From a virus: DNA of 45,178 nucleotides. The position numbers and the translations under genes were made by a program. Shown piece by piece: positions 1 to 45,178 of the stretch; the stretch's first letter is position 1, and each line of letters begins with the position of its first letter. The stretch is from positions 1-45,178 of the IMG/VR virus record IMGVR_UViG_3300033004_000004; one strand, written 5' to 3'. Under the pieces are notes generated by a model. The model saw nothing but the letters and a program-made list of their open reading frames with translations, made no database searches and was not told the DNA's origin.

Positions 1-1359
1 GGGCTGCCCATTCGCATCCACCATGCCGGTGTCAAACCGCTTCGTTGCCAGTGCATCCTGAATCCTCGCGTAGGTTCCCACAATTCCAGGCTCCGCAACC
101 GGCTTCAACCCCTTTGCTGCTGCTCGTCCTACTGCTGTGCTCAGCGTCTGCTTCCCAAGAAAAGCCTTGAGATCCTTCATCCCCTGGGTGTTATCAACAG
201 TCTCCCCTGCAGCTTCCTTTCTCTGCACAATCGCATCCCGCTCAGCCAGAGTCTGCTTATACGCCTGCCCACGAGCCTGCAACTCTGCACCATACTTGCT
301 CATCACGGAATTTCTCATATCCGTGCCAATGTCCGACAATTCCCGCACCTGCCCCACATTCTTCAGCTCCGGCTCTGCCATCGCCAGCACTCTGTTGGCC
401 GTTGCGAGCTTACCTCCTGCTGCTTTGTTTAAGGTAGTAGCCCTCGCGGCGGCCTCGGCTCGCATTTTCTCTACCGTGGTCCGGGTCTCGTCCATGTGAC
501 GGATAGCAGCCTCGGCATCGGTTGCCGCGAGCCGAGAAACCTCTCGCCCGGCGGCCTCAATATGCGCCCTCCCCGCAGCTTCCGCAGCCTGCCGATCCAA
601 CTCAACCCCTTGCTGCAGCATGGCGTGCACTGCATTGCGGGGTTGGTTCACATTGTCCAGCTTGCTGAGAGCCGATTTGGCAGCCTCAACAGCCTTCGAC
701 CCTTCCGGCACCTCATTACCCAGAAGTTTTTGGACAAGTTTCCAGGCAACTTTCCCTGCCTTCGGCACGAACTGCTCTACCATCCCCGCGCTCGGGCTGA
801 CAAATCCACCGGCAATCCGAGCAGCTTCTGCTTGCCCCTTCGTCCCTCCAGCGGCCTCAACTAGCTGCCCACCAGCCTCAGACGCCATCCCAGAGACTGC
901 GCCTGTTGCAGCAAGGGCCATCCTCCCGCCCTTCATCGCAGTCCCCGCCTCAATCATGGGCAATCCGATTTCCGGCTGCCCGAGAGCTGTTGCTGCTGCT
1001 CCAAGTCCTTGCAGAATCTCCGGAGACATAGCACCAAGAGCGCCACCCATAAAAGTACTTTGCCCAATGGCGGAAGCAGCACTGCCAAGGGTGGGATGGG
1101 AGGTAGGTTCATCAAGTGCTCCTGGTTTGGTGATCGGAGGGCGCAGGGCTTCAAGGTTGTGCATCACCCGGTCATAGGCAGTGGAAGTGGCAGCAGGAGT
1201 AGTAGCAGGAACAGCTGCTGTTGTGCCTGCATCTTCCTTTGCCGTTCCTGCAGAGAGCTGCTGTTGCAGAATCTGAAATGCCTGCTCCTTTGTAGCCCCC
1301 TCAGGCCCTGTGACCGTATAGTTCCTACCTTCAGGTGAGGTGAAAGTGAAATCCGGCAT
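1..1359 (-). CDS. Large internal virion protein, N-terminal 453 codons (cut by window end)
   Basis: The frame opens at an ATG just after the stop of the preceding gene and runs off the window start without a stop. The N-terminus (MPDFTFTSPEGRNYTVTGPE, then an EQAF...LQQQL segment) resembles the short leader seen on many large internal or ejection proteins of short-tailed phages. It continues with a Gly/Ala-rich hydrophobic stretch (about residues 90-170) and a long Ala/Glu/Lys/Gln-rich helical region. It lies downstream of two other likely internal virion proteins. The missing C-terminal part is the open frame at the other window end: joining the ends with the single terminal G shared gives one frame of about 830 aa. 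A role in DNA ejection or in the inner core is inferred; I see no lysozyme or transglycosylase motif. Confidence 0.75.
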   Translation of the reverse strand, partial: MPDFTFTSPEGRNYTVTGPEGATKEQAFQILQQQLSAGTAKEDAGTTAAVPATTPAATSTAYDRVMHNLEALRPPITKPGALDEPTSHPTLGSAASAIGQSTFMGGALGAMSPEILQGLGAAATALGQPEIGLPMIEAGTAMKGGRMALAATGAVSGMASEAGGQLVEAAGGTKGQAEAARIAGGFVSPSAGMVEQFVPKAGKVAWKLVQKLLGNEVPEGSKAVEAAKSALSKLDNVNQPRNAVHAMLQQGVELDRQAAEAAGRAHIEAAGREVSRLAATDAEAAIRHMDETRTTVEKMRAEAAARATTLNKAAGGKLATANRVLAMAEPELKNVGQVRELSDIGTDMRNSVMSKYGAELQARGQAYKQTLAERDAIVQRKEAAGETVDNTQGMKDLKAFLGKQTLSTAVGRAAAKGLKPVAEPGIVGTYARIQDALATKRFDTGMVDANGQP

Positions 1360-1360
1360 G

Positions 1361-2770
1361 TTAGTGCTCCTGTACCGACCAGCCAGCCGGGAGAGCCGGT
1401 GCGGTCGTGGTTGCCGCTGCAGGTGCGGGTGCTGCTTGCGGCATTGACAAACTGTCCCTCAGCTTCTCATAGCTCCCTTGCAACTTCATCAGCTTCTCCC
1501 GAGCCTTCGGATCTTGTGCTGCCGAGAGGATTTGATCAGGTGTGGGGTATTTCGACAATTGCTGCATGGTCATATCCCACTCAGACTTCATTGCAGGGTC
1601 GCGGGGAGCGGGAGTGTTCTTCATTCTGGTGAGCGTGATCTGGGCACCAGTGGAGAGCTTGTAGGCGGCTTCGAGCCTGGAGTCTCCGGAGGCCGGAATG
1701 ATCTGCTTCTCCAGCTGGTTGATCTGCGCTTGTGTCACACCGCGACCACCTCCGAGGGTTTCCACCCGGCCGATTTGGTTAGCCAGGCCAGCGCCGGAGG
1801 TCTGGAACATCTGCACTTCCTCTGGCGTGAGGTTGTTCGTACCTGTTTTTGCAATGGCTTGCAGTGCAGTATGATCCGTCAGATTCACAAACGGAGACGA
1901 AGTAGTCCCTGCCCCGAAGTGGGACATCTGCTGTAGGTTTCGCAGAGCTTCTGCGCTCGCACCAGCCAGTGCAGTGGTGGTTGCTTGCTGCTGCTTGCCT
2001 CCAATACCTGTTTGCTCCCTTCGGAACTCGAATTCCTTTTCGGATAGCTGCAGGCGCTGGATTTCAATCGAGCGAGTGAGGGCACGGTTAGCAGCAGCAT
2101 CTGCCATTTGCGCTCTGCGATCGGCTCGGCGCTCCTCAAATTCTCGCAGTTGCTGCTGCCGTTGGTCATTATGCTCCTGCGCGCGCTCCAGGAATTCAGC
2201 CTTGGTCTTCGCATCCATCGAGGCGAGCTTCTGCTGGTTGATCCAAGCCTGCCCCTCCGGAGATTTGAGGTTCGCAGGGATAGTTGCCGGGTTCACACCA
2301 GCAGCAATGGCCTTGTCATGCAAGGCTTTGGCATTCTCCGGCGTGGGATTGGTCGCGAACGCATCAGCAGATTGTGCCAAATCCTCCTTCTTGAGCTGCT
2401 GTTGGGCAGACTGATACGCAACCTGCTCCTTACCCTCATCAAGAGACTGCTTTGCGAGCCTCGACATGTTCTCGCTGCCAACCATATCCCCACTCTGCAG
2501 AGCCATCACTGCAGCTTGGTCGAACATCTTTGCGCGGTTGAGGGGATTTGCTGCATCTGCTCCCTGCAGTTGGGTCTGTGAAGCAATCATTTGCCCCAAA
2601 TCCTGGGCAGTTTTGATCTGCTGCTGCTTCTCAGTGAGAGCTATTTGGGCCATTTGTGCTTGAGCTTTATCCAGGTCAGTTTTTGCCTGCTCCTGCTGCA
2701 TCTGCTGGCCGAAAATGATGTTGCGCCCATAGGCTTGACCAAGGCCTTGAAGAAAACCTCCGATTGCCAT
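1361..2770 (-). CDS. Coiled-coil internal virion protein, 469 aa
   Basis: The product is very rich in Gln, Ala, Glu and Lys, with long predicted helices (about residues 20-60 and 120-260, the latter containing runs of Gln and Glu-Arg repeats) and a Pro/Ala-rich C-terminal tail. It starts with a short hydrophobic Gly-rich segment. Composition, size and position between a Gly/Ala-rich protein and the giant end-spanning protein fit the set of internal or ejection proteins in podovirus virions. There are no enzymatic motifs. The assignment rests on composition and gene order only. Confidence 0.6.
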   Translation of the reverse strand: MAIGGFLQGLGQAYGRNIIFGQQMQQEQAKTDLDKAQAQMAQIALTEKQQQIKTAQDLGQMIASQTQLQGADAANPLNRAKMFDQAAVMALQSGDMVGSENMSRLAKQSLDEGKEQVAYQSAQQQLKKEDLAQSADAFATNPTPENAKALHDKAIAAGVNPATIPANLKSPEGQAWINQQKLASMDAKTKAEFLERAQEHNDQRQQQLREFEERRADRRAQMADAAANRALTRSIEIQRLQLSEKEFEFRREQTGIGGKQQQATTTALAGASAEALRNLQQMSHFGAGTTSSPFVNLTDHTALQAIAKTGTNNLTPEEVQMFQTSGAGLANQIGRVETLGGGRGVTQAQINQLEKQIIPASGDSRLEAAYKLSTGAQITLTRMKNTPAPRDPAMKSEWDMTMQQLSKYPTPDQILSAAQDPKAREKLMKLQGSYEKLRDSLSMPQAAPAPAAATTTAPALPAGWSVQEH

Positions 2771-2782
2771 GATGAGTTCTCC

Positions 2783-3412
2783 TTATGTACCGTAGGCCAG
2801 GCCGGAACCCATGCCGTAGGAAATATCAGGTGCGGAATAGGTATTACCACCAACATTGTAGGAGGAAGTGCCTACGCCGGTATTGAAACCAGATGGCATG
2901 GTGAACCCTTGCTGACCACCGCCCATCCAGCCGGAGACAGCATTGTTGAGCGCCCCTCCGACCTGATTCCCAACAGCACTCGCAGCTTGCTGATTGAGCA
3001 GCCCTTGCTGCGCAGTGATCTGCCCTGCAGTTCCTGGTGAGCCAATGTTCGCGCCAGCCAATTGCGCGAGCAGCAGTTCCTGGTTCTGCAGGGCGTTCGA
3101 GGCGTAGTCCTGCCCGAATTTCGTCAGAGCGGTCGCCCGATTGCCGCTGGTCAAGAACCCTTGCGCAGCCATCTGCCCGCTGAGGGCTTTTTGCCCCTGC
3201 TCAAACTGGAACTGATAGCCAGGCTGGCTGGTGATGCTCGAAGGATCACTGATTAGTCTAGACAGCATATCCTGATACTGCCCACGTTGGGAGGCGAACG
3301 GGTCGGCTTGCGCTGCACCTTGAGCAGACGAACTTCCCCCACCAAGAAGAGACGAGGTTGCTGAACTGGCAACACCGCCTGCTACTGCACCTACAACTGC
3401 GCCGAATGGCAT
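2783..3412 (-). CDS. Gly/Ala/Gln-rich internal virion (DNA ejection) protein, 209 aa
   Basis: The N-terminus is a small-residue hydrophobic segment (residues 1-27, Gly/Ala/Val/Ser) that could insert in or cross a membrane. A Gln/Ala-rich middle (residues 35-135) includes YQFQFEQGQKALSGQMAAQG and a SGNRATAL motif, typical of small phage proteins annotated as DNA transfer or internal virion proteins. The C-terminus is Gly/Ser/Tyr-rich and low in complexity. An AGGAGAAC ribosome site precedes the start. Function is inferred from composition and from its place ahead of two larger internal proteins. Confidence 0.6.
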   Translation of the reverse strand: MPFGAVVGAVAGGVASSATSSLLGGGSSSAQGAAQADPFASQRGQYQDMLSRLISDPSSITSQPGYQFQFEQGQKALSGQMAAQGFLTSGNRATALTKFGQDYASNALQNQELLLAQLAGANIGSPGTAGQITAQQGLLNQQAASAVGNQVGGALNNAVSGWMGGGQQGFTMPSGFNTGVGTSSYNVGGNTYSAPDISYGMGSGLAYGT

Positions 3413-3422
3413 GATGTTCTCC

Positions 3423-3974
3423 TCAGGCTCGATGGCCGAAGCGGTTGGTGCGAATGCACATGATCAGGGTGACGCGATCAACAGGGGAGTCATTGACCAC
3501 CCAATGGTTTTCTTGGTTGCGAAACCAATACAGGTCGCCAGGGAGGGTGATTTCGCCACCCTCTTCGAAGAAGAATGCTTGCTGCTCGTGGGCTTCGATC
3601 TGCAGGGCGAACTTGTCGTAGTACTCCGCGTGCCAGCCGAGGTCGCGGTGGGGGTAGACCCGCCCACCTGGGGGAATGCGGGTGATGAGAATCCCGCCGA
3701 GGCGCTCGCCGCGCACTGCTGACATGGTTGCGAATACGTGTTCCTGGATTGCAGGGATGAGTTCATGACCCGGCAGCCACACACTTTCATGAGGCTCGCC
3801 AGAGGTGGACTGCTCTTCATTGTAGCGAACCCAAATATCAGAGACTTCTCGGTGAGGTGAGGTCGGGTTCTCAGTGCGCTTCGTGTTTGCATTCCACAAC
3901 TCAGGGTGTTGACGGAGCTGGAGCTGCAACAAGCTGGTGTTGATCCCACGCGAGAGGATGCGGAGGTTCTGCAT
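3423..3974 (-). CDS. Aspartyl/asparaginyl beta-hydroxylase-like protein, 183 aa
   Basis: The jelly-roll region at about residues 95-180 carries features of the Fe(II)/2-oxoglutarate aspartyl/asparaginyl beta-hydroxylase family: an HRD metal-binding motif in VYPHRDLGW, a distal His in NHWVVNDS, and a following Arg in DRVTLIMCIR that could bind the 2-oxoglutarate carboxylate. It is about the size of a minimal catalytic domain and has no signal peptide. It follows the cupin gene with a 2-base gap, so the two are probably co-translated. Its location inside the virion operon suggests modification of a virion protein or small molecule, but the substrate is unknown. Confidence 0.7.
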   Translation of the reverse strand: MQNLRILSRGINTSLLQLQLRQHPELWNANTKRTENPTSPHREVSDIWVRYNEEQSTSGEPHESVWLPGHELIPAIQEHVFATMSAVRGERLGGILITRIPPGGRVYPHRDLGWHAEYYDKFALQIEAHEQQAFFFEEGGEITLPGDLYWFRNQENHWVVNDSPVDRVTLIMCIRTNRFGHRA

Positions 3975-3976
3975 AG

Positions 3977-4306
3977 TCAGAGCACTCCATCAACGAGGTG
4001 TTCCTCGATGCGGTCGGCATCGGACGGATTGACTTCATCAGGGATTTTGTGCAGGCAGAGCCACACCACATCACGAGTGAGGGCGGTGATGGTGTGTTGC
4101 TTGTGAGCCTTGATGAGAAGAGCAGTGGGGGCGGAGTACTTTTGCACCTTCCCATCGACAGTCACTTCTACGCTCCCACTGGCGAGGTAGGACAAATGAT
4201 CGTAGTTGTGGGAGTGCTGCTCCACGGTTTCACCCGTGAAGGTTGCTCTCCATTCCTTCGCATAGACCCCACCGCCTATGTAGTGCTTCATGCCTTCGAG
4301 GTTCAT
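3977..4306 (-). CDS. Small cupin-domain protein, 109 aa
   Basis: A single conserved cupin barrel: the metal-binding stretch HSHNYDHLSYLASGSVEVTV (about residues 32-51) matches cupin motif 1, and ALLIKAHKQHTITALT (about residues 62-77) matches motif 2 with its His. It is the first gene after palindrome copy 1; the ATG begins 3 bases from the repeat arm, whose GGCGGT on this strand could even serve as part of the ribosome site. Together with the following beta-hydroxylase-like gene it forms a two-gene metabolic insert among structural genes. Enzyme, sensor and binding protein are all possible. Confidence 0.65.
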   Translation of the reverse strand: MNLEGMKHYIGGGVYAKEWRATFTGETVEQHSHNYDHLSYLASGSVEVTVDGKVQKYSAPTALLIKAHKQHTITALTRDVVWLCLHKIPDEVNPSDADRIEEHLVDGVL

Positions 4307-4309
4307 ATA

Positions 4310-4347
4310 TTGACCGCCATTAATAATTATTAATCGCCACTAGAAAT
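4310..4347. repeat. Dispersed 40-bp palindrome, copy 1
   Basis: The left arm TTGACCGC and the core TTAATAATTATTAA are perfect; the right arm is degraded (CGCCACTAGAAATT). It fills the whole 41-base gap between the gp10-like gene and the cupin gene on the minus strand. Confidence 0.9.
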
Positions 4348-5742
4348 TCAACCGTTCAGCACGTCCATATCCAATTTCGTGTCAAACAGCCTCAGCGGAA
4401 CATTATCTGAATGCGTGAGCTTGAATGCTCGCCTGCGGCTCCGCCCGATTCGTTGCAGCATCTTGCGAACACTGCTCAAATCAATTGTTCGGCTCACCGG
4501 GAACGTGCTGTAGTCATCATCAGAGTACGAAATCGTGACGGTTGTGCTGACTGTATCCGCAAACAGGTACATGCCGCTATACCGCTTCCAGTTCTCCGTC
4601 CCGAAATCATAATTCGGCGTCACACACGTAACAGGTATCGCATTCCCCTGATCCTGATACAGCGTTGGATCAACGTAGATTGTATTCCCTGTCACGCGAT
4701 CTTGCAGCAAGTCTTTCCCGTAGAAGGAGAGGTAATTGCGGCCAATGAAGTAGGTCTCGTTGCCACCAATCATGCTCGTCCAAATCGTCCACTTCTTCAG
4801 CCCAATATCAAAGACCAGCGTCACCCCCAGATCCGCGAAGGTGAAGCAAAACAGCACATGCCCAGCAACCTTGACCCCGAAGCTCGACACATCAGCCAAT
4901 GTGGAACGGTTGAGGATCTTTTCGATGAACCCGTCGCTGATGACGGACATTTCCAGCCCGTTGAACATGTTGATGGTGCGACCAAACCGTTTATCTTGAG
5001 CGACGAAGAACGTCAGGTCGGCGTTCTCTAGCTGCCCCAGCCCTGTCGCCAAGCCCGTAGTCCACGAAGCATTCTGCACCGGAGCAAGGGCGATCCCCTG
5101 CCCATTCACCGCAGCCGCTGCATCATAGTACATCTGCGTGCCATGCGAATAGAACGCTACAACATAGTTCAGGTGGCGAATGATCCCCGCCCCCGCCCCC
5201 AGGGTGAAATCTGCTTGAATAAAGTCCAGCGCTGGCCACGTCGTGCCATCCTCCAGTGCGCTCCCTAGAACTTGCCCATCACTCCGCATCACATAGTACA
5301 CACCATCAAGATACACAAACCCTGGAACAGTCGTCGCGGGGTAGTTGGAATCAGTGACTTGAGTGAAGGTGAAGGAGGAGCCGATCCAATGCCATAAGCC
5401 ACTGGCACTCTTGATGAAAGCCTCGCCAGGAGGTACATCATTCAGACAATCATACTGCTGGCCAGGCACTGTCACGCCGGGGATCGAGTACGATGTCCCA
5501 TCAGTCAGTGAATATGCCACATCATTCACAATCGCGTAGGCCACGCCATTCGAATAGAACTGCCCCTGCGGAGTGCCGCTGAAGGTCTTGTACGTACCAG
5601 CTCCAGGGCGTTTCACCATCGCCAGGCCATTCTCTGTTGCCTCGAACAGACCATTCACCACCTTGCTGTCCTTCGTCAGCGTCCCATCTCTGGTCTGAAT
5701 GGTGTGAGCCCACGTCATTGTTTGCTGCTGTTCCATTGTCAT
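4348..5742 (-). CDS. P22 gp10-like tail/DNA-stabilization protein, 464 aa
   Basis: A beta-rich protein with repeated short Gly/Tyr/Thr segments reminiscent of a beta-propeller. Length, the start of the mature region (TRDGTLTKDSKVVNGLFEAT) and the position right after the gp4-like adaptor match the P22 gp10 class of tail hub or packaged-DNA stabilization proteins. The ATG overlaps nothing but sits 2 bases from the preceding stop, with an AGAGGAA ribosome site; a second in-frame ATG lies two codons later. It probably plugs the portal vertex and connects the adaptor to fibres. Family assignment is by general resemblance, not a catalytic motif. Confidence 0.6.
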   Translation of the reverse strand: MTMEQQQTMTWAHTIQTRDGTLTKDSKVVNGLFEATENGLAMVKRPGAGTYKTFSGTPQGQFYSNGVAYAIVNDVAYSLTDGTSYSIPGVTVPGQQYDCLNDVPPGEAFIKSASGLWHWIGSSFTFTQVTDSNYPATTVPGFVYLDGVYYVMRSDGQVLGSALEDGTTWPALDFIQADFTLGAGAGIIRHLNYVVAFYSHGTQMYYDAAAAVNGQGIALAPVQNASWTTGLATGLGQLENADLTFFVAQDKRFGRTINMFNGLEMSVISDGFIEKILNRSTLADVSSFGVKVAGHVLFCFTFADLGVTLVFDIGLKKWTIWTSMIGGNETYFIGRNYLSFYGKDLLQDRVTGNTIYVDPTLYQDQGNAIPVTCVTPNYDFGTENWKRYSGMYLFADTVSTTVTISYSDDDYSTFPVSRTIDLSSVRKMLQRIGRSRRRAFKLTHSDNVPLRLFDTKLDMDVLNG

Positions 5743-5744
5743 GG

Positions 5745-6467
5745 TTACATGTTCCTCTCAGAAGGGGTGAAGAACACGCTCGCCTGCTCCTGCCCAAGAG
5801 GACCGTCCATGAACTTGTCCCGATAGCCGACAGCCTTTTGGTTGACCTCCAGCCGCTCCTCTTTGGGCATACGGTATTCAAGGCTAATCTCATCCAGCAG
5901 GCACCAGATCAGCATCCGGTAGGCTTCCTGCGGGAAGTCAGGGTTATCCGTGGACAGGTTGATGTCCTGGATTTGCCGCTGAATGGTCACATGCAGCTCA
6001 TGCTGATTGTCTGCTGGTACATCATACACCGTCAGAATCCCTCCGGTGAGCTGAGGATCGTAGTAGCACTGGTTCGGCACGCCCTGTGAGTCCTTCCGAC
6101 CGAGAAGATAGTAGTCAAACCGGCTGGTAATCATCATCTGCACGTCATTGCCCGTGCCATTCCCGTTCGTGTCGAGCGACCTGATGAACACGTTCAGGAT
6201 TCTTGGGGGCAATGGCATCCCTGCAATCGTGCTGAGATTGTATTGCGACTGTCCCACAACCGTCGGGATAATCAAATCCTCCAGACACCACAATGGCATC
6301 CCATCCATCGCCATTTCCTTTACCATCACGTTGAAGGCTTCAGAGACATTGTTGATGTCATCCTGCGGGATGGTGTCCCCTGCACCGAAGGCACCTGTCT
6401 TGCGCAACGCAGATGCTACGATCTGGTCGCGGTTCATTGAAAACGTGTACGTACCACTGGTCGCCAT
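5745..6467 (-). CDS. P22 gp4-like tail adaptor (head completion) protein, 240 aa
   Basis: The N-terminus reads MNRDQIVASALRKTGAFGAG a few residues in, followed by conserved-looking helical segments (SEAFNVMVKEMAMDGMPLWC, residues about 42-61) and a beta domain. This pattern (the 'R..I...ALR..G....G' start and the 'W' motif near residue 60) is typical of the gp4 tail accessory family that binds the portal underside in P22-type phages. The C-terminal helix (EERLEVNQKAVGYRDKFMDG) would contact the portal. An AAAGG ribosome site precedes the start. Gene order (adaptor then gp10-like) supports the call. Confidence 0.7.
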   Translation of the reverse strand: MATSGTYTFSMNRDQIVASALRKTGAFGAGDTIPQDDINNVSEAFNVMVKEMAMDGMPLWCLEDLIIPTVVGQSQYNLSTIAGMPLPPRILNVFIRSLDTNGNGTGNDVQMMITSRFDYYLLGRKDSQGVPNQCYYDPQLTGGILTVYDVPADNQHELHVTIQRQIQDINLSTDNPDFPQEAYRMLIWCLLDEISLEYRMPKEERLEVNQKAVGYRDKFMDGPLGQEQASVFFTPSERNM

Positions 6468-6493
6468 GACAGGTGCCTTTCAGTTGTGAGCGG

Positions 6494-6661
6494 TTAATAC
6501 TTCTTCGCGCCCTTGTTGGTCTTTGCTTTCGCAGCGTGGGTCTTTTTGGGGACTGCTGCGTGCATCAATTTGCCCATCTTCGCCATGCCAGCCTTTGCTG
6601 ACACGCCAGACGGGGCTTTGTCATGATGCTTTGCCGTTGCTACTTTTCTGCGTGCCATCAT
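6494..6661 (-). CDS. Small Lys/Ala-rich basic protein, 55 aa
   Basis: Nearly every third residue is Lys, Arg or His (MMARRKVATAKHHDKAPS, ending in AKAKTNKGAKKY). Its ATG overlaps the TGA of the upstream gene as ATGA, with a second ATG immediately after, indicating translational coupling. The composition suggests binding of packaged DNA or a capsid-associated role, as for small basic head proteins, but no family is recognised. A longer in-frame extension upstream is rejected because it would lie entirely within the upstream gene. Confidence 0.65.
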   Translation of the reverse strand: MMARRKVATAKHHDKAPSGVSAKAGMAKMGKLMHAAVPKKTHAAKAKTNKGAKKY

Positions 6662-7077
6662 TGGACTCCAGTATAGATGAGGCCTTCCTTGATGAGTTCC
6701 AGGGTCACGGTGAATACCTGGATGCCAGACTGCCAACCAGTGGTTTGGAGCTTGATCGTGCCGTCAGCAGCGGTTGCATTGTCCGGGATGCCCTTGAAGT
6801 CATCGAAGGACATGCGACCGCGACCAGCAAGAGGCAGCAACGGCTGGTTCGGCGTACCCCCCCAGAACGTCTGCACTTCCAGTTGGTCACTGATGCTGTA
6901 GTCGATATGATTCAGCCTCACTCTCGGGGGTTTGTTCCCACCAGTAATATAAAACAGAGTGGTCGGATCAACCACCGTGGTCAGAGCCTGATCTGAGGTA
7001 TCGAGAACAGCAGTCACCTTGACGATCGCGTTGCGAGGGCCGTCGATGATAAGCTGCGTGGTCAGTTGGTTTGCCAT
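6658..7077 (-). CDS. Head/virion protein of unknown function, 139 aa
   Basis: A predicted beta-rich protein with an NQLTTQLIIDGPRNAIVKVT opening and regularly spaced Val/Thr-rich strands; no enzyme motif. This opening is often seen in small virion proteins encoded near the major capsid gene. It sits between the 263-aa head protein and the small basic protein, whose start overlaps its stop. A decoration or head-completion role is possible; I cannot choose between them. Confidence 0.6.
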   Translation of the reverse strand: MANQLTTQLIIDGPRNAIVKVTAVLDTSDQALTTVVDPTTLFYITGGNKPPRVRLNHIDYSISDQLEVQTFWGGTPNQPLLPLAGRGRMSFDDFKGIPDNATAADGTIKLQTTGWQSGIQVFTVTLELIKEGLIYTGVQ

Positions 7078-7092
7078 CTTGGCCCCCTCAGA

Positions 7093-7884
7093 TTAGCGTT
7101 CGCGAGCGACGGTGAGGTAGTCCACCGTCAGGGTGCGGATAGCTGCCGAGCCGTTGGTGATGCTGACCATCGGTGTGAGCAGGACTTGGGAGACGGTGAG
7201 GCCGGTCGATTGTGATGCGCTCGGATTTGTCGTCAGATCCGTGTACAGTGCTGCCACTCGACCACGAGCCTGGCCTGCTGCTGCATTCGCTGCGCTGATC
7301 GGGTTCCGGCCGGTCGTCGGGTTGAAGAATGCAGCCAGGTTGCCCTGCCAATCGACCATCAGACCGAGTTCGAAGTAGGTGCCCGCCACGACAGCCGACG
7401 CCGTGGGCAATGCCACTGCCGTTTCCACGCTTGCATTGCGTGAACGCAGAGTGATCAGGCCCGTAGTCGGAGCAATCGAGAGAAGAATTCCGTCCGTCAC
7501 GCTGGCGAGGGTCGTCGCGCCCTTCTGAACCAGACCGACAAACGTGGTTGCATTGAGATCGCTCAGCTGGCCGGCGAACTTCACAAACGTTGCTTTGCCT
7601 GCATCGAGCTGGAAGGTCGCATTCTTGAGCTGCATGCCAACGGAATCAGAGGCACCTGCAGAAGTGCTGAGAAGCAGGGCCCCACCGTCAAAATCAGTGA
7701 GAGCCGCTGTGCCAGAGCCGACCACCGTAGTCGTCCAATCACCTGATGCGTAGGTGTCGAAATCATTGTGGTACAGGTGATTCCAAGTCGGATCGTCTGC
7801 GCCAGCAGCTCCCATCGTTTGCCACGGGGCCGCATTGGTCACACCGTTCGGCATGCGAGTGGTGAGGGTATCGAAAACAGACAT
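7093..7884 (-). CDS. Probable capsid decoration or virion surface protein, 263 aa
   Basis: The protein is rich in Thr, Ala, Gly, Ser and Val in alternating strand-like segments, with an early W-NHLYHNDFDTYASGDWTTT segment (about residues 34-53) that looks like the start of a concanavalin-like jelly-roll domain. There is no signal peptide and no catalytic residue cluster. It is separated from the major capsid gene by a strong terminator-like hairpin and is followed by the 139-aa protein. A decoration protein or lectin-like surface module is inferred from composition and location. Confidence 0.55.
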   Translation of the reverse strand: MSVFDTLTTRMPNGVTNAAPWQTMGAAGADDPTWNHLYHNDFDTYASGDWTTTVVGSGTAALTDFDGGALLLSTSAGASDSVGMQLKNATFQLDAGKATFVKFAGQLSDLNATTFVGLVQKGATTLASVTDGILLSIAPTTGLITLRSRNASVETAVALPTASAVVAGTYFELGLMVDWQGNLAAFFNPTTGRNPISAANAAAGQARGRVAALYTDLTTNPSASQSTGLTVSQVLLTPMVSITNGSAAIRTLTVDYLTVARER

Positions 7885-7903
7885 CTTGTTTCTCCAGAAT
7901 TAG

Positions 7904-7955
7904 TACAAAAAGAAAGGTGGAGCATCACCGGGAACACCCAATAATAGCTCCACCT
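7904..7955 (-). terminator. Rho-independent terminator after the major capsid gene
   Basis: Perfect 9-bp inverted repeat AGGTGGAGC / GCTCCACCT (7915-7923 and 7947-7955), followed on the minus strand by TTTCTTTTTG. It lies just downstream of the major capsid stop and could attenuate read-through so that capsid transcripts exceed those of the downstream tail genes. Confidence 0.7.
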
Positions 7956-7991
7956 CAAAGCACCTACAATCATGCAGGCACTTGCCCCTGA

Positions 7992-8906
7992 TTACGCTGC
8001 GTTCGAACCGTAGCAGCCGCGCGGGTTGGCCCAAAGGAACGTGTAGCGTTCGTAGGCACCGACCTTGTAGTTGCGGGTGTCGGAATCATTGTCTTCCCAA
8101 ATCTCCAGCGGCTCACGTTCTTGCCAGATCATGCCGTCCTGGATGTTCGTGGTGATGAACCACGGGCCTGCAGCTGTCAGGTACGGGTTCGACACGCAAC
8201 CACCTGCGAGCAGACCTTCCGTGTTGATCGGGTTGATGTCGTTGTTGTTGTTACCGACAGCCTTCGGGGTCTTGAGAATCCGGTCAGCGTTGAACTTGTT
8301 GTTCGGGTGAACAATAAGTTTGTCGCCAGTCAGCGGCTCGATGTAGCCACGGTCGTCCTTGGCCTGCATCATCAGGATGAGCATGTCTTCGATTGCAGCC
8401 TGAGACAGAGCCGAGTCCACCGTCAGCTTGTTCTGCCAGAAGCCTGCGGTGAAGTTCGGGTGAGCCGTGTTGAGAAGCGAGACGCCATCGCCACCCTTGT
8501 AGGCCGAGTTGAAGGCGCGGTTGAAGATGTTCGTCGCGTTGATGTTTTTGGTTTCCGCGAACGCACGGCGGAGCTTCTCGACGCGACCCTTCGTGAGCTT
8601 CACGTAAAGGTTGTCCTTCAGTTCCTCGTGCGTCGTGATGATACCCAGGCCATACGCCACGTTCGTCCCGCGCGTCACGAAGCCCTGTTGCATACCGTCG
8701 TAGCTGATCGGTGCGCTTTCCGGCTTGTACACTGCGAGGCCGAGACCAACGCTCTGCACGTACTCTTCGTAGTTCTTGTCCGACGTGACCTTGTGGAACA
8801 TGAGCGGGGCGTACTGCGGGGCCGAGGCTGCTGCCGAATCCCACCAGCTCTTGACACCTTCCCACAAGCCCTTGGGATAGGAACCAGTGTTAGTAATAAC
8901 GGGCAT
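7992..8906 (-). CDS. Major capsid protein, 304 aa
   Basis: Size and sequence pattern fit an HK97-fold major capsid protein without a large delta domain. There is an N-terminal helical region, a Tyr/Gly-rich stretch (QQGFVTRGTNVAYGLGIITT, about residues 74-93), a middle motif LLNTAHPNFTAGFW (about residues 144-157) resembling the 'L.S..HP...G' segment of Mu-like capsid proteins, and a C-terminal strand region (RNYKVGAYERYTFLWANPRG). It is preceded by a scaffold-like gene and two smaller head genes and followed by a terminator, as expected for the most abundant virion protein. The role is quite certain; the exact family is not. Confidence 0.85.
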   Translation of the reverse strand: MPVITNTGSYPKGLWEGVKSWWDSAAASAPQYAPLMFHKVTSDKNYEEYVQSVGLGLAVYKPESAPISYDGMQQGFVTRGTNVAYGLGIITTHEELKDNLYVKLTKGRVEKLRRAFAETKNINATNIFNRAFNSAYKGGDGVSLLNTAHPNFTAGFWQNKLTVDSALSQAAIEDMLILMMQAKDDRGYIEPLTGDKLIVHPNNKFNADRILKTPKAVGNNNNDINPINTEGLLAGGCVSNPYLTAAGPWFITTNIQDGMIWQEREPLEIWEDNDSDTRNYKVGAYERYTFLWANPRGCYGSNAA

Positions 8907-8951
8907 TGTTGATTCTCCTGAAAGGTTAGACGGTTGACACTAGGCTATGCG

Positions 8952-9560
8952 TTAAACGCCAGCCGTGTTGCCCATCAGTTCGTGTTGGTTGAACTTCACG
9001 ATCCAGAGTGCATAGGCACCGAACGCATTGTTTGGCTTCTGCGACAGGCCCATAATGCGCAGGTTGAGGGATTGCGTGGTGTTGACGCTTGCCGTGCTGA
9101 GCACCGATGCCGAGTTTTGCTGCGGCGAGGTCGGGTTCGTGACCGTGAACGAGGCATTCTTGTTGGCAGCGGACGCGGTGAGCGCTGAGAGGCCGTCGTC
9201 CTGGAGTTCGAATAGCACCTGCGGATCGTCAACCACCAGCACGTAGTAGTCGCGAGTCTTGCCGGTCGAGGGGGTGTTTTGAACGGTCAGGTCGAGGTTG
9301 CTGCCGACGAGCGACGGGTTGTTCGGGTTTGCCGTGAGGATGCCTACGATCACACCGCGCACCGTGTCCGTGCCACCGGCTTTCACCACCTGCGGGACGC
9401 CGTTTGCGTCAGCACCAGCAGCCGATTTCACTGCATCACCAGGGTTGTACTGGTTGTTGTCCGTGGACGGGATGTAATACAGGTTCGTCGCGCCGTTCCA
9501 TGCTGCACCGTTGAGGTAGCGAGCCGGAACGAAACCACGGGGGGCCACTTGGTTAGCCAT
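8952..9560 (-). CDS. Head-associated structural protein, 202 aa
   Basis: It begins ANQVAPRGFVPARYLNGAAW, a start I associate with small head proteins encoded next to the major capsid gene in proteobacterial phages. The rest is a Thr/Asn/Ser/Val-rich beta protein with a strand-like middle (TGKTRDYYVLVVDDPQVLFE, about residues 102-121). It lies 45 bases upstream of the capsid gene in transcription order. A capsid-stabilizing or cement role is likely, with no direct motif proof. Confidence 0.65.
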   Translation of the reverse strand: MANQVAPRGFVPARYLNGAAWNGATNLYYIPSTDNNQYNPGDAVKSAAGADANGVPQVVKAGGTDTVRGVIVGILTANPNNPSLVGSNLDLTVQNTPSTGKTRDYYVLVVDDPQVLFELQDDGLSALTASAANKNASFTVTNPTSPQQNSASVLSTASVNTTQSLNLRIMGLSQKPNNAFGAYALWIVKFNQHELMGNTAGV

Positions 9561-9601
9561 GATTGCTCCTTAGAGGTTTCCGCATGGCCCCCGCACTGCA
9601 C

Positions 9602-10177
9602 TTAGCCTTGCGAGTAGTCCTTGCGGTACTGCGTGTCGATTGAGCTGCGGAGGTTCTTGAGCTTTCGCATGCCTGCGATTTCGTCAGGCTGATCTGCTTG
9701 GCGGCGAATCTCCATGTCGCGTGCATCTGCTGCTGCGTAGCGTCGCTGTTCTCGCTGTTCCCAGAGATCCTCCGGGCATTTCAGCAAGTAGGCTCGCAAC
9801 GGGGTGTTGTCATTGCGCATGCCCTTCACAAACCGGGAGATTACGCTGCTGATCTCCTCGTCTGCGACGACTTTTGCGGTCTTGCTGTATAGCTCTTCCT
9901 GCAAAACGAAATCGAAACCTTCCATCAGCAGGGTTTCGATTGCACCGTTTTCGTCGTTCTCCCAATACAGGTGGTAGCCGGGGATTTCTCCGTGAACCGA
10001 CATCTGCAGGGACAGCCCACCGAGGTCGTTTGCGCGCTCGCGCTCTGCCGTGCCTTCCGCTCGGGATTCCCGTGATTGGCGGGCGTGACGGCGGGCTGCG
10101 AGGAGGCGGTTGCGATCGTCTGCGGGGGCAGCGTTGAACGACGAAGCGGCTGCGGGTTTCGATTGCTGTTCGGACAT
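9602..10177 (-). CDS. Head-operon protein of unknown function, 191 aa
   Basis: The N-terminal 45 residues are charged and Ala/Arg-rich (probably disordered or helical). A compact middle contains GEIPGYHLYWENDENGAIET (about residues 63-82), and the C-terminal half is a Glu/Arg/Gln-rich helix. It sits between scaffold and head-protein genes and is translated from a CCGGAGTA ribosome site preceded by a long pyrimidine run. A scaffold helper or minor head protein is plausible. I do not recognise a named family. Confidence 0.6.
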   Translation of the reverse strand: MSEQQSKPAAASSFNAAPADDRNRLLAARRHARQSRESRAEGTAERERANDLGGLSLQMSVHGEIPGYHLYWENDENGAIETLLMEGFDFVLQEELYSKTAKVVADEEISSVISRFVKGMRNDNTPLRAYLLKCPEDLWEQREQRRYAAADARDMEIRRQADQPDEIAGMRKLKNLRSSIDTQYRKDYSQG

Positions 10178-10227
10178 GATCGTACTCCGGAAAAGAAAAA
10201 AGAAAAAGGGGGGGGGAGGTGAGCAGG

Positions 10228-11121
10228 TTAGCTGTGCTTGCGCGGGCCATCACTGAAGTAGCCCTTCAAGAACTTCTCCTGAGTTGTCCATCCCTCGCGA
10301 ATACCAACCTCCATCAGCGCGCGGTCTTCCGGTGGGAGGTCATTCACACTGCGGCCACCAATGCTGTTGGAGCGGCCACCTTCAACTGGGTTGTTGACAG
10401 CACCAGATTGACGCTGACGTGCGAAGTGTCGCGGGAAGTCTTCCTGCATCTTCTGTGACACGAGGTCAAGGAACGGGCGACCGCGCTTCTTTTCACCAGC
10501 AGCAATGAGTGAGTTCGCGTAGTCAAATGCGTACTGACGCATCTGGGAGTTTTCCTTGAACCAGCTGTTGCCGTCCTCAATCCACTCAGTAACCACGGGG
10601 TTGGAGGTTGAGCCATCCTCGTTCACTGCAGGAGGTGTTTCTCCGGCCTTCGGAGTGACCTGTTTGACTTCCTGGATCTGCTTTTTGTTGGTGCGGCGCT
10701 CGTCTTCGACCACTTCCAGGCGAGATTCGATCGCATCAGCGGCGTCGTCATCACCGTTGCGGATGGCTTCACGATGTTGGGCTTTCAGTTGGCGCTGCAG
10801 GTCAGCCAATTGTGTGTCGCGCTCCTCAATTTGCCGTTGCTGCAGAGCTGCGAACTCCTTTGCAGTGCCCTTGAAGGCTTCCAGTTCGGCACGGACGGAT
10901 TCAAGTTCCCGCTGGAGGATGCTGTTGAAGCGCTTGCCATCAGCGACGAAGGTTGCGGCGTCTTTCCAGGCGCCTTCAGGGCCCTTAAACTTCTCTTTGG
11001 GAACCCAACCTTTTTTGGAGGCTTCGGCTTCGATGAGGCGTTGCTGTTCAACCGCGAGTTCGGCATTGTTATCAGCCTTTTGGGCGATTTCGGGTGCGCC
11101 TGCGATTTGATCGTCGTCCAT
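10228..11121 (-). CDS. Probable scaffolding protein, 297 aa
   Basis: An acidic, highly charged protein with a long coiled coil (about residues 60-160, Glu/Gln/Arg-rich with LQRELESVRAELEAFKG), a flexible Pro/Thr/Asn linker, and a basic C-terminus with a helix-turn-helix-sized end (TTQEKFLKGYF...). This is the usual architecture of phage scaffolding proteins, whose C-terminus binds the capsid protein. It is located upstream of the head genes as expected. It is the first gene after palindrome copy 2; a GGAGC ribosome site is present. Confidence 0.75.
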   Translation of the reverse strand: MDDDQIAGAPEIAQKADNNAELAVEQQRLIEAEASKKGWVPKEKFKGPEGAWKDAATFVADGKRFNSILQRELESVRAELEAFKGTAKEFAALQQRQIEERDTQLADLQRQLKAQHREAIRNGDDDAADAIESRLEVVEDERRTNKKQIQEVKQVTPKAGETPPAVNEDGSTSNPVVTEWIEDGNSWFKENSQMRQYAFDYANSLIAAGEKKRGRPFLDLVSQKMQEDFPRHFARQRQSGAVNNPVEGGRSNSIGGRSVNDLPPEDRALMEVGIREGWTTQEKFLKGYFSDGPRKHS

Positions 11122-11150
11122 GCAACAGCTCCAGTGAGAATAGATAATAA

Positions 11151-11190
11151 TTGACCGCCATTAATAATTATTAACAGCGGTCAGAAATTC
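11151..11190. repeat. Dispersed 40-bp palindrome, copy 2
   Basis: Arms TTGACCGC and GCGGTCAGAA flank the perfect core TTAATAATTATTAA. It lies between the 61-aa gene and the scaffold gene. Confidence 0.92.
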
Positions 11191-11195
11191 CCCTA

Positions 11196-11381
11196 TCAGG
11201 GGCAGGTCACAAACTCCGGCCCGCGCACGATGGCATGGGCGTGGTCTGCAATGTCAGTGAGAACCTGATTCACCACGTTCTCAACAGCTCGGCGCAAAAC
11301 GGCTTCGTGCTTCTGCAGAAATTCCACATCAGCCGAGCTGAGTCCAGGGATCTTCACCATCAGATTTGCTTGTGCAGCCAT
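11196..11381 (-). CDS. Small helical protein, 61 aa
   Basis: A short, mostly helical protein (FLQKHEAVLRRAVENVVNQV in the middle). Its ATG overlaps the stop of the GroES-like gene as TAATG, so the two are translationally coupled. It ends 5 bases before palindrome copy 2. No family is recognised; a partner of the upstream chaperonin-like protein is one possibility. Confidence 0.55.
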   Translation of the reverse strand: MAAQANLMVKIPGLSSADVEFLQKHEAVLRRAVENVVNQVLTDIADHAHAIVRGPEFVTCP

Positions 11382-11755
11382 TACTCGCCTCCGATGATCG
11401 GGCTGATGATGTCCAGATCGCTCACAAACCGGTACTTCTTCCCATCCACCGGGCTGATGTGAAACTTCCCCACATACTGCCCAATCAGCACGCGATCACC
11501 CACTCGACAGTAGTCGGTGGACTTGTCCGACCATGCATCCGGGCCGATTTCCAGGACAGTCGCGACCACTGCGATCTGCTCCTCAGCCGTGACGGTCTCT
11601 TCAACCAGCAGAATCCCGCTCTTGGTCTTCTTGTCGATCTCTTCGGGCACGAGCAGGATGCGATGTCCCGTCGCGCGGAAGCCACTCTTGTTCTCCGGGT
11701 TCGGGCCTTTCAGCTCCGCACGCCAACCAGGTTGCAGGTAGTTCACCCCACTCAT
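11381..11755 (-). CDS. GroES-like co-chaperonin, 124 aa
   Basis: The core matches the GroES/Cpn10 barrel: GHRILLVPEEIDKKTKSGIL (about residues 30-49) corresponds to the first strands and the start of the mobile loop, VVATVLEIGPDAW to the 'G.VvAVG.G' region, and VGDRVLIGQYVGKF to the conserved 'GD.Vlf..y.G' segment, with a final FVSDLDIISPI strand. The N-terminal 25 residues are extra. Like T4 gp31 it may replace or assist host GroES in folding the capsid protein; it sits in the head-assembly operon between portal and scaffold. The chosen ATG overlaps the previous stop (TGATG); a GTG one codon earlier is possible. Confidence 0.82.
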   Translation of the reverse strand: MSGVNYLQPGWRAELKGPNPENKSGFRATGHRILLVPEEIDKKTKSGILLVEETVTAEEQIAVVATVLEIGPDAWSDKSTDYCRVGDRVLIGQYVGKFHISPVDGKKYRFVSDLDIISPIIGGE

Positions 11756-12015
11756 CACGCACGCTCCTCAAGTGCTTCGCGAGCTTCATCCAGCCCACGC
11801 TCCAGGTTACCAAGCAGCTGGTCAATCGTCTCGATTTGAGCCAGCCCCTTTGCATTCAGTTGCAGGGTGTTCTGCGGATGCTCGTTCACAAACACCTGCC
11901 GCCCCCATGCCTCCAGCACATCCTGCCGACTCGCCTTCAAATCAGCAATAAACTGTTTGGTCACGGGGTTGTGATGCCAACTCACTACATCACTCGGGGT
12001 CACAACTTCAGCCAT
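11755..12015 (-). CDS. Small protein downstream of portal, 86 aa
   Basis: The gene starts 8 bases inside the portal gene's 3' end and overlaps the GroES-like start. The N-terminal half contains VVSWHHNPVTKQFIADLKAS, a pattern seen in small phage proteins encoded after the portal; the C-terminal half is an acidic helix (LLGNLERGLDEAREALEERA). No enzymatic role is evident. A head-assembly cofactor is inferred from the operon. Confidence 0.6.
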   Translation of the reverse strand: MAEVVTPSDVVSWHHNPVTKQFIADLKASRQDVLEAWGRQVFVNEHPQNTLQLNAKGLAQIETIDQLLGNLERGLDEAREALEERA

Positions 12016-14272
12016 TTGCCTCTCCCTCTGGTTTCACATTCTCCTGCGCGGCAGCTTGTGACTGCTCACGCCCCATCAATCGATCCTGCACGTCCATCAG
12101 CATGTCATGTTGCTCCTTCTCGATGCTGCTGCGGGCTTGGTGGCCCTTGAGCAGCAGCTCCGCGCTCTTCATCAGGGACTCATTGTGGTGCCGAAGTGCT
12201 CCGATTTGTGCATTCAGCAGGGCAATGTCCTGATTGATTGGTTCACCATCAGCCTTTGCATTCCCAAGCCGTGCTTTCGACTCCAGCTCCATCATCTTCG
12301 CTTTGTTCAGCATGATTTGAGCTTGCAGCTTTGCCGTCTCCAGCATCATGGTGTCGTTATGCTCCTGCTGTTTGAACTGCAGTTCAGCTTGAGCCATTTG
12401 ATCCTTCGGGTTGACAGGAGGTTTGACCGCCTTCGGGCCTTGCGGATCAGGGAAAATCTCATCTACATCCCAATCATTCGCCTCCAGCCACTTCTTCGAC
12501 ACCACTGCTTTATCCCACATCGCCCCAATCGGACTGAGAGCCGCTTGCACCAATTGGTTCACCCGGTCTTTCCGTTGCTGCCCACTCACTGCCGACGGAT
12601 CGGCGGTCGGGAAAATCCTCCCAACACTCGCGTAATCATCGGGTTGGAGTATAGCATCAGGGCCTTCAGTCAGGTCGAAGTAATTCGGACTCGTCGGCAA
12701 GTAGAGTCGATTGAGGTTAACCAGTTTGGCAAGCTCCTCACGGAAACTCCGGTACATGCGGGCGTAGATGCCAGAGAAGAGCATCATGCCCTGCTCCACG
12801 GTCGTTTGCGCGGTCGTGGCGGGCGTGTTCTGTCCAGGAGATACGCCGGTCATGATGTCGGTTGCACTGCTAATGCGCTCACCGTACTGAATCAGCACTC
12901 CAAGCAGATTGAACAGCACCTGTGAAGGTTCACGAACGGGCAGCGGGAAGATCCCCTTTCGCAGATCATCGCCAGTGCTGTCCACCACCTTCCATTCAAA
13001 CGGATCGAAGGAATTCTTCCCTGCGCGCATCTTCACACCACGCGACAAGAAGCCGCCTGCGGTGTTGCTCATCGTGCCTGCATCAATGAGCTGGTTAATC
13101 ATCGTGTCAACGGCTTGGTTCACCGGGCCGAGCAGCGCGCTCAAACCAAGACCGTAGAACCCACCATCGGGCGAGGGGACGAAGGTGTACTTGGTGAAGA
13201 ACTTCTCAGGGTCAATTCGAACAATTGAGTTCGTCGGGTCGTGCAGAATCCGATCTGCACGCTTCTCGAAGTCACTCTTCTGCTGCATGTCCTGCGTCTG
13301 CAGGGCAGCATTTTCGAGCTTCCGCATCTCAGTGTCGTACTTGCGATGCACACCCTGCTCAAAGAATCGAGCAACAATCCGATACACATGCCCCGTGTCC
13401 AGCCGCGCACTGATCACATACGGCTCTGCGTAGCCATCCCCATCGAAATCGAACCAGCAGTGCTGCTCAAGCACTTGGAACTCCTCGGGATCGACGTTTG
13501 CAGTGAGGCCCTGCACCTGATTGCTCACCTGCTCCAGGATGTTTGCAACGGGCGAGTACGTGCCGGGCTTTTGCTCATTCTTCTCTTCCAGGAACAGCCC
13601 CTGCGCGATCCGCTCAGCGATCTTGTTCTGACTCATGCTGATGCGGTGTGTTGCACGACCAGCAGTGTCAATGTGCTTGCAGTGGTAATCAACAACAAAA
13701 TCCTGCGCCGGGATAAACTCGCTGACGTTCATGCCCTGCACGGAATCGTAGTAGCTCTTCTTGAAGGCACTGCCGACGAGAGCCGCCGCGAATTTGGTTG
13801 TCTCATCCGCGTCCATCCAGCCCACATCTTCGTCAGTGAGCTGCATGTTGATGTGCTGAGTAAGACGCTTCATGCGGAGGGACTTTTCACCCTTCGGATC
13901 GGCCCCAACGTGGCGGAAATGGGCGATGTGGTTGCCCTTCGTCAGGATGCTGATGCGAGCCAGGAACTGCAGCGCACCAACAGTCACGAGCGGGAATTTG
14001 ACATTTGACGCATTCACCCAAGGGAAGTTCTTCGCCTCCCGTACCTGCAATGCGATCTTGATCCCTTCGGCATGGCGCTCAGCCCATTCAGTGCGACTGC
14101 TCACGTCTTTCACGTATCCGCCAACCACCCATTTGCCGATCGAACTGCGCTCATCCTCAGTCAGCTTCTCCGCGAGGTTGGGCGAATTGACAACATCCTC
14201 CAGCTTGAACTTCTTCTTCACCTGGGGCAGTGTGGGCAGTGCGATCGCATCCTGCTGCGCAATCATTTGCAT
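12008..14272 (-). CDS. Portal protein, P22-like, 754 aa
   Basis: Length (754 aa), position directly after terminase large subunit, and sequence character fit a large P22-type portal: an alpha/beta wing region (about residues 50-330), a stem/clip region with KFFTKYTFVPSPDGGFYGLG (about residues 355-374), a PGQNTPATTAQTTVEQGMML segment near residue 480, and a long Gln/Glu/Lys/Met-rich C-terminal helix (about residues 610-740) consistent with the portal barrel. It forms the dodecameric DNA channel and docks terminase. An AGGA ribosome site lies in the 3' end of the terminase gene; a second in-frame ATG is two codons in. Confidence 0.85.
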   Translation of the reverse strand: MQMIAQQDAIALPTLPQVKKKFKLEDVVNSPNLAEKLTEDERSSIGKWVVGGYVKDVSSRTEWAERHAEGIKIALQVREAKNFPWVNASNVKFPLVTVGALQFLARISILTKGNHIAHFRHVGADPKGEKSLRMKRLTQHINMQLTDEDVGWMDADETTKFAAALVGSAFKKSYYDSVQGMNVSEFIPAQDFVVDYHCKHIDTAGRATHRISMSQNKIAERIAQGLFLEEKNEQKPGTYSPVANILEQVSNQVQGLTANVDPEEFQVLEQHCWFDFDGDGYAEPYVISARLDTGHVYRIVARFFEQGVHRKYDTEMRKLENAALQTQDMQQKSDFEKRADRILHDPTNSIVRIDPEKFFTKYTFVPSPDGGFYGLGLSALLGPVNQAVDTMINQLIDAGTMSNTAGGFLSRGVKMRAGKNSFDPFEWKVVDSTGDDLRKGIFPLPVREPSQVLFNLLGVLIQYGERISSATDIMTGVSPGQNTPATTAQTTVEQGMMLFSGIYARMYRSFREELAKLVNLNRLYLPTSPNYFDLTEGPDAILQPDDYASVGRIFPTADPSAVSGQQRKDRVNQLVQAALSPIGAMWDKAVVSKKWLEANDWDVDEIFPDPQGPKAVKPPVNPKDQMAQAELQFKQQEHNDTMMLETAKLQAQIMLNKAKMMELESKARLGNAKADGEPINQDIALLNAQIGALRHHNESLMKSAELLLKGHQARSSIEKEQHDMLMDVQDRLMGREQSQAAAQENVKPEGEANG

Positions 14273-14274
14273 GG

Positions 14275-15771
14275 TTAGTATCCTGTGACTTGTGAGCGGC
14301 CCTGTTCAGCCGGAGAGGAAGTATCCGCGTAATACAGCTCCTCGTCGCTCATGAAATCTTCAACAGTGAGCAGAGGGAGAGTGTCAAACCCGCGTGAGAG
14401 TATAGCACTCGAATCGAACTGATCGTCAAGAACAGACTCGCTGTAGCCGGTGAAGCGCAAGCATTCGTGTTCGTATGCAGCGTACCAAGGGGCTTCTTTG
14501 TCGAACTTGCAGGAGAATCTGCGCATGCGCTTCTGCCAGCTGCGACCGCGCACGGCTTTGTCCTTAGTGGAAGAGAGGGCAACGATGTTCATGAACGTGT
14601 TCTTCGCCCGCATCTCCAGCGTGAGGATAGGCTCAATGGCCTTCCAGATCACGCCATCTTCCACGAACCAGATCTCTGGGTGGATTGCCTGTTCGAGTTC
14701 GATCATCTGGTCGATGATCTCGTCAGTTGCCAATCGATCGACCTTCTGGTGGAAGAAGTACAGGAAGTTCTCTGCACATTGTCCCGCGACAGTAAAGGAG
14801 GTGCGGTTGGCCTTGCTGCTCTTGCTGATGGCGAAGTCAACCCCCACGCACACTCGCATGGGCTTCTCGAAGTCCTCATCGGTCATGCCGATGAATTGAT
14901 CGGCGGTGAGGTAGCCATCCGTGTTGTCATAGGGATCGTTGAGGTATTCCTGAGAGTAGCCCGCAACGTCACCATCATCGATGTAGCCCTGCCGGATAGC
15001 TCTGAGGTCATCTTCAGTGAACTGCTCCGGCCACAATCGTTCACTGAAGTCATCGAAGGCTTTGTGTGCCTTGTAGAAGAGTACCTGCCAAGTTTTCTTC
15101 TCGCGAGTTTGTTTGTGAAAACGGGCTAGGAGGGAGTCTTCGTGCAGAACAGTACCGTGTACCCGCAAACGACCGCCCCTGCGCAGAGCAGGTAGAACAG
15201 CACGGTTAAACCATTTGCGAAACTTCTCACGACGTTCTTTGTTCTCGACTTGCTCATCGTCTTCAAGATCATCGCACACAATAAGTCCAGGACGAGTACC
15301 ACGCCACTTGCGACCGCGAAGCTTTTGACCAGAGCCACGAGCCAAAATTCGAAACTGGTGCCCATCCTTGAACTCCACAATGATTTCAGTTTTGCTGTTG
15401 GTAACGAAGCCCTTGATTTCAAAGTCTTCAATCAGGTCTTCGTTCTCAGTCAGCTCACGAGTGATATCGCCCAAATGCTCAATTGCCAATTCCTCATTGG
15501 TGGAAATGAGGATGACGTAGCTCTCGACTCTGAATAGTACAGTAGCCAGGATGAATACGTGGGTGAGGGCAGAGGACTTGGCGTGGCCGCGAGGAGCAAT
15601 CACTGAGGCTTGTTTTACAGGGGATGCGTACAGCTCCCAGCCTTCTCGGTGAAACTGCGGAGTGGGCTTGACCTCATCAAACCCACTGTAGAGATAGGCA
15701 ACAGCAAAGCCCTCAATCACCTCGGCAGTGAGAGAGGATGCCTTGAGTTTTGTTTGCAGGTCATTCGCCAT
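14275..15771 (-). CDS. terL: Terminase large subunit, 498 aa
   Basis: The packaging motor ATPase/nuclease. The Walker A-like loop is IAPRGHAKSSALTHVF (about residues 58-73, a deviant P-loop). Walker B is GLIVCDDLEDDE (about residues 161-172), followed by a conserved Glu/Arg region (VENKERREKFRKWF). The C-terminal RNase H-like nuclease shows its first acidic residue in VCVGVDFAIS (about residue 311), a second in WFVEDGVIWKAIE, and a third near FDSSAILSRGFD. It overlaps the upstream small-terminase-like gene by 11 bases. The headful versus cohesive-end question cannot be settled from sequence here. Confidence 0.93.
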   Translation of the reverse strand: MANDLQTKLKASSLTAEVIEGFAVAYLYSGFDEVKPTPQFHREGWELYASPVKQASVIAPRGHAKSSALTHVFILATVLFRVESYVILISTNEELAIEHLGDITRELTENEDLIEDFEIKGFVTNSKTEIIVEFKDGHQFRILARGSGQKLRGRKWRGTRPGLIVCDDLEDDEQVENKERREKFRKWFNRAVLPALRRGGRLRVHGTVLHEDSLLARFHKQTREKKTWQVLFYKAHKAFDDFSERLWPEQFTEDDLRAIRQGYIDDGDVAGYSQEYLNDPYDNTDGYLTADQFIGMTDEDFEKPMRVCVGVDFAISKSSKANRTSFTVAGQCAENFLYFFHQKVDRLATDEIIDQMIELEQAIHPEIWFVEDGVIWKAIEPILTLEMRAKNTFMNIVALSSTKDKAVRGRSWQKRMRRFSCKFDKEAPWYAAYEHECLRFTGYSESVLDDQFDSSAILSRGFDTLPLLTVEDFMSDEELYYADTSSPAEQGRSQVTGY

Positions 15772-16330
15772 TCGGCACGTCCTTTACAACTACGTCCACC
15801 ACCTCACCGCGATTGCGTGCCTGGGCTTCGAGGATCTTCCTCATCACGCGCTCGCTCGCAGTTTCACCCTCGCCAGTAGGTGCGGGGAGTTCCTTTGGCT
15901 GCAGCCCCAAACCTAAGGCCTTCACTCCAAGCTCAGCTGCCTTCAGCACTGTCAAATCGTTCACCCCCGCGAGGTTCAGCTTCTCTGAGAGAACAGTGGT
16001 GCTGCGAATAGCAAGCGCGCGGAACCGCTCATCGAGGGTAGCTGCGAGGGAGGGATCGGCAACCTCATGCCGCCGGCCGTCAAGAGCACGCTGAAACATA
16101 TCGCTTGCAAGGACAGCCGCCATCCAGGAAGGCTGCCTCCCGAAGTGTGCTGCGAAGCGAGAGTGTGACCAATCAGGGTGGTCGATCATCAGCTGCACCA
16201 TCAATGCAGGGGAATAGACAGGCGCGGGCGTGCTCGAAGGTTCAATAAGCACCGGAGGCGGAGCAGATTCCTTCACCTCAGCATCGTGCAGCCCTTGCGC
16301 AATCTGTTGCAAATCCAATTCAGTTGACAT
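15761..16330 (-). CDS. Terminase small subunit-like protein B, 189 aa
   Basis: An HTH-containing protein directly upstream of, and overlapping, the terminase large subunit, which is the usual place of TerS. After a Pro-rich N-terminal arm (residues 15-40), residues about 42-120 hold a helix-turn-helix (SHSRFAAHFGRQPSWMAAVL) and a helical oligomerization-like part (DPSLAATLDERFRALAIRST). This whole segment is clearly homologous to the preceding gene. Start ATG overlaps the upstream stop as TGATG, with a GGAGAGG site. Its C-terminus is Glu/Arg-rich. It could be the true DNA-recognition subunit, with its paralogue as partner or regulator. Confidence 0.72.
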   Translation of the reverse strand: MSTELDLQQIAQGLHDAEVKESAPPPVLIEPSSTPAPVYSPALMVQLMIDHPDWSHSRFAAHFGRQPSWMAAVLASDMFQRALDGRRHEVADPSLAATLDERFRALAIRSTTVLSEKLNLAGVNDLTVLKAAELGVKALGLGLQPKELPAPTGEGETASERVMRKILEAQARNRGEVVDVVVKDVPNGE

Positions 16331-16683
16331 CAGCCTCTCCGCAGACCGGTTGCAGCAACGCCCAGGGCTTCGAGGGCGAACTTTGCGCTCGCATCCTCTT
16401 TCGACAGCCTCTCATTGAGCACGTCAATGCTGCGCACCGCGACCGTACGGAGGCGATCGTTGAGCGTAGCACTGAGTTGGGGATCAATGAGCTTTTCTTT
16501 GCGCTCGGCGAGGCGTGCCTTGAATGAGTCACTGGCAACTACTCGCCCGATCCAACCTGGGCTGTAGCCGAACACCTCAGCAAGCTCCGCGTGGGTGACG
16601 GTCGGTTCCGCGAGGATCAAGTCAATCATCGCCTCATGTGTGTAAGAGAGCCGAATGGGCTTCTTTTCTGTTGCTTGGGTCAT
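16330..16683 (-). CDS. Terminase small subunit-like protein A (paralogue), 117 aa
   Basis: The helix-turn-helix segment (HAELAEVFGYSPGWIGRVVA) and the following DPQLSATLNDRLRTVAVRSI match the downstream gene position by position, with conserved DP.L.ATL..R.R..A.RS..VL.E.L. The two are therefore a tandem duplication. This copy lacks the Pro-rich arm and the C-terminal extension. ATG at 16683 is preferred over upstream in-frame starts because of the adjacent GAGGT ribosome site. First gene of the leftward virion convoy. Confidence 0.7.
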   Translation of the reverse strand: MTQATEKKPIRLSYTHEAMIDLILAEPTVTHAELAEVFGYSPGWIGRVVASDSFKARLAERKEKLIDPQLSATLNDRLRTVAVRSIDVLNERLSKEDASAKFALEALGVAATGLRRG

Positions 16684-16819
16684 GGTAGACCTCATTGGTG
16701 TGAATGATGGCTGGAGGATACGCGAGTAGGAGGCTTCCCACAACGAACTCAGGCGAGCAAGAGAGTAGGGCCGGAACAACTTGTACCCTGAACTCGGCCC
16801 ATAAAGGAATTTTCAGAAT

Positions 16820-16858
16820 TTCTGACCGCATTTAATAACTATTAATCGCCGTCAATAA
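16820..16858. repeat. Dispersed 40-bp palindrome, copy 3
   Basis: TTCTGACCGC, then a core with one mismatch (TTAATAACTATTAA), then GCCGTCAATAA. It lies 137 bases upstream of the first leftward gene. Confidence 0.88.
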
Positions 16859-16929
16859 ATAGCAATCACCAGCCAAATACCCATAGCAATCATGGGGAGA
16901 GGCTGCTCAGTGGAACAGAGTTGAAAAAT

Positions 16930-16960
16930 TTTATAAAAAATCGGAAGGGGTGCATTGCAA
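16930..16960 (-). promoter_or_regulatory. Candidate leftward sigma70 promoter
   Basis: On the minus strand TTGCAA (16960-16955) is followed after 19 bases by TATAAA (16935-16930), or after 18 bases by TTATAA. It points toward the terminase/head genes. Spacing is slightly long, so this is tentative. Confidence 0.35.
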
Positions 16961-17350
16961 CTTTTCCCTCAGTTCGAATTTTCCCCCCACCCCCTCCTCC
17001 CATTTGACATAACGTCCAATTATCAACCGATTGCACCTCCGATGGGGCTGCCGGACGTGCCATCGGGCCTCAAATCACCTCGCAATGGCCCCTGTGCGCG
17101 TCGTGCGGGCCTGTTGACGCGGCGAGAGCGGGGCAGCTATTAACAGGGAGGGAATGACAGGCGGGCAGGGAGGTGCAATGCACCACTAGGTTAGCCACCT
17201 GCCTACCCATAGCACTAGGTCTACTCACTCCTCTAGCCTGTCTGGTGCTATCATCCTGTTGGTTGCTAGTAGCAGGTGCGTGGGGATGGGGCGGCTTGGC
17301 ATTGTACTTACCCGCGAGCTAAGGGGCCGAAAAAAGATAGCAGATTGTTG

Positions 17351-17378
17351 TTGACGTGGTCTGTGTGCGTGCTATTAT
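17351..17378 (+). promoter_or_regulatory. Early sigma70 promoter P1 (extended -10)
   Basis: TTGACG, 16 bases, TATTAT preceded by TGC (extended -10). Predicted start near 17385, just ahead of the first early gene. The surrounding 60 bases are nearly repeated at promoter P2. Confidence 0.8.
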
Positions 17379-17417
17379 CTAGTCATGTCAACGCAGCAAT
17401 CAATTGGAGCAGAGAGT

Positions 17418-17681
17418 ATGCAAACGAAATTGTTCAAGGGGTTTGTCATTGTTAAGGGGTCTCGTGATTGGTTTGTTATTGCAGCCGCATCGGTCGACCA
17501 AGCGCAGGAAATTGGACAGGCTGTTATAGGCAAGCCTGTGGCATTTGTGGATGTTGCCAATGTATGTATCGATGGCGACGACAGTGCGGTGTTTTCATAC
17601 GTTACCGAGAATATGAGTATGACGGAATGCGTCGAGTCTGCCTGCGATGCAACCGGCATTGATATAGCAGTTGTGGAGTGA
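17418..17681 (+). CDS. Early protein, 87 aa, unknown function
   Basis: The first rightward gene. ATG at 17418 is chosen because a GGAGCAGAG ribosome site precedes it and the upstream in-frame ATG at 17385 coincides with the predicted transcription start. The protein starts MQTKLFKGFVIVKGSRDWFV and ends with an acidic alpha/beta region with three Cys (about residues 51, 75 and 79). Small, acidic early proteins like this are often host-takeover factors; no family is recognised. Confidence 0.7.
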   Translation: MQTKLFKGFVIVKGSRDWFVIAAASVDQAQEIGQAVIGKPVAFVDVANVCIDGDDSAVFSYVTENMSMTECVESACDATGIDIAVVE

Positions 17682-17722
17682 GTCTACCCTTGCAGGGTCT
17701 GTTGATTAGCAGCAGATTGTTG

Positions 17723-17750
17723 TTGACAGACCCTGTGCATGTGCTATTAT
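17723..17750 (+). promoter_or_regulatory. Early sigma70 promoter P2 (near copy of P1)
   Basis: TTGACA, 16 bases, TATTAT with TGC extended -10. The upstream GCAGATTGTTG and the downstream AACGCAGTAA-type leader are shared with P1, showing a promoter duplication. Confidence 0.82.
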
Positions 17751-17789
17751 TCAATCAACGCAACGCAGTAACTAAACAGGAGCAGGAAC

Positions 17790-17999
17790 ATGATTACTAA
17801 GGAACAGGCAATGACGGCGCGCAATTTTGAGCATGTTTCGCTCAAGAATGCTGACGGTACTCCAGTACGATGCCGTGTGAATGGCGCATGCAAAACGTGG
17901 AAAACGCGCACTGCGGATTTCAAATTGCCGGTCAAGTACGGCCTGAAGCAGTGTTTCTATATCGACAACACCAATGCACATGAATGGGTGTGCGCGTAA
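17790..17999 (+). CDS. Early protein, 69 aa, unknown function
   Basis: Starts MITKEQAMTARNFEHVSLKN behind an ACAGGAGCAGGA ribosome site and promoter P2. The middle is basic with three Cys and paired Lys/Arg; the end NAHEWVCA is short and hydrophobic. The small fold (about five strands) resembles many phage early orphan proteins. No known family is recognised. Confidence 0.7.
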   Translation: MITKEQAMTARNFEHVSLKNADGTPVRCRVNGACKTWKTRTADFKLPVKYGLKQCFYIDNTNAHEWVCA

Positions 18000-18072
18000 C
18001 AGATCGAAACGGCCCCTGCGGCCGTCCACACGTTAGGCGTGTGCTGATGAGATCAATTTGTGAGGTGATGTG

Positions 18073-18309
18073 ATGGCGACAAAATTTGTAGTGGAGTTTG
18101 CGAAGCAGGCTGCAGGCCAGAAAGGCGTCATCGCCTATGGCACAGCACGCGCGGCGGCAACGTGCGCGGCGGAGATTGTCTTTGTATTTGGCACGCATAG
18201 TGGGACGCGAACGGATGAGCATTGGTTTCTGCTGACTCGTGGCCGTCTTCGCGCATCTTGGAAAAACCCCAATGGGGCTTGGGTAACTGTAACTCGTGTT
18301 AAGAAGTGA
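18073..18309 (+). CDS. Early protein, 78 aa, unknown function
   Basis: A basic protein beginning MATKFVVEFAKQAAGQKGVI, with a Trp/Thr-rich C-terminus ending TVTRVKK. A GTG sits one codon upstream; the ATG is preferred with GAGGTG as ribosome site. Part of the small-gene early run. No family is recognised. Confidence 0.65.
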   Translation: MATKFVVEFAKQAAGQKGVIAYGTARAAATCAAEIVFVFGTHSGTRTDEHWFLLTRGRLRASWKNPNGAWVTVTRVKK

Positions 18310-18315
18310 GTGAAA

Positions 18316-18603
18316 ATGAAACTGCTATTCGATTGGATGCGAGTGAAGAACGACGTCAATGGAAACCCGCGCTATGTCTGTCACTTCCTGGCGCTGAACA
18401 CGGAAGCCGAGCGCAACGCAACCGGCGAGAACTGGATTCCGACTCAGGACAAGTACGCGATCGCCTGCAAGCGCGCTAACCGCATCGGCGGCCGGAAGTA
18501 TCACACCAAGGCATACGGCGGCGGCATCGTGTTCCAGTCACATAGCCTGGATGAATTGCGCGCAGCGATTGCCCGCGTGCTGTCGGACGCTGAAACCCGT
18601 TAA
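18316..18603 (+). CDS. Early protein, 95 aa, unknown function
   Basis: Begins MKLLFDWMRVKNDVNGNPRY and ends with a helical EL-RAAIARVLSDAETR-type tail. Highly basic in the centre (ACKRANRIGGRKYHTKAYGG), which may contact nucleic acid. The ATG is 6 bases after the previous stop region; the next gene starts 1 base after this stop. The composition matches small phage proteins of unknown role. Confidence 0.68.
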   Translation: MKLLFDWMRVKNDVNGNPRYVCHFLALNTEAERNATGENWIPTQDKYAIACKRANRIGGRKYHTKAYGGGIVFQSHSLDELRAAIARVLSDAETR

Positions 18604-18753
18604 ATGAACCGCTTCACCTTGATAGCGCGCGAGATTCTGACGATCGAGTCTCGCGCCGAAAGAAAACAGGCCGCGCTCAACGTTAGCAAAATGCGCGGCT
18701 TTTCCGACCATTACACCCTGCAGCGTTTCTTGACGCTGTGCGATGCAGATTAA
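18604..18753 (+). CDS. Short early ORF, 49 aa
   Basis: The ATG follows the previous stop directly (TAAATG). The sequence is basic and helical (starts MNRFTLIAREILTIESRAER, ends FLTLCDAD). Supported by tight coupling and by the absence of other coding in this stretch; function unknown. Confidence 0.5.
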   Translation: MNRFTLIAREILTIESRAERKQAALNVSKMRGFSDHYTLQRFLTLCDAD

Positions 18754-18766
18754 GCGAGCCCACAGA

Positions 18767-19234
18767 ATGACGACTATCAACGAAACCATCCGCGCGGCAA
18801 TGGCAAAAGCATTTTTCGCGAGCGCTTGGGCCGATACACAAGAAGAGAAAGACTCGGACGACGAAACCCGGATCAACCTATCCTGTTGCGAGATCATGGA
18901 CATCATTGAAAACGAGGACATCGATCCGGCCGCGCTGCGTGCCGCGAAAACGCTGGAGTTCGACCTAAGCCGCGATAACCCGCTCTGGCGCGCGCAACCC
19001 GGCAAAGCCGACTTCGAAAATTTCCTGCAGGATCTGTTCAAACTCGCGCAATCGTGCGAACGCACGGAATACGCCGATCGTGACCTGACGCCCGAAAACT
19101 TCGGTCACTATCTCGCCATGCAGGCAATGGGACACGGCGTAGGGCTTGCGGATGCGTTCGGCTCTGCTGTCTACAATGCGATCAAAGTTCCTTATGTGGA
19201 GTTCGGCTCCCACTCGCTCGAACACGATTATTGA
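18767..19234 (+). CDS. Early acidic protein, 155 aa, unknown function
   Basis: An acidic protein with a helical N-terminus (MTTINETIRAAMAKAFFASA), an Asp/Glu-rich segment (residues about 27-55, with two adjacent Cys in NLSCCEIMD), and a C-terminal half with GHYLAMQAMGHGVGLADAFG. The C-terminal pattern of aromatic, Gly and His residues recurs in small phage proteins of the 'gp' orphan type. Last gene before palindrome copy 4. An upstream in-frame ATG (18743) would overlap the previous ORF and is not preferred. Confidence 0.68.
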   Translation: MTTINETIRAAMAKAFFASAWADTQEEKDSDDETRINLSCCEIMDIIENEDIDPAALRAAKTLEFDLSRDNPLWRAQPGKADFENFLQDLFKLAQSCERTEYADRDLTPENFGHYLAMQAMGHGVGLADAFGSAVYNAIKVPYVEFGSHSLEHDY

Positions 19235-19370
19235 CCCTCAAAACCCCCGATACCCCATAGGCGAAGCTGGCGCAATATCGACGCCGGCTTCTCTCACGTC
19301 TGAGCCTGAAACAACGAACGCTTTACCGGCCCCTCCAACAGGCCGGATCACCAGGCTAACTATCGAATAA

Positions 19371-19407
19371 TTGGCCGCGATTAAAAATTATTAATGGCGG
19401 TCAATAA
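19371..19407. repeat. Dispersed 40-bp palindrome, copy 4
   Basis: TTGGCCGC, core TTAAAAATTATTAA (one mismatch), GCGGTCAATAA. Between two rightward early genes. A five-codon ORF (MTEAY) begins at 19408, right at the repeat edge, and its stop overlaps the start of the next gene. Confidence 0.9.
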
Positions 19408-19424
19408 ATGACCGAGGCATACTG

Positions 19425-19574
19425 ATGAAACATCACCGATTCGCGCAAACGTGGCGCACCCTCAAAACCGCGAACATCCACACATCCGCCACGGCTGAAT
19501 TGTGGGCACTCAGCATCGCGTGCCTGATGGTCGCGGGGTTTATGGTGTGGTTTGTGAACCTGTTGTGTGATTGA
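19425..19574 (+). CDS. Small single-span membrane protein, 49 aa
   Basis: The basic N-terminal half (MKHHRFAQTWRTLKTANIHT) is followed by a clear transmembrane segment (about residues 27-45, LSIACLMVAGFMVWFVNLL). GAGG ribosome site; the ATG overlaps the stop of the five-codon mini-ORF. Topology would be N-in. An early membrane protein of unknown role. Confidence 0.6.
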   Translation: MKHHRFAQTWRTLKTANIHTSATAELWALSIACLMVAGFMVWFVNLLCD

Positions 19575-19670
19575 CAGACCGAAACACGGCGCACCGCTCA
19601 ATGCGTGCCGTGTCGATGCGTGAGGCGCATCCTGACGATGGTCAGACTAACTCTTTACAGGATTTTTATT

Positions 19671-19838
19671 ATGGCACGTCACTTCGGCCCGCAGCATATC
19701 AAGAACGGTTATGCCGCTATGGGCCCCGCAATCGGTCGCCCGATGTACAAGGGAATCAATGTCAACAAAACGATTGCGGAAGCAATCGCTGCTGAACGTC
19801 GAAAGGCGGCAAAGGCAGCAGCTATCAAAAAGAAGTAA
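19671..19838 (+). CDS. Small basic early protein, 55 aa
   Basis: Starts MARHFGPQHIKNGYAAMGPA and ends with a Lys/Ala-rich helix (AAERRKAAKAAAIKKK). An ACAGGA ribosome site precedes the ATG. The C-terminal helix suggests nucleic acid binding. A G/C hairpin (ACCCCC...GGGGGT type, about 19855-19871) follows without a T-run. Confidence 0.6.
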   Translation: MARHFGPQHIKNGYAAMGPAIGRPMYKGINVNKTIAEAIAAERRKAAKAAAIKKK

Positions 19839-19934
19839 GCAACTCAAGGTCGAAACCCCCGAAAGGGGGTCGGTATGTAATGCATACCCTGATGAGACCT
19901 ACTCAATCTCATAGAAACCATTGGGGGCTCAACC

Positions 19935-20102
19935 ATGGCATACGGCGACAAACGGGATTACCCGAAAATTGACATTCTCTCTCACGACGGGAAATACCTT
20001 TGCTCAACTACATGGGCGCGCACCATTCGGGAAGCCGAACAAAGGTATGTTGCGGCGCATCCTGAACATATCCCCGTCCGTGCAGTTCGCGCAGGCAAGT
20101 AA
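19935..20102 (+). CDS. Small early protein, 55 aa
   Basis: Starts MAYGDKRDYPKIDILSHDGK and ends VPVRAVRAGK-like with alternating strand/helix pattern (Y-L-C-S-T-T-W-A-R-T-I-R-E-A-E). Genuine-looking codon use and position between two other early genes; GGGGGCTC ahead of the ATG is a possible ribosome site. The 'sequence then xxTxREAExxYxAxHP' layout is common in short phage orphan proteins. Confidence 0.6.
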   Translation: MAYGDKRDYPKIDILSHDGKYLCSTTWARTIREAEQRYVAAHPEHIPVRAVRAGK

Positions 20103-20131
20103 TCGATTCAATCTCATTGGAGACTCAAACC

Positions 20132-20728
20132 ATGACCCGCAAATCTGCAATTTCCGCAGACGTTTATCAATCCACCCTCACGCTCACCTTTGCTGACGGA
20201 CGCGACATCGCAATCGACCTCAATTCGTTGTCGGAGTCGATCAAACAACAGGCCATGCTCCACGGACTCAAACAAAAGCTCGTTGACGCGGCTGCACTCT
20301 CACGTAATCCCGAAACCGGACGCAGTGCGACGCTCGATGACAAATTCGCAGCCGTCAAAGAGGTTGCCGATCGCATCACATCCGCCGACGGCACTTGGAA
20401 CAAGGAACGCAAATCCGGCGACGCGGCCGAAAACTGGGGCAACTTGTTGCTGCGCGCAATCCAGCACATGACCGGCAAGGATCGCACCTATGCGGAATCA
20501 TTCCTGAACAGCAAAACCAAGGAGCAGCGTGCCGCGCTCAAGAAAAATCCGCGCGTGTTGGCGGCGATGGCTGAACTGCAGGCTGCTACGGTCGTAGGTG
20601 GGGTCAACACGGATGAGCTGTTGGGCGAATTGGGCATCGATGCACAGCCCGAACCGGCTGAACCGGCCCCTGCAGCCAAGCCTGCAAAGCGCACTCGCCG
20701 GAAAGCAGCCCCGGCTGTTGCCGAGTGA
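20132..20728 (+). CDS. Early protein with conserved C-terminal DELL motif, 198 aa
   Basis: After a beta-hairpin-like start (MTRKSAISADVYQSTLTLTF) comes a helical domain (about residues 38-150) that aligns with the gene at 21763: shared pattern HG-KQK, V-DR, G-W-ER, LL-RA, FL-KT, AL-NP, AEL. Residues about 165-175 read VNTDELLGELG, shared with two other early proteins. A Pro/Ala spacer and a basic tail (KPAKRTRRKA) follow. The ATG is chosen over an upstream TTG. Role unknown; paralogy with a well-expressed early neighbour suggests a common host or phage target. Confidence 0.72.
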   Translation: MTRKSAISADVYQSTLTLTFADGRDIAIDLNSLSESIKQQAMLHGLKQKLVDAAALSRNPETGRSATLDDKFAAVKEVADRITSADGTWNKERKSGDAAENWGNLLLRAIQHMTGKDRTYAESFLNSKTKEQRAALKKNPRVLAAMAELQAATVVGGVNTDELLGELGIDAQPEPAEPAPAAKPAKRTRRKAAPAVAE

Positions 20729-20834
20729 CAGTTTTGCAATCACGGCGGGTTGCTTAATAGGCGACCCTGCCGATTCATAGTACCCTAACACCACCCGCCG
20801 AGGGCATGCCCCCCGGTTTTCGATTGAGCGAGCT

Positions 20835-20972
20835 ATGCAACCATCCACCAAATCCTTCCTGCTCTACATTGCCTATAAACGCGCATCACGTGCGCAGTGC
20901 ACTGTTCCTGTTGTGTTCCGTGTCTGGCGGTGGATGCGCGGGGAATCCAATGAGCGCCCATGGGTAAAGTGA
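20835..20972 (+). CDS. Short basic ORF, 45 aa
   Basis: MQPSTKSFLLYIAYKRASRA followed by VWRWMRGESNERPWVK-type basic/aromatic end. A GAGCGAG site precedes the ATG, and the stop overlaps the start of the next tiny membrane ORF (TGATG). Small, lowly supported but coupled. Confidence 0.45.
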   Translation: MQPSTKSFLLYIAYKRASRAQCTVPVVFRVWRWMRGESNERPWVK

Positions 20973-21046
20973 TGAGCTACCTGCTCAACATTGTGTTCGC
21001 GTTCGCGGGTTTGTGCTGGCTCGTGTCGCATGGGTATTTTCACTAG
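20972..21046 (+). CDS. Tiny single-span membrane peptide, 24 aa
   Basis: MSYLLNIVFAFAGLCWLVSH then GYFH: essentially one hydrophobic helix. The ATG overlaps the previous stop; an in-frame ATG at 20960 would give 28 aa. It lies just before palindrome copy 5. Plausible but short. Confidence 0.4.
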   Translation: MSYLLNIVFAFAGLCWLVSHGYFH

Positions 21047-21064
21047 TCAGCCCGTGGATGCATT

Positions 21065-21103
21065 TTCCGACCGCCATTAATAATTATTAATTGCCGTCAA
21101 TAA
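21065..21103. repeat. Dispersed 40-bp palindrome, copy 5
   Basis: TTCCGACCGC, perfect core TTAATAATTATTAA, GCCGTCAATAA. Between the tiny membrane ORF and the 135-aa early gene. Confidence 0.92.
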
Positions 21104-21230
21104 CCACTCACCTTCAGGGGCGCTGCCGATCATTCGCGCAGCGCTTTTTGCATGCACGGGGGAAATGCGGGAAAATGCCTCATCACGCGGGGGAACCCGC
21201 GCCTATTCCCTTGTTATTGGAGCCCCCTCA

Positions 21231-21638
21231 GTGCCCCGCAAAAACACCCTCGACACGTTCGGCCCGGAGTTTGAGCAGCTATTACTCCGCGCCGACCACG
21301 CCCTGCGCAATGGCTCTCCCGAATTCGCCGTCCAATTCTCCTCGCCTAACCTCGCCGCGAAGCTTCGCTTTCGCGCATACGCCTATTTTCGGGCGCTTAA
21401 ATCATCCCCCGATCGCCCAGATTTGACGGCCATGTGCACCGATCTATCAATCCGCACGGCATCGAGTGCATTGGTGTTTTTCCGAACCCAAGACAGTGCC
21501 GACGCACGCGCCCTACGCACCGCATTGGGCCTCCCGGAAGGCTTCGCCGACACTCAACGTATCACCGGCGTGATCGCGCCCTCCTCCGGCCACTCTGCCA
21601 ATCTCGAAAAGCTCAACGAAATCCGTAATCGCAAGTAA
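21231..21638 (+). CDS. Early protein, 135 aa, GTG start
   Basis: The GTG at 21231 is preferred: it follows TTGGAG at a proper distance, and the sequence from there (MPRKNTLDTFGPEFEQLLLR) looks like a real N-terminus, whereas the upstream ATG (21165) adds 22 low-quality residues. The body is helical with Arg/Ala/Phe (LAAKLRFRAYAYFRALKSSP, about residues 36-55), followed by a TDLSIRTASSALVFFRTQDS strand region. Resembles small phage proteins that may bind DNA; no family is named. Confidence 0.68.
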   Translation: MPRKNTLDTFGPEFEQLLLRADHALRNGSPEFAVQFSSPNLAAKLRFRAYAYFRALKSSPDRPDLTAMCTDLSIRTASSALVFFRTQDSADARALRTALGLPEGFADTQRITGVIAPSSGHSANLEKLNEIRNRK

Positions 21639-21652
21639 TTGCACTCAGGGGG

Positions 21653-21681
21653 TTGCAAAGTCCGGCTGGTGTGGTTACTAT
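21653..21681 (+). promoter_or_regulatory. Early sigma70-type promoter P3
   Basis: TTGCAA, 17 bases, TACTAT, followed by TCAATCACGCCAACG, which resembles the leader after P2. It drives the 189-aa gene that has strong codon bias. Confidence 0.65.
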
Positions 21682-21762
21682 TCAATCACGCCAACGAAAC
21701 ACGGCGCGGAGCACAAACCCCGAATACGGCCCCCCGCCGATCAACAAATTGGAGTAACGAGA

Positions 21763-22332
21763 ATGAGCGAAGCAGCAACGAGCAAGAAAGAGCCGAACGT
21801 GACCGAAGTGACGATGGACGATGGTACGGTTGTCACGTTTCCGGGCAAGCGCCGCCTGCTGAAGTCCTCGACCATCAGCGAAGACGGTTTCACGGTCGAA
21901 ACCCGTTTCGACTTCGTGAACGGCGAATTCCGCATCTTCAAGATCGAAGCCGACAACAAGCTGTTCGCCAAGCTCGCCGCGCACGGCGCTGAACAGAAGA
22001 TCGGCGACGAAATCGCCGGCCTGGACGACATCGAAGACGCGATCCTGGCTGTCGACAACCTGATGGATCGCCTGAAGGAAGGCAAGTGGCAGGCTGAACG
22101 CGAATCGTCGGGCCTCGCAGGCACCTCGATCCTCGCGCGTGCTCTCATCAAGCAATCGGGCAAGTCGGCGCAAGTGGTCAAGGAATTCCTGAAGGGCAAG
22201 ACGAACGCGGAGAAGCTGGCCCTGCGCAACAATCCGGCAATCGCTCCGATCATCGCGGAACTGGAAAAGAACCGCAAGAAGAAGGTGAAGGAAGCGATCG
22301 ACACGGACAGCCTGCTGGAAGAGCTGGCGTAA
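21763..22332 (+). CDS. Abundant early protein, paralogue of the 20132 gene, 189 aa
   Basis: N-terminal about 75 residues form a beta-rich domain (VTEVTMDDGTVVTFPGKRRL early on); residues about 78-170 form a helical domain sharing the HG-QK, D-AV-LMDRL, G-W-ER, RAL, FLKGKT, LALRNNP, AELEK pattern with the 20132 product. The C-terminus IDTDSLLEELA is the third instance of a shared tail motif. Codon use is markedly optimized (GGC, AAG, CTG, GAA), which with the dedicated promoter suggests high expression. Own ribosome site GGAGTAACGAG. Function unknown. Confidence 0.78.
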   Translation: MSEAATSKKEPNVTEVTMDDGTVVTFPGKRRLLKSSTISEDGFTVETRFDFVNGEFRIFKIEADNKLFAKLAAHGAEQKIGDEIAGLDDIEDAILAVDNLMDRLKEGKWQAERESSGLAGTSILARALIKQSGKSAQVVKEFLKGKTNAEKLALRNNPAIAPIIAELEKNRKKKVKEAIDTDSLLEELA

Positions 22333-22441
22333 TCGAGCAGCATACCAGCGGCCCGGAGCTGGTTTAACAAAAGGCCGGGAGCCTGCCTCCCCCTCCACTT
22401 TGCTGCTATCGCGGCTTTTGGACGCGGGAGGCACCTCAAGA

Positions 22442-22507
22442 GAGTGGTTAGTAGGCGACGTAGGTTTTTGGCGAAACTGGTTGGCGCCTTGTCAGTACTA
22501 ACCACTC
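22442..22507. repeat. 12-bp inverted repeat with 42-base loop
   Basis: GAGTGGTTAGTA pairs perfectly with TACTAACCACTC. The loop carries several GGC/GCC segments (GGCGAC, TTGGCGAA, TTGGCGCC) that could pair further. It is transcribed downstream of the highly expressed 189-aa gene. It could be a 3' UTR structure or a small RNA. Confidence 0.55.
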
Positions 22508-22573
22508 CCTTAAGGCAAACACCACTGCAATAGACCACGGAATTGAGCCTCCCTGTGGTTGTGATTTGCAGCC

Positions 22574-22612
22574 GCCCCCTTAGCCCCCCGGCTAAGGGGG
22601 CTTTCTTCTTTT
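22574..22612 (+). terminator. Strong rho-independent terminator
   Basis: Perfect 11-bp stem CCCCCTTAGCC / GGCTAAGGGGG (22575-22585, 22590-22600) followed by TTTCTTCTTTTCT. It ends the 189-aa gene unit, about 240 bases after its stop. Confidence 0.85.
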
Positions 22613-22651
22613 CTGGCCGCTATTAATAATTATTACTCGCGGTCGATTATT
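22611..22651. repeat. Dispersed 40-bp palindrome, copy 6
   Basis: TTCTGGCCGC, core TTAATAATTATTAC, GCGGTCGATTA. Directly abuts the T-run of the terminator. Confidence 0.9.
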
Positions 22652-22681
22652 CAAGTTTTGAGCCGCACCATCAAAACTGAC

Positions 22682-22710
22682 GTGCAATTCCCCCCACATG
22701 CGCGCACACT
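22682..22710 (+). promoter_or_regulatory. Candidate promoter ahead of the helicase unit
   Basis: GTGCAA, 17 bases, CACACT. Weak by consensus, but it resembles the element at 30880-30908 in layout and lies correctly ahead of the 153-aa gene, downstream of a terminator. Confidence 0.35.
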
Positions 22711-22743
22711 AGCTTCTCCATTCACCTAGTGAGGCTCAATCTC

Positions 22744-23205
22744 ATGTCCCGACTCCCATACACCACCGACCGCATAGCCCCAGGGCCGGATGGTGAATTC
22801 GACCTCGACGCGCTGCTGGTCGAATCGATCCAGCGCGTTGAGGAAACCAAACGACTGCGCACGCAAAAAGACCGGGCGCAACGTGCGGCAAATCCCAATG
22901 AACGCGCCTCCGCCTTGGTCGAAGTCCGGGCAATCGAGGACAAACGCGAGTGGAACAAAGTAGCTGTTGTCGCTCTGTTCCGTGAACAGCAGTGCATTAC
23001 CTGCTCCACCTCTCAACAGCACTTCATTGGCTACTTCATCCACTCCCAACACCACAGCAATCACGGCACTAAGCTCGTCAAATCCACCGATCGCAGTGAG
23101 TGGGGAGGACTCCCTCGCGCGCTGAAGATTGACAGCGAATTGGTCGATGCTTGCCACCGCTGCATCAATTCCATCTTTCACCCCACAACCACCATTGGAG
23201 AATAA
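22744..23205 (+). CDS. Putative zinc-binding protein, 153 aa
   Basis: The N-terminal half is charged and helical (LDALLVESIQRVEETKRLRT). The C-terminal half has CITC (about residue 82) and CHRC (about residue 142), two CxxC pairs suited to coordinate one zinc, with several His in between (HSQHHSNH). ATG at 22744 is chosen; the preceding GTGAGGCTCAATCTC provides GAGG. First gene of the unit leading to the helicase. Zn-ribbon/DNA-binding is inferred; no named family. Confidence 0.65.
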   Translation: MSRLPYTTDRIAPGPDGEFDLDALLVESIQRVEETKRLRTQKDRAQRAANPNERASALVEVRAIEDKREWNKVAVVALFREQQCITCSTSQQHFIGYFIHSQHHSNHGTKLVKSTDRSEWGGLPRALKIDSELVDACHRCINSIFHPTTTIGE

Positions 23206-23208
23206 CCC

Positions 23209-23427
23209 ATGAGCAGAGGTCGCCCGAAAAAGACCATCCCAACCGAACGTTTCGGCGTGCGTCTCCCCCAGGATCTGCACGAATGGCTTGAATCCCACCT
23301 GTACTCTGAAGTCGAGGATCGCGTACCCCACGGAGCTAAGAGCGAATTCGTTGTCACCCTCATCCGCCAATATCGAGACAGTTTCGATACCCAGGTTAAA
23401 ACCCTTGAGCAGGAGTTTCAATCATGA
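23209..23427 (+). CDS. Small putative DNA-binding protein, 72 aa
   Basis: Starts MSRGRPKKTIPTERFGVRLP, then a helix-rich part (QDLHEWLESHLYSEV, KSEFVVTLIRQYRDSF). The 'R.GVRLP.DLHEWLE' start followed by two helices resembles ribbon-helix-helix regulators, where the first strand pairs in a dimer. GGAG ribosome site; its stop overlaps the next start (ATGA). Moderate support for the fold. Confidence 0.6.
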   Translation: MSRGRPKKTIPTERFGVRLPQDLHEWLESHLYSEVEDRVPHGAKSEFVVTLIRQYRDSFDTQVKTLEQEFQS

Positions 23428-23750
23428 GATTCTTTGTCAGTGGGCCGGTCAGTGGTAAAACTGACCACAACCGGGAGGAATTCAAAAAGGCTGAGCGCCT
23501 GCTGCAGTCTCAGGGGCGTGCCTCCTGCACACCGTTTGCTATTCCCGAGCCGAGATTGACTGAGCACACGGAAAGCGACGAAGCTGTCTGGAGGTACTAC
23601 ATGCGGCACTGCGTACGTGAGATTTGCTTGTGCGACGGCCTCTACATGCTCCCAGGCTGGCAGAACAGCAAGGGGGCACTGATTGAACACCGCCTTGCTC
23701 GCGAACTCGGATTGCAGATCCTCTACGCACCCGTACCCGACCACGATTAA
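23424..23750 (+). CDS. DUF4406 / nucleoside deoxyribosyltransferase-like protein, 108 aa
   Basis: Starts MRFFVSGPVSGKTDHNREEF, which matches the 'yiSGPmtG....N...F..A...L...G' signature of DUF4406 proteins, relatives of nucleoside 2-deoxyribosyltransferases. The second conserved block is seen in REICLCDGLYMLPGWQNSKG (about residues 64-83, 'lL..cD.i.lLpgWe.SkGA..E'). It may act on nucleotides or bind nucleotide-like ligands; the catalytic role in phages is unproven. ATGA overlap with the preceding gene. Confidence 0.75.
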   Translation: MRFFVSGPVSGKTDHNREEFKKAERLLQSQGRASCTPFAIPEPRLTEHTESDEAVWRYYMRHCVREICLCDGLYMLPGWQNSKGALIEHRLARELGLQILYAPVPDHD

Positions 23751-23802
23751 CTGCAGTACCCACACCACCAAACAGGGGCTGGCCCCTACAGGACATTTTT
23801 TC

Positions 23803-25119
23803 ATGAACGCTCAGTATGAAACCATCACAGAAAACTACGCACCGGCAGCGCAAAGCGGCTTCACGCCGACGCCAGAGCAAAGGCTGGCAATCGACGCAAT
23901 CGTTGAATTCGTCTCAGCACCCACAACCGAAAGCTGGTACTTCTGCTTCGTTGGCTACGCGGGCACCGGCAAGACAAGCTGCATGCGTGAAGTTGTTGCG
24001 CGCTTTAGCTCATCGCGCACGAAGTTTGCTTATACGGCTCCGACGAACAAAGCGGCAAAAGTTCTGAAGGCCATGACTGGAGAGGCCTCGACCATTTACA
24101 GTCTGTTGGGCCTTCGCGTGGACAAGAATGGGGAAACCAAGCGGGTGGTTGGTGGAAAGACCATCGACTTGAGCGACCTCGACGTGATCGTGGTTGATGA
24201 AGCCTCAATGGTGAACGCGCACCTGTTCGGGATTCTCAACGATGTGGCAGCGAAGTGGGGATTGCGTGTTGTGTTCATGGGCGACCTCGCACAGCTTCCC
24301 CCCGTGGGTGAATCCGCGTCCTATGCCCTCACCGGTGGCGATGGTGCGCGCCTCTCCCGCGTCATGCGCCATGACAACCAAATCCTCTCACTCGCCACTC
24401 GAATCCGCGAGGTGATCGAACATCCTGCCCCGTCAATCCAGATCCGCTCAGACAACGATGGCCAGCAAGGTGTCTGGAAAATGACCAAGTTCGAGTTCAA
24501 AAAGTCGATTTTCGATGCTGCGCAGCATGGGGAGTTTGCTGATGGCGCAAAATCGAAGGTCATTTCGTGGCGTAACAAGCTGGTGAATGAGTACAACAAC
24601 ATCATCAGGGCCGCGATCTTTGGTGCGGAGGCTGTTCCTGGGTACTTTTTGCCGGGCGATCGGATTGTGGCAGGTGCGCCGTGCGAGCGCGGGGACGAAC
24701 TGCTCATGACCACGGATGAGGAGGCGATTGTCGAGTCGATTGCCGTGACCGTGCACCCGTTCGAACCCAAGTACAAGGCCATTGAACTGAAGTGTGTGAC
24801 CGAAAGCAACAGGATCGCTCGGCTGTTGGTTATTCATCCTGAGTCCCTTGAGGAATCCAACCGCGATGCTGAAGGGTTGGCGCACGAGGCTCGCGGCAAC
24901 AGTCGGTCGTGGAAGCGGTTCTGGGAGCACAAGGAACTCTTTCATGACGTCCGATATGCGTATGCAATCACCGCACATCGCTCCCAAGGCTCCACTTATG
25001 AGCAAGTGTGGGTCGATGCCTCCGACATTCTGTTCAATCGCAACCGCAAAGAGGCCTTCCAGTGCCTCTACGTGGCCTCGACGCGTCCCACGACAAAACT
25101 GATGCTCGCATTAGGTTAA
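23803..25119 (+). CDS. Dda-like SF1B DNA helicase, 438 aa
   Basis: A superfamily 1B helicase. Motif I (Walker A) is FVGYAGTGKTSCMR (about residues 49-62); motif Ia is APTNKAAKVL; motif II is DVIVVDEASM (about residues 128-137); motif III is VFMGDLAQLPPVGE (about residues 158-171); the C-terminal motif VI region is AITAHRSQGSTYEQVWVD (about residues 382-399). This set is typical of T4 Dda/RecD2 relatives that move 5'-3' and help start replication. ATG at 23803 is preferred over an in-frame upstream start because it follows AGGA and lies past the previous gene. Confidence 0.92.
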   Translation: MNAQYETITENYAPAAQSGFTPTPEQRLAIDAIVEFVSAPTTESWYFCFVGYAGTGKTSCMREVVARFSSSRTKFAYTAPTNKAAKVLKAMTGEASTIYSLLGLRVDKNGETKRVVGGKTIDLSDLDVIVVDEASMVNAHLFGILNDVAAKWGLRVVFMGDLAQLPPVGESASYALTGGDGARLSRVMRHDNQILSLATRIREVIEHPAPSIQIRSDNDGQQGVWKMTKFEFKKSIFDAAQHGEFADGAKSKVISWRNKLVNEYNNIIRAAIFGAEAVPGYFLPGDRIVAGAPCERGDELLMTTDEEAIVESIAVTVHPFEPKYKAIELKCVTESNRIARLLVIHPESLEESNRDAEGLAHEARGNSRSWKRFWEHKELFHDVRYAYAITAHRSQGSTYEQVWVDASDILFNRNRKEAFQCLYVASTRPTTKLMLALG

Positions 25120-25151
25120 CTTGCTCGACAACGGCTGTTTTTAGGTGCATT

Positions 25152-25187
25152 ATTGACCGCAGTTAATAATTATTAATAGCGGTCAAT
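25152..25187. repeat. Dispersed 40-bp palindrome, copy 7
   Basis: ATTGACCGC, perfect core TTAATAATTATTAA, GCGGTCAAT: both arms are intact. It ends 4 bases before the AGGAG ribosome site of the next gene, so it must be in that mRNA's leader if transcription starts upstream. Confidence 0.94.
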
Positions 25188-25201
25188 TTTAGGAGAATCC
25201 A

Positions 25202-25414
25202 GTGTCCGACATCATCCACACCCAAATCATGGAATGGCGCCAAAAATCCCTCGACGGAACCATCACCCCGGAGGAAATGAAGCAGGCAATCGCAGCAATC
25301 CGCAAGGAGCGTGCGGAGATTGAATCCGCTCCGAGGGCAAAAACCACACGCACGCCGAAGGCAAAGGCTGCACCTGTTAACTCCGATGACCTGCTGAAGG
25401 AACTCGGGCTGTAA
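25202..25414 (+). CDS. Small early protein with DDLL C-terminal tail, 70 aa, GTG start
   Basis: A GTG start with AGGAG at proper distance. An N-terminal short helical part (IIHTQIMEWRQKSLDGTITP) and KQAIAAIRKERAEIE helix are followed by a basic linker (KTTRTPKAKAAP) and the end VNSDDLLKELGL. The end matches the VNTDELLGELG and IDTDSLLEELA motifs of the 20132 and 21763 products, preceded in two of the three by Ala/Lys-rich linkers. A flexible docking peptide is inferred. Confidence 0.75.
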   Translation: MSDIIHTQIMEWRQKSLDGTITPEEMKQAIAAIRKERAEIESAPRAKTTRTPKAKAAPVNSDDLLKELGL

Positions 25415-25447
25415 TTGCAACATCACCCACAACCAAGTGAGGTTCAA

Positions 25448-25753
25448 ATGAAAGTCACCCAGGAAATGTTCATCTGCATGTTCGAGGAGCGGGTTATCGA
25501 TCCTGACACGCATAAACTCAAAACCAATATCCGCTTCTCTGCACACGAATACGACATGTCAGGTATGGACGGTTGGACGATGCTCGACAATCAACGCCAC
25601 ACTGTCACTTTCTACGTGCCGGATGACGTCGATTTCCGTGCTTGCCGTGTTAAAGCCATCAAAGCCGAAATCGAAAAGACTCGTGCCGATTTTCAAAAGC
25701 GTCTGACCGAGCTGCAAGAGCAGTACAACAACCTGCTGGCTATTGAGGGGTGA
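25448..25753 (+). CDS. Early protein, 101 aa, unknown function
   Basis: Starts MKVTQEMFICMFEERVIDPD; the C-terminal third is a coiled-coil helix (KAEIEKTRADFQKRLTELQE). The middle is beta-rich. GTGAGG precedes the ATG. No family is recognised; an oligomeric small protein is likely. Confidence 0.65.
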   Translation: MKVTQEMFICMFEERVIDPDTHKLKTNIRFSAHEYDMSGMDGWTMLDNQRHTVTFYVPDDVDFRACRVKAIKAEIEKTRADFQKRLTELQEQYNNLLAIEG

Positions 25754-25760
25754 GGAGATC

Positions 25761-26627
25761 ATGACAAGCCAACAGAAGCAAACGAGCGTAGTGCAGGCCG
25801 CCGATAAGAGCCGCGCTGATGCGCTGACGGATGAGCAGATCGACAAGATCGCCGACGAGGCGATCAAGCGCGTTGCAGGAGAACGTATCAGCTACGGGCA
25901 GGCTCGCAGATTCGCCCGTGCGATCCTCGCCGCCGCCCCCACGCCTCCCGCAGATGCAGCGGCAGGAAGGTTGCGGGACGGAACGCCGCTCGACAAGTCG
26001 GTCGTTCACCGGTTGGCGGTGCAGATGGGGATCATCCCCGCAGATGCAGCGGCAGCGCCGGGTGACGAGCGGGCGGTCGAAGAAGCCGGGGCGCCGACCG
26101 GCATCTATGATGGTGATACCCCGGAGAGCCGGGCTGCGTTCCGTGATTACGACCGTCGAGAACTGGTGCGAACGCGAAGCAAATGGCAAGTCTGGCGTGA
26201 TGCATGCGCATGGCAAGCCAGCGCGGCAGTGTCGCAGCCCGCAGCGCCGGCAGACGAGCGGGCGGCGCTCGCGATCGGCGGTTACTTCGTCTACGACCCG
26301 GCTGGAAATTACTTCGAGCGCTTTGACACCGACACTGAGCGCGACGCGGCACACCACGATGCGATCAACGAATACCGTCGCGGGGCGCAATACGATCAAG
26401 AATGGTCGGAGGATGTTGAGCAAATCATTTCCGGCATCGTTACGCACACGACGGGAGAACTGAAGGTTGATGAAGACTGTTACGACTATGCGCCCCGCGC
26501 GGCAGCATCTCAGCCCGAAACGAAACCGACCGAAGCTGAAATTCTCGACCTGATCTACGAATGCAATCTCGGCGGGGCTACTGAGCAGCAGGCTATGGAT
26601 TTCGCTAACCGACTTCTCAATTTCTGA
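25761..26627 (+). CDS. Ala/Pro/Asp-rich accessory protein, 288 aa
   Basis: A mosaic protein: helical start (ADALTDEQIDKIADEAIKRV), then Ala/Pro-rich linkers (AAAPTPPADAAAGR, PADAAAAPGDE, SQPAAPADERAA) separating short conserved-looking blocks such as IGGYFVYDPAGNYFERFDTD and AEILDLIYECNLGG. The Pro/Ala-Asp-Glu-Arg spacers are characteristic of accessory genes I associate with Burkholderia-group phages. An 18-base direct repeat occurs at 25949-25966 and 26039-26056. GC is higher than in flanking replication genes. Function unknown; probably non-essential. Confidence 0.7.
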   Translation: MTSQQKQTSVVQAADKSRADALTDEQIDKIADEAIKRVAGERISYGQARRFARAILAAAPTPPADAAAGRLRDGTPLDKSVVHRLAVQMGIIPADAAAAPGDERAVEEAGAPTGIYDGDTPESRAAFRDYDRRELVRTRSKWQVWRDACAWQASAAVSQPAAPADERAALAIGGYFVYDPAGNYFERFDTDTERDAAHHDAINEYRRGAQYDQEWSEDVEQIISGIVTHTTGELKVDEDCYDYAPRAAASQPETKPTEAEILDLIYECNLGGATEQQAMDFANRLLNF

Positions 26628-26635
26628 GGTTCTTC

Positions 26636-27052
26636 ATGGACATTTTTACTTTGCTGGACGCCGCCGCTGAGTGCATGTCACCGGATCAGTATGAAGCCCT
26701 TCAAAACGTGCTCACGAGTGATGGGGTAGTAGCCGACAAAAGCACACCGGGAGATAGGCTGGCGCGATGCATTGCAAAACGTATGGCATCGCAGCCCGCA
26801 GCGGCAGCGGGGCAAGAGGCGGTGCATTTCGGCGAATCAGACCTCGGTCGCGCCGTTCGCTTGGTTCGTGGATCGGCAACGCCGCCAACGCAGAAGGTTG
26901 CGTTCGCCGCCCCGGCCACGCAGCCCGCCACTCTGGCGCTGACGGATGCGCAGCGGCGCGCGATCCACTCAGGAAGTGCTGCGTTGAAGCGTCTGGGCTG
27001 GACTGACCCGGCGGGCGTGCTGGACGCCCTTCTCAACGGAGCCAAGCAATGA
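26636..27052 (+). CDS. Ala-rich accessory protein, 138 aa
   Basis: Starts MDIFTLLDAAAECMSPDQYE; the middle contains the same style of Pro/Ala/Gln linkers as its neighbour (SQPAAAAGQEA, ATQPATLAL), and the end SAALKRLGWTDPAGVLDALL is helical. It overlaps the next gene by 4 bases (ATGA). Same high-GC block; no function known. Confidence 0.65.
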   Translation: MDIFTLLDAAAECMSPDQYEALQNVLTSDGVVADKSTPGDRLARCIAKRMASQPAAAAGQEAVHFGESDLGRAVRLVRGSATPPTQKVAFAAPATQPATLALTDAQRRAIHSGSAALKRLGWTDPAGVLDALLNGAKQ

Positions 27053-27264
27053 CGCCGCTCGAAGTGAGGCTGTACACGGCCCTGAAACTGATCGCGAAGG
27101 CATACCAGACGCCCGCGCAGATTCGTCGCAACAGCGAGAAGCAATTCGGACTTCCCTACGAGGAAGCGCTCGAATACGCCTACGAAAACATCCAGCAGGA
27201 GGCACGCAACGCCATCAAGGGAGTCCGTGTGTCGAAAACCAACGGAGCCAACCATGACGATTAA
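27049..27264 (+). CDS. Accessory protein, 71 aa
   Basis: A helical basic protein starting MTPLEVRLYTALKLIAKAYQ and continuing with SEKQFGLPYEEALEYAYENI. Its start overlaps the previous stop and its end overlaps the next start. The 'LYTALK.I....T' start recurs in small phage proteins from this type of accessory block. No enzymatic motif. Confidence 0.65.
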   Translation: MTPLEVRLYTALKLIAKAYQTPAQIRRNSEKQFGLPYEEALEYAYENIQQEARNAIKGVRVSKTNGANHDD

Positions 27265-27610
27265 CAACGTGCTGACTCCTGAGCGCATCCTCTATTTCGC
27301 GCACCGCATCGCCCGCGCCGGATTAGATGAACGCCGCGCGCTCGTGCACGCCATCGAGCGCGAAATTCTCGCCGCGCAGCAGGTAACGGATACCGCCCGG
27401 CTCGACTGGCTGCGGGAAGAATGCTGCGACCTGCGATCCGTTTCCGTTCCGACCGGTGGCGACGATTACGACGTTCACTGGGTCGTCATCCAACATCATA
27501 TGGATGCGCCACACGAACGCGAGATCGGCCGAGGATTTTCCGACGACCCGCGAGATGCCATCGACGCTGCCCGCGCCCGCTCCACCAACCGGAACAAAGG
27601 CTCCGACTAG
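27254..27610 (+). CDS. Accessory protein, 118 aa
   Basis: ATG at 27254 overlaps the previous gene by 11 bases. The N-terminal helical part (LTPERILYFAHRIARAGLDE) and DTARLDWLREECCDLRSVSV (about residues 40-59) precede an end with FSDDPRDAIDAARA. The 'TD..RLDWL' motif and 'R.AIDAA' ending are widespread in phage accessory proteins of unknown function. Part of the GC-rich block. Confidence 0.7.
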   Translation: MTINNVLTPERILYFAHRIARAGLDERRALVHAIEREILAAQQVTDTARLDWLREECCDLRSVSVPTGGDDYDVHWVVIQHHMDAPHEREIGRGFSDDPRDAIDAARARSTNRNKGSD

Positions 27611-27611
27611 C

Positions 27612-28007
27612 ATGCCAGCCTCATTCAACCCACACCGGGAGTCCAGCCACAAGCACTACCACCGCATCAAGCGGACACTCCTGAAGCACACGGACGGCCT
27701 CACTGCCAGGGAATTCGAACGACTTCTTGAACTCTCCAGGGCAACGGTCAACCATTCACTCACATTCCTCACCAAAGTGGGGGCAGTTTTTCGCAAGAAA
27801 ATCCCCACACAAAACGGAGGGAAACGCAAACCTTGGCTGTACACCTGGAACACTGGATTCGATTTGGGTAGTCTCCCATGCGAATCAAAACCTGCTCCAC
27901 ACAACAAGGGCAAGAAGAAGGAGACACACGTTCCTGACGACGAGCCATTCCGCATCCCTAATCGCGATCCACTCACATCAGCGCTATTTGGAGGCTCACA
28001 CAAATGA
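27612..28007 (+). CDS. Winged-helix-like DNA-binding protein, 131 aa
   Basis: Residues about 15-65 have a winged helix-turn-helix pattern: RIKRTLLKHTDGLTAREFER, then LSRATVNHSLTFLTKVGAVF (recognition helix and wing). The C-terminal half is basic and Pro-rich. ATG at 27612 (the first base after the preceding stop TAGC) is preferred over a long upstream extension that would overlap the previous gene. It may regulate the following recombination genes. Its stop overlaps the next ATG. Confidence 0.65.
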   Translation: MPASFNPHRESSHKHYHRIKRTLLKHTDGLTAREFERLLELSRATVNHSLTFLTKVGAVFRKKIPTQNGGKRKPWLYTWNTGFDLGSLPCESKPAPHNKGKKKETHVPDDEPFRIPNRDPLTSALFGGSHK

Positions 28008-29050
28008 CCACTCAGCATCGTCCGTTTTTCCCCCCGACTATTGACAGCACTCTGCTTGCTGCATTCCGCTCGTGCCGTCAGAAATTTTTCCGCAGCTATG
28101 TTCAGCACTGGAAGCCTGAAGCCAAGTCCGTGCACCTCATTGCTGGCGGGGCATTCGCCTCAGGCATCGAAGCCGCCCGCGACGCCTTCTACGTGCAGGG
28201 GCAATCCGCAGAGGATGCGGAAGCTGCTGGCCTCGCAGCCCTCATCAAACACTATGGGGATTTTGATTGCCCTGCAGACTCCGCCAAGAGCCTTGAGCGC
28301 ATGATTGGGGCGCTGGAGTTCTACTTCTTCCACTACCCCTTGGGCGGTGATGGGGCGACCCCTATTGCCCTCCCCGGCGGTGGGCGTGGCATCGAGTTCT
28401 CATTCGCGGAACCTCTCGCCATCGCCCACCCGATCACGGGCGATCCGATCCTCTACACCGGGCGCTCCGATATGGTCGCGGAGCGCTACGGCACGGGTAT
28501 CGGGGTGTATGACGAAAAGACCACCAGCGCACTCGGCCCGACATGGCCCCGGCAATGGGAAATGCGTTCGCAATTCACTGGCTACATTTGGGCACTCCGT
28601 CAGCAGGGGATCAAAGCCTCCGGTGCAATCGTACGTGGTGTCGCAATCCTCAAGACCATGTACAACACTATGGAATGCCCGACCTACCGCACCGACTACG
28701 AGATTGATTTGTGGGAGAAGCAAACCCTGCGGGATATTCAGCAAATGATTGATTGCTGGAAGGAAGGCTGGTGGGACTACTCTCTGGACAATGCTTGCAC
28801 GGAATACGGGGGGTGTTCGTTTGTTCCTGTGTGCAAATCCTCGAACCCTGACGAATGGCTCCCCGCCAAATTCACTCAGCGCGTTTGGGATCCTTTAGCA
28901 CGGCGGGAACTCAGCGTCGCGGAATACGAGGAGCATTGGGGGCATGTGCGGGATGCTGGTGATGAGCCTGCCCCTGGATTGAAGCAGTACGGTGACATCA
29001 ACGGCGCGTCGCTCGGTGCGGAAATCAGTGATCTTTTGAAGGGGAAGTAA
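28004..29050 (+). CDS. Cas4/RecB-like PD-(D/E)XK nuclease with Fe-S cysteines, 348 aa
   Basis: A single-strand exonuclease-like protein. Residues about 12-30 hold STLLAAFRSCRQKFFRSYVQ, the usual start with its first cluster Cys. The nuclease core shows a Glu/Ala helix, GRSDMVAERYGTGIGVYDEK (about residues 157-176) with the D...ExK catalytic set, and Gln residues in WEMRSQFTGYIWALRQQ. Three more Cys lie in ACTEYGGCSFVPVC (about residues 264-277), completing the four-Cys pattern of Cas4/AddB-type [4Fe-4S] nucleases. It pairs with a Sak4-like ATPase and a putative ssDNA-binding protein as a recombination set. Confidence 0.88.
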   Translation: MTTQHRPFFPPTIDSTLLAAFRSCRQKFFRSYVQHWKPEAKSVHLIAGGAFASGIEAARDAFYVQGQSAEDAEAAGLAALIKHYGDFDCPADSAKSLERMIGALEFYFFHYPLGGDGATPIALPGGGRGIEFSFAEPLAIAHPITGDPILYTGRSDMVAERYGTGIGVYDEKTTSALGPTWPRQWEMRSQFTGYIWALRQQGIKASGAIVRGVAILKTMYNTMECPTYRTDYEIDLWEKQTLRDIQQMIDCWKEGWWDYSLDNACTEYGGCSFVPVCKSSNPDEWLPAKFTQRVWDPLARRELSVAEYEEHWGHVRDAGDEPAPGLKQYGDINGASLGAEISDLLKGK

Positions 29051-29051
29051 A

Positions 29052-29303
29052 ATGGCAGAGCAGAAAGTAAAAGCAGCAGAGCAGGACGATGGCAAGCTGA
29101 AGTTCATTGCGGTTTGTGTGTCTGACGAACACGGCTTGATCGGGCTCTCTAACGACGGTCGCGTGATGGCCTACTTCTGGCCCGAGGAGCCGACTGAACG
29201 TGCAGGTGTCCTGTTCGACGGCACTACCGGCGGGTGGGAAGAACTCCCGCGTGGCGATCGTGAAGGCAACTTGACCGTCCGGCACCCCATGAAACGCGGT
29301 TAA
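29052..29303 (+). CDS. Small protein in recombination unit, 83 aa
   Basis: A compact beta-rich protein with KLKFIAVCVSDEHGLIGLSN and VMAYFWPEEPTERAG. The start follows the preceding gene by one base. Similar small proteins with 'G.iGLs.dG.v..Y' patterns occur in phages and may be seven-bladed repeats or simple beta barrels; here too short to assign. Confidence 0.6.
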   Translation: MAEQKVKAAEQDDGKLKFIAVCVSDEHGLIGLSNDGRVMAYFWPEEPTERAGVLFDGTTGGWEELPRGDREGNLTVRHPMKRG

Positions 29304-29310
29304 AACTGAG

Positions 29311-29338
29311 TTGACAGCATTGAGGAGTGTGGTACGCT
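29311..29338 (+). promoter_or_regulatory. Candidate promoter ahead of the Sak4-like gene
   Basis: TTGACA, 16 bases, TACGCT. Good -35, moderate -10. It would start transcription near 29345 for the 112-aa protein and the Sak4-like ATPase. Confidence 0.45.
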
Positions 29339-29368
29339 CCCCTCATCACACCACAACAGGCTCGCATC

Positions 29369-29707
29369 ATGTTCACACGGCATTTTCACGTTGAAGGGAA
29401 GTATTTGGGCAGCAGGGAGGAGGGGCTGCAGTACATTCACGGGGAACTACACCAGCCTCAGCACTACGCTTACTTCTGCCCGGAGTGTGGGGATACGTGG
29501 GCGCGTCTGCCTGTTGATGGTGTGACCACCCCGAATTGGTGGAGAATCATGGGTGGAAATTGCAGGAAGCACCCTGGCCCGTCGAGGTTTACCGTTCCAG
29601 GCAGTTTGCTGCTGTCATGGGACGAGAAGTTTGGTGAGAACCTGCCTGATGGTGTAATCAGGTGGGAATTTGAACGGCACTTAGCTATTTTGAAGGAATC
29701 AGCATGA
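29369..29707 (+). CDS. Small Cys-containing protein, 112 aa
   Basis: Starts MFTRHFHVEGKYLGSREEGL. It has CPEC (about residues 37-40) and a later Cys with His (NCRKHPG, about residues 64-70), a possible zinc site, and a typical alpha/beta end. Its stop overlaps the start of the Sak4-like gene (ATGA). It may be a DNA- or protein-binding accessory; no family is recognised. Confidence 0.65.
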   Translation: MFTRHFHVEGKYLGSREEGLQYIHGELHQPQHYAYFCPECGDTWARLPVDGVTTPNWWRIMGGNCRKHPGPSRFTVPGSLLLSWDEKFGENLPDGVIRWEFERHLAILKESA

Positions 29708-30546
29708 CCGAACAGCAAAAAACCAGCTCCCTTCCCGGTGTCAACGTCCTGCTCATGGGGCCAGCCGGTACGGGCAAAACCCACGCAATCGGCACGATGG
29801 TCGATGCAGGTGTCGAGGTGTTCTATTTGGCCCTCGAACCTGGCCTCGAATCTCTTTTGGGTTACTGGACGGACAAGGGAAAACCCATCCCCGACAACCT
29901 GCATTGGCACGTTCTCGAAGCCCCGAAGGCCAGCTTTCTTGACCTGATGGACAGCGCCAAAAAGATCAACACGATGGCGCTCGACACTCTGGCCAAGATG
30001 CAAGATCCGAACCGCTCAAAGCACAACCAATTCATCCAAATGCTGGAGGTGTTGAATGACTTCCCTGATGACCGTACTGGGCAAAAGTTTGGATGCGTGG
30101 ATACTTGGACTCCTTCGCGCGCCCTTGTTGTCGACGGAATGGCCGGCCTCGCCCGTGCCGCCATGTCCCTTGTCATCGGGGGTAAACCCGTCAAAAACCA
30201 ATCCGACTGGGGGATTGCGCAAGACCAGATCGAGAAAATTGTCAGGATGTGGACGGATAACTGCAAATGCCACTTCGTCCTTATTGCGCACGTCGAGCGT
30301 GAACAAGACGCGATTCTGGGAGGTATCAAGCTCATGGTCAGCACACTCGGCAAGGCCCTCGCACCGAAACTTCCGCCCATGTTTAGCGATGTCATCCTCA
30401 CGGTACGCGAGGGCGCGAAGTTTACTTGGGACACTGGTAACGGGCAGGCCGATGTGAAGACCCGGAATTTGGCGATCCAAGCAGGCCTGTCTCCGGACTT
30501 CGGGCCGATTATCAACAAGTGGAAATCTCGTGGGGGTGCATTGTGA
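29704..30546 (+). CDS. Sak4-like RecA-fold ATPase, 280 aa
   Basis: Walker A is LLMGPAGTGKTHAIGTM (about residues 16-32), followed by VEVFYLALEPGLESLL, and a Walker B-like strand ALVVDGMAGLARAAMS (about residues 140-155). The HFVLIAHVEREQDAILGG segment (about residues 197-214) with its conserved His resembles the RecA-like AAA family (phage Sak4-type single-strand annealing/recombinase proteins). The C-terminal FGPIINKWKSRGG is also typical. It is flanked by the Cas4-like nuclease and the putative ssDNA-binding protein. Confidence 0.85.
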   Translation: MTEQQKTSSLPGVNVLLMGPAGTGKTHAIGTMVDAGVEVFYLALEPGLESLLGYWTDKGKPIPDNLHWHVLEAPKASFLDLMDSAKKINTMALDTLAKMQDPNRSKHNQFIQMLEVLNDFPDDRTGQKFGCVDTWTPSRALVVDGMAGLARAAMSLVIGGKPVKNQSDWGIAQDQIEKIVRMWTDNCKCHFVLIAHVEREQDAILGGIKLMVSTLGKALAPKLPPMFSDVILTVREGAKFTWDTGNGQADVKTRNLAIQAGLSPDFGPIINKWKSRGGAL

Positions 30547-30698
30547 CCGTAGGTGAACTGAAAACCCTGCTGGATGAATTCCCGGATGCCCTGCCTGTTT
30601 ATATCAAATGGGAGGGCAGGGCAGTGCAGCTCGAAACACGGGATCTGCAGCAATGCGAAGCTCGACATCATTTACCAGAACGGTTGGAGGTGAACTGA
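30543..30698 (+). CDS. Small phage protein, 51 aa, GTG start
   Basis: A GTG start inside the previous gene's end (GTGA overlap). The start MTVGELKTLLDEFPDALPVY resembles a widespread small phage family ('tv.eLi..L..fP.d.pV'). The stop overlaps the next start (TGATG). The family's function is unknown. Confidence 0.6.
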   Translation: MTVGELKTLLDEFPDALPVYIKWEGRAVQLETRDLQQCEARHHLPERLEVN

Positions 30699-30823
30699 TG
30701 GGAGATACTTTTCGAGTAATGATGGTAGTGTGCGCCGTTGCGGTGATGTTGCTCATCTTGGCTCCTCTCTGGATTCCTCTCGTATTCGCATGGATTGGTC
30801 TTGTGGCCTTCCTTTCCCAATAA
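30698..30823 (+). CDS. Small membrane protein, 41 aa
   Basis: Hydrophobic over nearly its full length (VMMVVCAVAVMLLILAPLWI, then PLVFAWIGLVAFL), so one long or two short membrane spans separated by a Pro. ATG overlaps the previous stop; GGAGG ribosome site. It could affect the host membrane early in infection; not a classical holin place. Confidence 0.6.
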   Translation: MGDTFRVMMVVCAVAVMLLILAPLWIPLVFAWIGLVAFLSQ

Positions 30824-30860
30824 TTGCCCGCTATTAATAATTATTAATCGCGGTCATTAA
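30822..30860. repeat. Dispersed 40-bp palindrome, copy 8
   Basis: AATTGCCCGC, perfect core TTAATAATTATTAA, GCGGTCATTAA. It begins at the stop codon of the membrane-protein gene. Confidence 0.92.
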
Positions 30861-30879
30861 AAAACTTCACAAAACCCTG

Positions 30880-30908
30880 TTGCACCCTTAGCACCTAGCC
30901 TCCACAAT
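30880..30908 (+). promoter_or_regulatory. Candidate promoter ahead of the ssDNA-binding-like gene
   Basis: TTGCAC, 17 bases, CACAAT. Similar in layout to the element at 22682-22710. Weak -10, but it lies right after palindrome copy 8 and before a strongly codon-biased gene. Confidence 0.4.
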
Positions 30909-30980
30909 GCACTCACTCCACAACGGTTGTGGAGGCTACCCAAACCACTCACTCATCAACCTGAACCAAGAAAACACATC

Positions 30981-31436
30981 ATGTCCTTCGACGCAGATTC
31001 GTTCCTCAACTCCTCCCTCACCGGCGCAAACTCCACGAAGGTCATCCCGTGCCCGGAAGGTGACTACCAGGGCATCATCAGCAAACTCTCGGCTCGTCAA
31101 TGGCAATCCAAGGACGGCACCAAAACCGGTGTTGCCCTCGACGTGACGTGGCTCGTAGAAGATGCTGGCGCCAAGGCTGCAACCAACCGCGAAGAAGTCT
31201 CCGTCCGTCAGGGCATCATGCTCGACCTCGACCACACCGGTGGTCTGGACATGAGCGAAGGCAAGAACATCGGCCTGGGCCGTCTGCGTGAAGCTGTCGG
31301 CAAGAACAATCCGGATGAGCAGTTCTCGTTCGCCATGCTGCAGGGCCTGATGGCGAAGATCAAGGTCGGGCATCGCCCGAACCCGAATGACCCGGAAGTG
31401 GTGTATGCCGAGGTCAACGCGGTGACGAAGCTGTAA
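30981..31436 (+). CDS. Putative ssDNA-binding protein (DUF669-like), 151 aa
   Basis: Starts MSFDADSFLNSSLTGANSTK; a beta-rich core (EGDYQGIISKLSARQWQSKD, ALDVTWLVEDA) followed by a helical segment (GRLREAVGKNNPDEQFSFAM) and a final strand region (KVGHRPNPNDPEVVYAEVNA). The layout 'pG.Y.a.i....r......G....l.v.w.v' is that of small phage proteins encoded with Sak4-type recombinases and thought to bind ssDNA. Codon use is optimized, suggesting abundance. ATG at 30981 is chosen; the upstream in-frame extension is poor. Confidence 0.7.
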   Translation: MSFDADSFLNSSLTGANSTKVIPCPEGDYQGIISKLSARQWQSKDGTKTGVALDVTWLVEDAGAKAATNREEVSVRQGIMLDLDHTGGLDMSEGKNIGLGRLREAVGKNNPDEQFSFAMLQGLMAKIKVGHRPNPNDPEVVYAEVNAVTKL

Positions 31437-31526
31437 TCAGCAGTATTCAGTACCCTCAGCAACAGCCGCCCCTCGTGACGACTGTTGCGGAGAATGAAGG
31501 ACCGCTAATCAGCATAGGAGCCTCAA

Positions 31527-31769
31527 ATGAACAAACCCAATATCGACCGTGCCGAGAAGGTCGCAGAGAGTGCTTTCGCCCCACATCAGCAGCGCGTTGT
31601 CTCGGAGAAGGTCGAGCTTGATGATCGCCTCTCGAAGCTGAGCGCCTTCTTCGGCACACCGACCTTCTCGAACCTTGACGAGAGGGAGAAAGAGCGTCTC
31701 ACAGTACAGGCCAGCATCATGGGTGACTACTCCCGCATTCTCGGAGAGCGAATCGCGGCCTTCGCATAA
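31527..31769 (+). CDS. Helical protein, 80 aa, crAss/phage 'gp49-like' type
   Basis: Two long helices: AFAPHQQRVVSEKVELDDRL and LDEREKERLTVQASIMGDYS, ending LGERIAAFA. The 'hqqRV..Ek.eLd.rl.kL..F.......l...e...L..Q...M..Y...L..RI' pattern matches a widespread small phage protein family of unknown function, often near replication genes. GGAG ribosome site. Good confidence that it is a real gene. Confidence 0.78.
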   Translation: MNKPNIDRAEKVAESAFAPHQQRVVSEKVELDDRLSKLSAFFGTPTFSNLDEREKERLTVQASIMGDYSRILGERIAAFA

Positions 31770-31790
31770 CCATCCCATTCTCTGTAACAG

Positions 31791-31812
31791 CCGCCCCTCG
31801 TGGGCGGTTCTC
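31791..31812 (+). terminator. Weak terminator-like hairpin
   Basis: CCGCCC / GGGCGG stem with CTCGT loop, followed by TTCTC. The same CAACAGCCGCCCCTCGTG-like motif also follows the previous gene (about 31460-31480), so it may be a repeated processing or attenuation element. Confidence 0.4.
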
Positions 31813-31836
31813 ACTGGAACTCAAAGGAAACTTATC

Positions 31837-32160
31837 ATGAGCATCAATCCGACCGTTGGCAGAATCGTTTGGTTCTATCCGTCACAAGATGACGTGGAAG
31901 AGGGAATCGACTACCGTGACCAGCCGCTCGTTGGTCAAATCGTCTACGTCCACAACACTCAACTCGTCAACCTGCATGTGCTGGATGCCAGCGGCAATGC
32001 GTGGAAATTTGAGGAAGTGTTGTTGTTCCAAGACCGTTTCCCAGAAGGGTACAAAGGCCGCGGTGCGGAGTGGATGCCGTACCAGAAAAAACAGACTGCA
32101 TTTGCACCAATGCAGGAAGGCCTCAGTGGGCGGAACCCCCTCCAACCTCAACAAAACTGA
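31837..32160 (+). CDS. Small SH3-like protein, 107 aa
   Basis: Starts MSINPTVGRIVWFYPSQDDV, then PLVGQIVYVHNTQLVNLHVL (about residues 30-49): the 'P.vGriV.f.p........l.a.V..v.....vnL.vld..G' layout of a widespread small phage protein with an SH3-like barrel. A GGAA site precedes the ATG, which is chosen over a longer upstream frame. Function unknown. Confidence 0.75.
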   Translation: MSINPTVGRIVWFYPSQDDVEEGIDYRDQPLVGQIVYVHNTQLVNLHVLDASGNAWKFEEVLLFQDRFPEGYKGRGAEWMPYQKKQTAFAPMQEGLSGRNPLQPQQN

Positions 32161-32181
32161 ATACTCCCTACCCTTGCAACA

Positions 32182-32203
32182 GCCCCGCCCCGAGCGGGGT
32201 TTT
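32182..32203 (+). terminator. Rho-independent terminator
   Basis: CCCCG / CGGGG stem (32183-32187, 32195-32199) followed by TTTT. It separates the SH3-like gene from the ParB-methylase gene. Confidence 0.65.
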
Positions 32204-32238
32204 GCACTGAAGCCCTACCACCAAACAGGAACACCAAC

Positions 32239-33624
32239 ATGACACAAGCCATTCCAGGCATTCAGCTCATCGCAAAAAAGGACATTGTGGTTGATGCCAA
32301 CCGGCAGCGACAGGAATTCGACCCGACTGCATTGGCCGATTTGTCCCATGGCATTCAGGCACGCGGGTTGATGCACCCGATCGTGTTGCGCGAGCGGGAT
32401 GGCCACATGGTTCTCGTCGCGGGCGAGCGGCGCATGCGTGCAATCGAGGATATGTGGATGCTCGGCGGCGCTCTCAAATTCAACGGCCAGGAAATCCCTG
32501 AAGGGCACTACCCCTATGTCACTCTCGGCCAACTCACTCCGTTGCAGGCAGAAGAAGCTGAACTCGAAGAGAACATCCACCGCAAGGATCTCACTTGGCA
32601 GGAGAACGCGGCAGCAACTGCGCGGCTCCACTCTCTCCGGTCTCGCCAAGCTCAGGCAGAAGGCCGAGTTCACACGGTTGCTGATACCGCTGCGGAAGTT
32701 AAGGGGCGGACTGATGGGGGCTATCAAAATGCCGTTCGCAAGGATCTTGTGGTTGCAAAGTTCCTCCACGTTCCCGAAGTGGCAAAGGCGAAAACAGCGG
32801 ATGAGGCATTCAAGATTCTGAAGAAGCAAGAGGAAACCGCCAAAAACGTGCAGCTCGCCCAAACCGTTGGCAAGACCTTCACCAAAGCAATTCACGAAGC
32901 TCACAACACCAATTGCCTCTCGTGGATGCGTGTGCAGCCTGAAGGTCAATTCGACGTCATCCTCACCGATCCACCTTACGGCATGGGTGCAGATCAGTTC
33001 GGTGACGGTGGTGGGAAACTCGCTAACAGTGAGCACCACTACAAGGACGACTATGAGTCTTGGAAAGCTCTCATGCACGACTGGTGTGCCCTCGCCTATC
33101 GCGTTGCCAAATCCGAAGCCCACGCCTATGTGTTCTGCGACATCGACAACTTCCACGAACTCAAGAAGATGATGCAACAGGCAGGTTGGTGGGTCACGCG
33201 TACTCCCTTTATTTGCACTAAGCCCAACAGTGGCCGCGTCCCCCATCCCGACCACGGCCCACGCCGTCAGTGGGAAATGATCCTCTACGCAGTCAAGGGC
33301 AAGAAGAAAACCACCGGCATCTATCCTGATGTCATCACGACGATGGCCGATCCGAACATGAAGCACGGTGCGCAGAAGCCTGTCGCATTGTATATTGACC
33401 TGCTGAAGCGCAGCGTGAAGCCTGGTGACGTTGTACTGGATTCGTTCGCTGGCAGCGGCACGATCTTCCCTGCAGCACATGCAATGAAGGTCAAGGCAGT
33501 GGGGATTGAAATGAATCCTGAATACTATGCTTTGTGCCTGCAACGACTCGAAGGTCTGGTGACACCTGAGCAGCAAGCTCAGGGCCAAAGTCTGATGGCA
33601 GAACTCAAAACCCTTGGGAGGTAG
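32239..33624 (+). CDS. ParB-domain / DNA methyltransferase fusion, 461 aa
   Basis: Residues about 10-130 form a ParB/Srx-like domain: FDPTALADLSHGIQARGLMH, VLVAGERRMRAIED (the GERR motif), and EENIHRKDLTWQENA. Residues about 220-460 form a DNA methyltransferase with motif IV DVILTDPPYGMG (about residues 237-248) preceding motif I VVLDSFAGSGTIFPAAHAMK (about residues 397-416), the beta-class order used by N6-adenine or N4-cytosine enzymes. No restriction partner is adjacent, so self-protection or regulation is more likely. ParB-type domains can hydrolyse CTP or ATP in related families; that is not testable here. Confidence 0.88.
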   Translation: MTQAIPGIQLIAKKDIVVDANRQRQEFDPTALADLSHGIQARGLMHPIVLRERDGHMVLVAGERRMRAIEDMWMLGGALKFNGQEIPEGHYPYVTLGQLTPLQAEEAELEENIHRKDLTWQENAAATARLHSLRSRQAQAEGRVHTVADTAAEVKGRTDGGYQNAVRKDLVVAKFLHVPEVAKAKTADEAFKILKKQEETAKNVQLAQTVGKTFTKAIHEAHNTNCLSWMRVQPEGQFDVILTDPPYGMGADQFGDGGGKLANSEHHYKDDYESWKALMHDWCALAYRVAKSEAHAYVFCDIDNFHELKKMMQQAGWWVTRTPFICTKPNSGRVPHPDHGPRRQWEMILYAVKGKKKTTGIYPDVITTMADPNMKHGAQKPVALYIDLLKRSVKPGDVVLDSFAGSGTIFPAAHAMKVKAVGIEMNPEYYALCLQRLEGLVTPEQQAQGQSLMAELKTLGR

Positions 33625-33625
33625 C

Positions 33626-33790
33626 ATGGAGAGCAATGGGCAAAGGCTGTATCCATGGCTTAGTGATGGCTGCGTATTCGGAGAGTCTAATCAGCCTATT
33701 CGTCCGTGGAATTCCCAACTATGGTTTCTCTCTAACCTCACCATCAAGGTAATCCGAAACGCAATGCAATCGAGCCGAGAAAAACGATAG
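33626..33790 (+). CDS. Short ORF after the methylase, 54 aa
   Basis: The ATG follows the methylase stop by one base with GGGAGG as ribosome site. The start MESNGQRLYPWLSDGCVFGE and a basic end (MQSSREKR) have no recognisable family. Kept because of close coupling; a chance ORF is possible. Confidence 0.45.
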   Translation: MESNGQRLYPWLSDGCVFGESNQPIRPWNSQLWFLSNLTIKVIRNAMQSSREKR

Positions 33791-33847
33791 CACACTGCAC
33801 CACCATCAACTACACTCTCCGCACCACATACACATAGGCTCAATTTA

Positions 33848-36256
33848 ATGGCACTGCTCAGAATCAAAGGTGTTGGCCCACTTCACCCCAAAATCATGAT
33901 CGTCGGTGAATGGCCGCATGAGGCTGACCTTCGCAAAGGCGAGCCGTTCATCGGTGGGGTGGGGTTTGAATTCACCAAGATGCTGCAAGAGGCAGGCATT
34001 CGCCGTGATGACTGCTATTTGACCACGGTGATGAAAACCCGCGTGTTCCCCGGCACGAAGCTGATTGCGACTACGAAGAAGGAAATCACCCCGCAGCACA
34101 TCTTTTTCCAGGGAGAGCATGTTCTCCCCGAACTCTACGATGCCGCGATGGAGTTGCGTCGGGAGATTGAGCAAACCCGCCCCAATGTGATCTGCGTCTC
34201 CGGTGATGTGGCGTTGTGGGCGCTCACAGGACAAACCTCCTCCCACTCATGGCGCTCGTCCATCATGGATAGCGTGCTGGTCGAGGGGATCAAGGTAATC
34301 CCAACACTCTCTTTCAACCTCGTGCATGTGCAGTGGGCGAAGCGGCCATGGATCGTACATGATTTGAAGAGGGTGCTGCGGAACAGCCTGACTCCGGGAC
34401 TTTTTACCCGCGATTATAAATTTTTAATAGCGGTCAATAATTCGGATGAGCAGTTCCAATCGGTACGCAATCAGTTGGAATCCCTCATCACTTCCGCACG
34501 CACGCACCTCGAAACCTTCGACACCCGTCTGGAAGTCTCCGGCGACATCGAAACCCGCAAGGGCCACATTTCCTGCATTGCCTTCGGCTGGTCGAACACC
34601 GAAGCATTGTGCATCCAGTTCATGAAAACCAACTCCCCCGAGGGGTTTTGGGAAACTGAGCAGGAAGCTGAATTCGTTTACCTCATCCGACAGCTTGCCA
34701 AGTACGTGCAATTGATTGGCCAGAACTGGAACTATGATGCCCAGTATATTTTCCGACATTGGGGGTTCCTGTTCGACCACGTTGACGACACGATGATCCG
34801 TCAGCACTCGGCATTCAGCAATCTCCCCAAAAATCTCGCGTTCCTCTCTTCGATGTATTGCGAAGACCACCTGTACTGGAAGGACGATCGGGTGAATTGG
34901 GAGGAGGGGCAGGATGGCGAAGGGGAAATGCAGTACTGGCGGTACAATTGCACCGATGCCGTGCGTACTTATGCCATCAATAACGTCCTGAAAGGTGTTC
35001 TCAAGGGCATGGGCTTGGAGACAGTCTATGACTTCCAGTCCACCCTCCGCCCCAAAGTCCTCAAAACCATGATTCGCGGTGTTCGTGTGAACAACAAGTT
35101 GCGTGGGGAATTTTCCATGCAGCTCATGGAAGAGGCTGGCAAGCGTGTGCAATGGATGCGTGACGTCCTCGGCTATGAACTAAACATCCGCTCCCCCAAG
35201 CAGCTCCAGGATTTCTTTTACCGCCAGATGGGTCTCAAGCCCCTGATGGATCGCAAGACAGGTAGTGTAACAACCAATGATGCCGCCCTACGTACGATTG
35301 CTGCTCGTGAGCCGATCCTACTTCCAATTACCCGCAAGATTGCCGAACTTCGAAGCCTTGGCGTGTTCCATTCTACGTTCGTACTCGCACCGCTTGATCG
35401 AGACGGCCGTATGCGGTGCACATTTAACTTGTGCGGAACGGAAACCTATCGATTCGCATCCTCGAAGAACGCCTTTGACACTGGAATGAACATGCAGAAC
35501 ATTCCGAAGGGCGGGGAGACTGAGGACGATGGTCTCGAACTCCCGAACATTCGGAAACTGTTCATTCCTGACGAGGGGATGGGATTTTTTGACATCGACC
35601 TCGATAGTGCTGACCTGCGGATCGTGACGTGGGAGAGTGATTGTGCGTGGATGAAGGAGCATTTCAAGAACGGTCGCAAGCCCTACGTGGAAGTTATGCG
35701 TGAGTACTACCACGACAACACCATGACCAAAAACTCGCACCCACGCGAGTATGCAATGTTTAAGAGCCTGTGCCACGGGACTAACTATCTCGGCACGGCG
35801 GACGGCATTGCACCGCGTATTGGGCTGAACGTCCACGAAACTGAGCGTATTCAGAAGTGGTACTTTGAACTAGCCCCTGAGATCCGCAAATGGCAGGAGA
35901 ACGTCAAGAAGCAGGTGTCTAGTCGTCGCTACGTTGAGAACGCATTCGGTTATCGCAATTACTTCTTTGACAAAATTGAAGGCACGATCTTCAATCAAGC
36001 GGTTGCCTGGATTCCGCAGAGTACGGTTGCGTGCCTGATTAACCGTGCCTATGTTGCGATTGATGACAACATGCCCGAAGTGGAGATTCTCCTGCAGGTG
36101 CATGACTCCCTCGCAGGGCAATTCCCCCTCCACAAAAAGGAGGAAATGCTGAAAGGTATTCAGGAACACGCAACCATTGCGATTCCATACGACGATCCGC
36201 TGTACATTCCTGTTGGTGTTGTGAGTAGTGCTAACTCTTGGGGAGATTGTGACTAA
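33848..36256 (+). CDS. Family A DNA polymerase with N-terminal uracil-DNA-glycosylase-like domain, 802 aa
   Basis: Residues 1-183 resemble family 4/5 uracil-DNA glycosylases: IMIVGEWPHEADLRKGEPFI matches the 'GEaPG..Ed..G.PF.G' motif, but the usual C-terminal HPS-type catalytic loop reads SFNLVHVQW, so activity is doubtful. Residues about 225-400 form a 3'-5' exonuclease (DIET near 233, GQNWNYDAQY near 291, YNCTDAVRTY). The polymerase follows: motif A DIDLDSADLRIVT, motif B FKSLCHGTNYLGTADGIA, motif C LQVHDSLAGQFP (HDS in place of the common HDE). Residues 185-198 are encoded by a copy of the dispersed palindrome. A related UDG-like/PolA arrangement is known from SPO1-type phages. Confidence 0.92.
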   Translation: MALLRIKGVGPLHPKIMIVGEWPHEADLRKGEPFIGGVGFEFTKMLQEAGIRRDDCYLTTVMKTRVFPGTKLIATTKKEITPQHIFFQGEHVLPELYDAAMELRREIEQTRPNVICVSGDVALWALTGQTSSHSWRSSIMDSVLVEGIKVIPTLSFNLVHVQWAKRPWIVHDLKRVLRNSLTPGLFTRDYKFLIAVNNSDEQFQSVRNQLESLITSARTHLETFDTRLEVSGDIETRKGHISCIAFGWSNTEALCIQFMKTNSPEGFWETEQEAEFVYLIRQLAKYVQLIGQNWNYDAQYIFRHWGFLFDHVDDTMIRQHSAFSNLPKNLAFLSSMYCEDHLYWKDDRVNWEEGQDGEGEMQYWRYNCTDAVRTYAINNVLKGVLKGMGLETVYDFQSTLRPKVLKTMIRGVRVNNKLRGEFSMQLMEEAGKRVQWMRDVLGYELNIRSPKQLQDFFYRQMGLKPLMDRKTGSVTTNDAALRTIAAREPILLPITRKIAELRSLGVFHSTFVLAPLDRDGRMRCTFNLCGTETYRFASSKNAFDTGMNMQNIPKGGETEDDGLELPNIRKLFIPDEGMGFFDIDLDSADLRIVTWESDCAWMKEHFKNGRKPYVEVMREYYHDNTMTKNSHPREYAMFKSLCHGTNYLGTADGIAPRIGLNVHETERIQKWYFELAPEIRKWQENVKKQVSSRRYVENAFGYRNYFFDKIEGTIFNQAVAWIPQSTVACLINRAYVAIDDNMPEVEILLQVHDSLAGQFPLHKKEEMLKGIQEHATIAIPYDDPLYIPVGVVSSANSWGDCD
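34402..34440. repeat. Dispersed 40-bp palindrome, copy 9 (inside the polymerase gene)
   Basis: TTTTACCCGC, a diverged core TTATAAATTTTTAA, then the intact right arm GCGGTCAATAA. It keeps the reading frame and encodes about 13 residues (185-198) at the glycosylase-like/exonuclease junction. Confidence 0.85.
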
Positions 36257-36531
36257 TGGACATTGAAAAGACTCTTGAGGAACGTGGTTTGAGATATGGG
36301 CGATTCATCGACCATGCAACCATTTGCCAAAATATTAAGGCTGCAATATGCGGCACCCCTGGATGGGGCAATTTGGCAGCTGACCAAAAGCAAGCTCTGG
36401 AGGTTATTGCCGATAAGATTGCCCGGATGCTGAATGGAGATCCTGACTATATTGATAATTGGCATGACATTATTGGGTACGCCAAGTTAGTTGAGGACAG
36501 GCTTTCTGGTAAGAGCCTAATTGTGGGGTGA
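36256..36531 (+). CDS. DUF6378-like protein, 91 aa
   Basis: The pattern LEERGLRYGRFIDHATICQN, then W-NLAADQKQALEVIADKIARM and DYIDNWHDIIGYAKLVEDRL matches a widespread small phage family (R..rYG.F...a.i...l.......L...q...le.Ia.KiaRil.G...y.D.w.DiiGYa.L) annotated as DUF6378. All-helical. It starts 1 base into the polymerase stop. Relation to all-alpha nucleotide pyrophosphohydrolases has been suggested for such helical phage proteins, but is unproven here. Confidence 0.8.
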   Translation: MDIEKTLEERGLRYGRFIDHATICQNIKAAICGTPGWGNLAADQKQALEVIADKIARMLNGDPDYIDNWHDIIGYAKLVEDRLSGKSLIVG

Positions 36532-36534
36532 CTA

Positions 36535-36840
36535 ATGAACATCTTCTTTTTCTTCGTCTGCATGGCTGATGGCTCCGTCCACGCAGTGAACATCGCCTGC
36601 TCATCCGAAACCGATCCTCTCGACAATTTCGACGGGCTCTTTCAAACACGTTGGACGCTCATGGGGAAACTTCCCCTGAAGTGGGAAGATGTGCGGCGCA
36701 AGCGGGTCATTCCTGATGTGATGGCACTCGATGAGGCTATTACCCTCGGTGGAGCACCGACCGTGGGCGGCATTGAATTCCACACCACCACCGGGTTGCC
36801 GGGACGGGTGGAGTACCAACACCCCTACCTCGACAACTAA
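36535..36840 (+). CDS. Last rightward gene, 101 aa, unknown function
   Basis: Starts with a strongly hydrophobic run (MNIFFFFVCMADGSVHAVNI). The body has WTLMGKLPLKWEDVRRKRVI and ends HPYLDN. The N-terminal Phe run is too short for a full membrane span with what follows, so an alpha/beta fold is likelier. No family is recognised. Confidence 0.65.
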   Translation: MNIFFFFVCMADGSVHAVNIACSSETDPLDNFDGLFQTRWTLMGKLPLKWEDVRRKRVIPDVMALDEAITLGGAPTVGGIEFHTTTGLPGRVEYQHPYLDN

Positions 36841-36865
36841 CCCACCGCACGTCATCAATTACTTA

Positions 36866-36899
36866 CAAAAAACCCCGCTCTCAGGCGGGGTTCTCTTTT
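36866..36899. terminator. Bidirectional terminator between convergent convoys
   Basis: AAAAAA, CCCCGC stem (36873-36878), loop, GCGGGG (36885-36890), TTCTCTTTT. The A-run and T-run make it work on both strands, as expected where early (rightward) and late (leftward) convoys meet. Confidence 0.85.
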
Positions 36900-36936
36900 C
36901 CAACCGCGATTAATAATTATTAATTGCCGTCAAAAA
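36899..36936. repeat. Dispersed 40-bp palindrome, copy 10
   Basis: CCAACCGC, perfect core TTAATAATTATTAA, GCCGTCAAAAA. Directly next to the bidirectional terminator between convergent genes, so a promoter role is unlikely for this copy. Confidence 0.92.
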
Positions 36937-36937
36937 T

Positions 36938-37153
36938 TCACTTTTGCAATGCCGCAGTAATTTGCTGCACCAGCAACTGCCGAGCCGAGTTGTCGATTTG
37001 CTGAACTTGAGCCAGCTCATCCGCCGTCAACTCCGACCGCCCCTGCGATTGGGCCGTTGCCACGATCTGCCCAATCACCTGAGTCTGTTGAATCAACTGT
37101 GCTGCTGTTGCCGTTGCCTGCATGAGCAGTGCCAGTGCCTGTGCGATGTTCAT
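36938..37153 (-). CDS. Small Gln/Ala-rich helical protein, 71 aa
   Basis: An all-helical protein ([20 protein letters not shown] start, then [20 protein letters not shown]). Its ATG overlaps the stop of the preceding small basic gene (ATGA). Last gene of the leftward convoy. Possibly a small virion or lysis-linked protein; not recognised. Confidence 0.6.
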
Positions 37154-37296
37154 TTCCGTTTCCCTTTCTGTTTGTGGCTCTTGCCTGCCTTGCTCAGTGC
37201 AATCGCCACTGCCTGTTTCTGCGGTTTGCCCGCCTTCATTTCGGTCTTGATGTTCTTCGAGACTGTTTCCTTGGAACTGCCCTTCTTCAGCGGCAT
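37150..37296 (-). CDS. Small Lys-rich phage protein, 48 aa
   Basis: [20 protein letters not shown], then [20 protein letters not shown] and a basic end. This is a widespread, strongly conserved small phage protein type ('MPLkKG.S..vis.NI..E...[12 protein letters not shown]...r') of unknown function. Supported by family resemblance, GAGGC-like ribosome site and ATGA overlap with the next gene. Confidence 0.8.
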
Positions 37297-37308
37297 GATT
37301 GCCTCCGA

Positions 37309-37644
37309 TTATTTGGCCGGAACGAGTGCTTTTGCCTGCTGCAGCAGCGTCGCCACCAATTGCAGATCCTCTGCCAGCCCAGGTGATTGCGCGCCAATCT
37401 GATTGCTGTTCAGCTTCTCCGCATCGTCCAGTGCGGCTCGTGCCTTGTCCGTCAGATCCAGCACCTGCTGCGCCTTCGCAACCGTAATCACACCCGATCG
37501 CAGAGCCGCTGCCGCCGACTCCCGCACCGCCGCAACCGTGCCGTAGCTGTACGCCAGCGTTTGCGAGGTCGATTGCGGGGCCGGAATCGATGCACACCCG
37601 GCAACCGCACACACCATTGCCACTACCACCAGCAGCTTCTTCAT
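37309..37644 (-). CDS. Putative lipoprotein, 111 aa (spanin-like candidate)
   Basis: A classic lipoprotein signal: MKKLLVVVAMVCAVAGCAS with lipobox VAGC at residues about 14-17. The mature part is helical with Ala/Gln/Leu and likely coiled coils. In the lysis cassette after endolysin and a membrane protein, it could be an outer-membrane spanin subunit, but it lacks the Pro-rich character of Rz1; another outer-membrane role is possible. Its start overlaps the upstream gene's stop. Confidence 0.65.
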   Translation of the reverse strand: MKKLLVVVAMVCAVAGCASIPAPQSTSQTLAYSYGTVAAVRESAAAALRSGVITVAKAQQVLDLTDKARAALDDAEKLNSNQIGAQSPGLAEDLQLVATLLQQAKALVPAK

Positions 37645-37886
37645 TTTGCCTCCTTAGCCGTCAGCGCGGCGGGGACTTCAGGGAGATCAGGCACCTGCTT
37701 GGCATAGCCAAGAGCATGCACCACTTTCAGCAGCGTGCGGGCTGCCACGTACACACCGATCACGGCTGCAATCAGCGGTGTGTCCTGCTGCGGGATCAGG
37801 CCACTTGCGAATCCAATCACCGACACTGCTGTTGCCGCAAACTCCGACGACTTGAATCCTGAAGACGGGATGCTGTTGCTGCTCAT
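37641..37886 (-). CDS. Small membrane protein, holin-like, 81 aa
   Basis: Two hydrophobic stretches (FAATAVSVIGFASGLI near residues 16-31, and PLIAAVIGVYVAARTLLKVV near 37-56) separated by a short PQQDT turn, with an exposed C-terminus (PDLPEVPAALTAKEAK). This hairpin-like layout fits a small class of phage holins or holin antagonists. It overlaps the endolysin stop and the lipoprotein start, so it is co-translated in the lysis cassette. Confidence 0.62.
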   Translation of the reverse strand: MSSNSIPSSGFKSSEFAATAVSVIGFASGLIPQQDTPLIAAVIGVYVAARTLLKVVHALGYAKQVPDLPEVPAALTAKEAK

Positions 37887-38356
37887 TGCAAACCTCCTTG
37901 ACGTAGTTGATTGGCGATTCTGTTCATGCGACCGTTAGCATAGGCTGGCTGGTTGAGAGATGCAAGGTAATTCAATCGTAGGGCATTAAACAGTGCGACG
38001 AACTGCCAAGGGTTCATTGCACTGATTGCAGCAATCGTTTTCGGACCGATTTGCCCATCAACAGTCACCCCTGCCACTTGTTGTGCCCATTGCGCCGGTT
38101 TCCCCCCATTGTAAGCTGCATCAAGAATCTGATCCGCAGCCCATCCAGGCAATTGATCGCAACTGTACGGCAGCCAGTACTCCTGAATTGCAATCTGCCG
38201 AGCGGTTGCAAGAGGCAACTGCTGCATCGGCCCGATATAACCATGCCGTGCAGCCGTGGATTGGGTGATGCCATATTGAGTCGGCCCCCCATTGTCTACG
38301 GTAAACCCTCCCTCATTCTGCAGCAGCACCTGCCAGCACGCGTCAAAATTTGCCAT
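37883..38356 (-). CDS. GH108 endolysin (N-acetylmuramidase), 157 aa
   Basis: The N-terminal catalytic motif is LQNEGGFTVDNGGPTQYGIT (about residues 12-31) with the E-GG-D-GGPT-GIT signature of glycoside hydrolase family 108, where the Glu is the catalytic acid. The second half (about residues 85-155) with DGQIGPKTIAAISAMNP is the peptidoglycan-binding type 3 region common in this family. There is no signal or SAR segment, so a pore-forming holin is needed for release. Flanked by two candidate holin genes. Confidence 0.92.
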   Translation of the reverse strand: MANFDACWQVLLQNEGGFTVDNGGPTQYGITQSTAARHGYIGPMQQLPLATARQIAIQEYWLPYSCDQLPGWAADQILDAAYNGGKPAQWAQQVAGVTVDGQIGPKTIAAISAMNPWQFVALFNALRLNYLASLNQPAYANGRMNRIANQLRQGGLQ

Positions 38357-38648
38357 GCTTTCCTCCCCTCAACTTGAGGATCTGCTCTGCTTTGTTCCTC
38401 AGCATCCTCTCAATATACTGCTGCCCAATGATCCCCAACCCACTCCCAATTGCCAGCAATGCCAGCTGTGGGATGTTTGGCACCTGAATCAGCGCCACAC
38501 CGGCAATCATGCTCGTAGCAGACCCGAGAATTGCCCGACCGAGAATTACCCGGAAGGTTAACTGCTCGCTACTGGTCAACAGTTTAGCGACACCTATAAA
38601 CGCGCCCATTATGGCTAATCCCAAAATAGACTTCTCGTATTCTTGCAT
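38343..38648 (-). CDS. Candidate holin, 101 aa
   Basis: Three hydrophobic segments: ILGLAIMGAFIGVAKLL (near residue 8), LGRAILGSATSMIAGVALIQ (about 36-55) and LALLAIGSGLGIIGQQYI (about 62-79), with a basic C-terminal tail. This topology matches three-span phage holins. The 3' end overlaps the endolysin start by 14 bases. It is upstream of endolysin in the transcript, a common order. Confidence 0.7.
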   Translation of the reverse strand: MQEYEKSILGLAIMGAFIGVAKLLTSSEQLTFRVILGRAILGSATSMIAGVALIQVPNIPQLALLAIGSGLGIIGQQYIERMLRNKAEQILKLRGGKHGKF

Positions 38649-38696
38649 CAGTTAGCCCCGTCTTCACTGTCTATTGGTCTGTTATGTGAGACTCTA

Positions 38697-39191
38697 TTAT
38701 TTCGGGGATATCCAAGAGATACCCCGAACATCCTCGGCAGCCGTTGGACTGCTTTCTACAACAGCTGTAACCTGCGCAATCAAGCTTGTAAGTTGCGCCT
38801 GACACGCATTCAGCCACCTCACAAAATCCCCACAAACTTGCTGCGCTTGTGCTTGGGTATGCGGAGTAAGTGCAGTTGTACTGGATGAGCACCAAAGATC
38901 TCCACCAGACGGGGCGTTAGCGATCATACTCTGATTGCTCTGCGTAGTCGGGTCTGATGGGTAGAGGAAACTTTGTCCGAGCGCACTGGAAGAGAACCCA
39001 GAAATAATGGCTTCTCGGCAATCTCCAGTCAGTTCAGAGATCTTTGCCGTTTTCACTTCGGCTAAAGTGAGAACCTGGGTGGCAGCAATAGCGGAAAATT
39101 GCTCTGCGGTGAGGGGAACCGCCCCTTCTGGGGCAGCATTCCCATTATCCAGTCCCCTCACATTCCCATCAGTAAGTTTAAAGTAGTCCAT
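38697..39191 (-). CDS. Tail fibre assembly/DUF4376-like protein, 164 aa
   Basis: The middle (about residues 45-150) has EVKTAKISELTGDCREAIIS, FLYPSDPTTQSNQSM, and DFVRWLNACQAQLTSLIAQV, the pattern of DUF4376 ('vK..ki..l...C...I..G..s.alG....Yps...dQ.Nl....') found at the ends of tail fibre assembly proteins. It directly follows the tail fibre gene. It may be a fibre chaperone or a virion tip component. Confidence 0.75.
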   Translation of the reverse strand: MDYFKLTDGNVRGLDNGNAAPEGAVPLTAEQFSAIAATQVLTLAEVKTAKISELTGDCREAIISGFSSSALGQSFLYPSDPTTQSNQSMIANAPSGGDLWCSSSTTALTPHTQAQAQQVCGDFVRWLNACQAQLTSLIAQVTAVVESSPTAAEDVRGISWISPK

Positions 39192-39200
39192 AAATGCTCC

Positions 39201-40685
39201 TTATGCGATGCGGCGAATGATGATGCGACCGGTGCTCGCGTTCGAAAACGCGAGCGTACCGAGCGACGTCCACGCGGTCGTCGTGTCGGTAGTGGTGGAA
39301 CTTGATGCCGTACCAAGCCATCGAGAAAACGTGTGGTACAGGTAGAACCCGGATGCGCTGATGTAGCTTCCGGATGCGCCGAGAATCGTCTTCGCGGCGG
39401 TGCGCGTGATCACATTTATGACGCCTTGCGCGACATCTCCGAAGGACGCGAGAAAGCCATTAAAAAACCCGCTGCTGGCCTGGGCCGCCGTGTTGACGCC
39501 GTCCAGCACCTGCCCGAAGAACATGTTGGTGATCGACCCGTTGTTCGGCAACAGCAGCACGTTACCGTTCGATGCACCCGATGCGCCATTGAGCATGAAG
39601 CGGATCTCGTACTGCTGGAGATCCGCCGTGGCGATATGCAGTGGCACGCTCGATGCAGCTGCGATGTCAATGTAAGCTTCCTGACCTAAGGCCAGAGGGA
39701 CATCAGACACTGCTCCAGTATTGTTGATTGGGGCATTCGCGGCTGCAGTCGACGCTGCCACAATACTCGTGATGCCCGCAAGACCTCCAATACCCTGCAC
39801 GAGCGTGGGGGACGTGGCCCATGTGCCCGCCGTAGCCTCCATAATCGTCACATAGCCTACCACTCGATACGGGCTATTCGCACTAACCGCCGATTCCGAA
39901 TAGACCGTACTAGCGCTATTCGAACTGCCGCTAATCGTCGTCGGGCTGATAAGGCCAGTTTCGGAAAAGTCCAAACCACCGCTGAGGTTCGCGATACAAA
40001 GGACAGGAGCCCCTCCGTTGTAAGCAACCAGCAACATGAGCGTGGCAGCCGTTCCCGAAGCCGTTCCCAGTGTTGCCCCTGACGGGACTGTCAAGGACAA
40101 GGGCGAAGCAAGGCCAACCTTAGACAAGGCCCCATTTGGGAGGGAGCCATTTCTGAACTGCAAAGCCCCAATAGCAGTGTATCCAACAGTGAGCGCATTC
40201 GATGCAACGGACGCAGAGACAGTCTGAATGTCTTTAGTGGCAGTGGGGAAAATTGCCTGAAACTGAGCGCCATCGTAGACAGCAGTTACCACGTATCCGC
40301 TCAGGATGCTTCCAGGCAGAATCGAAGACCCTCCAAGCTGTACGAGGTTCACTGCCCCAATACCATCCACGTTTAATGTCGGCGCGTTCGTGGTGTTCGT
40401 CCCAACAGCGACGAATCGAAATACCTGCCCCGCCGAATACGAAGCTACCGTGGGATTGCCCACAGCCGTGATAGTATCAGTTCCCGATACCGAAGTCAGC
40501 CATTGAGTCGAGCCACCTTGAATCAGGGAAGGAATGCCGAGGTTTGCCAACAGTTGAGCAACAGTGGTAGGGATTGCCTGCGAATCTCCCCCCATCACCC
40601 CCCAATTCAGGTTGGAAACTTGATTCAGCCAAGACGCCGTGATAGGGGTCTCAGGGCTATAATCAATGAAATTCGGAATAGTCAT
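39201..40685 (-). CDS. Tail fibre (receptor-binding) protein, 494 aa
   Basis: Starts MTIPNFIDYSPETPITASWL with an 'itA.WLN.vn' segment near residue 20 that is typical of phage fibre attachment ends, followed by long Gly/Ser/Thr/Ala/Val-rich beta-repeat regions. The C-terminal part (about residues 340-494) is distinct and encoded by noticeably more GC-rich DNA (39201-39660), which fits an exchanged receptor-binding tip. ATG at 40685 is chosen over one 8 codons upstream because AGGA precedes it. Likely trimeric. Confidence 0.78.
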   Translation of the reverse strand: MTIPNFIDYSPETPITASWLNQVSNLNWGVMGGDSQAIPTTVAQLLANLGIPSLIQGGSTQWLTSVSGTDTITAVGNPTVASYSAGQVFRFVAVGTNTTNAPTLNVDGIGAVNLVQLGGSSILPGSILSGYVVTAVYDGAQFQAIFPTATKDIQTVSASVASNALTVGYTAIGALQFRNGSLPNGALSKVGLASPLSLTVPSGATLGTASGTAATLMLLVAYNGGAPVLCIANLSGGLDFSETGLISPTTISGSSNSASTVYSESAVSANSPYRVVGYVTIMEATAGTWATSPTLVQGIGGLAGITSIVAASTAAANAPINNTGAVSDVPLALGQEAYIDIAAASSVPLHIATADLQQYEIRFMLNGASGASNGNVLLLPNNGSITNMFFGQVLDGVNTAAQASSGFFNGFLASFGDVAQGVINVITRTAAKTILGASGSYISASGFYLYHTFSRWLGTASSSTTTDTTTAWTSLGTLAFSNASTGRIIIRRIA

Positions 40686-40695
40686 AAAAGTGTCC

Positions 40696-41208
40696 TCAGA
40701 TAATGCCAATCACAGTGTCAATAGGAGAGCGACTTGGGTAGTTTATAGTATTCGGGACAAGTGGATGATCCCCGATTTCAAGATTGTTGTAGGAAGGGAA
40801 CGCACATCCAGGTACTGCCCAAGATGGAAGTCCATTGACCCCTTCTAGTGTGCAGTTAGGTCTACCTGCTTCAGGAGAGCTTGGCAAGAAAGCTGGATTG
40901 TAGTATGTGGGCAGAGCGCATCCAGGTACAGCCCACGAAGGAATCGCATTCTTCCCTCGGAGTGTGCACTGAGAAGGAGCTGGCACCCAAGTCTCAGGGA
41001 CTTTTTCTGGTCTCGACCATGGCACTGTCTGGTCATCCTTCACACCACGTAGGAAATCTTGTGGGTTGCGCACTTCCTTGTGATGCTTGCAGACATACAG
41101 ACCTTGCCATGTCTTCATAGCTTCGGTCGATTTAACCTTTGCCCCGCACAGGTCGCAGAAGAAATTCCACGCACCATTGCGGAAATAGTCTGCTCTGCCT
41201 TGACCCAT
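40696..41208 (-). CDS. Zinc-finger-like protein with duplicated PSWAVPGCA motif, 170 aa
   Basis: The N-terminal part has CDLCGAKVKS and VCKHHK (about residues 18-43), a plausible zinc site. The C-terminal half carries two copies of a CTL-G-N--PSWAVPGCA-P-Y-N repeat (about residues 81-108 and 118-145). Very few proteins have such a motif; it may bind a ligand or metal through its Cys. Located between two probable fibre genes; a virion or assembly role is inferred. GGGGGTA ribosome site supports the chosen ATG. Confidence 0.7.
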   Translation of the reverse strand: MGQGRADYFRNGAWNFFCDLCGAKVKSTEAMKTWQGLYVCKHHKEVRNPQDFLRGVKDDQTVPWSRPEKVPETWVPAPSQCTLRGKNAIPSWAVPGCALPTYYNPAFLPSSPEAGRPNCTLEGVNGLPSWAVPGCAFPSYNNLEIGDHPLVPNTINYPSRSPIDTVIGII

Positions 41209-41234
41209 GCTACCCCCACAAAACAATACAGAAA

Positions 41235-41744
41235 TTAAGAGAAACTTCTCGCTCGGATGTTTCCTACAGCGGTAATACCCGCAACAGCAAAAGCAGCGTA
41301 GGCCAGTAGGTAAACAGTAGAGGGGGAAGAGAGATTGTACCGCACCGTGGGGACAGCGATCTCAGGAGAAAGTTGCGCCCATCCCACGGTGTTCACACTC
41401 GATCTCTGAAGCACACGAGAGCCTGGGACAGCACCAAATGCCGAGCTGCTGGAGCTAGTACCGCACATCAACTCACTACACTGAGCCCCGCTACCCATCT
41501 GAAACTGCACAACACCGCTCACATCCCAATCCCCCGCAGGGAGAACCAAAGACGCAATCGGGGTGATGGTGGTGGTGGTCAGAGCAGTACCAACACCTGT
41601 CGACTCTTGGTATCTACCTGAATTTACAGCTGCATTTGCAGATGCTTGCGCAGTGTCGCGTAACTGCAGGAACCACCGCTGCCATGCATGTGCAGATGTA
41701 CCATCTTTTCCTACAGGAGGGACAGGAGGAAGTGGCTGAGTCAT
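41235..41744 (-). CDS. Tail/fibre-associated beta protein, 169 aa
   Basis: Starts MTQPLPPVPPVGKDGTSAHA, followed by AWQRWFLQLRDT and then a beta-rich domain (ALTTTTITPIASLVLPAGDW, VSGVVQFQMGSGA). The 'W..WF..L' helix followed by 'G.w.v.g.v.f' strands is typical of small virion proteins near fibres in podovirus genomes. Its ATG overlaps the stop of the PurD-like gene (TGATG). Confidence 0.68.
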   Translation of the reverse strand: MTQPLPPVPPVGKDGTSAHAWQRWFLQLRDTAQASANAAVNSGRYQESTGVGTALTTTTITPIASLVLPAGDWDVSGVVQFQMGSGAQCSELMCGTSSSSSAFGAVPGSRVLQRSSVNTVGWAQLSPEIAVPTVRYNLSSPSTVYLLAYAAFAVAGITAVGNIRARSFS

Positions 41745-43066
41745 CAGTACTCCCACGAATCACAATAACCATGCTTCTGCAAAATTGGAAGTTGTTTTTC
41801 CAATCGGCAGCCGATGTCAGTCCGGTAGATAGCAGAGTTGGGGATTTCGAGCTGATCGACAACATCATAGGCAGCGGATTTGGCCTCTTCGACTGTACGA
41901 CCGAGGCCAGTTGCAACAGCAAGGTAGTTTCCGGCACTGACCAGCATAGGCTCAGCAGACCCGTTCTCTCCGATCCCGTTGCCGAGTTTCATTTCGCAGG
42001 GGTGAAAGAAGTACCTGTTGCTCTCGTCAACACCCCAAATTGGGAACCCTGACAGCTCCTCAGGTGTCTTATTCCCATACGGGAAATCAGGCATGGCAAG
42101 TACCACGCCAAGGGCAGTTTCTTTTCGCGGAGTAAACGTGTCTCGACCTTCCAGCAGATCCTTCATCCAATTCGCCACATCACCGTGGAGTACCTGCTGG
42201 ATGTTGAACAGAGGCCAACCAGGACGGGAAGTAAACTCCAGCGGGTTCAGGCAACCCTTGCGTTCGCCTTCAGTACCGACCATCACGGCCACATCGATAT
42301 AGCCGGTGTAGCCACTGCGCAGAAGTTTCGGAGTGAGCGGCAGCAGCAACTCCCGCGCAAGTCGAGACTCTTCTGCGGTTACGTACTTCATTGCCGTGCC
42401 CATTTCCCCTGTATTCGGCCCACGCTCATCGTTCATGAGCTTCTTGAACTCGAAATTTTCGAGGAAATGGGAAGCAAACCCGTCACGTCCGAACCAGCCG
42501 CCAACAGCAACCTCAATCCCAGGACAAAACTCCTGGAAAATGAACGGAGGGGGCTTCGGGATCGTACGCTTCCAATGACTGAGCATGAAGCTCATATCCT
42601 TGTGGGACTTCGAAACATAGGAGAGGGACTTGTCCACGTCAGCGCAAGGCTTGCACACGAATCTCGTGTCGCGGTGAGCGGCCTGATAGGCAATAGCTTC
42701 GTCGAATCTCTTGAAGGGGATGCTAGGCAGGCACTCGATCCCACATTCTTCCAGAACAGCCGCGCCCACGTTCCGATCCAATTCCCAGGAAGTGACTTCC
42801 AGATTCGGCCCGAAGATTGGAAAACCGCGATTGCGGTAGCCTTCCAGCTGCTGCATGTACTTGCAATTGTCGCTCAGCACAATCAGATCAGCCCACTGCA
42901 TGCTGGGCTTCCAATCAGCAACCTTCTCGATCAGCCCATCACCAATGGTCGACCGGTCACCATTCTTGAGCGGTCCCATAAACGTGCGGACGGAGTGGCC
43001 CTGTGCCTCACAGCGCATAGCGAAGTCCAGCATGCAGGAAGTGGAATCGATGAGCAGGATATTCAT
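41744..43066 (-). CDS. PurD-like ATP-grasp enzyme, 440 aa
   Basis: The overall layout is that of phosphoribosylamine-glycine ligase (GARS, PurD). An N-terminal Rossmann-like region (MNILLIDSTSCMLDFAMRCE, DLIVLSDN) is followed by an ATP-grasp core (FVCKPCADVDKS near residue 137; FQEFCPGIEVAVGGWFG near 175; GYTGYIDVAVMVGTEGERKG near 258). The 'lEfNaRfGDPE' block is replaced by NPLEFTSRPGWPLFN, and the PurD-type C-terminus is kept (VSAGNYLAVATGLGRTVEEA, YRTDIGCRLE). The PurD N-terminal GGREHA motif is missing, so the substrate is probably altered. It is encoded between virion genes, coupled to the 169-aa gene. Confidence 0.8.
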   Translation of the reverse strand: MNILLIDSTSCMLDFAMRCEAQGHSVRTFMGPLKNGDRSTIGDGLIEKVADWKPSMQWADLIVLSDNCKYMQQLEGYRNRGFPIFGPNLEVTSWELDRNVGAAVLEECGIECLPSIPFKRFDEAIAYQAAHRDTRFVCKPCADVDKSLSYVSKSHKDMSFMLSHWKRTIPKPPPFIFQEFCPGIEVAVGGWFGRDGFASHFLENFEFKKLMNDERGPNTGEMGTAMKYVTAEESRLARELLLPLTPKLLRSGYTGYIDVAVMVGTEGERKGCLNPLEFTSRPGWPLFNIQQVLHGDVANWMKDLLEGRDTFTPRKETALGVVLAMPDFPYGNKTPEELSGFPIWGVDESNRYFFHPCEMKLGNGIGENGSAEPMLVSAGNYLAVATGLGRTVEEAKSAAYDVVDQLEIPNSAIYRTDIGCRLEKQLPILQKHGYCDSWEY

Positions 43067-43074
43067 GCAAGTGG

Positions 43075-43515
43075 TCAGGAATCGATTGTGGTGAGGGCGT
43101 AGTTGGCTGCGACCCGGATCGTGCCCGCAGTGAGGGCCATATTCAGCGAGACGGTCAGTGTGCTCCCCGGCGTGCGAGCACGGAACCAATAGCCCGTACC
43201 TGTTGATGCCAATTGCGGGCCCGTCGGCACGGTAGGCGCGGTGAACGTCGCAGGGATATAGACTCGATACTGACTGACGCTCAATCCCGACCCCGTGTCG
43301 GTGAAGTTGATCGACACCATCCCCCCACCGGAGACGGTGCAGCTGGCATCAACTTCCACAAACAGCCGAGTGAGCAGATACCCAGGAGCACCAGTAACCA
43401 TCAGCTGTGGTGTCGTCCCCGCAGCGCTGTTCAGTGTAACGGGGACGTACAAATCCCCGATCATCGGGGGGAGTTCGATACCAGTACCACTGACCAGAAT
43501 GTTCGATCCGCTCAT
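43075..43515 (-). CDS. Small virion-type beta protein, 146 aa
   Basis: Starts MSGSNILVSGTGIELPPMIG, followed by regular strands (YLLTRLFVEVDASCTVSGGG, SQYRVYIPATFTAP, TLTVSLNMALTAGTIRVAAN). The composition is that of a beta-sandwich found in small tail or capsid-surface proteins. It is the first gene after the 0.5-kb control region. An ATG preceded by GGGGTGAG is used; a GTG lies one codon upstream. Confidence 0.65.
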   Translation of the reverse strand: MSGSNILVSGTGIELPPMIGDLYVPVTLNSAAGTTPQLMVTGAPGYLLTRLFVEVDASCTVSGGGMVSINFTDTGSGLSVSQYRVYIPATFTAPTVPTGPQLASTGTGYWFRARTPGSTLTVSLNMALTAGTIRVAANYALTTIDS

Positions 43516-43546
43516 CACTCACCCCACGAGGGAACTCCTGCCGGAG

Positions 43547-43606
43547 GCAGGCGGGAAACACAATCACACTAGCTCGAACCGCTTATTTGCAGGCGGGAAA
43601 CACAAT
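43547..43606. repeat. Two 18-bp direct repeats
   Basis: GCAGGCGGGAAACACAAT at 43547-43564 and again at 43589-43606, start-to-start 42 bases (four helical turns). They lie 32 and 74 bases upstream of the 146-aa gene's start, where a regulator could act. Confidence 0.7.
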
Positions 43607-43673
43607 AACGATTCCGGTGAACAGTAGCATCAGGCCCGCAAGGTTACAACAGCAGGGGCTGAGGGAGGGGAAT

Positions 43674-43714
43674 AATTGCCCGCGATTAATAATTATTAAT
43701 TGCCGCCAGAAATT
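43674..43714. repeat. Dispersed 40-bp palindrome, copy 11
   Basis: AATTGCCCGC, perfect core TTAATAATTATTAA, GCCGCCAGAAATT. Confidence 0.92.
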
Positions 43715-43890
43715 AATTCGACGCCTGCGCTCGCATTACACGAGACTACGCCCCCCACAACATCGACCCCCAAGCTAGAGTGCTCCGCGCTATAATTAAA
43801 AGCTGCTCCTCGCTGCTGCTCGTCGCTCATAGTCTATCACGGCGACCCCCTCAATTTCTCTCCCTCCCCATTTAGGAACTATACATTTTT

Positions 43891-43995
43891 GTTATATAGC
43901 CCCGAGCGCACCACCGGATTCGGTTATATAGCCCAAAAGTCATATGCCCGGAGGCCGTAGTAGCGCACCGGGCATATGACTTTCCGTTATATAGC
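43891..43995. repeat. Three GTTATATAGC direct repeats
   Basis: Copies at 43891-43900, 43923-43932 and 43986-43995. Start-to-start spacings are 32 and 63 bases, close to three and six helical turns. On the minus strand they read GCTATATAAC, which also looks -10-like. Confidence 0.75.
43936..43983. repeat. 16-bp perfect inverted repeat
   Basis: AAAGTCATATGCCCGG (43936-43951) pairs with CCGGGCATATGACTTT (43968-43983), with a 16-base loop. It lies between the second and third GTTATATAGC copies. A bidirectional terminator is possible (short T-run on either strand), as is an operator or origin-like cruciform. Confidence 0.8.
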
Positions 43996-43997
43996 AA

Positions 43998-44037
43998 TTT
44001 CTGGCCGCATTTAATAATTATTAATCGCGGCCAGAAA
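43998..44037. repeat. Dispersed 40-bp palindrome, copy 12 (best arms)
   Basis: Perfect 11-bp arms TTTCTGGCCGC / GCGGCCAGAAA around the perfect core TTAATAATTATTAA. It lies 7 bases past the stop of the large internal virion protein gene. Confidence 0.95.
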
Positions 44038-44043
44038 CCCCCA

Positions 44044-45178
44044 TCAGTACCCTTCCACCGCCCGCCTCGCCCTCCCCGCGCTCTCCCCCAGGGCTGCCGC
44101 CACGTACATTTGCACCAGCTTCACCTTCTCCGGTCCCTTGTACGCCCGCAGCACGCGCTCCACATCCCCCTGCAGTGCTTTCAGCCTCTCCGGCGGGAGC
44201 ATTTTCCCCTCCGTGAGCATGGGCAGCACCTGCTCGCTCCACTTCTGCTTCAACTGCCCTTCGCTCAGCCCACTCAACACCTCGCGCACACTCCCCTCAA
44301 GCACCTGCTGCCCACCAGGAGCTGCACTCAAATGCTTAGCAGCCAGCCGGGTCTGCTCCGGCGAGCCTTCCAGCAGCAATTTCCTCACCGCTCCTGGGGC
44401 CTCCGCACTCTGTAGAATGCCCTGCAGCTTCTGACTCGGTGCAAACCTCTCCGTCACCAGCTGCTGCACCTCCTTCTGTGCAGTCTCCTGCAGCCTCTTC
44501 TGCACATCCACACTCCCACGGGCTATCTCTGCCGCGCGAGAAGTCCCTGCAGCCATCTCCTTCGCTGCTGCGGCCTCAGCCGCCGGACGAACCTCCGCCG
44601 CAGCCCCTGTCAGCCCCTTCGCCCTCTGCCCGAGCTTCTGATTCACCCGCTCAATCTGCTCCAGCTTCTGCTGATACCCCTGCACCCTCTCCGTCAGCCC
44701 CGGAATCTCCCTCGTCCAATCTCGATTCTCCCGCAGCCACTTGCCTACCTGCTTCGCATCCTGCCCCTGCAGGCTCCGCGCGGCATAATCTCCTGCCATT
44801 CGATTGACCTGCTCGGGGTTCCCAACCAGCTCCTTCAGATCGCGGACGCTCTGCTGCGACTGAAAAGCATTCTTCGGTAGGCTTTTTGCATCCCCTGCGA
44901 ACTGTTCCATGTTGACACGATCGAGTGCAGTAGCTTTCTTGCCAAGCCTCGTTTCGAATTTAGCCAGTTCACCACTTGCTCCAGCATAACCTTCCTGCAG
45001 TTCTTTCTGAATGTTCGTGCCATCGGGTCGGGTTCCCACAAACTCCTCTTGGATCTTGCTGATCCTTGCATACAGGTCAGATGCTTGCTGATGCGTGAGG
45101 GTGGAAAATCCTTCCACATCACGATTCTTTACCACATCCCCAAGCTTCCTGCGAATCTGATCCAGAGCATCGAAGCTG
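44044..45178 (-). CDS. Large internal virion protein, C-terminal part (cut by window end)
   Basis: An open frame running from the window end (first full codon at 45177, SFDALDQIRRKLGD) to a stop at 44044, 377 codons plus the stop. It continues the gene cut at position 1. Very rich in Gln, Ala, Glu, Arg and Leu with long helices, typical of inner-core or ejection proteins. The first ATG at 45135 is an internal Met, not the start, because coding character continues upstream to the end. The last residues are AGRARRAVEGY. Confidence 0.75.
   Translation of the reverse strand, partial: SFDALDQIRRKLGDVVKNRDVEGFSTLTHQQASDLYARISKIQEEFVGTRPDGTNIQKELQEGYAGASGELAKFETRLGKKATALDRVNMEQFAGDAKSLPKNAFQSQQSVRDLKELVGNPEQVNRMAGDYAARSLQGQDAKQVGKWLRENRDWTREIPGLTERVQGYQQKLEQIERVNQKLGQRAKGLTGAAAEVRPAAEAAAAKEMAAGTSRAAEIARGSVDVQKRLQETAQKEVQQLVTERFAPSQKLQGILQSAEAPGAVRKLLLEGSPEQTRLAAKHLSAAPGGQQVLEGSVREVLSGLSEGQLKQKWSEQVLPMLTEGKMLPPERLKALQGDVERVLRAYKGPEKVKLVQMYVAAALGESAGRARRAVEGY

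Follow-up and report, generated by a model that had tools for sequence, protein, structure and literature searches.

The PurD-like protein encoded at 41744-43066 of the window (the whole 45,178-nucleotide stretch of viral DNA analysed here) belongs to a monophyletic, widespread viral family of environmental phages, in which the predicted fold of GAR synthetase (PurD) is combined with a coordinated set of active-site replacements and a conserved place among the virion genes. To judge from its residues it is probably an ATP-grasp ligase active on a carboxylate and an amine. The reading we prefer, to which we give a probability of about 0.45, is that of a catalytically competent carboxylate-amine ligase that joins an amino acid to an amine other than phosphoribosylamine (PRA), with a virion protein as the favoured acceptor. 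The genes concerned are listed here by position and strand; L001 denotes another contig, almost identical, from the window's own virus.

41744..43066, minus strand: PurD-like ATP-grasp ligase, 440 aa, ATG start (TIGR00877, PDB, AlphaFold2, fold and alignment evidence)
41235..41744, minus strand: fibre-base gene with a Pro-rich N-terminus (MTQPLPPVPP...), its start overlapping the ligase stop; weak match to phrog_11393 tail fiber, 5.6e-7
43075..43518, minus strand: 147-aa gene with no family match, directly upstream, 8 nt from the ligase start
44044..45177, minus strand: large internal-virion protein (cluster 3), C-terminal half, 99.7% to residues 494-870 of the L001 frame
1..1359, minus strand: large internal-virion protein, N-terminal half, 99.3% to residues 34-486 of the L001 frame
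1361..2770, minus strand: cluster 5 protein, 469 aa, part of the conserved module by locus clustering
2783..3412, minus strand: cluster 1 protein, ~210 aa, putative ejection protein, a function suggested by size, composition and position only
4348..5742, minus strand: head-closure protein (phrog_578, Hc3), the bait for ligase-independent retrieval of relatives
40696..41226, minus strand: cluster 4 protein with a Cys-rich N-terminus (CDLCG...CKHH), the next conserved gene downstream

Relationship to PurD and its cellular relatives

The first-pass annotation, made from the sequence alone, had taken the protein for a relative of PurD, and this relationship is real. The gene matches the purD model TIGR00877 with E=1.3e-17 and 63.8 bits, more than four-fold short of the curated equivalog cut-off of 288 bits. 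Residues 43-422 match PDB PurD chains with E values down to 3e-15, the E. coli PurD profile matches residues 1-422 with E=3.5e-20, and the Pfam GARS_C match lies under the gathering score. At relaxed thresholds TIGR00877 is matched by 35 of 35 family members (the best at E 4.1e-27), so that mislabelling as purD is easy. The window protein has no PHROG match, and a search of PHROGs with the 35 members gave just one weak match, for a single member.

An AlphaFold2 model (35 family members) has a pLDDT of 90.8 and the ATP-grasp fold, and the three-domain PurD arrangement with GARS_C and the RxDIG signature is present in model and family. All 13 of the listed GAR synthetases align with the model over the whole chain at Z scores of 28.6-32.9, as against ~23 for PurK, PurT, PylC and biotin carboxylase; the structural comparison proposed in the first pass has returned a full PurD fold. 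The predicted architecture is that of a complete PurD, N-terminal domain included, despite the lost GGREHA motif. Among the BFVD viral predicted structures there were distant ATP-grasp matches only, the best with a TM score of 0.42.

In a protein scan, relatives were encoded on at least 200 IMG/VR stretches, the best 80 of which (46-99% identity) make up the locus set used below. A family-profile search of genome contigs found three contigs only, all in metagenome-assembled genomes (MAGs) and all placed by the tree within the viral clade. The phage collection held one full-length relative, unannotated, on MW202796 (46%); MT838306, from the same collection, carries a genuine PurD. For family pairs at ~68% protein identity dN is 0.27-0.29 and dS is above 2 or saturated, which places the gene under purifying selection, and this, with the occurrence on at least 200 viral stretches, rules out a chance or artefactual reading frame. 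In a tree with PurK as outgroup the phage clade has a UFBoot support of 99 (weaker in FastTree, 0.78) and the clade of phage plus cellular sequences one of 100, both standing apart from PurD. Recent capture of a host gene by one phage is ruled out by this deep monophyletic clade and by a GC content of 53.9% in the ligase gene against 55.4% in the whole window. A literature search for this phage ligase family found no paper.

The cellular homologues, from Halarchaeum (WP_123078225.1), Roseomonas and a Sphingomonas plasmid, are 27-31% identical, and proteins from the phylum of a MAG labelled Elusimicrobia are 48-51% identical to the Halarchaeum homologue. A frameshift interrupts the plasmid copy of Sphingomonas daechungensis (L088:10001-11301). 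Each of the eight cellular genomes tested has, besides the PurD-like gene, a second and stronger match to PurD, in seven of them over the cut-off and in one as a partial gene at a contig end, with E below 1e-130 in seven of the eight. The cellular PurD-like genes have no shared neighbourhood, flanks being common to just two closely similar genomes, and as solitary genes they offer no functional clue. The haloarchaeal proteins rrnAC0307 and Hlac_1553, represented in our tree by the Halarchaeum homologue, have been described as PurD-like proteins without GARS_N, the Mg sites and the GDPE aspartate, which are not GAR synthetases (PMC3261824, 2011). Descent of the phage ligase from this PurD-like clade of non-GAR synthetases appears, from the sequences, to be the best explanation.

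Active-site residues

The alignment of residues covered seven PurD sequences, ten from the cellular PurD-like clade and 48 from phages. The ATP contacts of Aquifex PurD are K103, K143, E185, E192 and K214, and its glycine contacts D212, R287 and E292 (PMC8880213). E95, K139, E185, K208, E277, R281, R415 and D417 do not vary between PurD, the cellular clade and the 48 phage proteins. Likewise invariant across the alignment are the residues that correspond to K143, E192, K214, R287 (which binds the carboxylate) and the acidic E286 of E. coli PurD, a Mg ligand. Every non-PurD sequence has R98 in place of K103, E206 in place of D212, T279 in place of E. coli N288 and E221 in place of E. coli G229. 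These changes (K105R, D212E, G229E and N288T) are common to the phage and cellular clades, as is the appearance of an acidic or amide residue at position 258. In the phage sequences E292 has become L in 44 of 48 and the D of GDPE has become W (W284) in 46; GDPE is absent from all members, whose glycine site keeps its R but has E for D and L for E. The glycine-rich N-terminal loop is also replaced, with D7 in 46 of 48 and D14 in 44 (two entries are gapped there), and GxGGREHA is missing from the phage proteins, where nothing among the common residues corresponds to R11, E12 and H13 of PurD. The first-pass annotation had remarked on the missing GGREHA, on an EFNxRFGDPE block altered to NPLEFTSRPGWP and on a retained YRTDIG; each is correct for the window protein and holds throughout the family.

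Among the Mg ligands E277 is retained, T279 stands for N288 in every member, and D258 is extra. D258 sits two residues off the metal-ligand positions of DdlB and PurK (hhalign), an offset that leaves its equation with the classical first Mg ligand unsupported residue by residue; as a guess, it might assist metal binding and so compensate for the loss of N288. Taken together, the coordinated and fixed changes of the site appear to be those of a re-specified enzyme rather than of a decaying PurD.

Position among the virion genes

Gene order across the 80 loci runs from phrog_578 head closure, sometimes a GNAT gene, cluster 1, cluster 5 and the internal-virion protein to the ligase, the fibre genes and lysis, and the position of the ligase is conserved in nearly all of them. 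In clusters 13 and 29 the large internal-virion protein carries an SLT transglycosylase domain. This protein is the conserved partner of the ligase on the side away from the fibre genes, and in the window the 147-aa gene lies between the two. In the window the ligase stop TGA overlaps the downstream ATG by one base (TGATG), as stop and start do in about 19 of 66 loci. The gene that follows has, in most of the 66, a Pro-rich start and then a W..W[FL]-like motif (the candidate starts were partly picked by the Pro-rich stretch, the W motif being no criterion), and the fibre-base gene of the window probably starts at 41744 rather than at an upstream GTG. The late location among virion genes, with a stop/start junction to a gene that weakly matches a fibre protein, had thus been read rightly in the first pass. 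Its phrase "in the tail-fibre module" is better replaced by a placement between the genes for ejection proteins and those for fibres.

A search with the single cluster 5 neighbour returned the near-identical contig alone, and the head-closure profile was therefore used to fetch relatives, giving a ligase-blind sample of 16 loci that continue for 8.5 kb or more downstream. Fourteen of the 16 have the ligase, on the same strand and 4.3-6.7 kb downstream of head closure. The remaining two, the close relatives L175 and L181, are without it and keep both the internal-virion protein and the fibre-base gene, so that no neighbour strictly requires the ligase. Their ligase slot (L175:7458-7661, L181:6060-6269) is occupied by a short unrelated gene (MPLKSGKSxKTISSNIRTE...), and in Alcaligenes phage QDWS535, a more distant relative, a lysozyme takes this place. 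The ligase is strongly retained yet dispensable, a combination more in keeping with an enzyme than with an indispensable structural component.

The cluster 4 protein, which has a possible zinc-binding N-terminus and no family match, is found in many relatives and, at a different position, in phage QDWS535. Many relatives also have a GNAT acetyltransferase (phrog_1249) within the virion module (e.g. L057:3463-3918); it was dropped as a partner of the ligase, being present in relatives that have none. The ends of the window split one gene, with about seven residues missing at the junction, so that a nearly complete genome, circular or permuted, is probable. Elsewhere, 33848-36256 (+) encodes a family A DNA polymerase with a fused N-terminal domain of the uracil-DNA-glycosylase superfamily (Pfam UDG, 1.5e-16, residues 8-132), and 32239-33624 (+) a ParB N-terminal domain fused to an N6/N4 DNA methyltransferase, antisense to which lies an open frame of 473 aa (32215-33636, minus strand).

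Proposed function and comparison with known systems

An active carboxylate-amine ligase is made probable by the invariance of the core ATP-grasp residues; the amide- or peptide-type ligase suggested earlier would follow from the same conserved residues. ATP would phosphorylate the carboxylate of a small substrate to an acyl-phosphate, the substrate probably being an alpha-amino acid other than glycine; R281 would be kept for the carboxylate and E206 for the amine, with W284 and L286 reshaping the pocket. The activated amino acid would then be passed to an amine other than phosphoribosylamine, since conserved acidic residues, D7 and D14, have replaced the glycine-rich N-terminal loop. The favoured acceptor might be a lysine or the amino terminus of a late virion protein encoded adjacent to the ligase (the fibre-base or an ejection protein), a speculative choice drawn from gene position only. 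That a phage ATP-grasp enzyme amide-links an amino acid to a fibre-base or ejection protein during assembly is a tentative proposal, conceivable but rather unlikely, and to our knowledge amide-linked addition of an amino acid to a virion protein is not known for any phage. Counting against competence is the Thr that stands in every member for the canonical second Mg ligand, E. coli N288. In the haloarchaeal relatives, too, the Mg sites have been counted as missing (PMC3261824). The clean loss of the ligase from L175 and L181, beside unchanged neighbours, also counts against the preferred reading.

The same chemistry could be directed, late in infection, at another target (an amino-acid conjugate, an envelope or peptidoglycan precursor or a host protein), for instance so as to exclude superinfecting phages or counter a defence. 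The genes of the cellular sisters are solitary and lie outside virions, which makes a metabolite the probable ancestral substrate. The early region of QDWS535, a phage with the same virion module, contains a distinct ATP-grasp/amidotransferase/amidoligase cluster, and for phage enzymes of this kind a role in altering cell walls has been suggested (PMC10580990). The fixation of the ligase in the late virion module and the absence of partner metabolic genes speak against such a target, which we hold to be a serious but doubtful alternative. Less probable is a pseudoenzyme in which the PurD fold has been recruited to build or assemble the virion. Strict synteny with the virion module, the N288 to T change and the TGATG overlap with the fibre-base gene would suit it, but the invariance of K139, E185, K208 and E277 in 48 divergent sequences would be unusual in a dead enzyme, and two relatives are cleanly without the ligase.

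That the protein is a true GAR synthetase with an auxiliary role in purine synthesis is highly improbable, although PurD supplies both the fold and the best annotated match and the carboxylate-binding R and YRxDIG are retained. The score is 63.8 against 288 bits, and the best of the 35 members falls as far behind the true cellular PurD proteins as 4.1e-27 does behind 1e-130 (seven of eight). The active-site residues of GAR synthetase, checked by alignment, are not fully conserved (GGREHA, GDPE, N288, D212 and E292 are all replaced), and the sister clade stands beside a real PurD in eight of eight genomes. Neither the scanned window ORFs, a set that falls short of every small ORF, nor the annotation of the relative MW202796 showed another purine-biosynthesis gene. 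A bona fide purD auxiliary metabolic gene (AMG) is rejected on motif, score and context, and the first-pass view that the enzyme does not serve purine synthesis is well supported by the missed cut-off, the replaced and fixed glycine and PRA sites, the lack of other purine genes among the scanned window ORFs, the virion synteny and the coexistence of the cellular sisters with a genuine PurD. Some phage base modifications include amino-acid-derived groups, but the joining of an amino acid to a hypermodified base is the least credible of the alternatives, the ligase lying away from the replication and nucleotide genes and no base-hypermodification partner being seen among the window ORFs scanned.

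These results define a widespread viral ligase family that is missing from PHROGs and the viral structure library, and the cellular PurD-like clade gains from them a viral sister group whose genomic surroundings are informative. Phage purD is listed as an auxiliary purine gene in virome papers (PMC11097641, PMC12043954); some of these "purD" AMGs may belong to the present family, a warning that genes counted as purine AMGs may have another identity. Should the acceptor of the carboxylate-amine ligase we favour prove to be a virion protein, an amide-linked modification of phage particles would be revealed.

With PurD (GAR synthetase, EC 6.3.4.13) the ligase has in common the whole fold, the ATP-grasp core, the GxNTGxMG loop, the carboxylate-site R and the C-terminal RxDIG; it differs in having no GGREHA or GDPE, in the changes of N288 to T, D212 to E, E292 to L and K103/105 to R, in scoring far below the family cut-off and in being a virion-module gene. 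PylC, PurK, PurT and biotin carboxylase share the ATP-grasp superfamily fold (Z ~23) but are clearly farther from it in fold and sequence than PurD. The cellular PurD-like clade, its sister in the tree, has ExT, D or N at 258, R98, E206 and TGExGT in common with it, and both have lost the GARS_N motif and the GDPE aspartate; the cellular proteins differ in their ~30% identity, in Y, M, V or N for W284, H for F207 and no D7, and their genes are solitary in cells whereas the phage ligases lie in the virion module. The ATP-grasp/amidotransferase/amidoligase/COOH-NH2 ligase clusters of LUZ24-like phages and QDWS535 likewise provide phage-encoded ATP-grasp amide ligases; early genes for an ATP-grasp protein, a type II glutamine amidotransferase, an amidoligase and a COOH-NH2 ligase lie at 35678-40026 of OK172329 (L101), a phage with the same virion module. 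The ATP-grasp proteins of those clusters are, however, other and smaller ones, encoded in the early region and with no PurD C-domain reported, whereas the neighbours of the present ligase are virion genes, with no adjacent amidotransferase, amidoligase or COOH-NH2 ligase gene.
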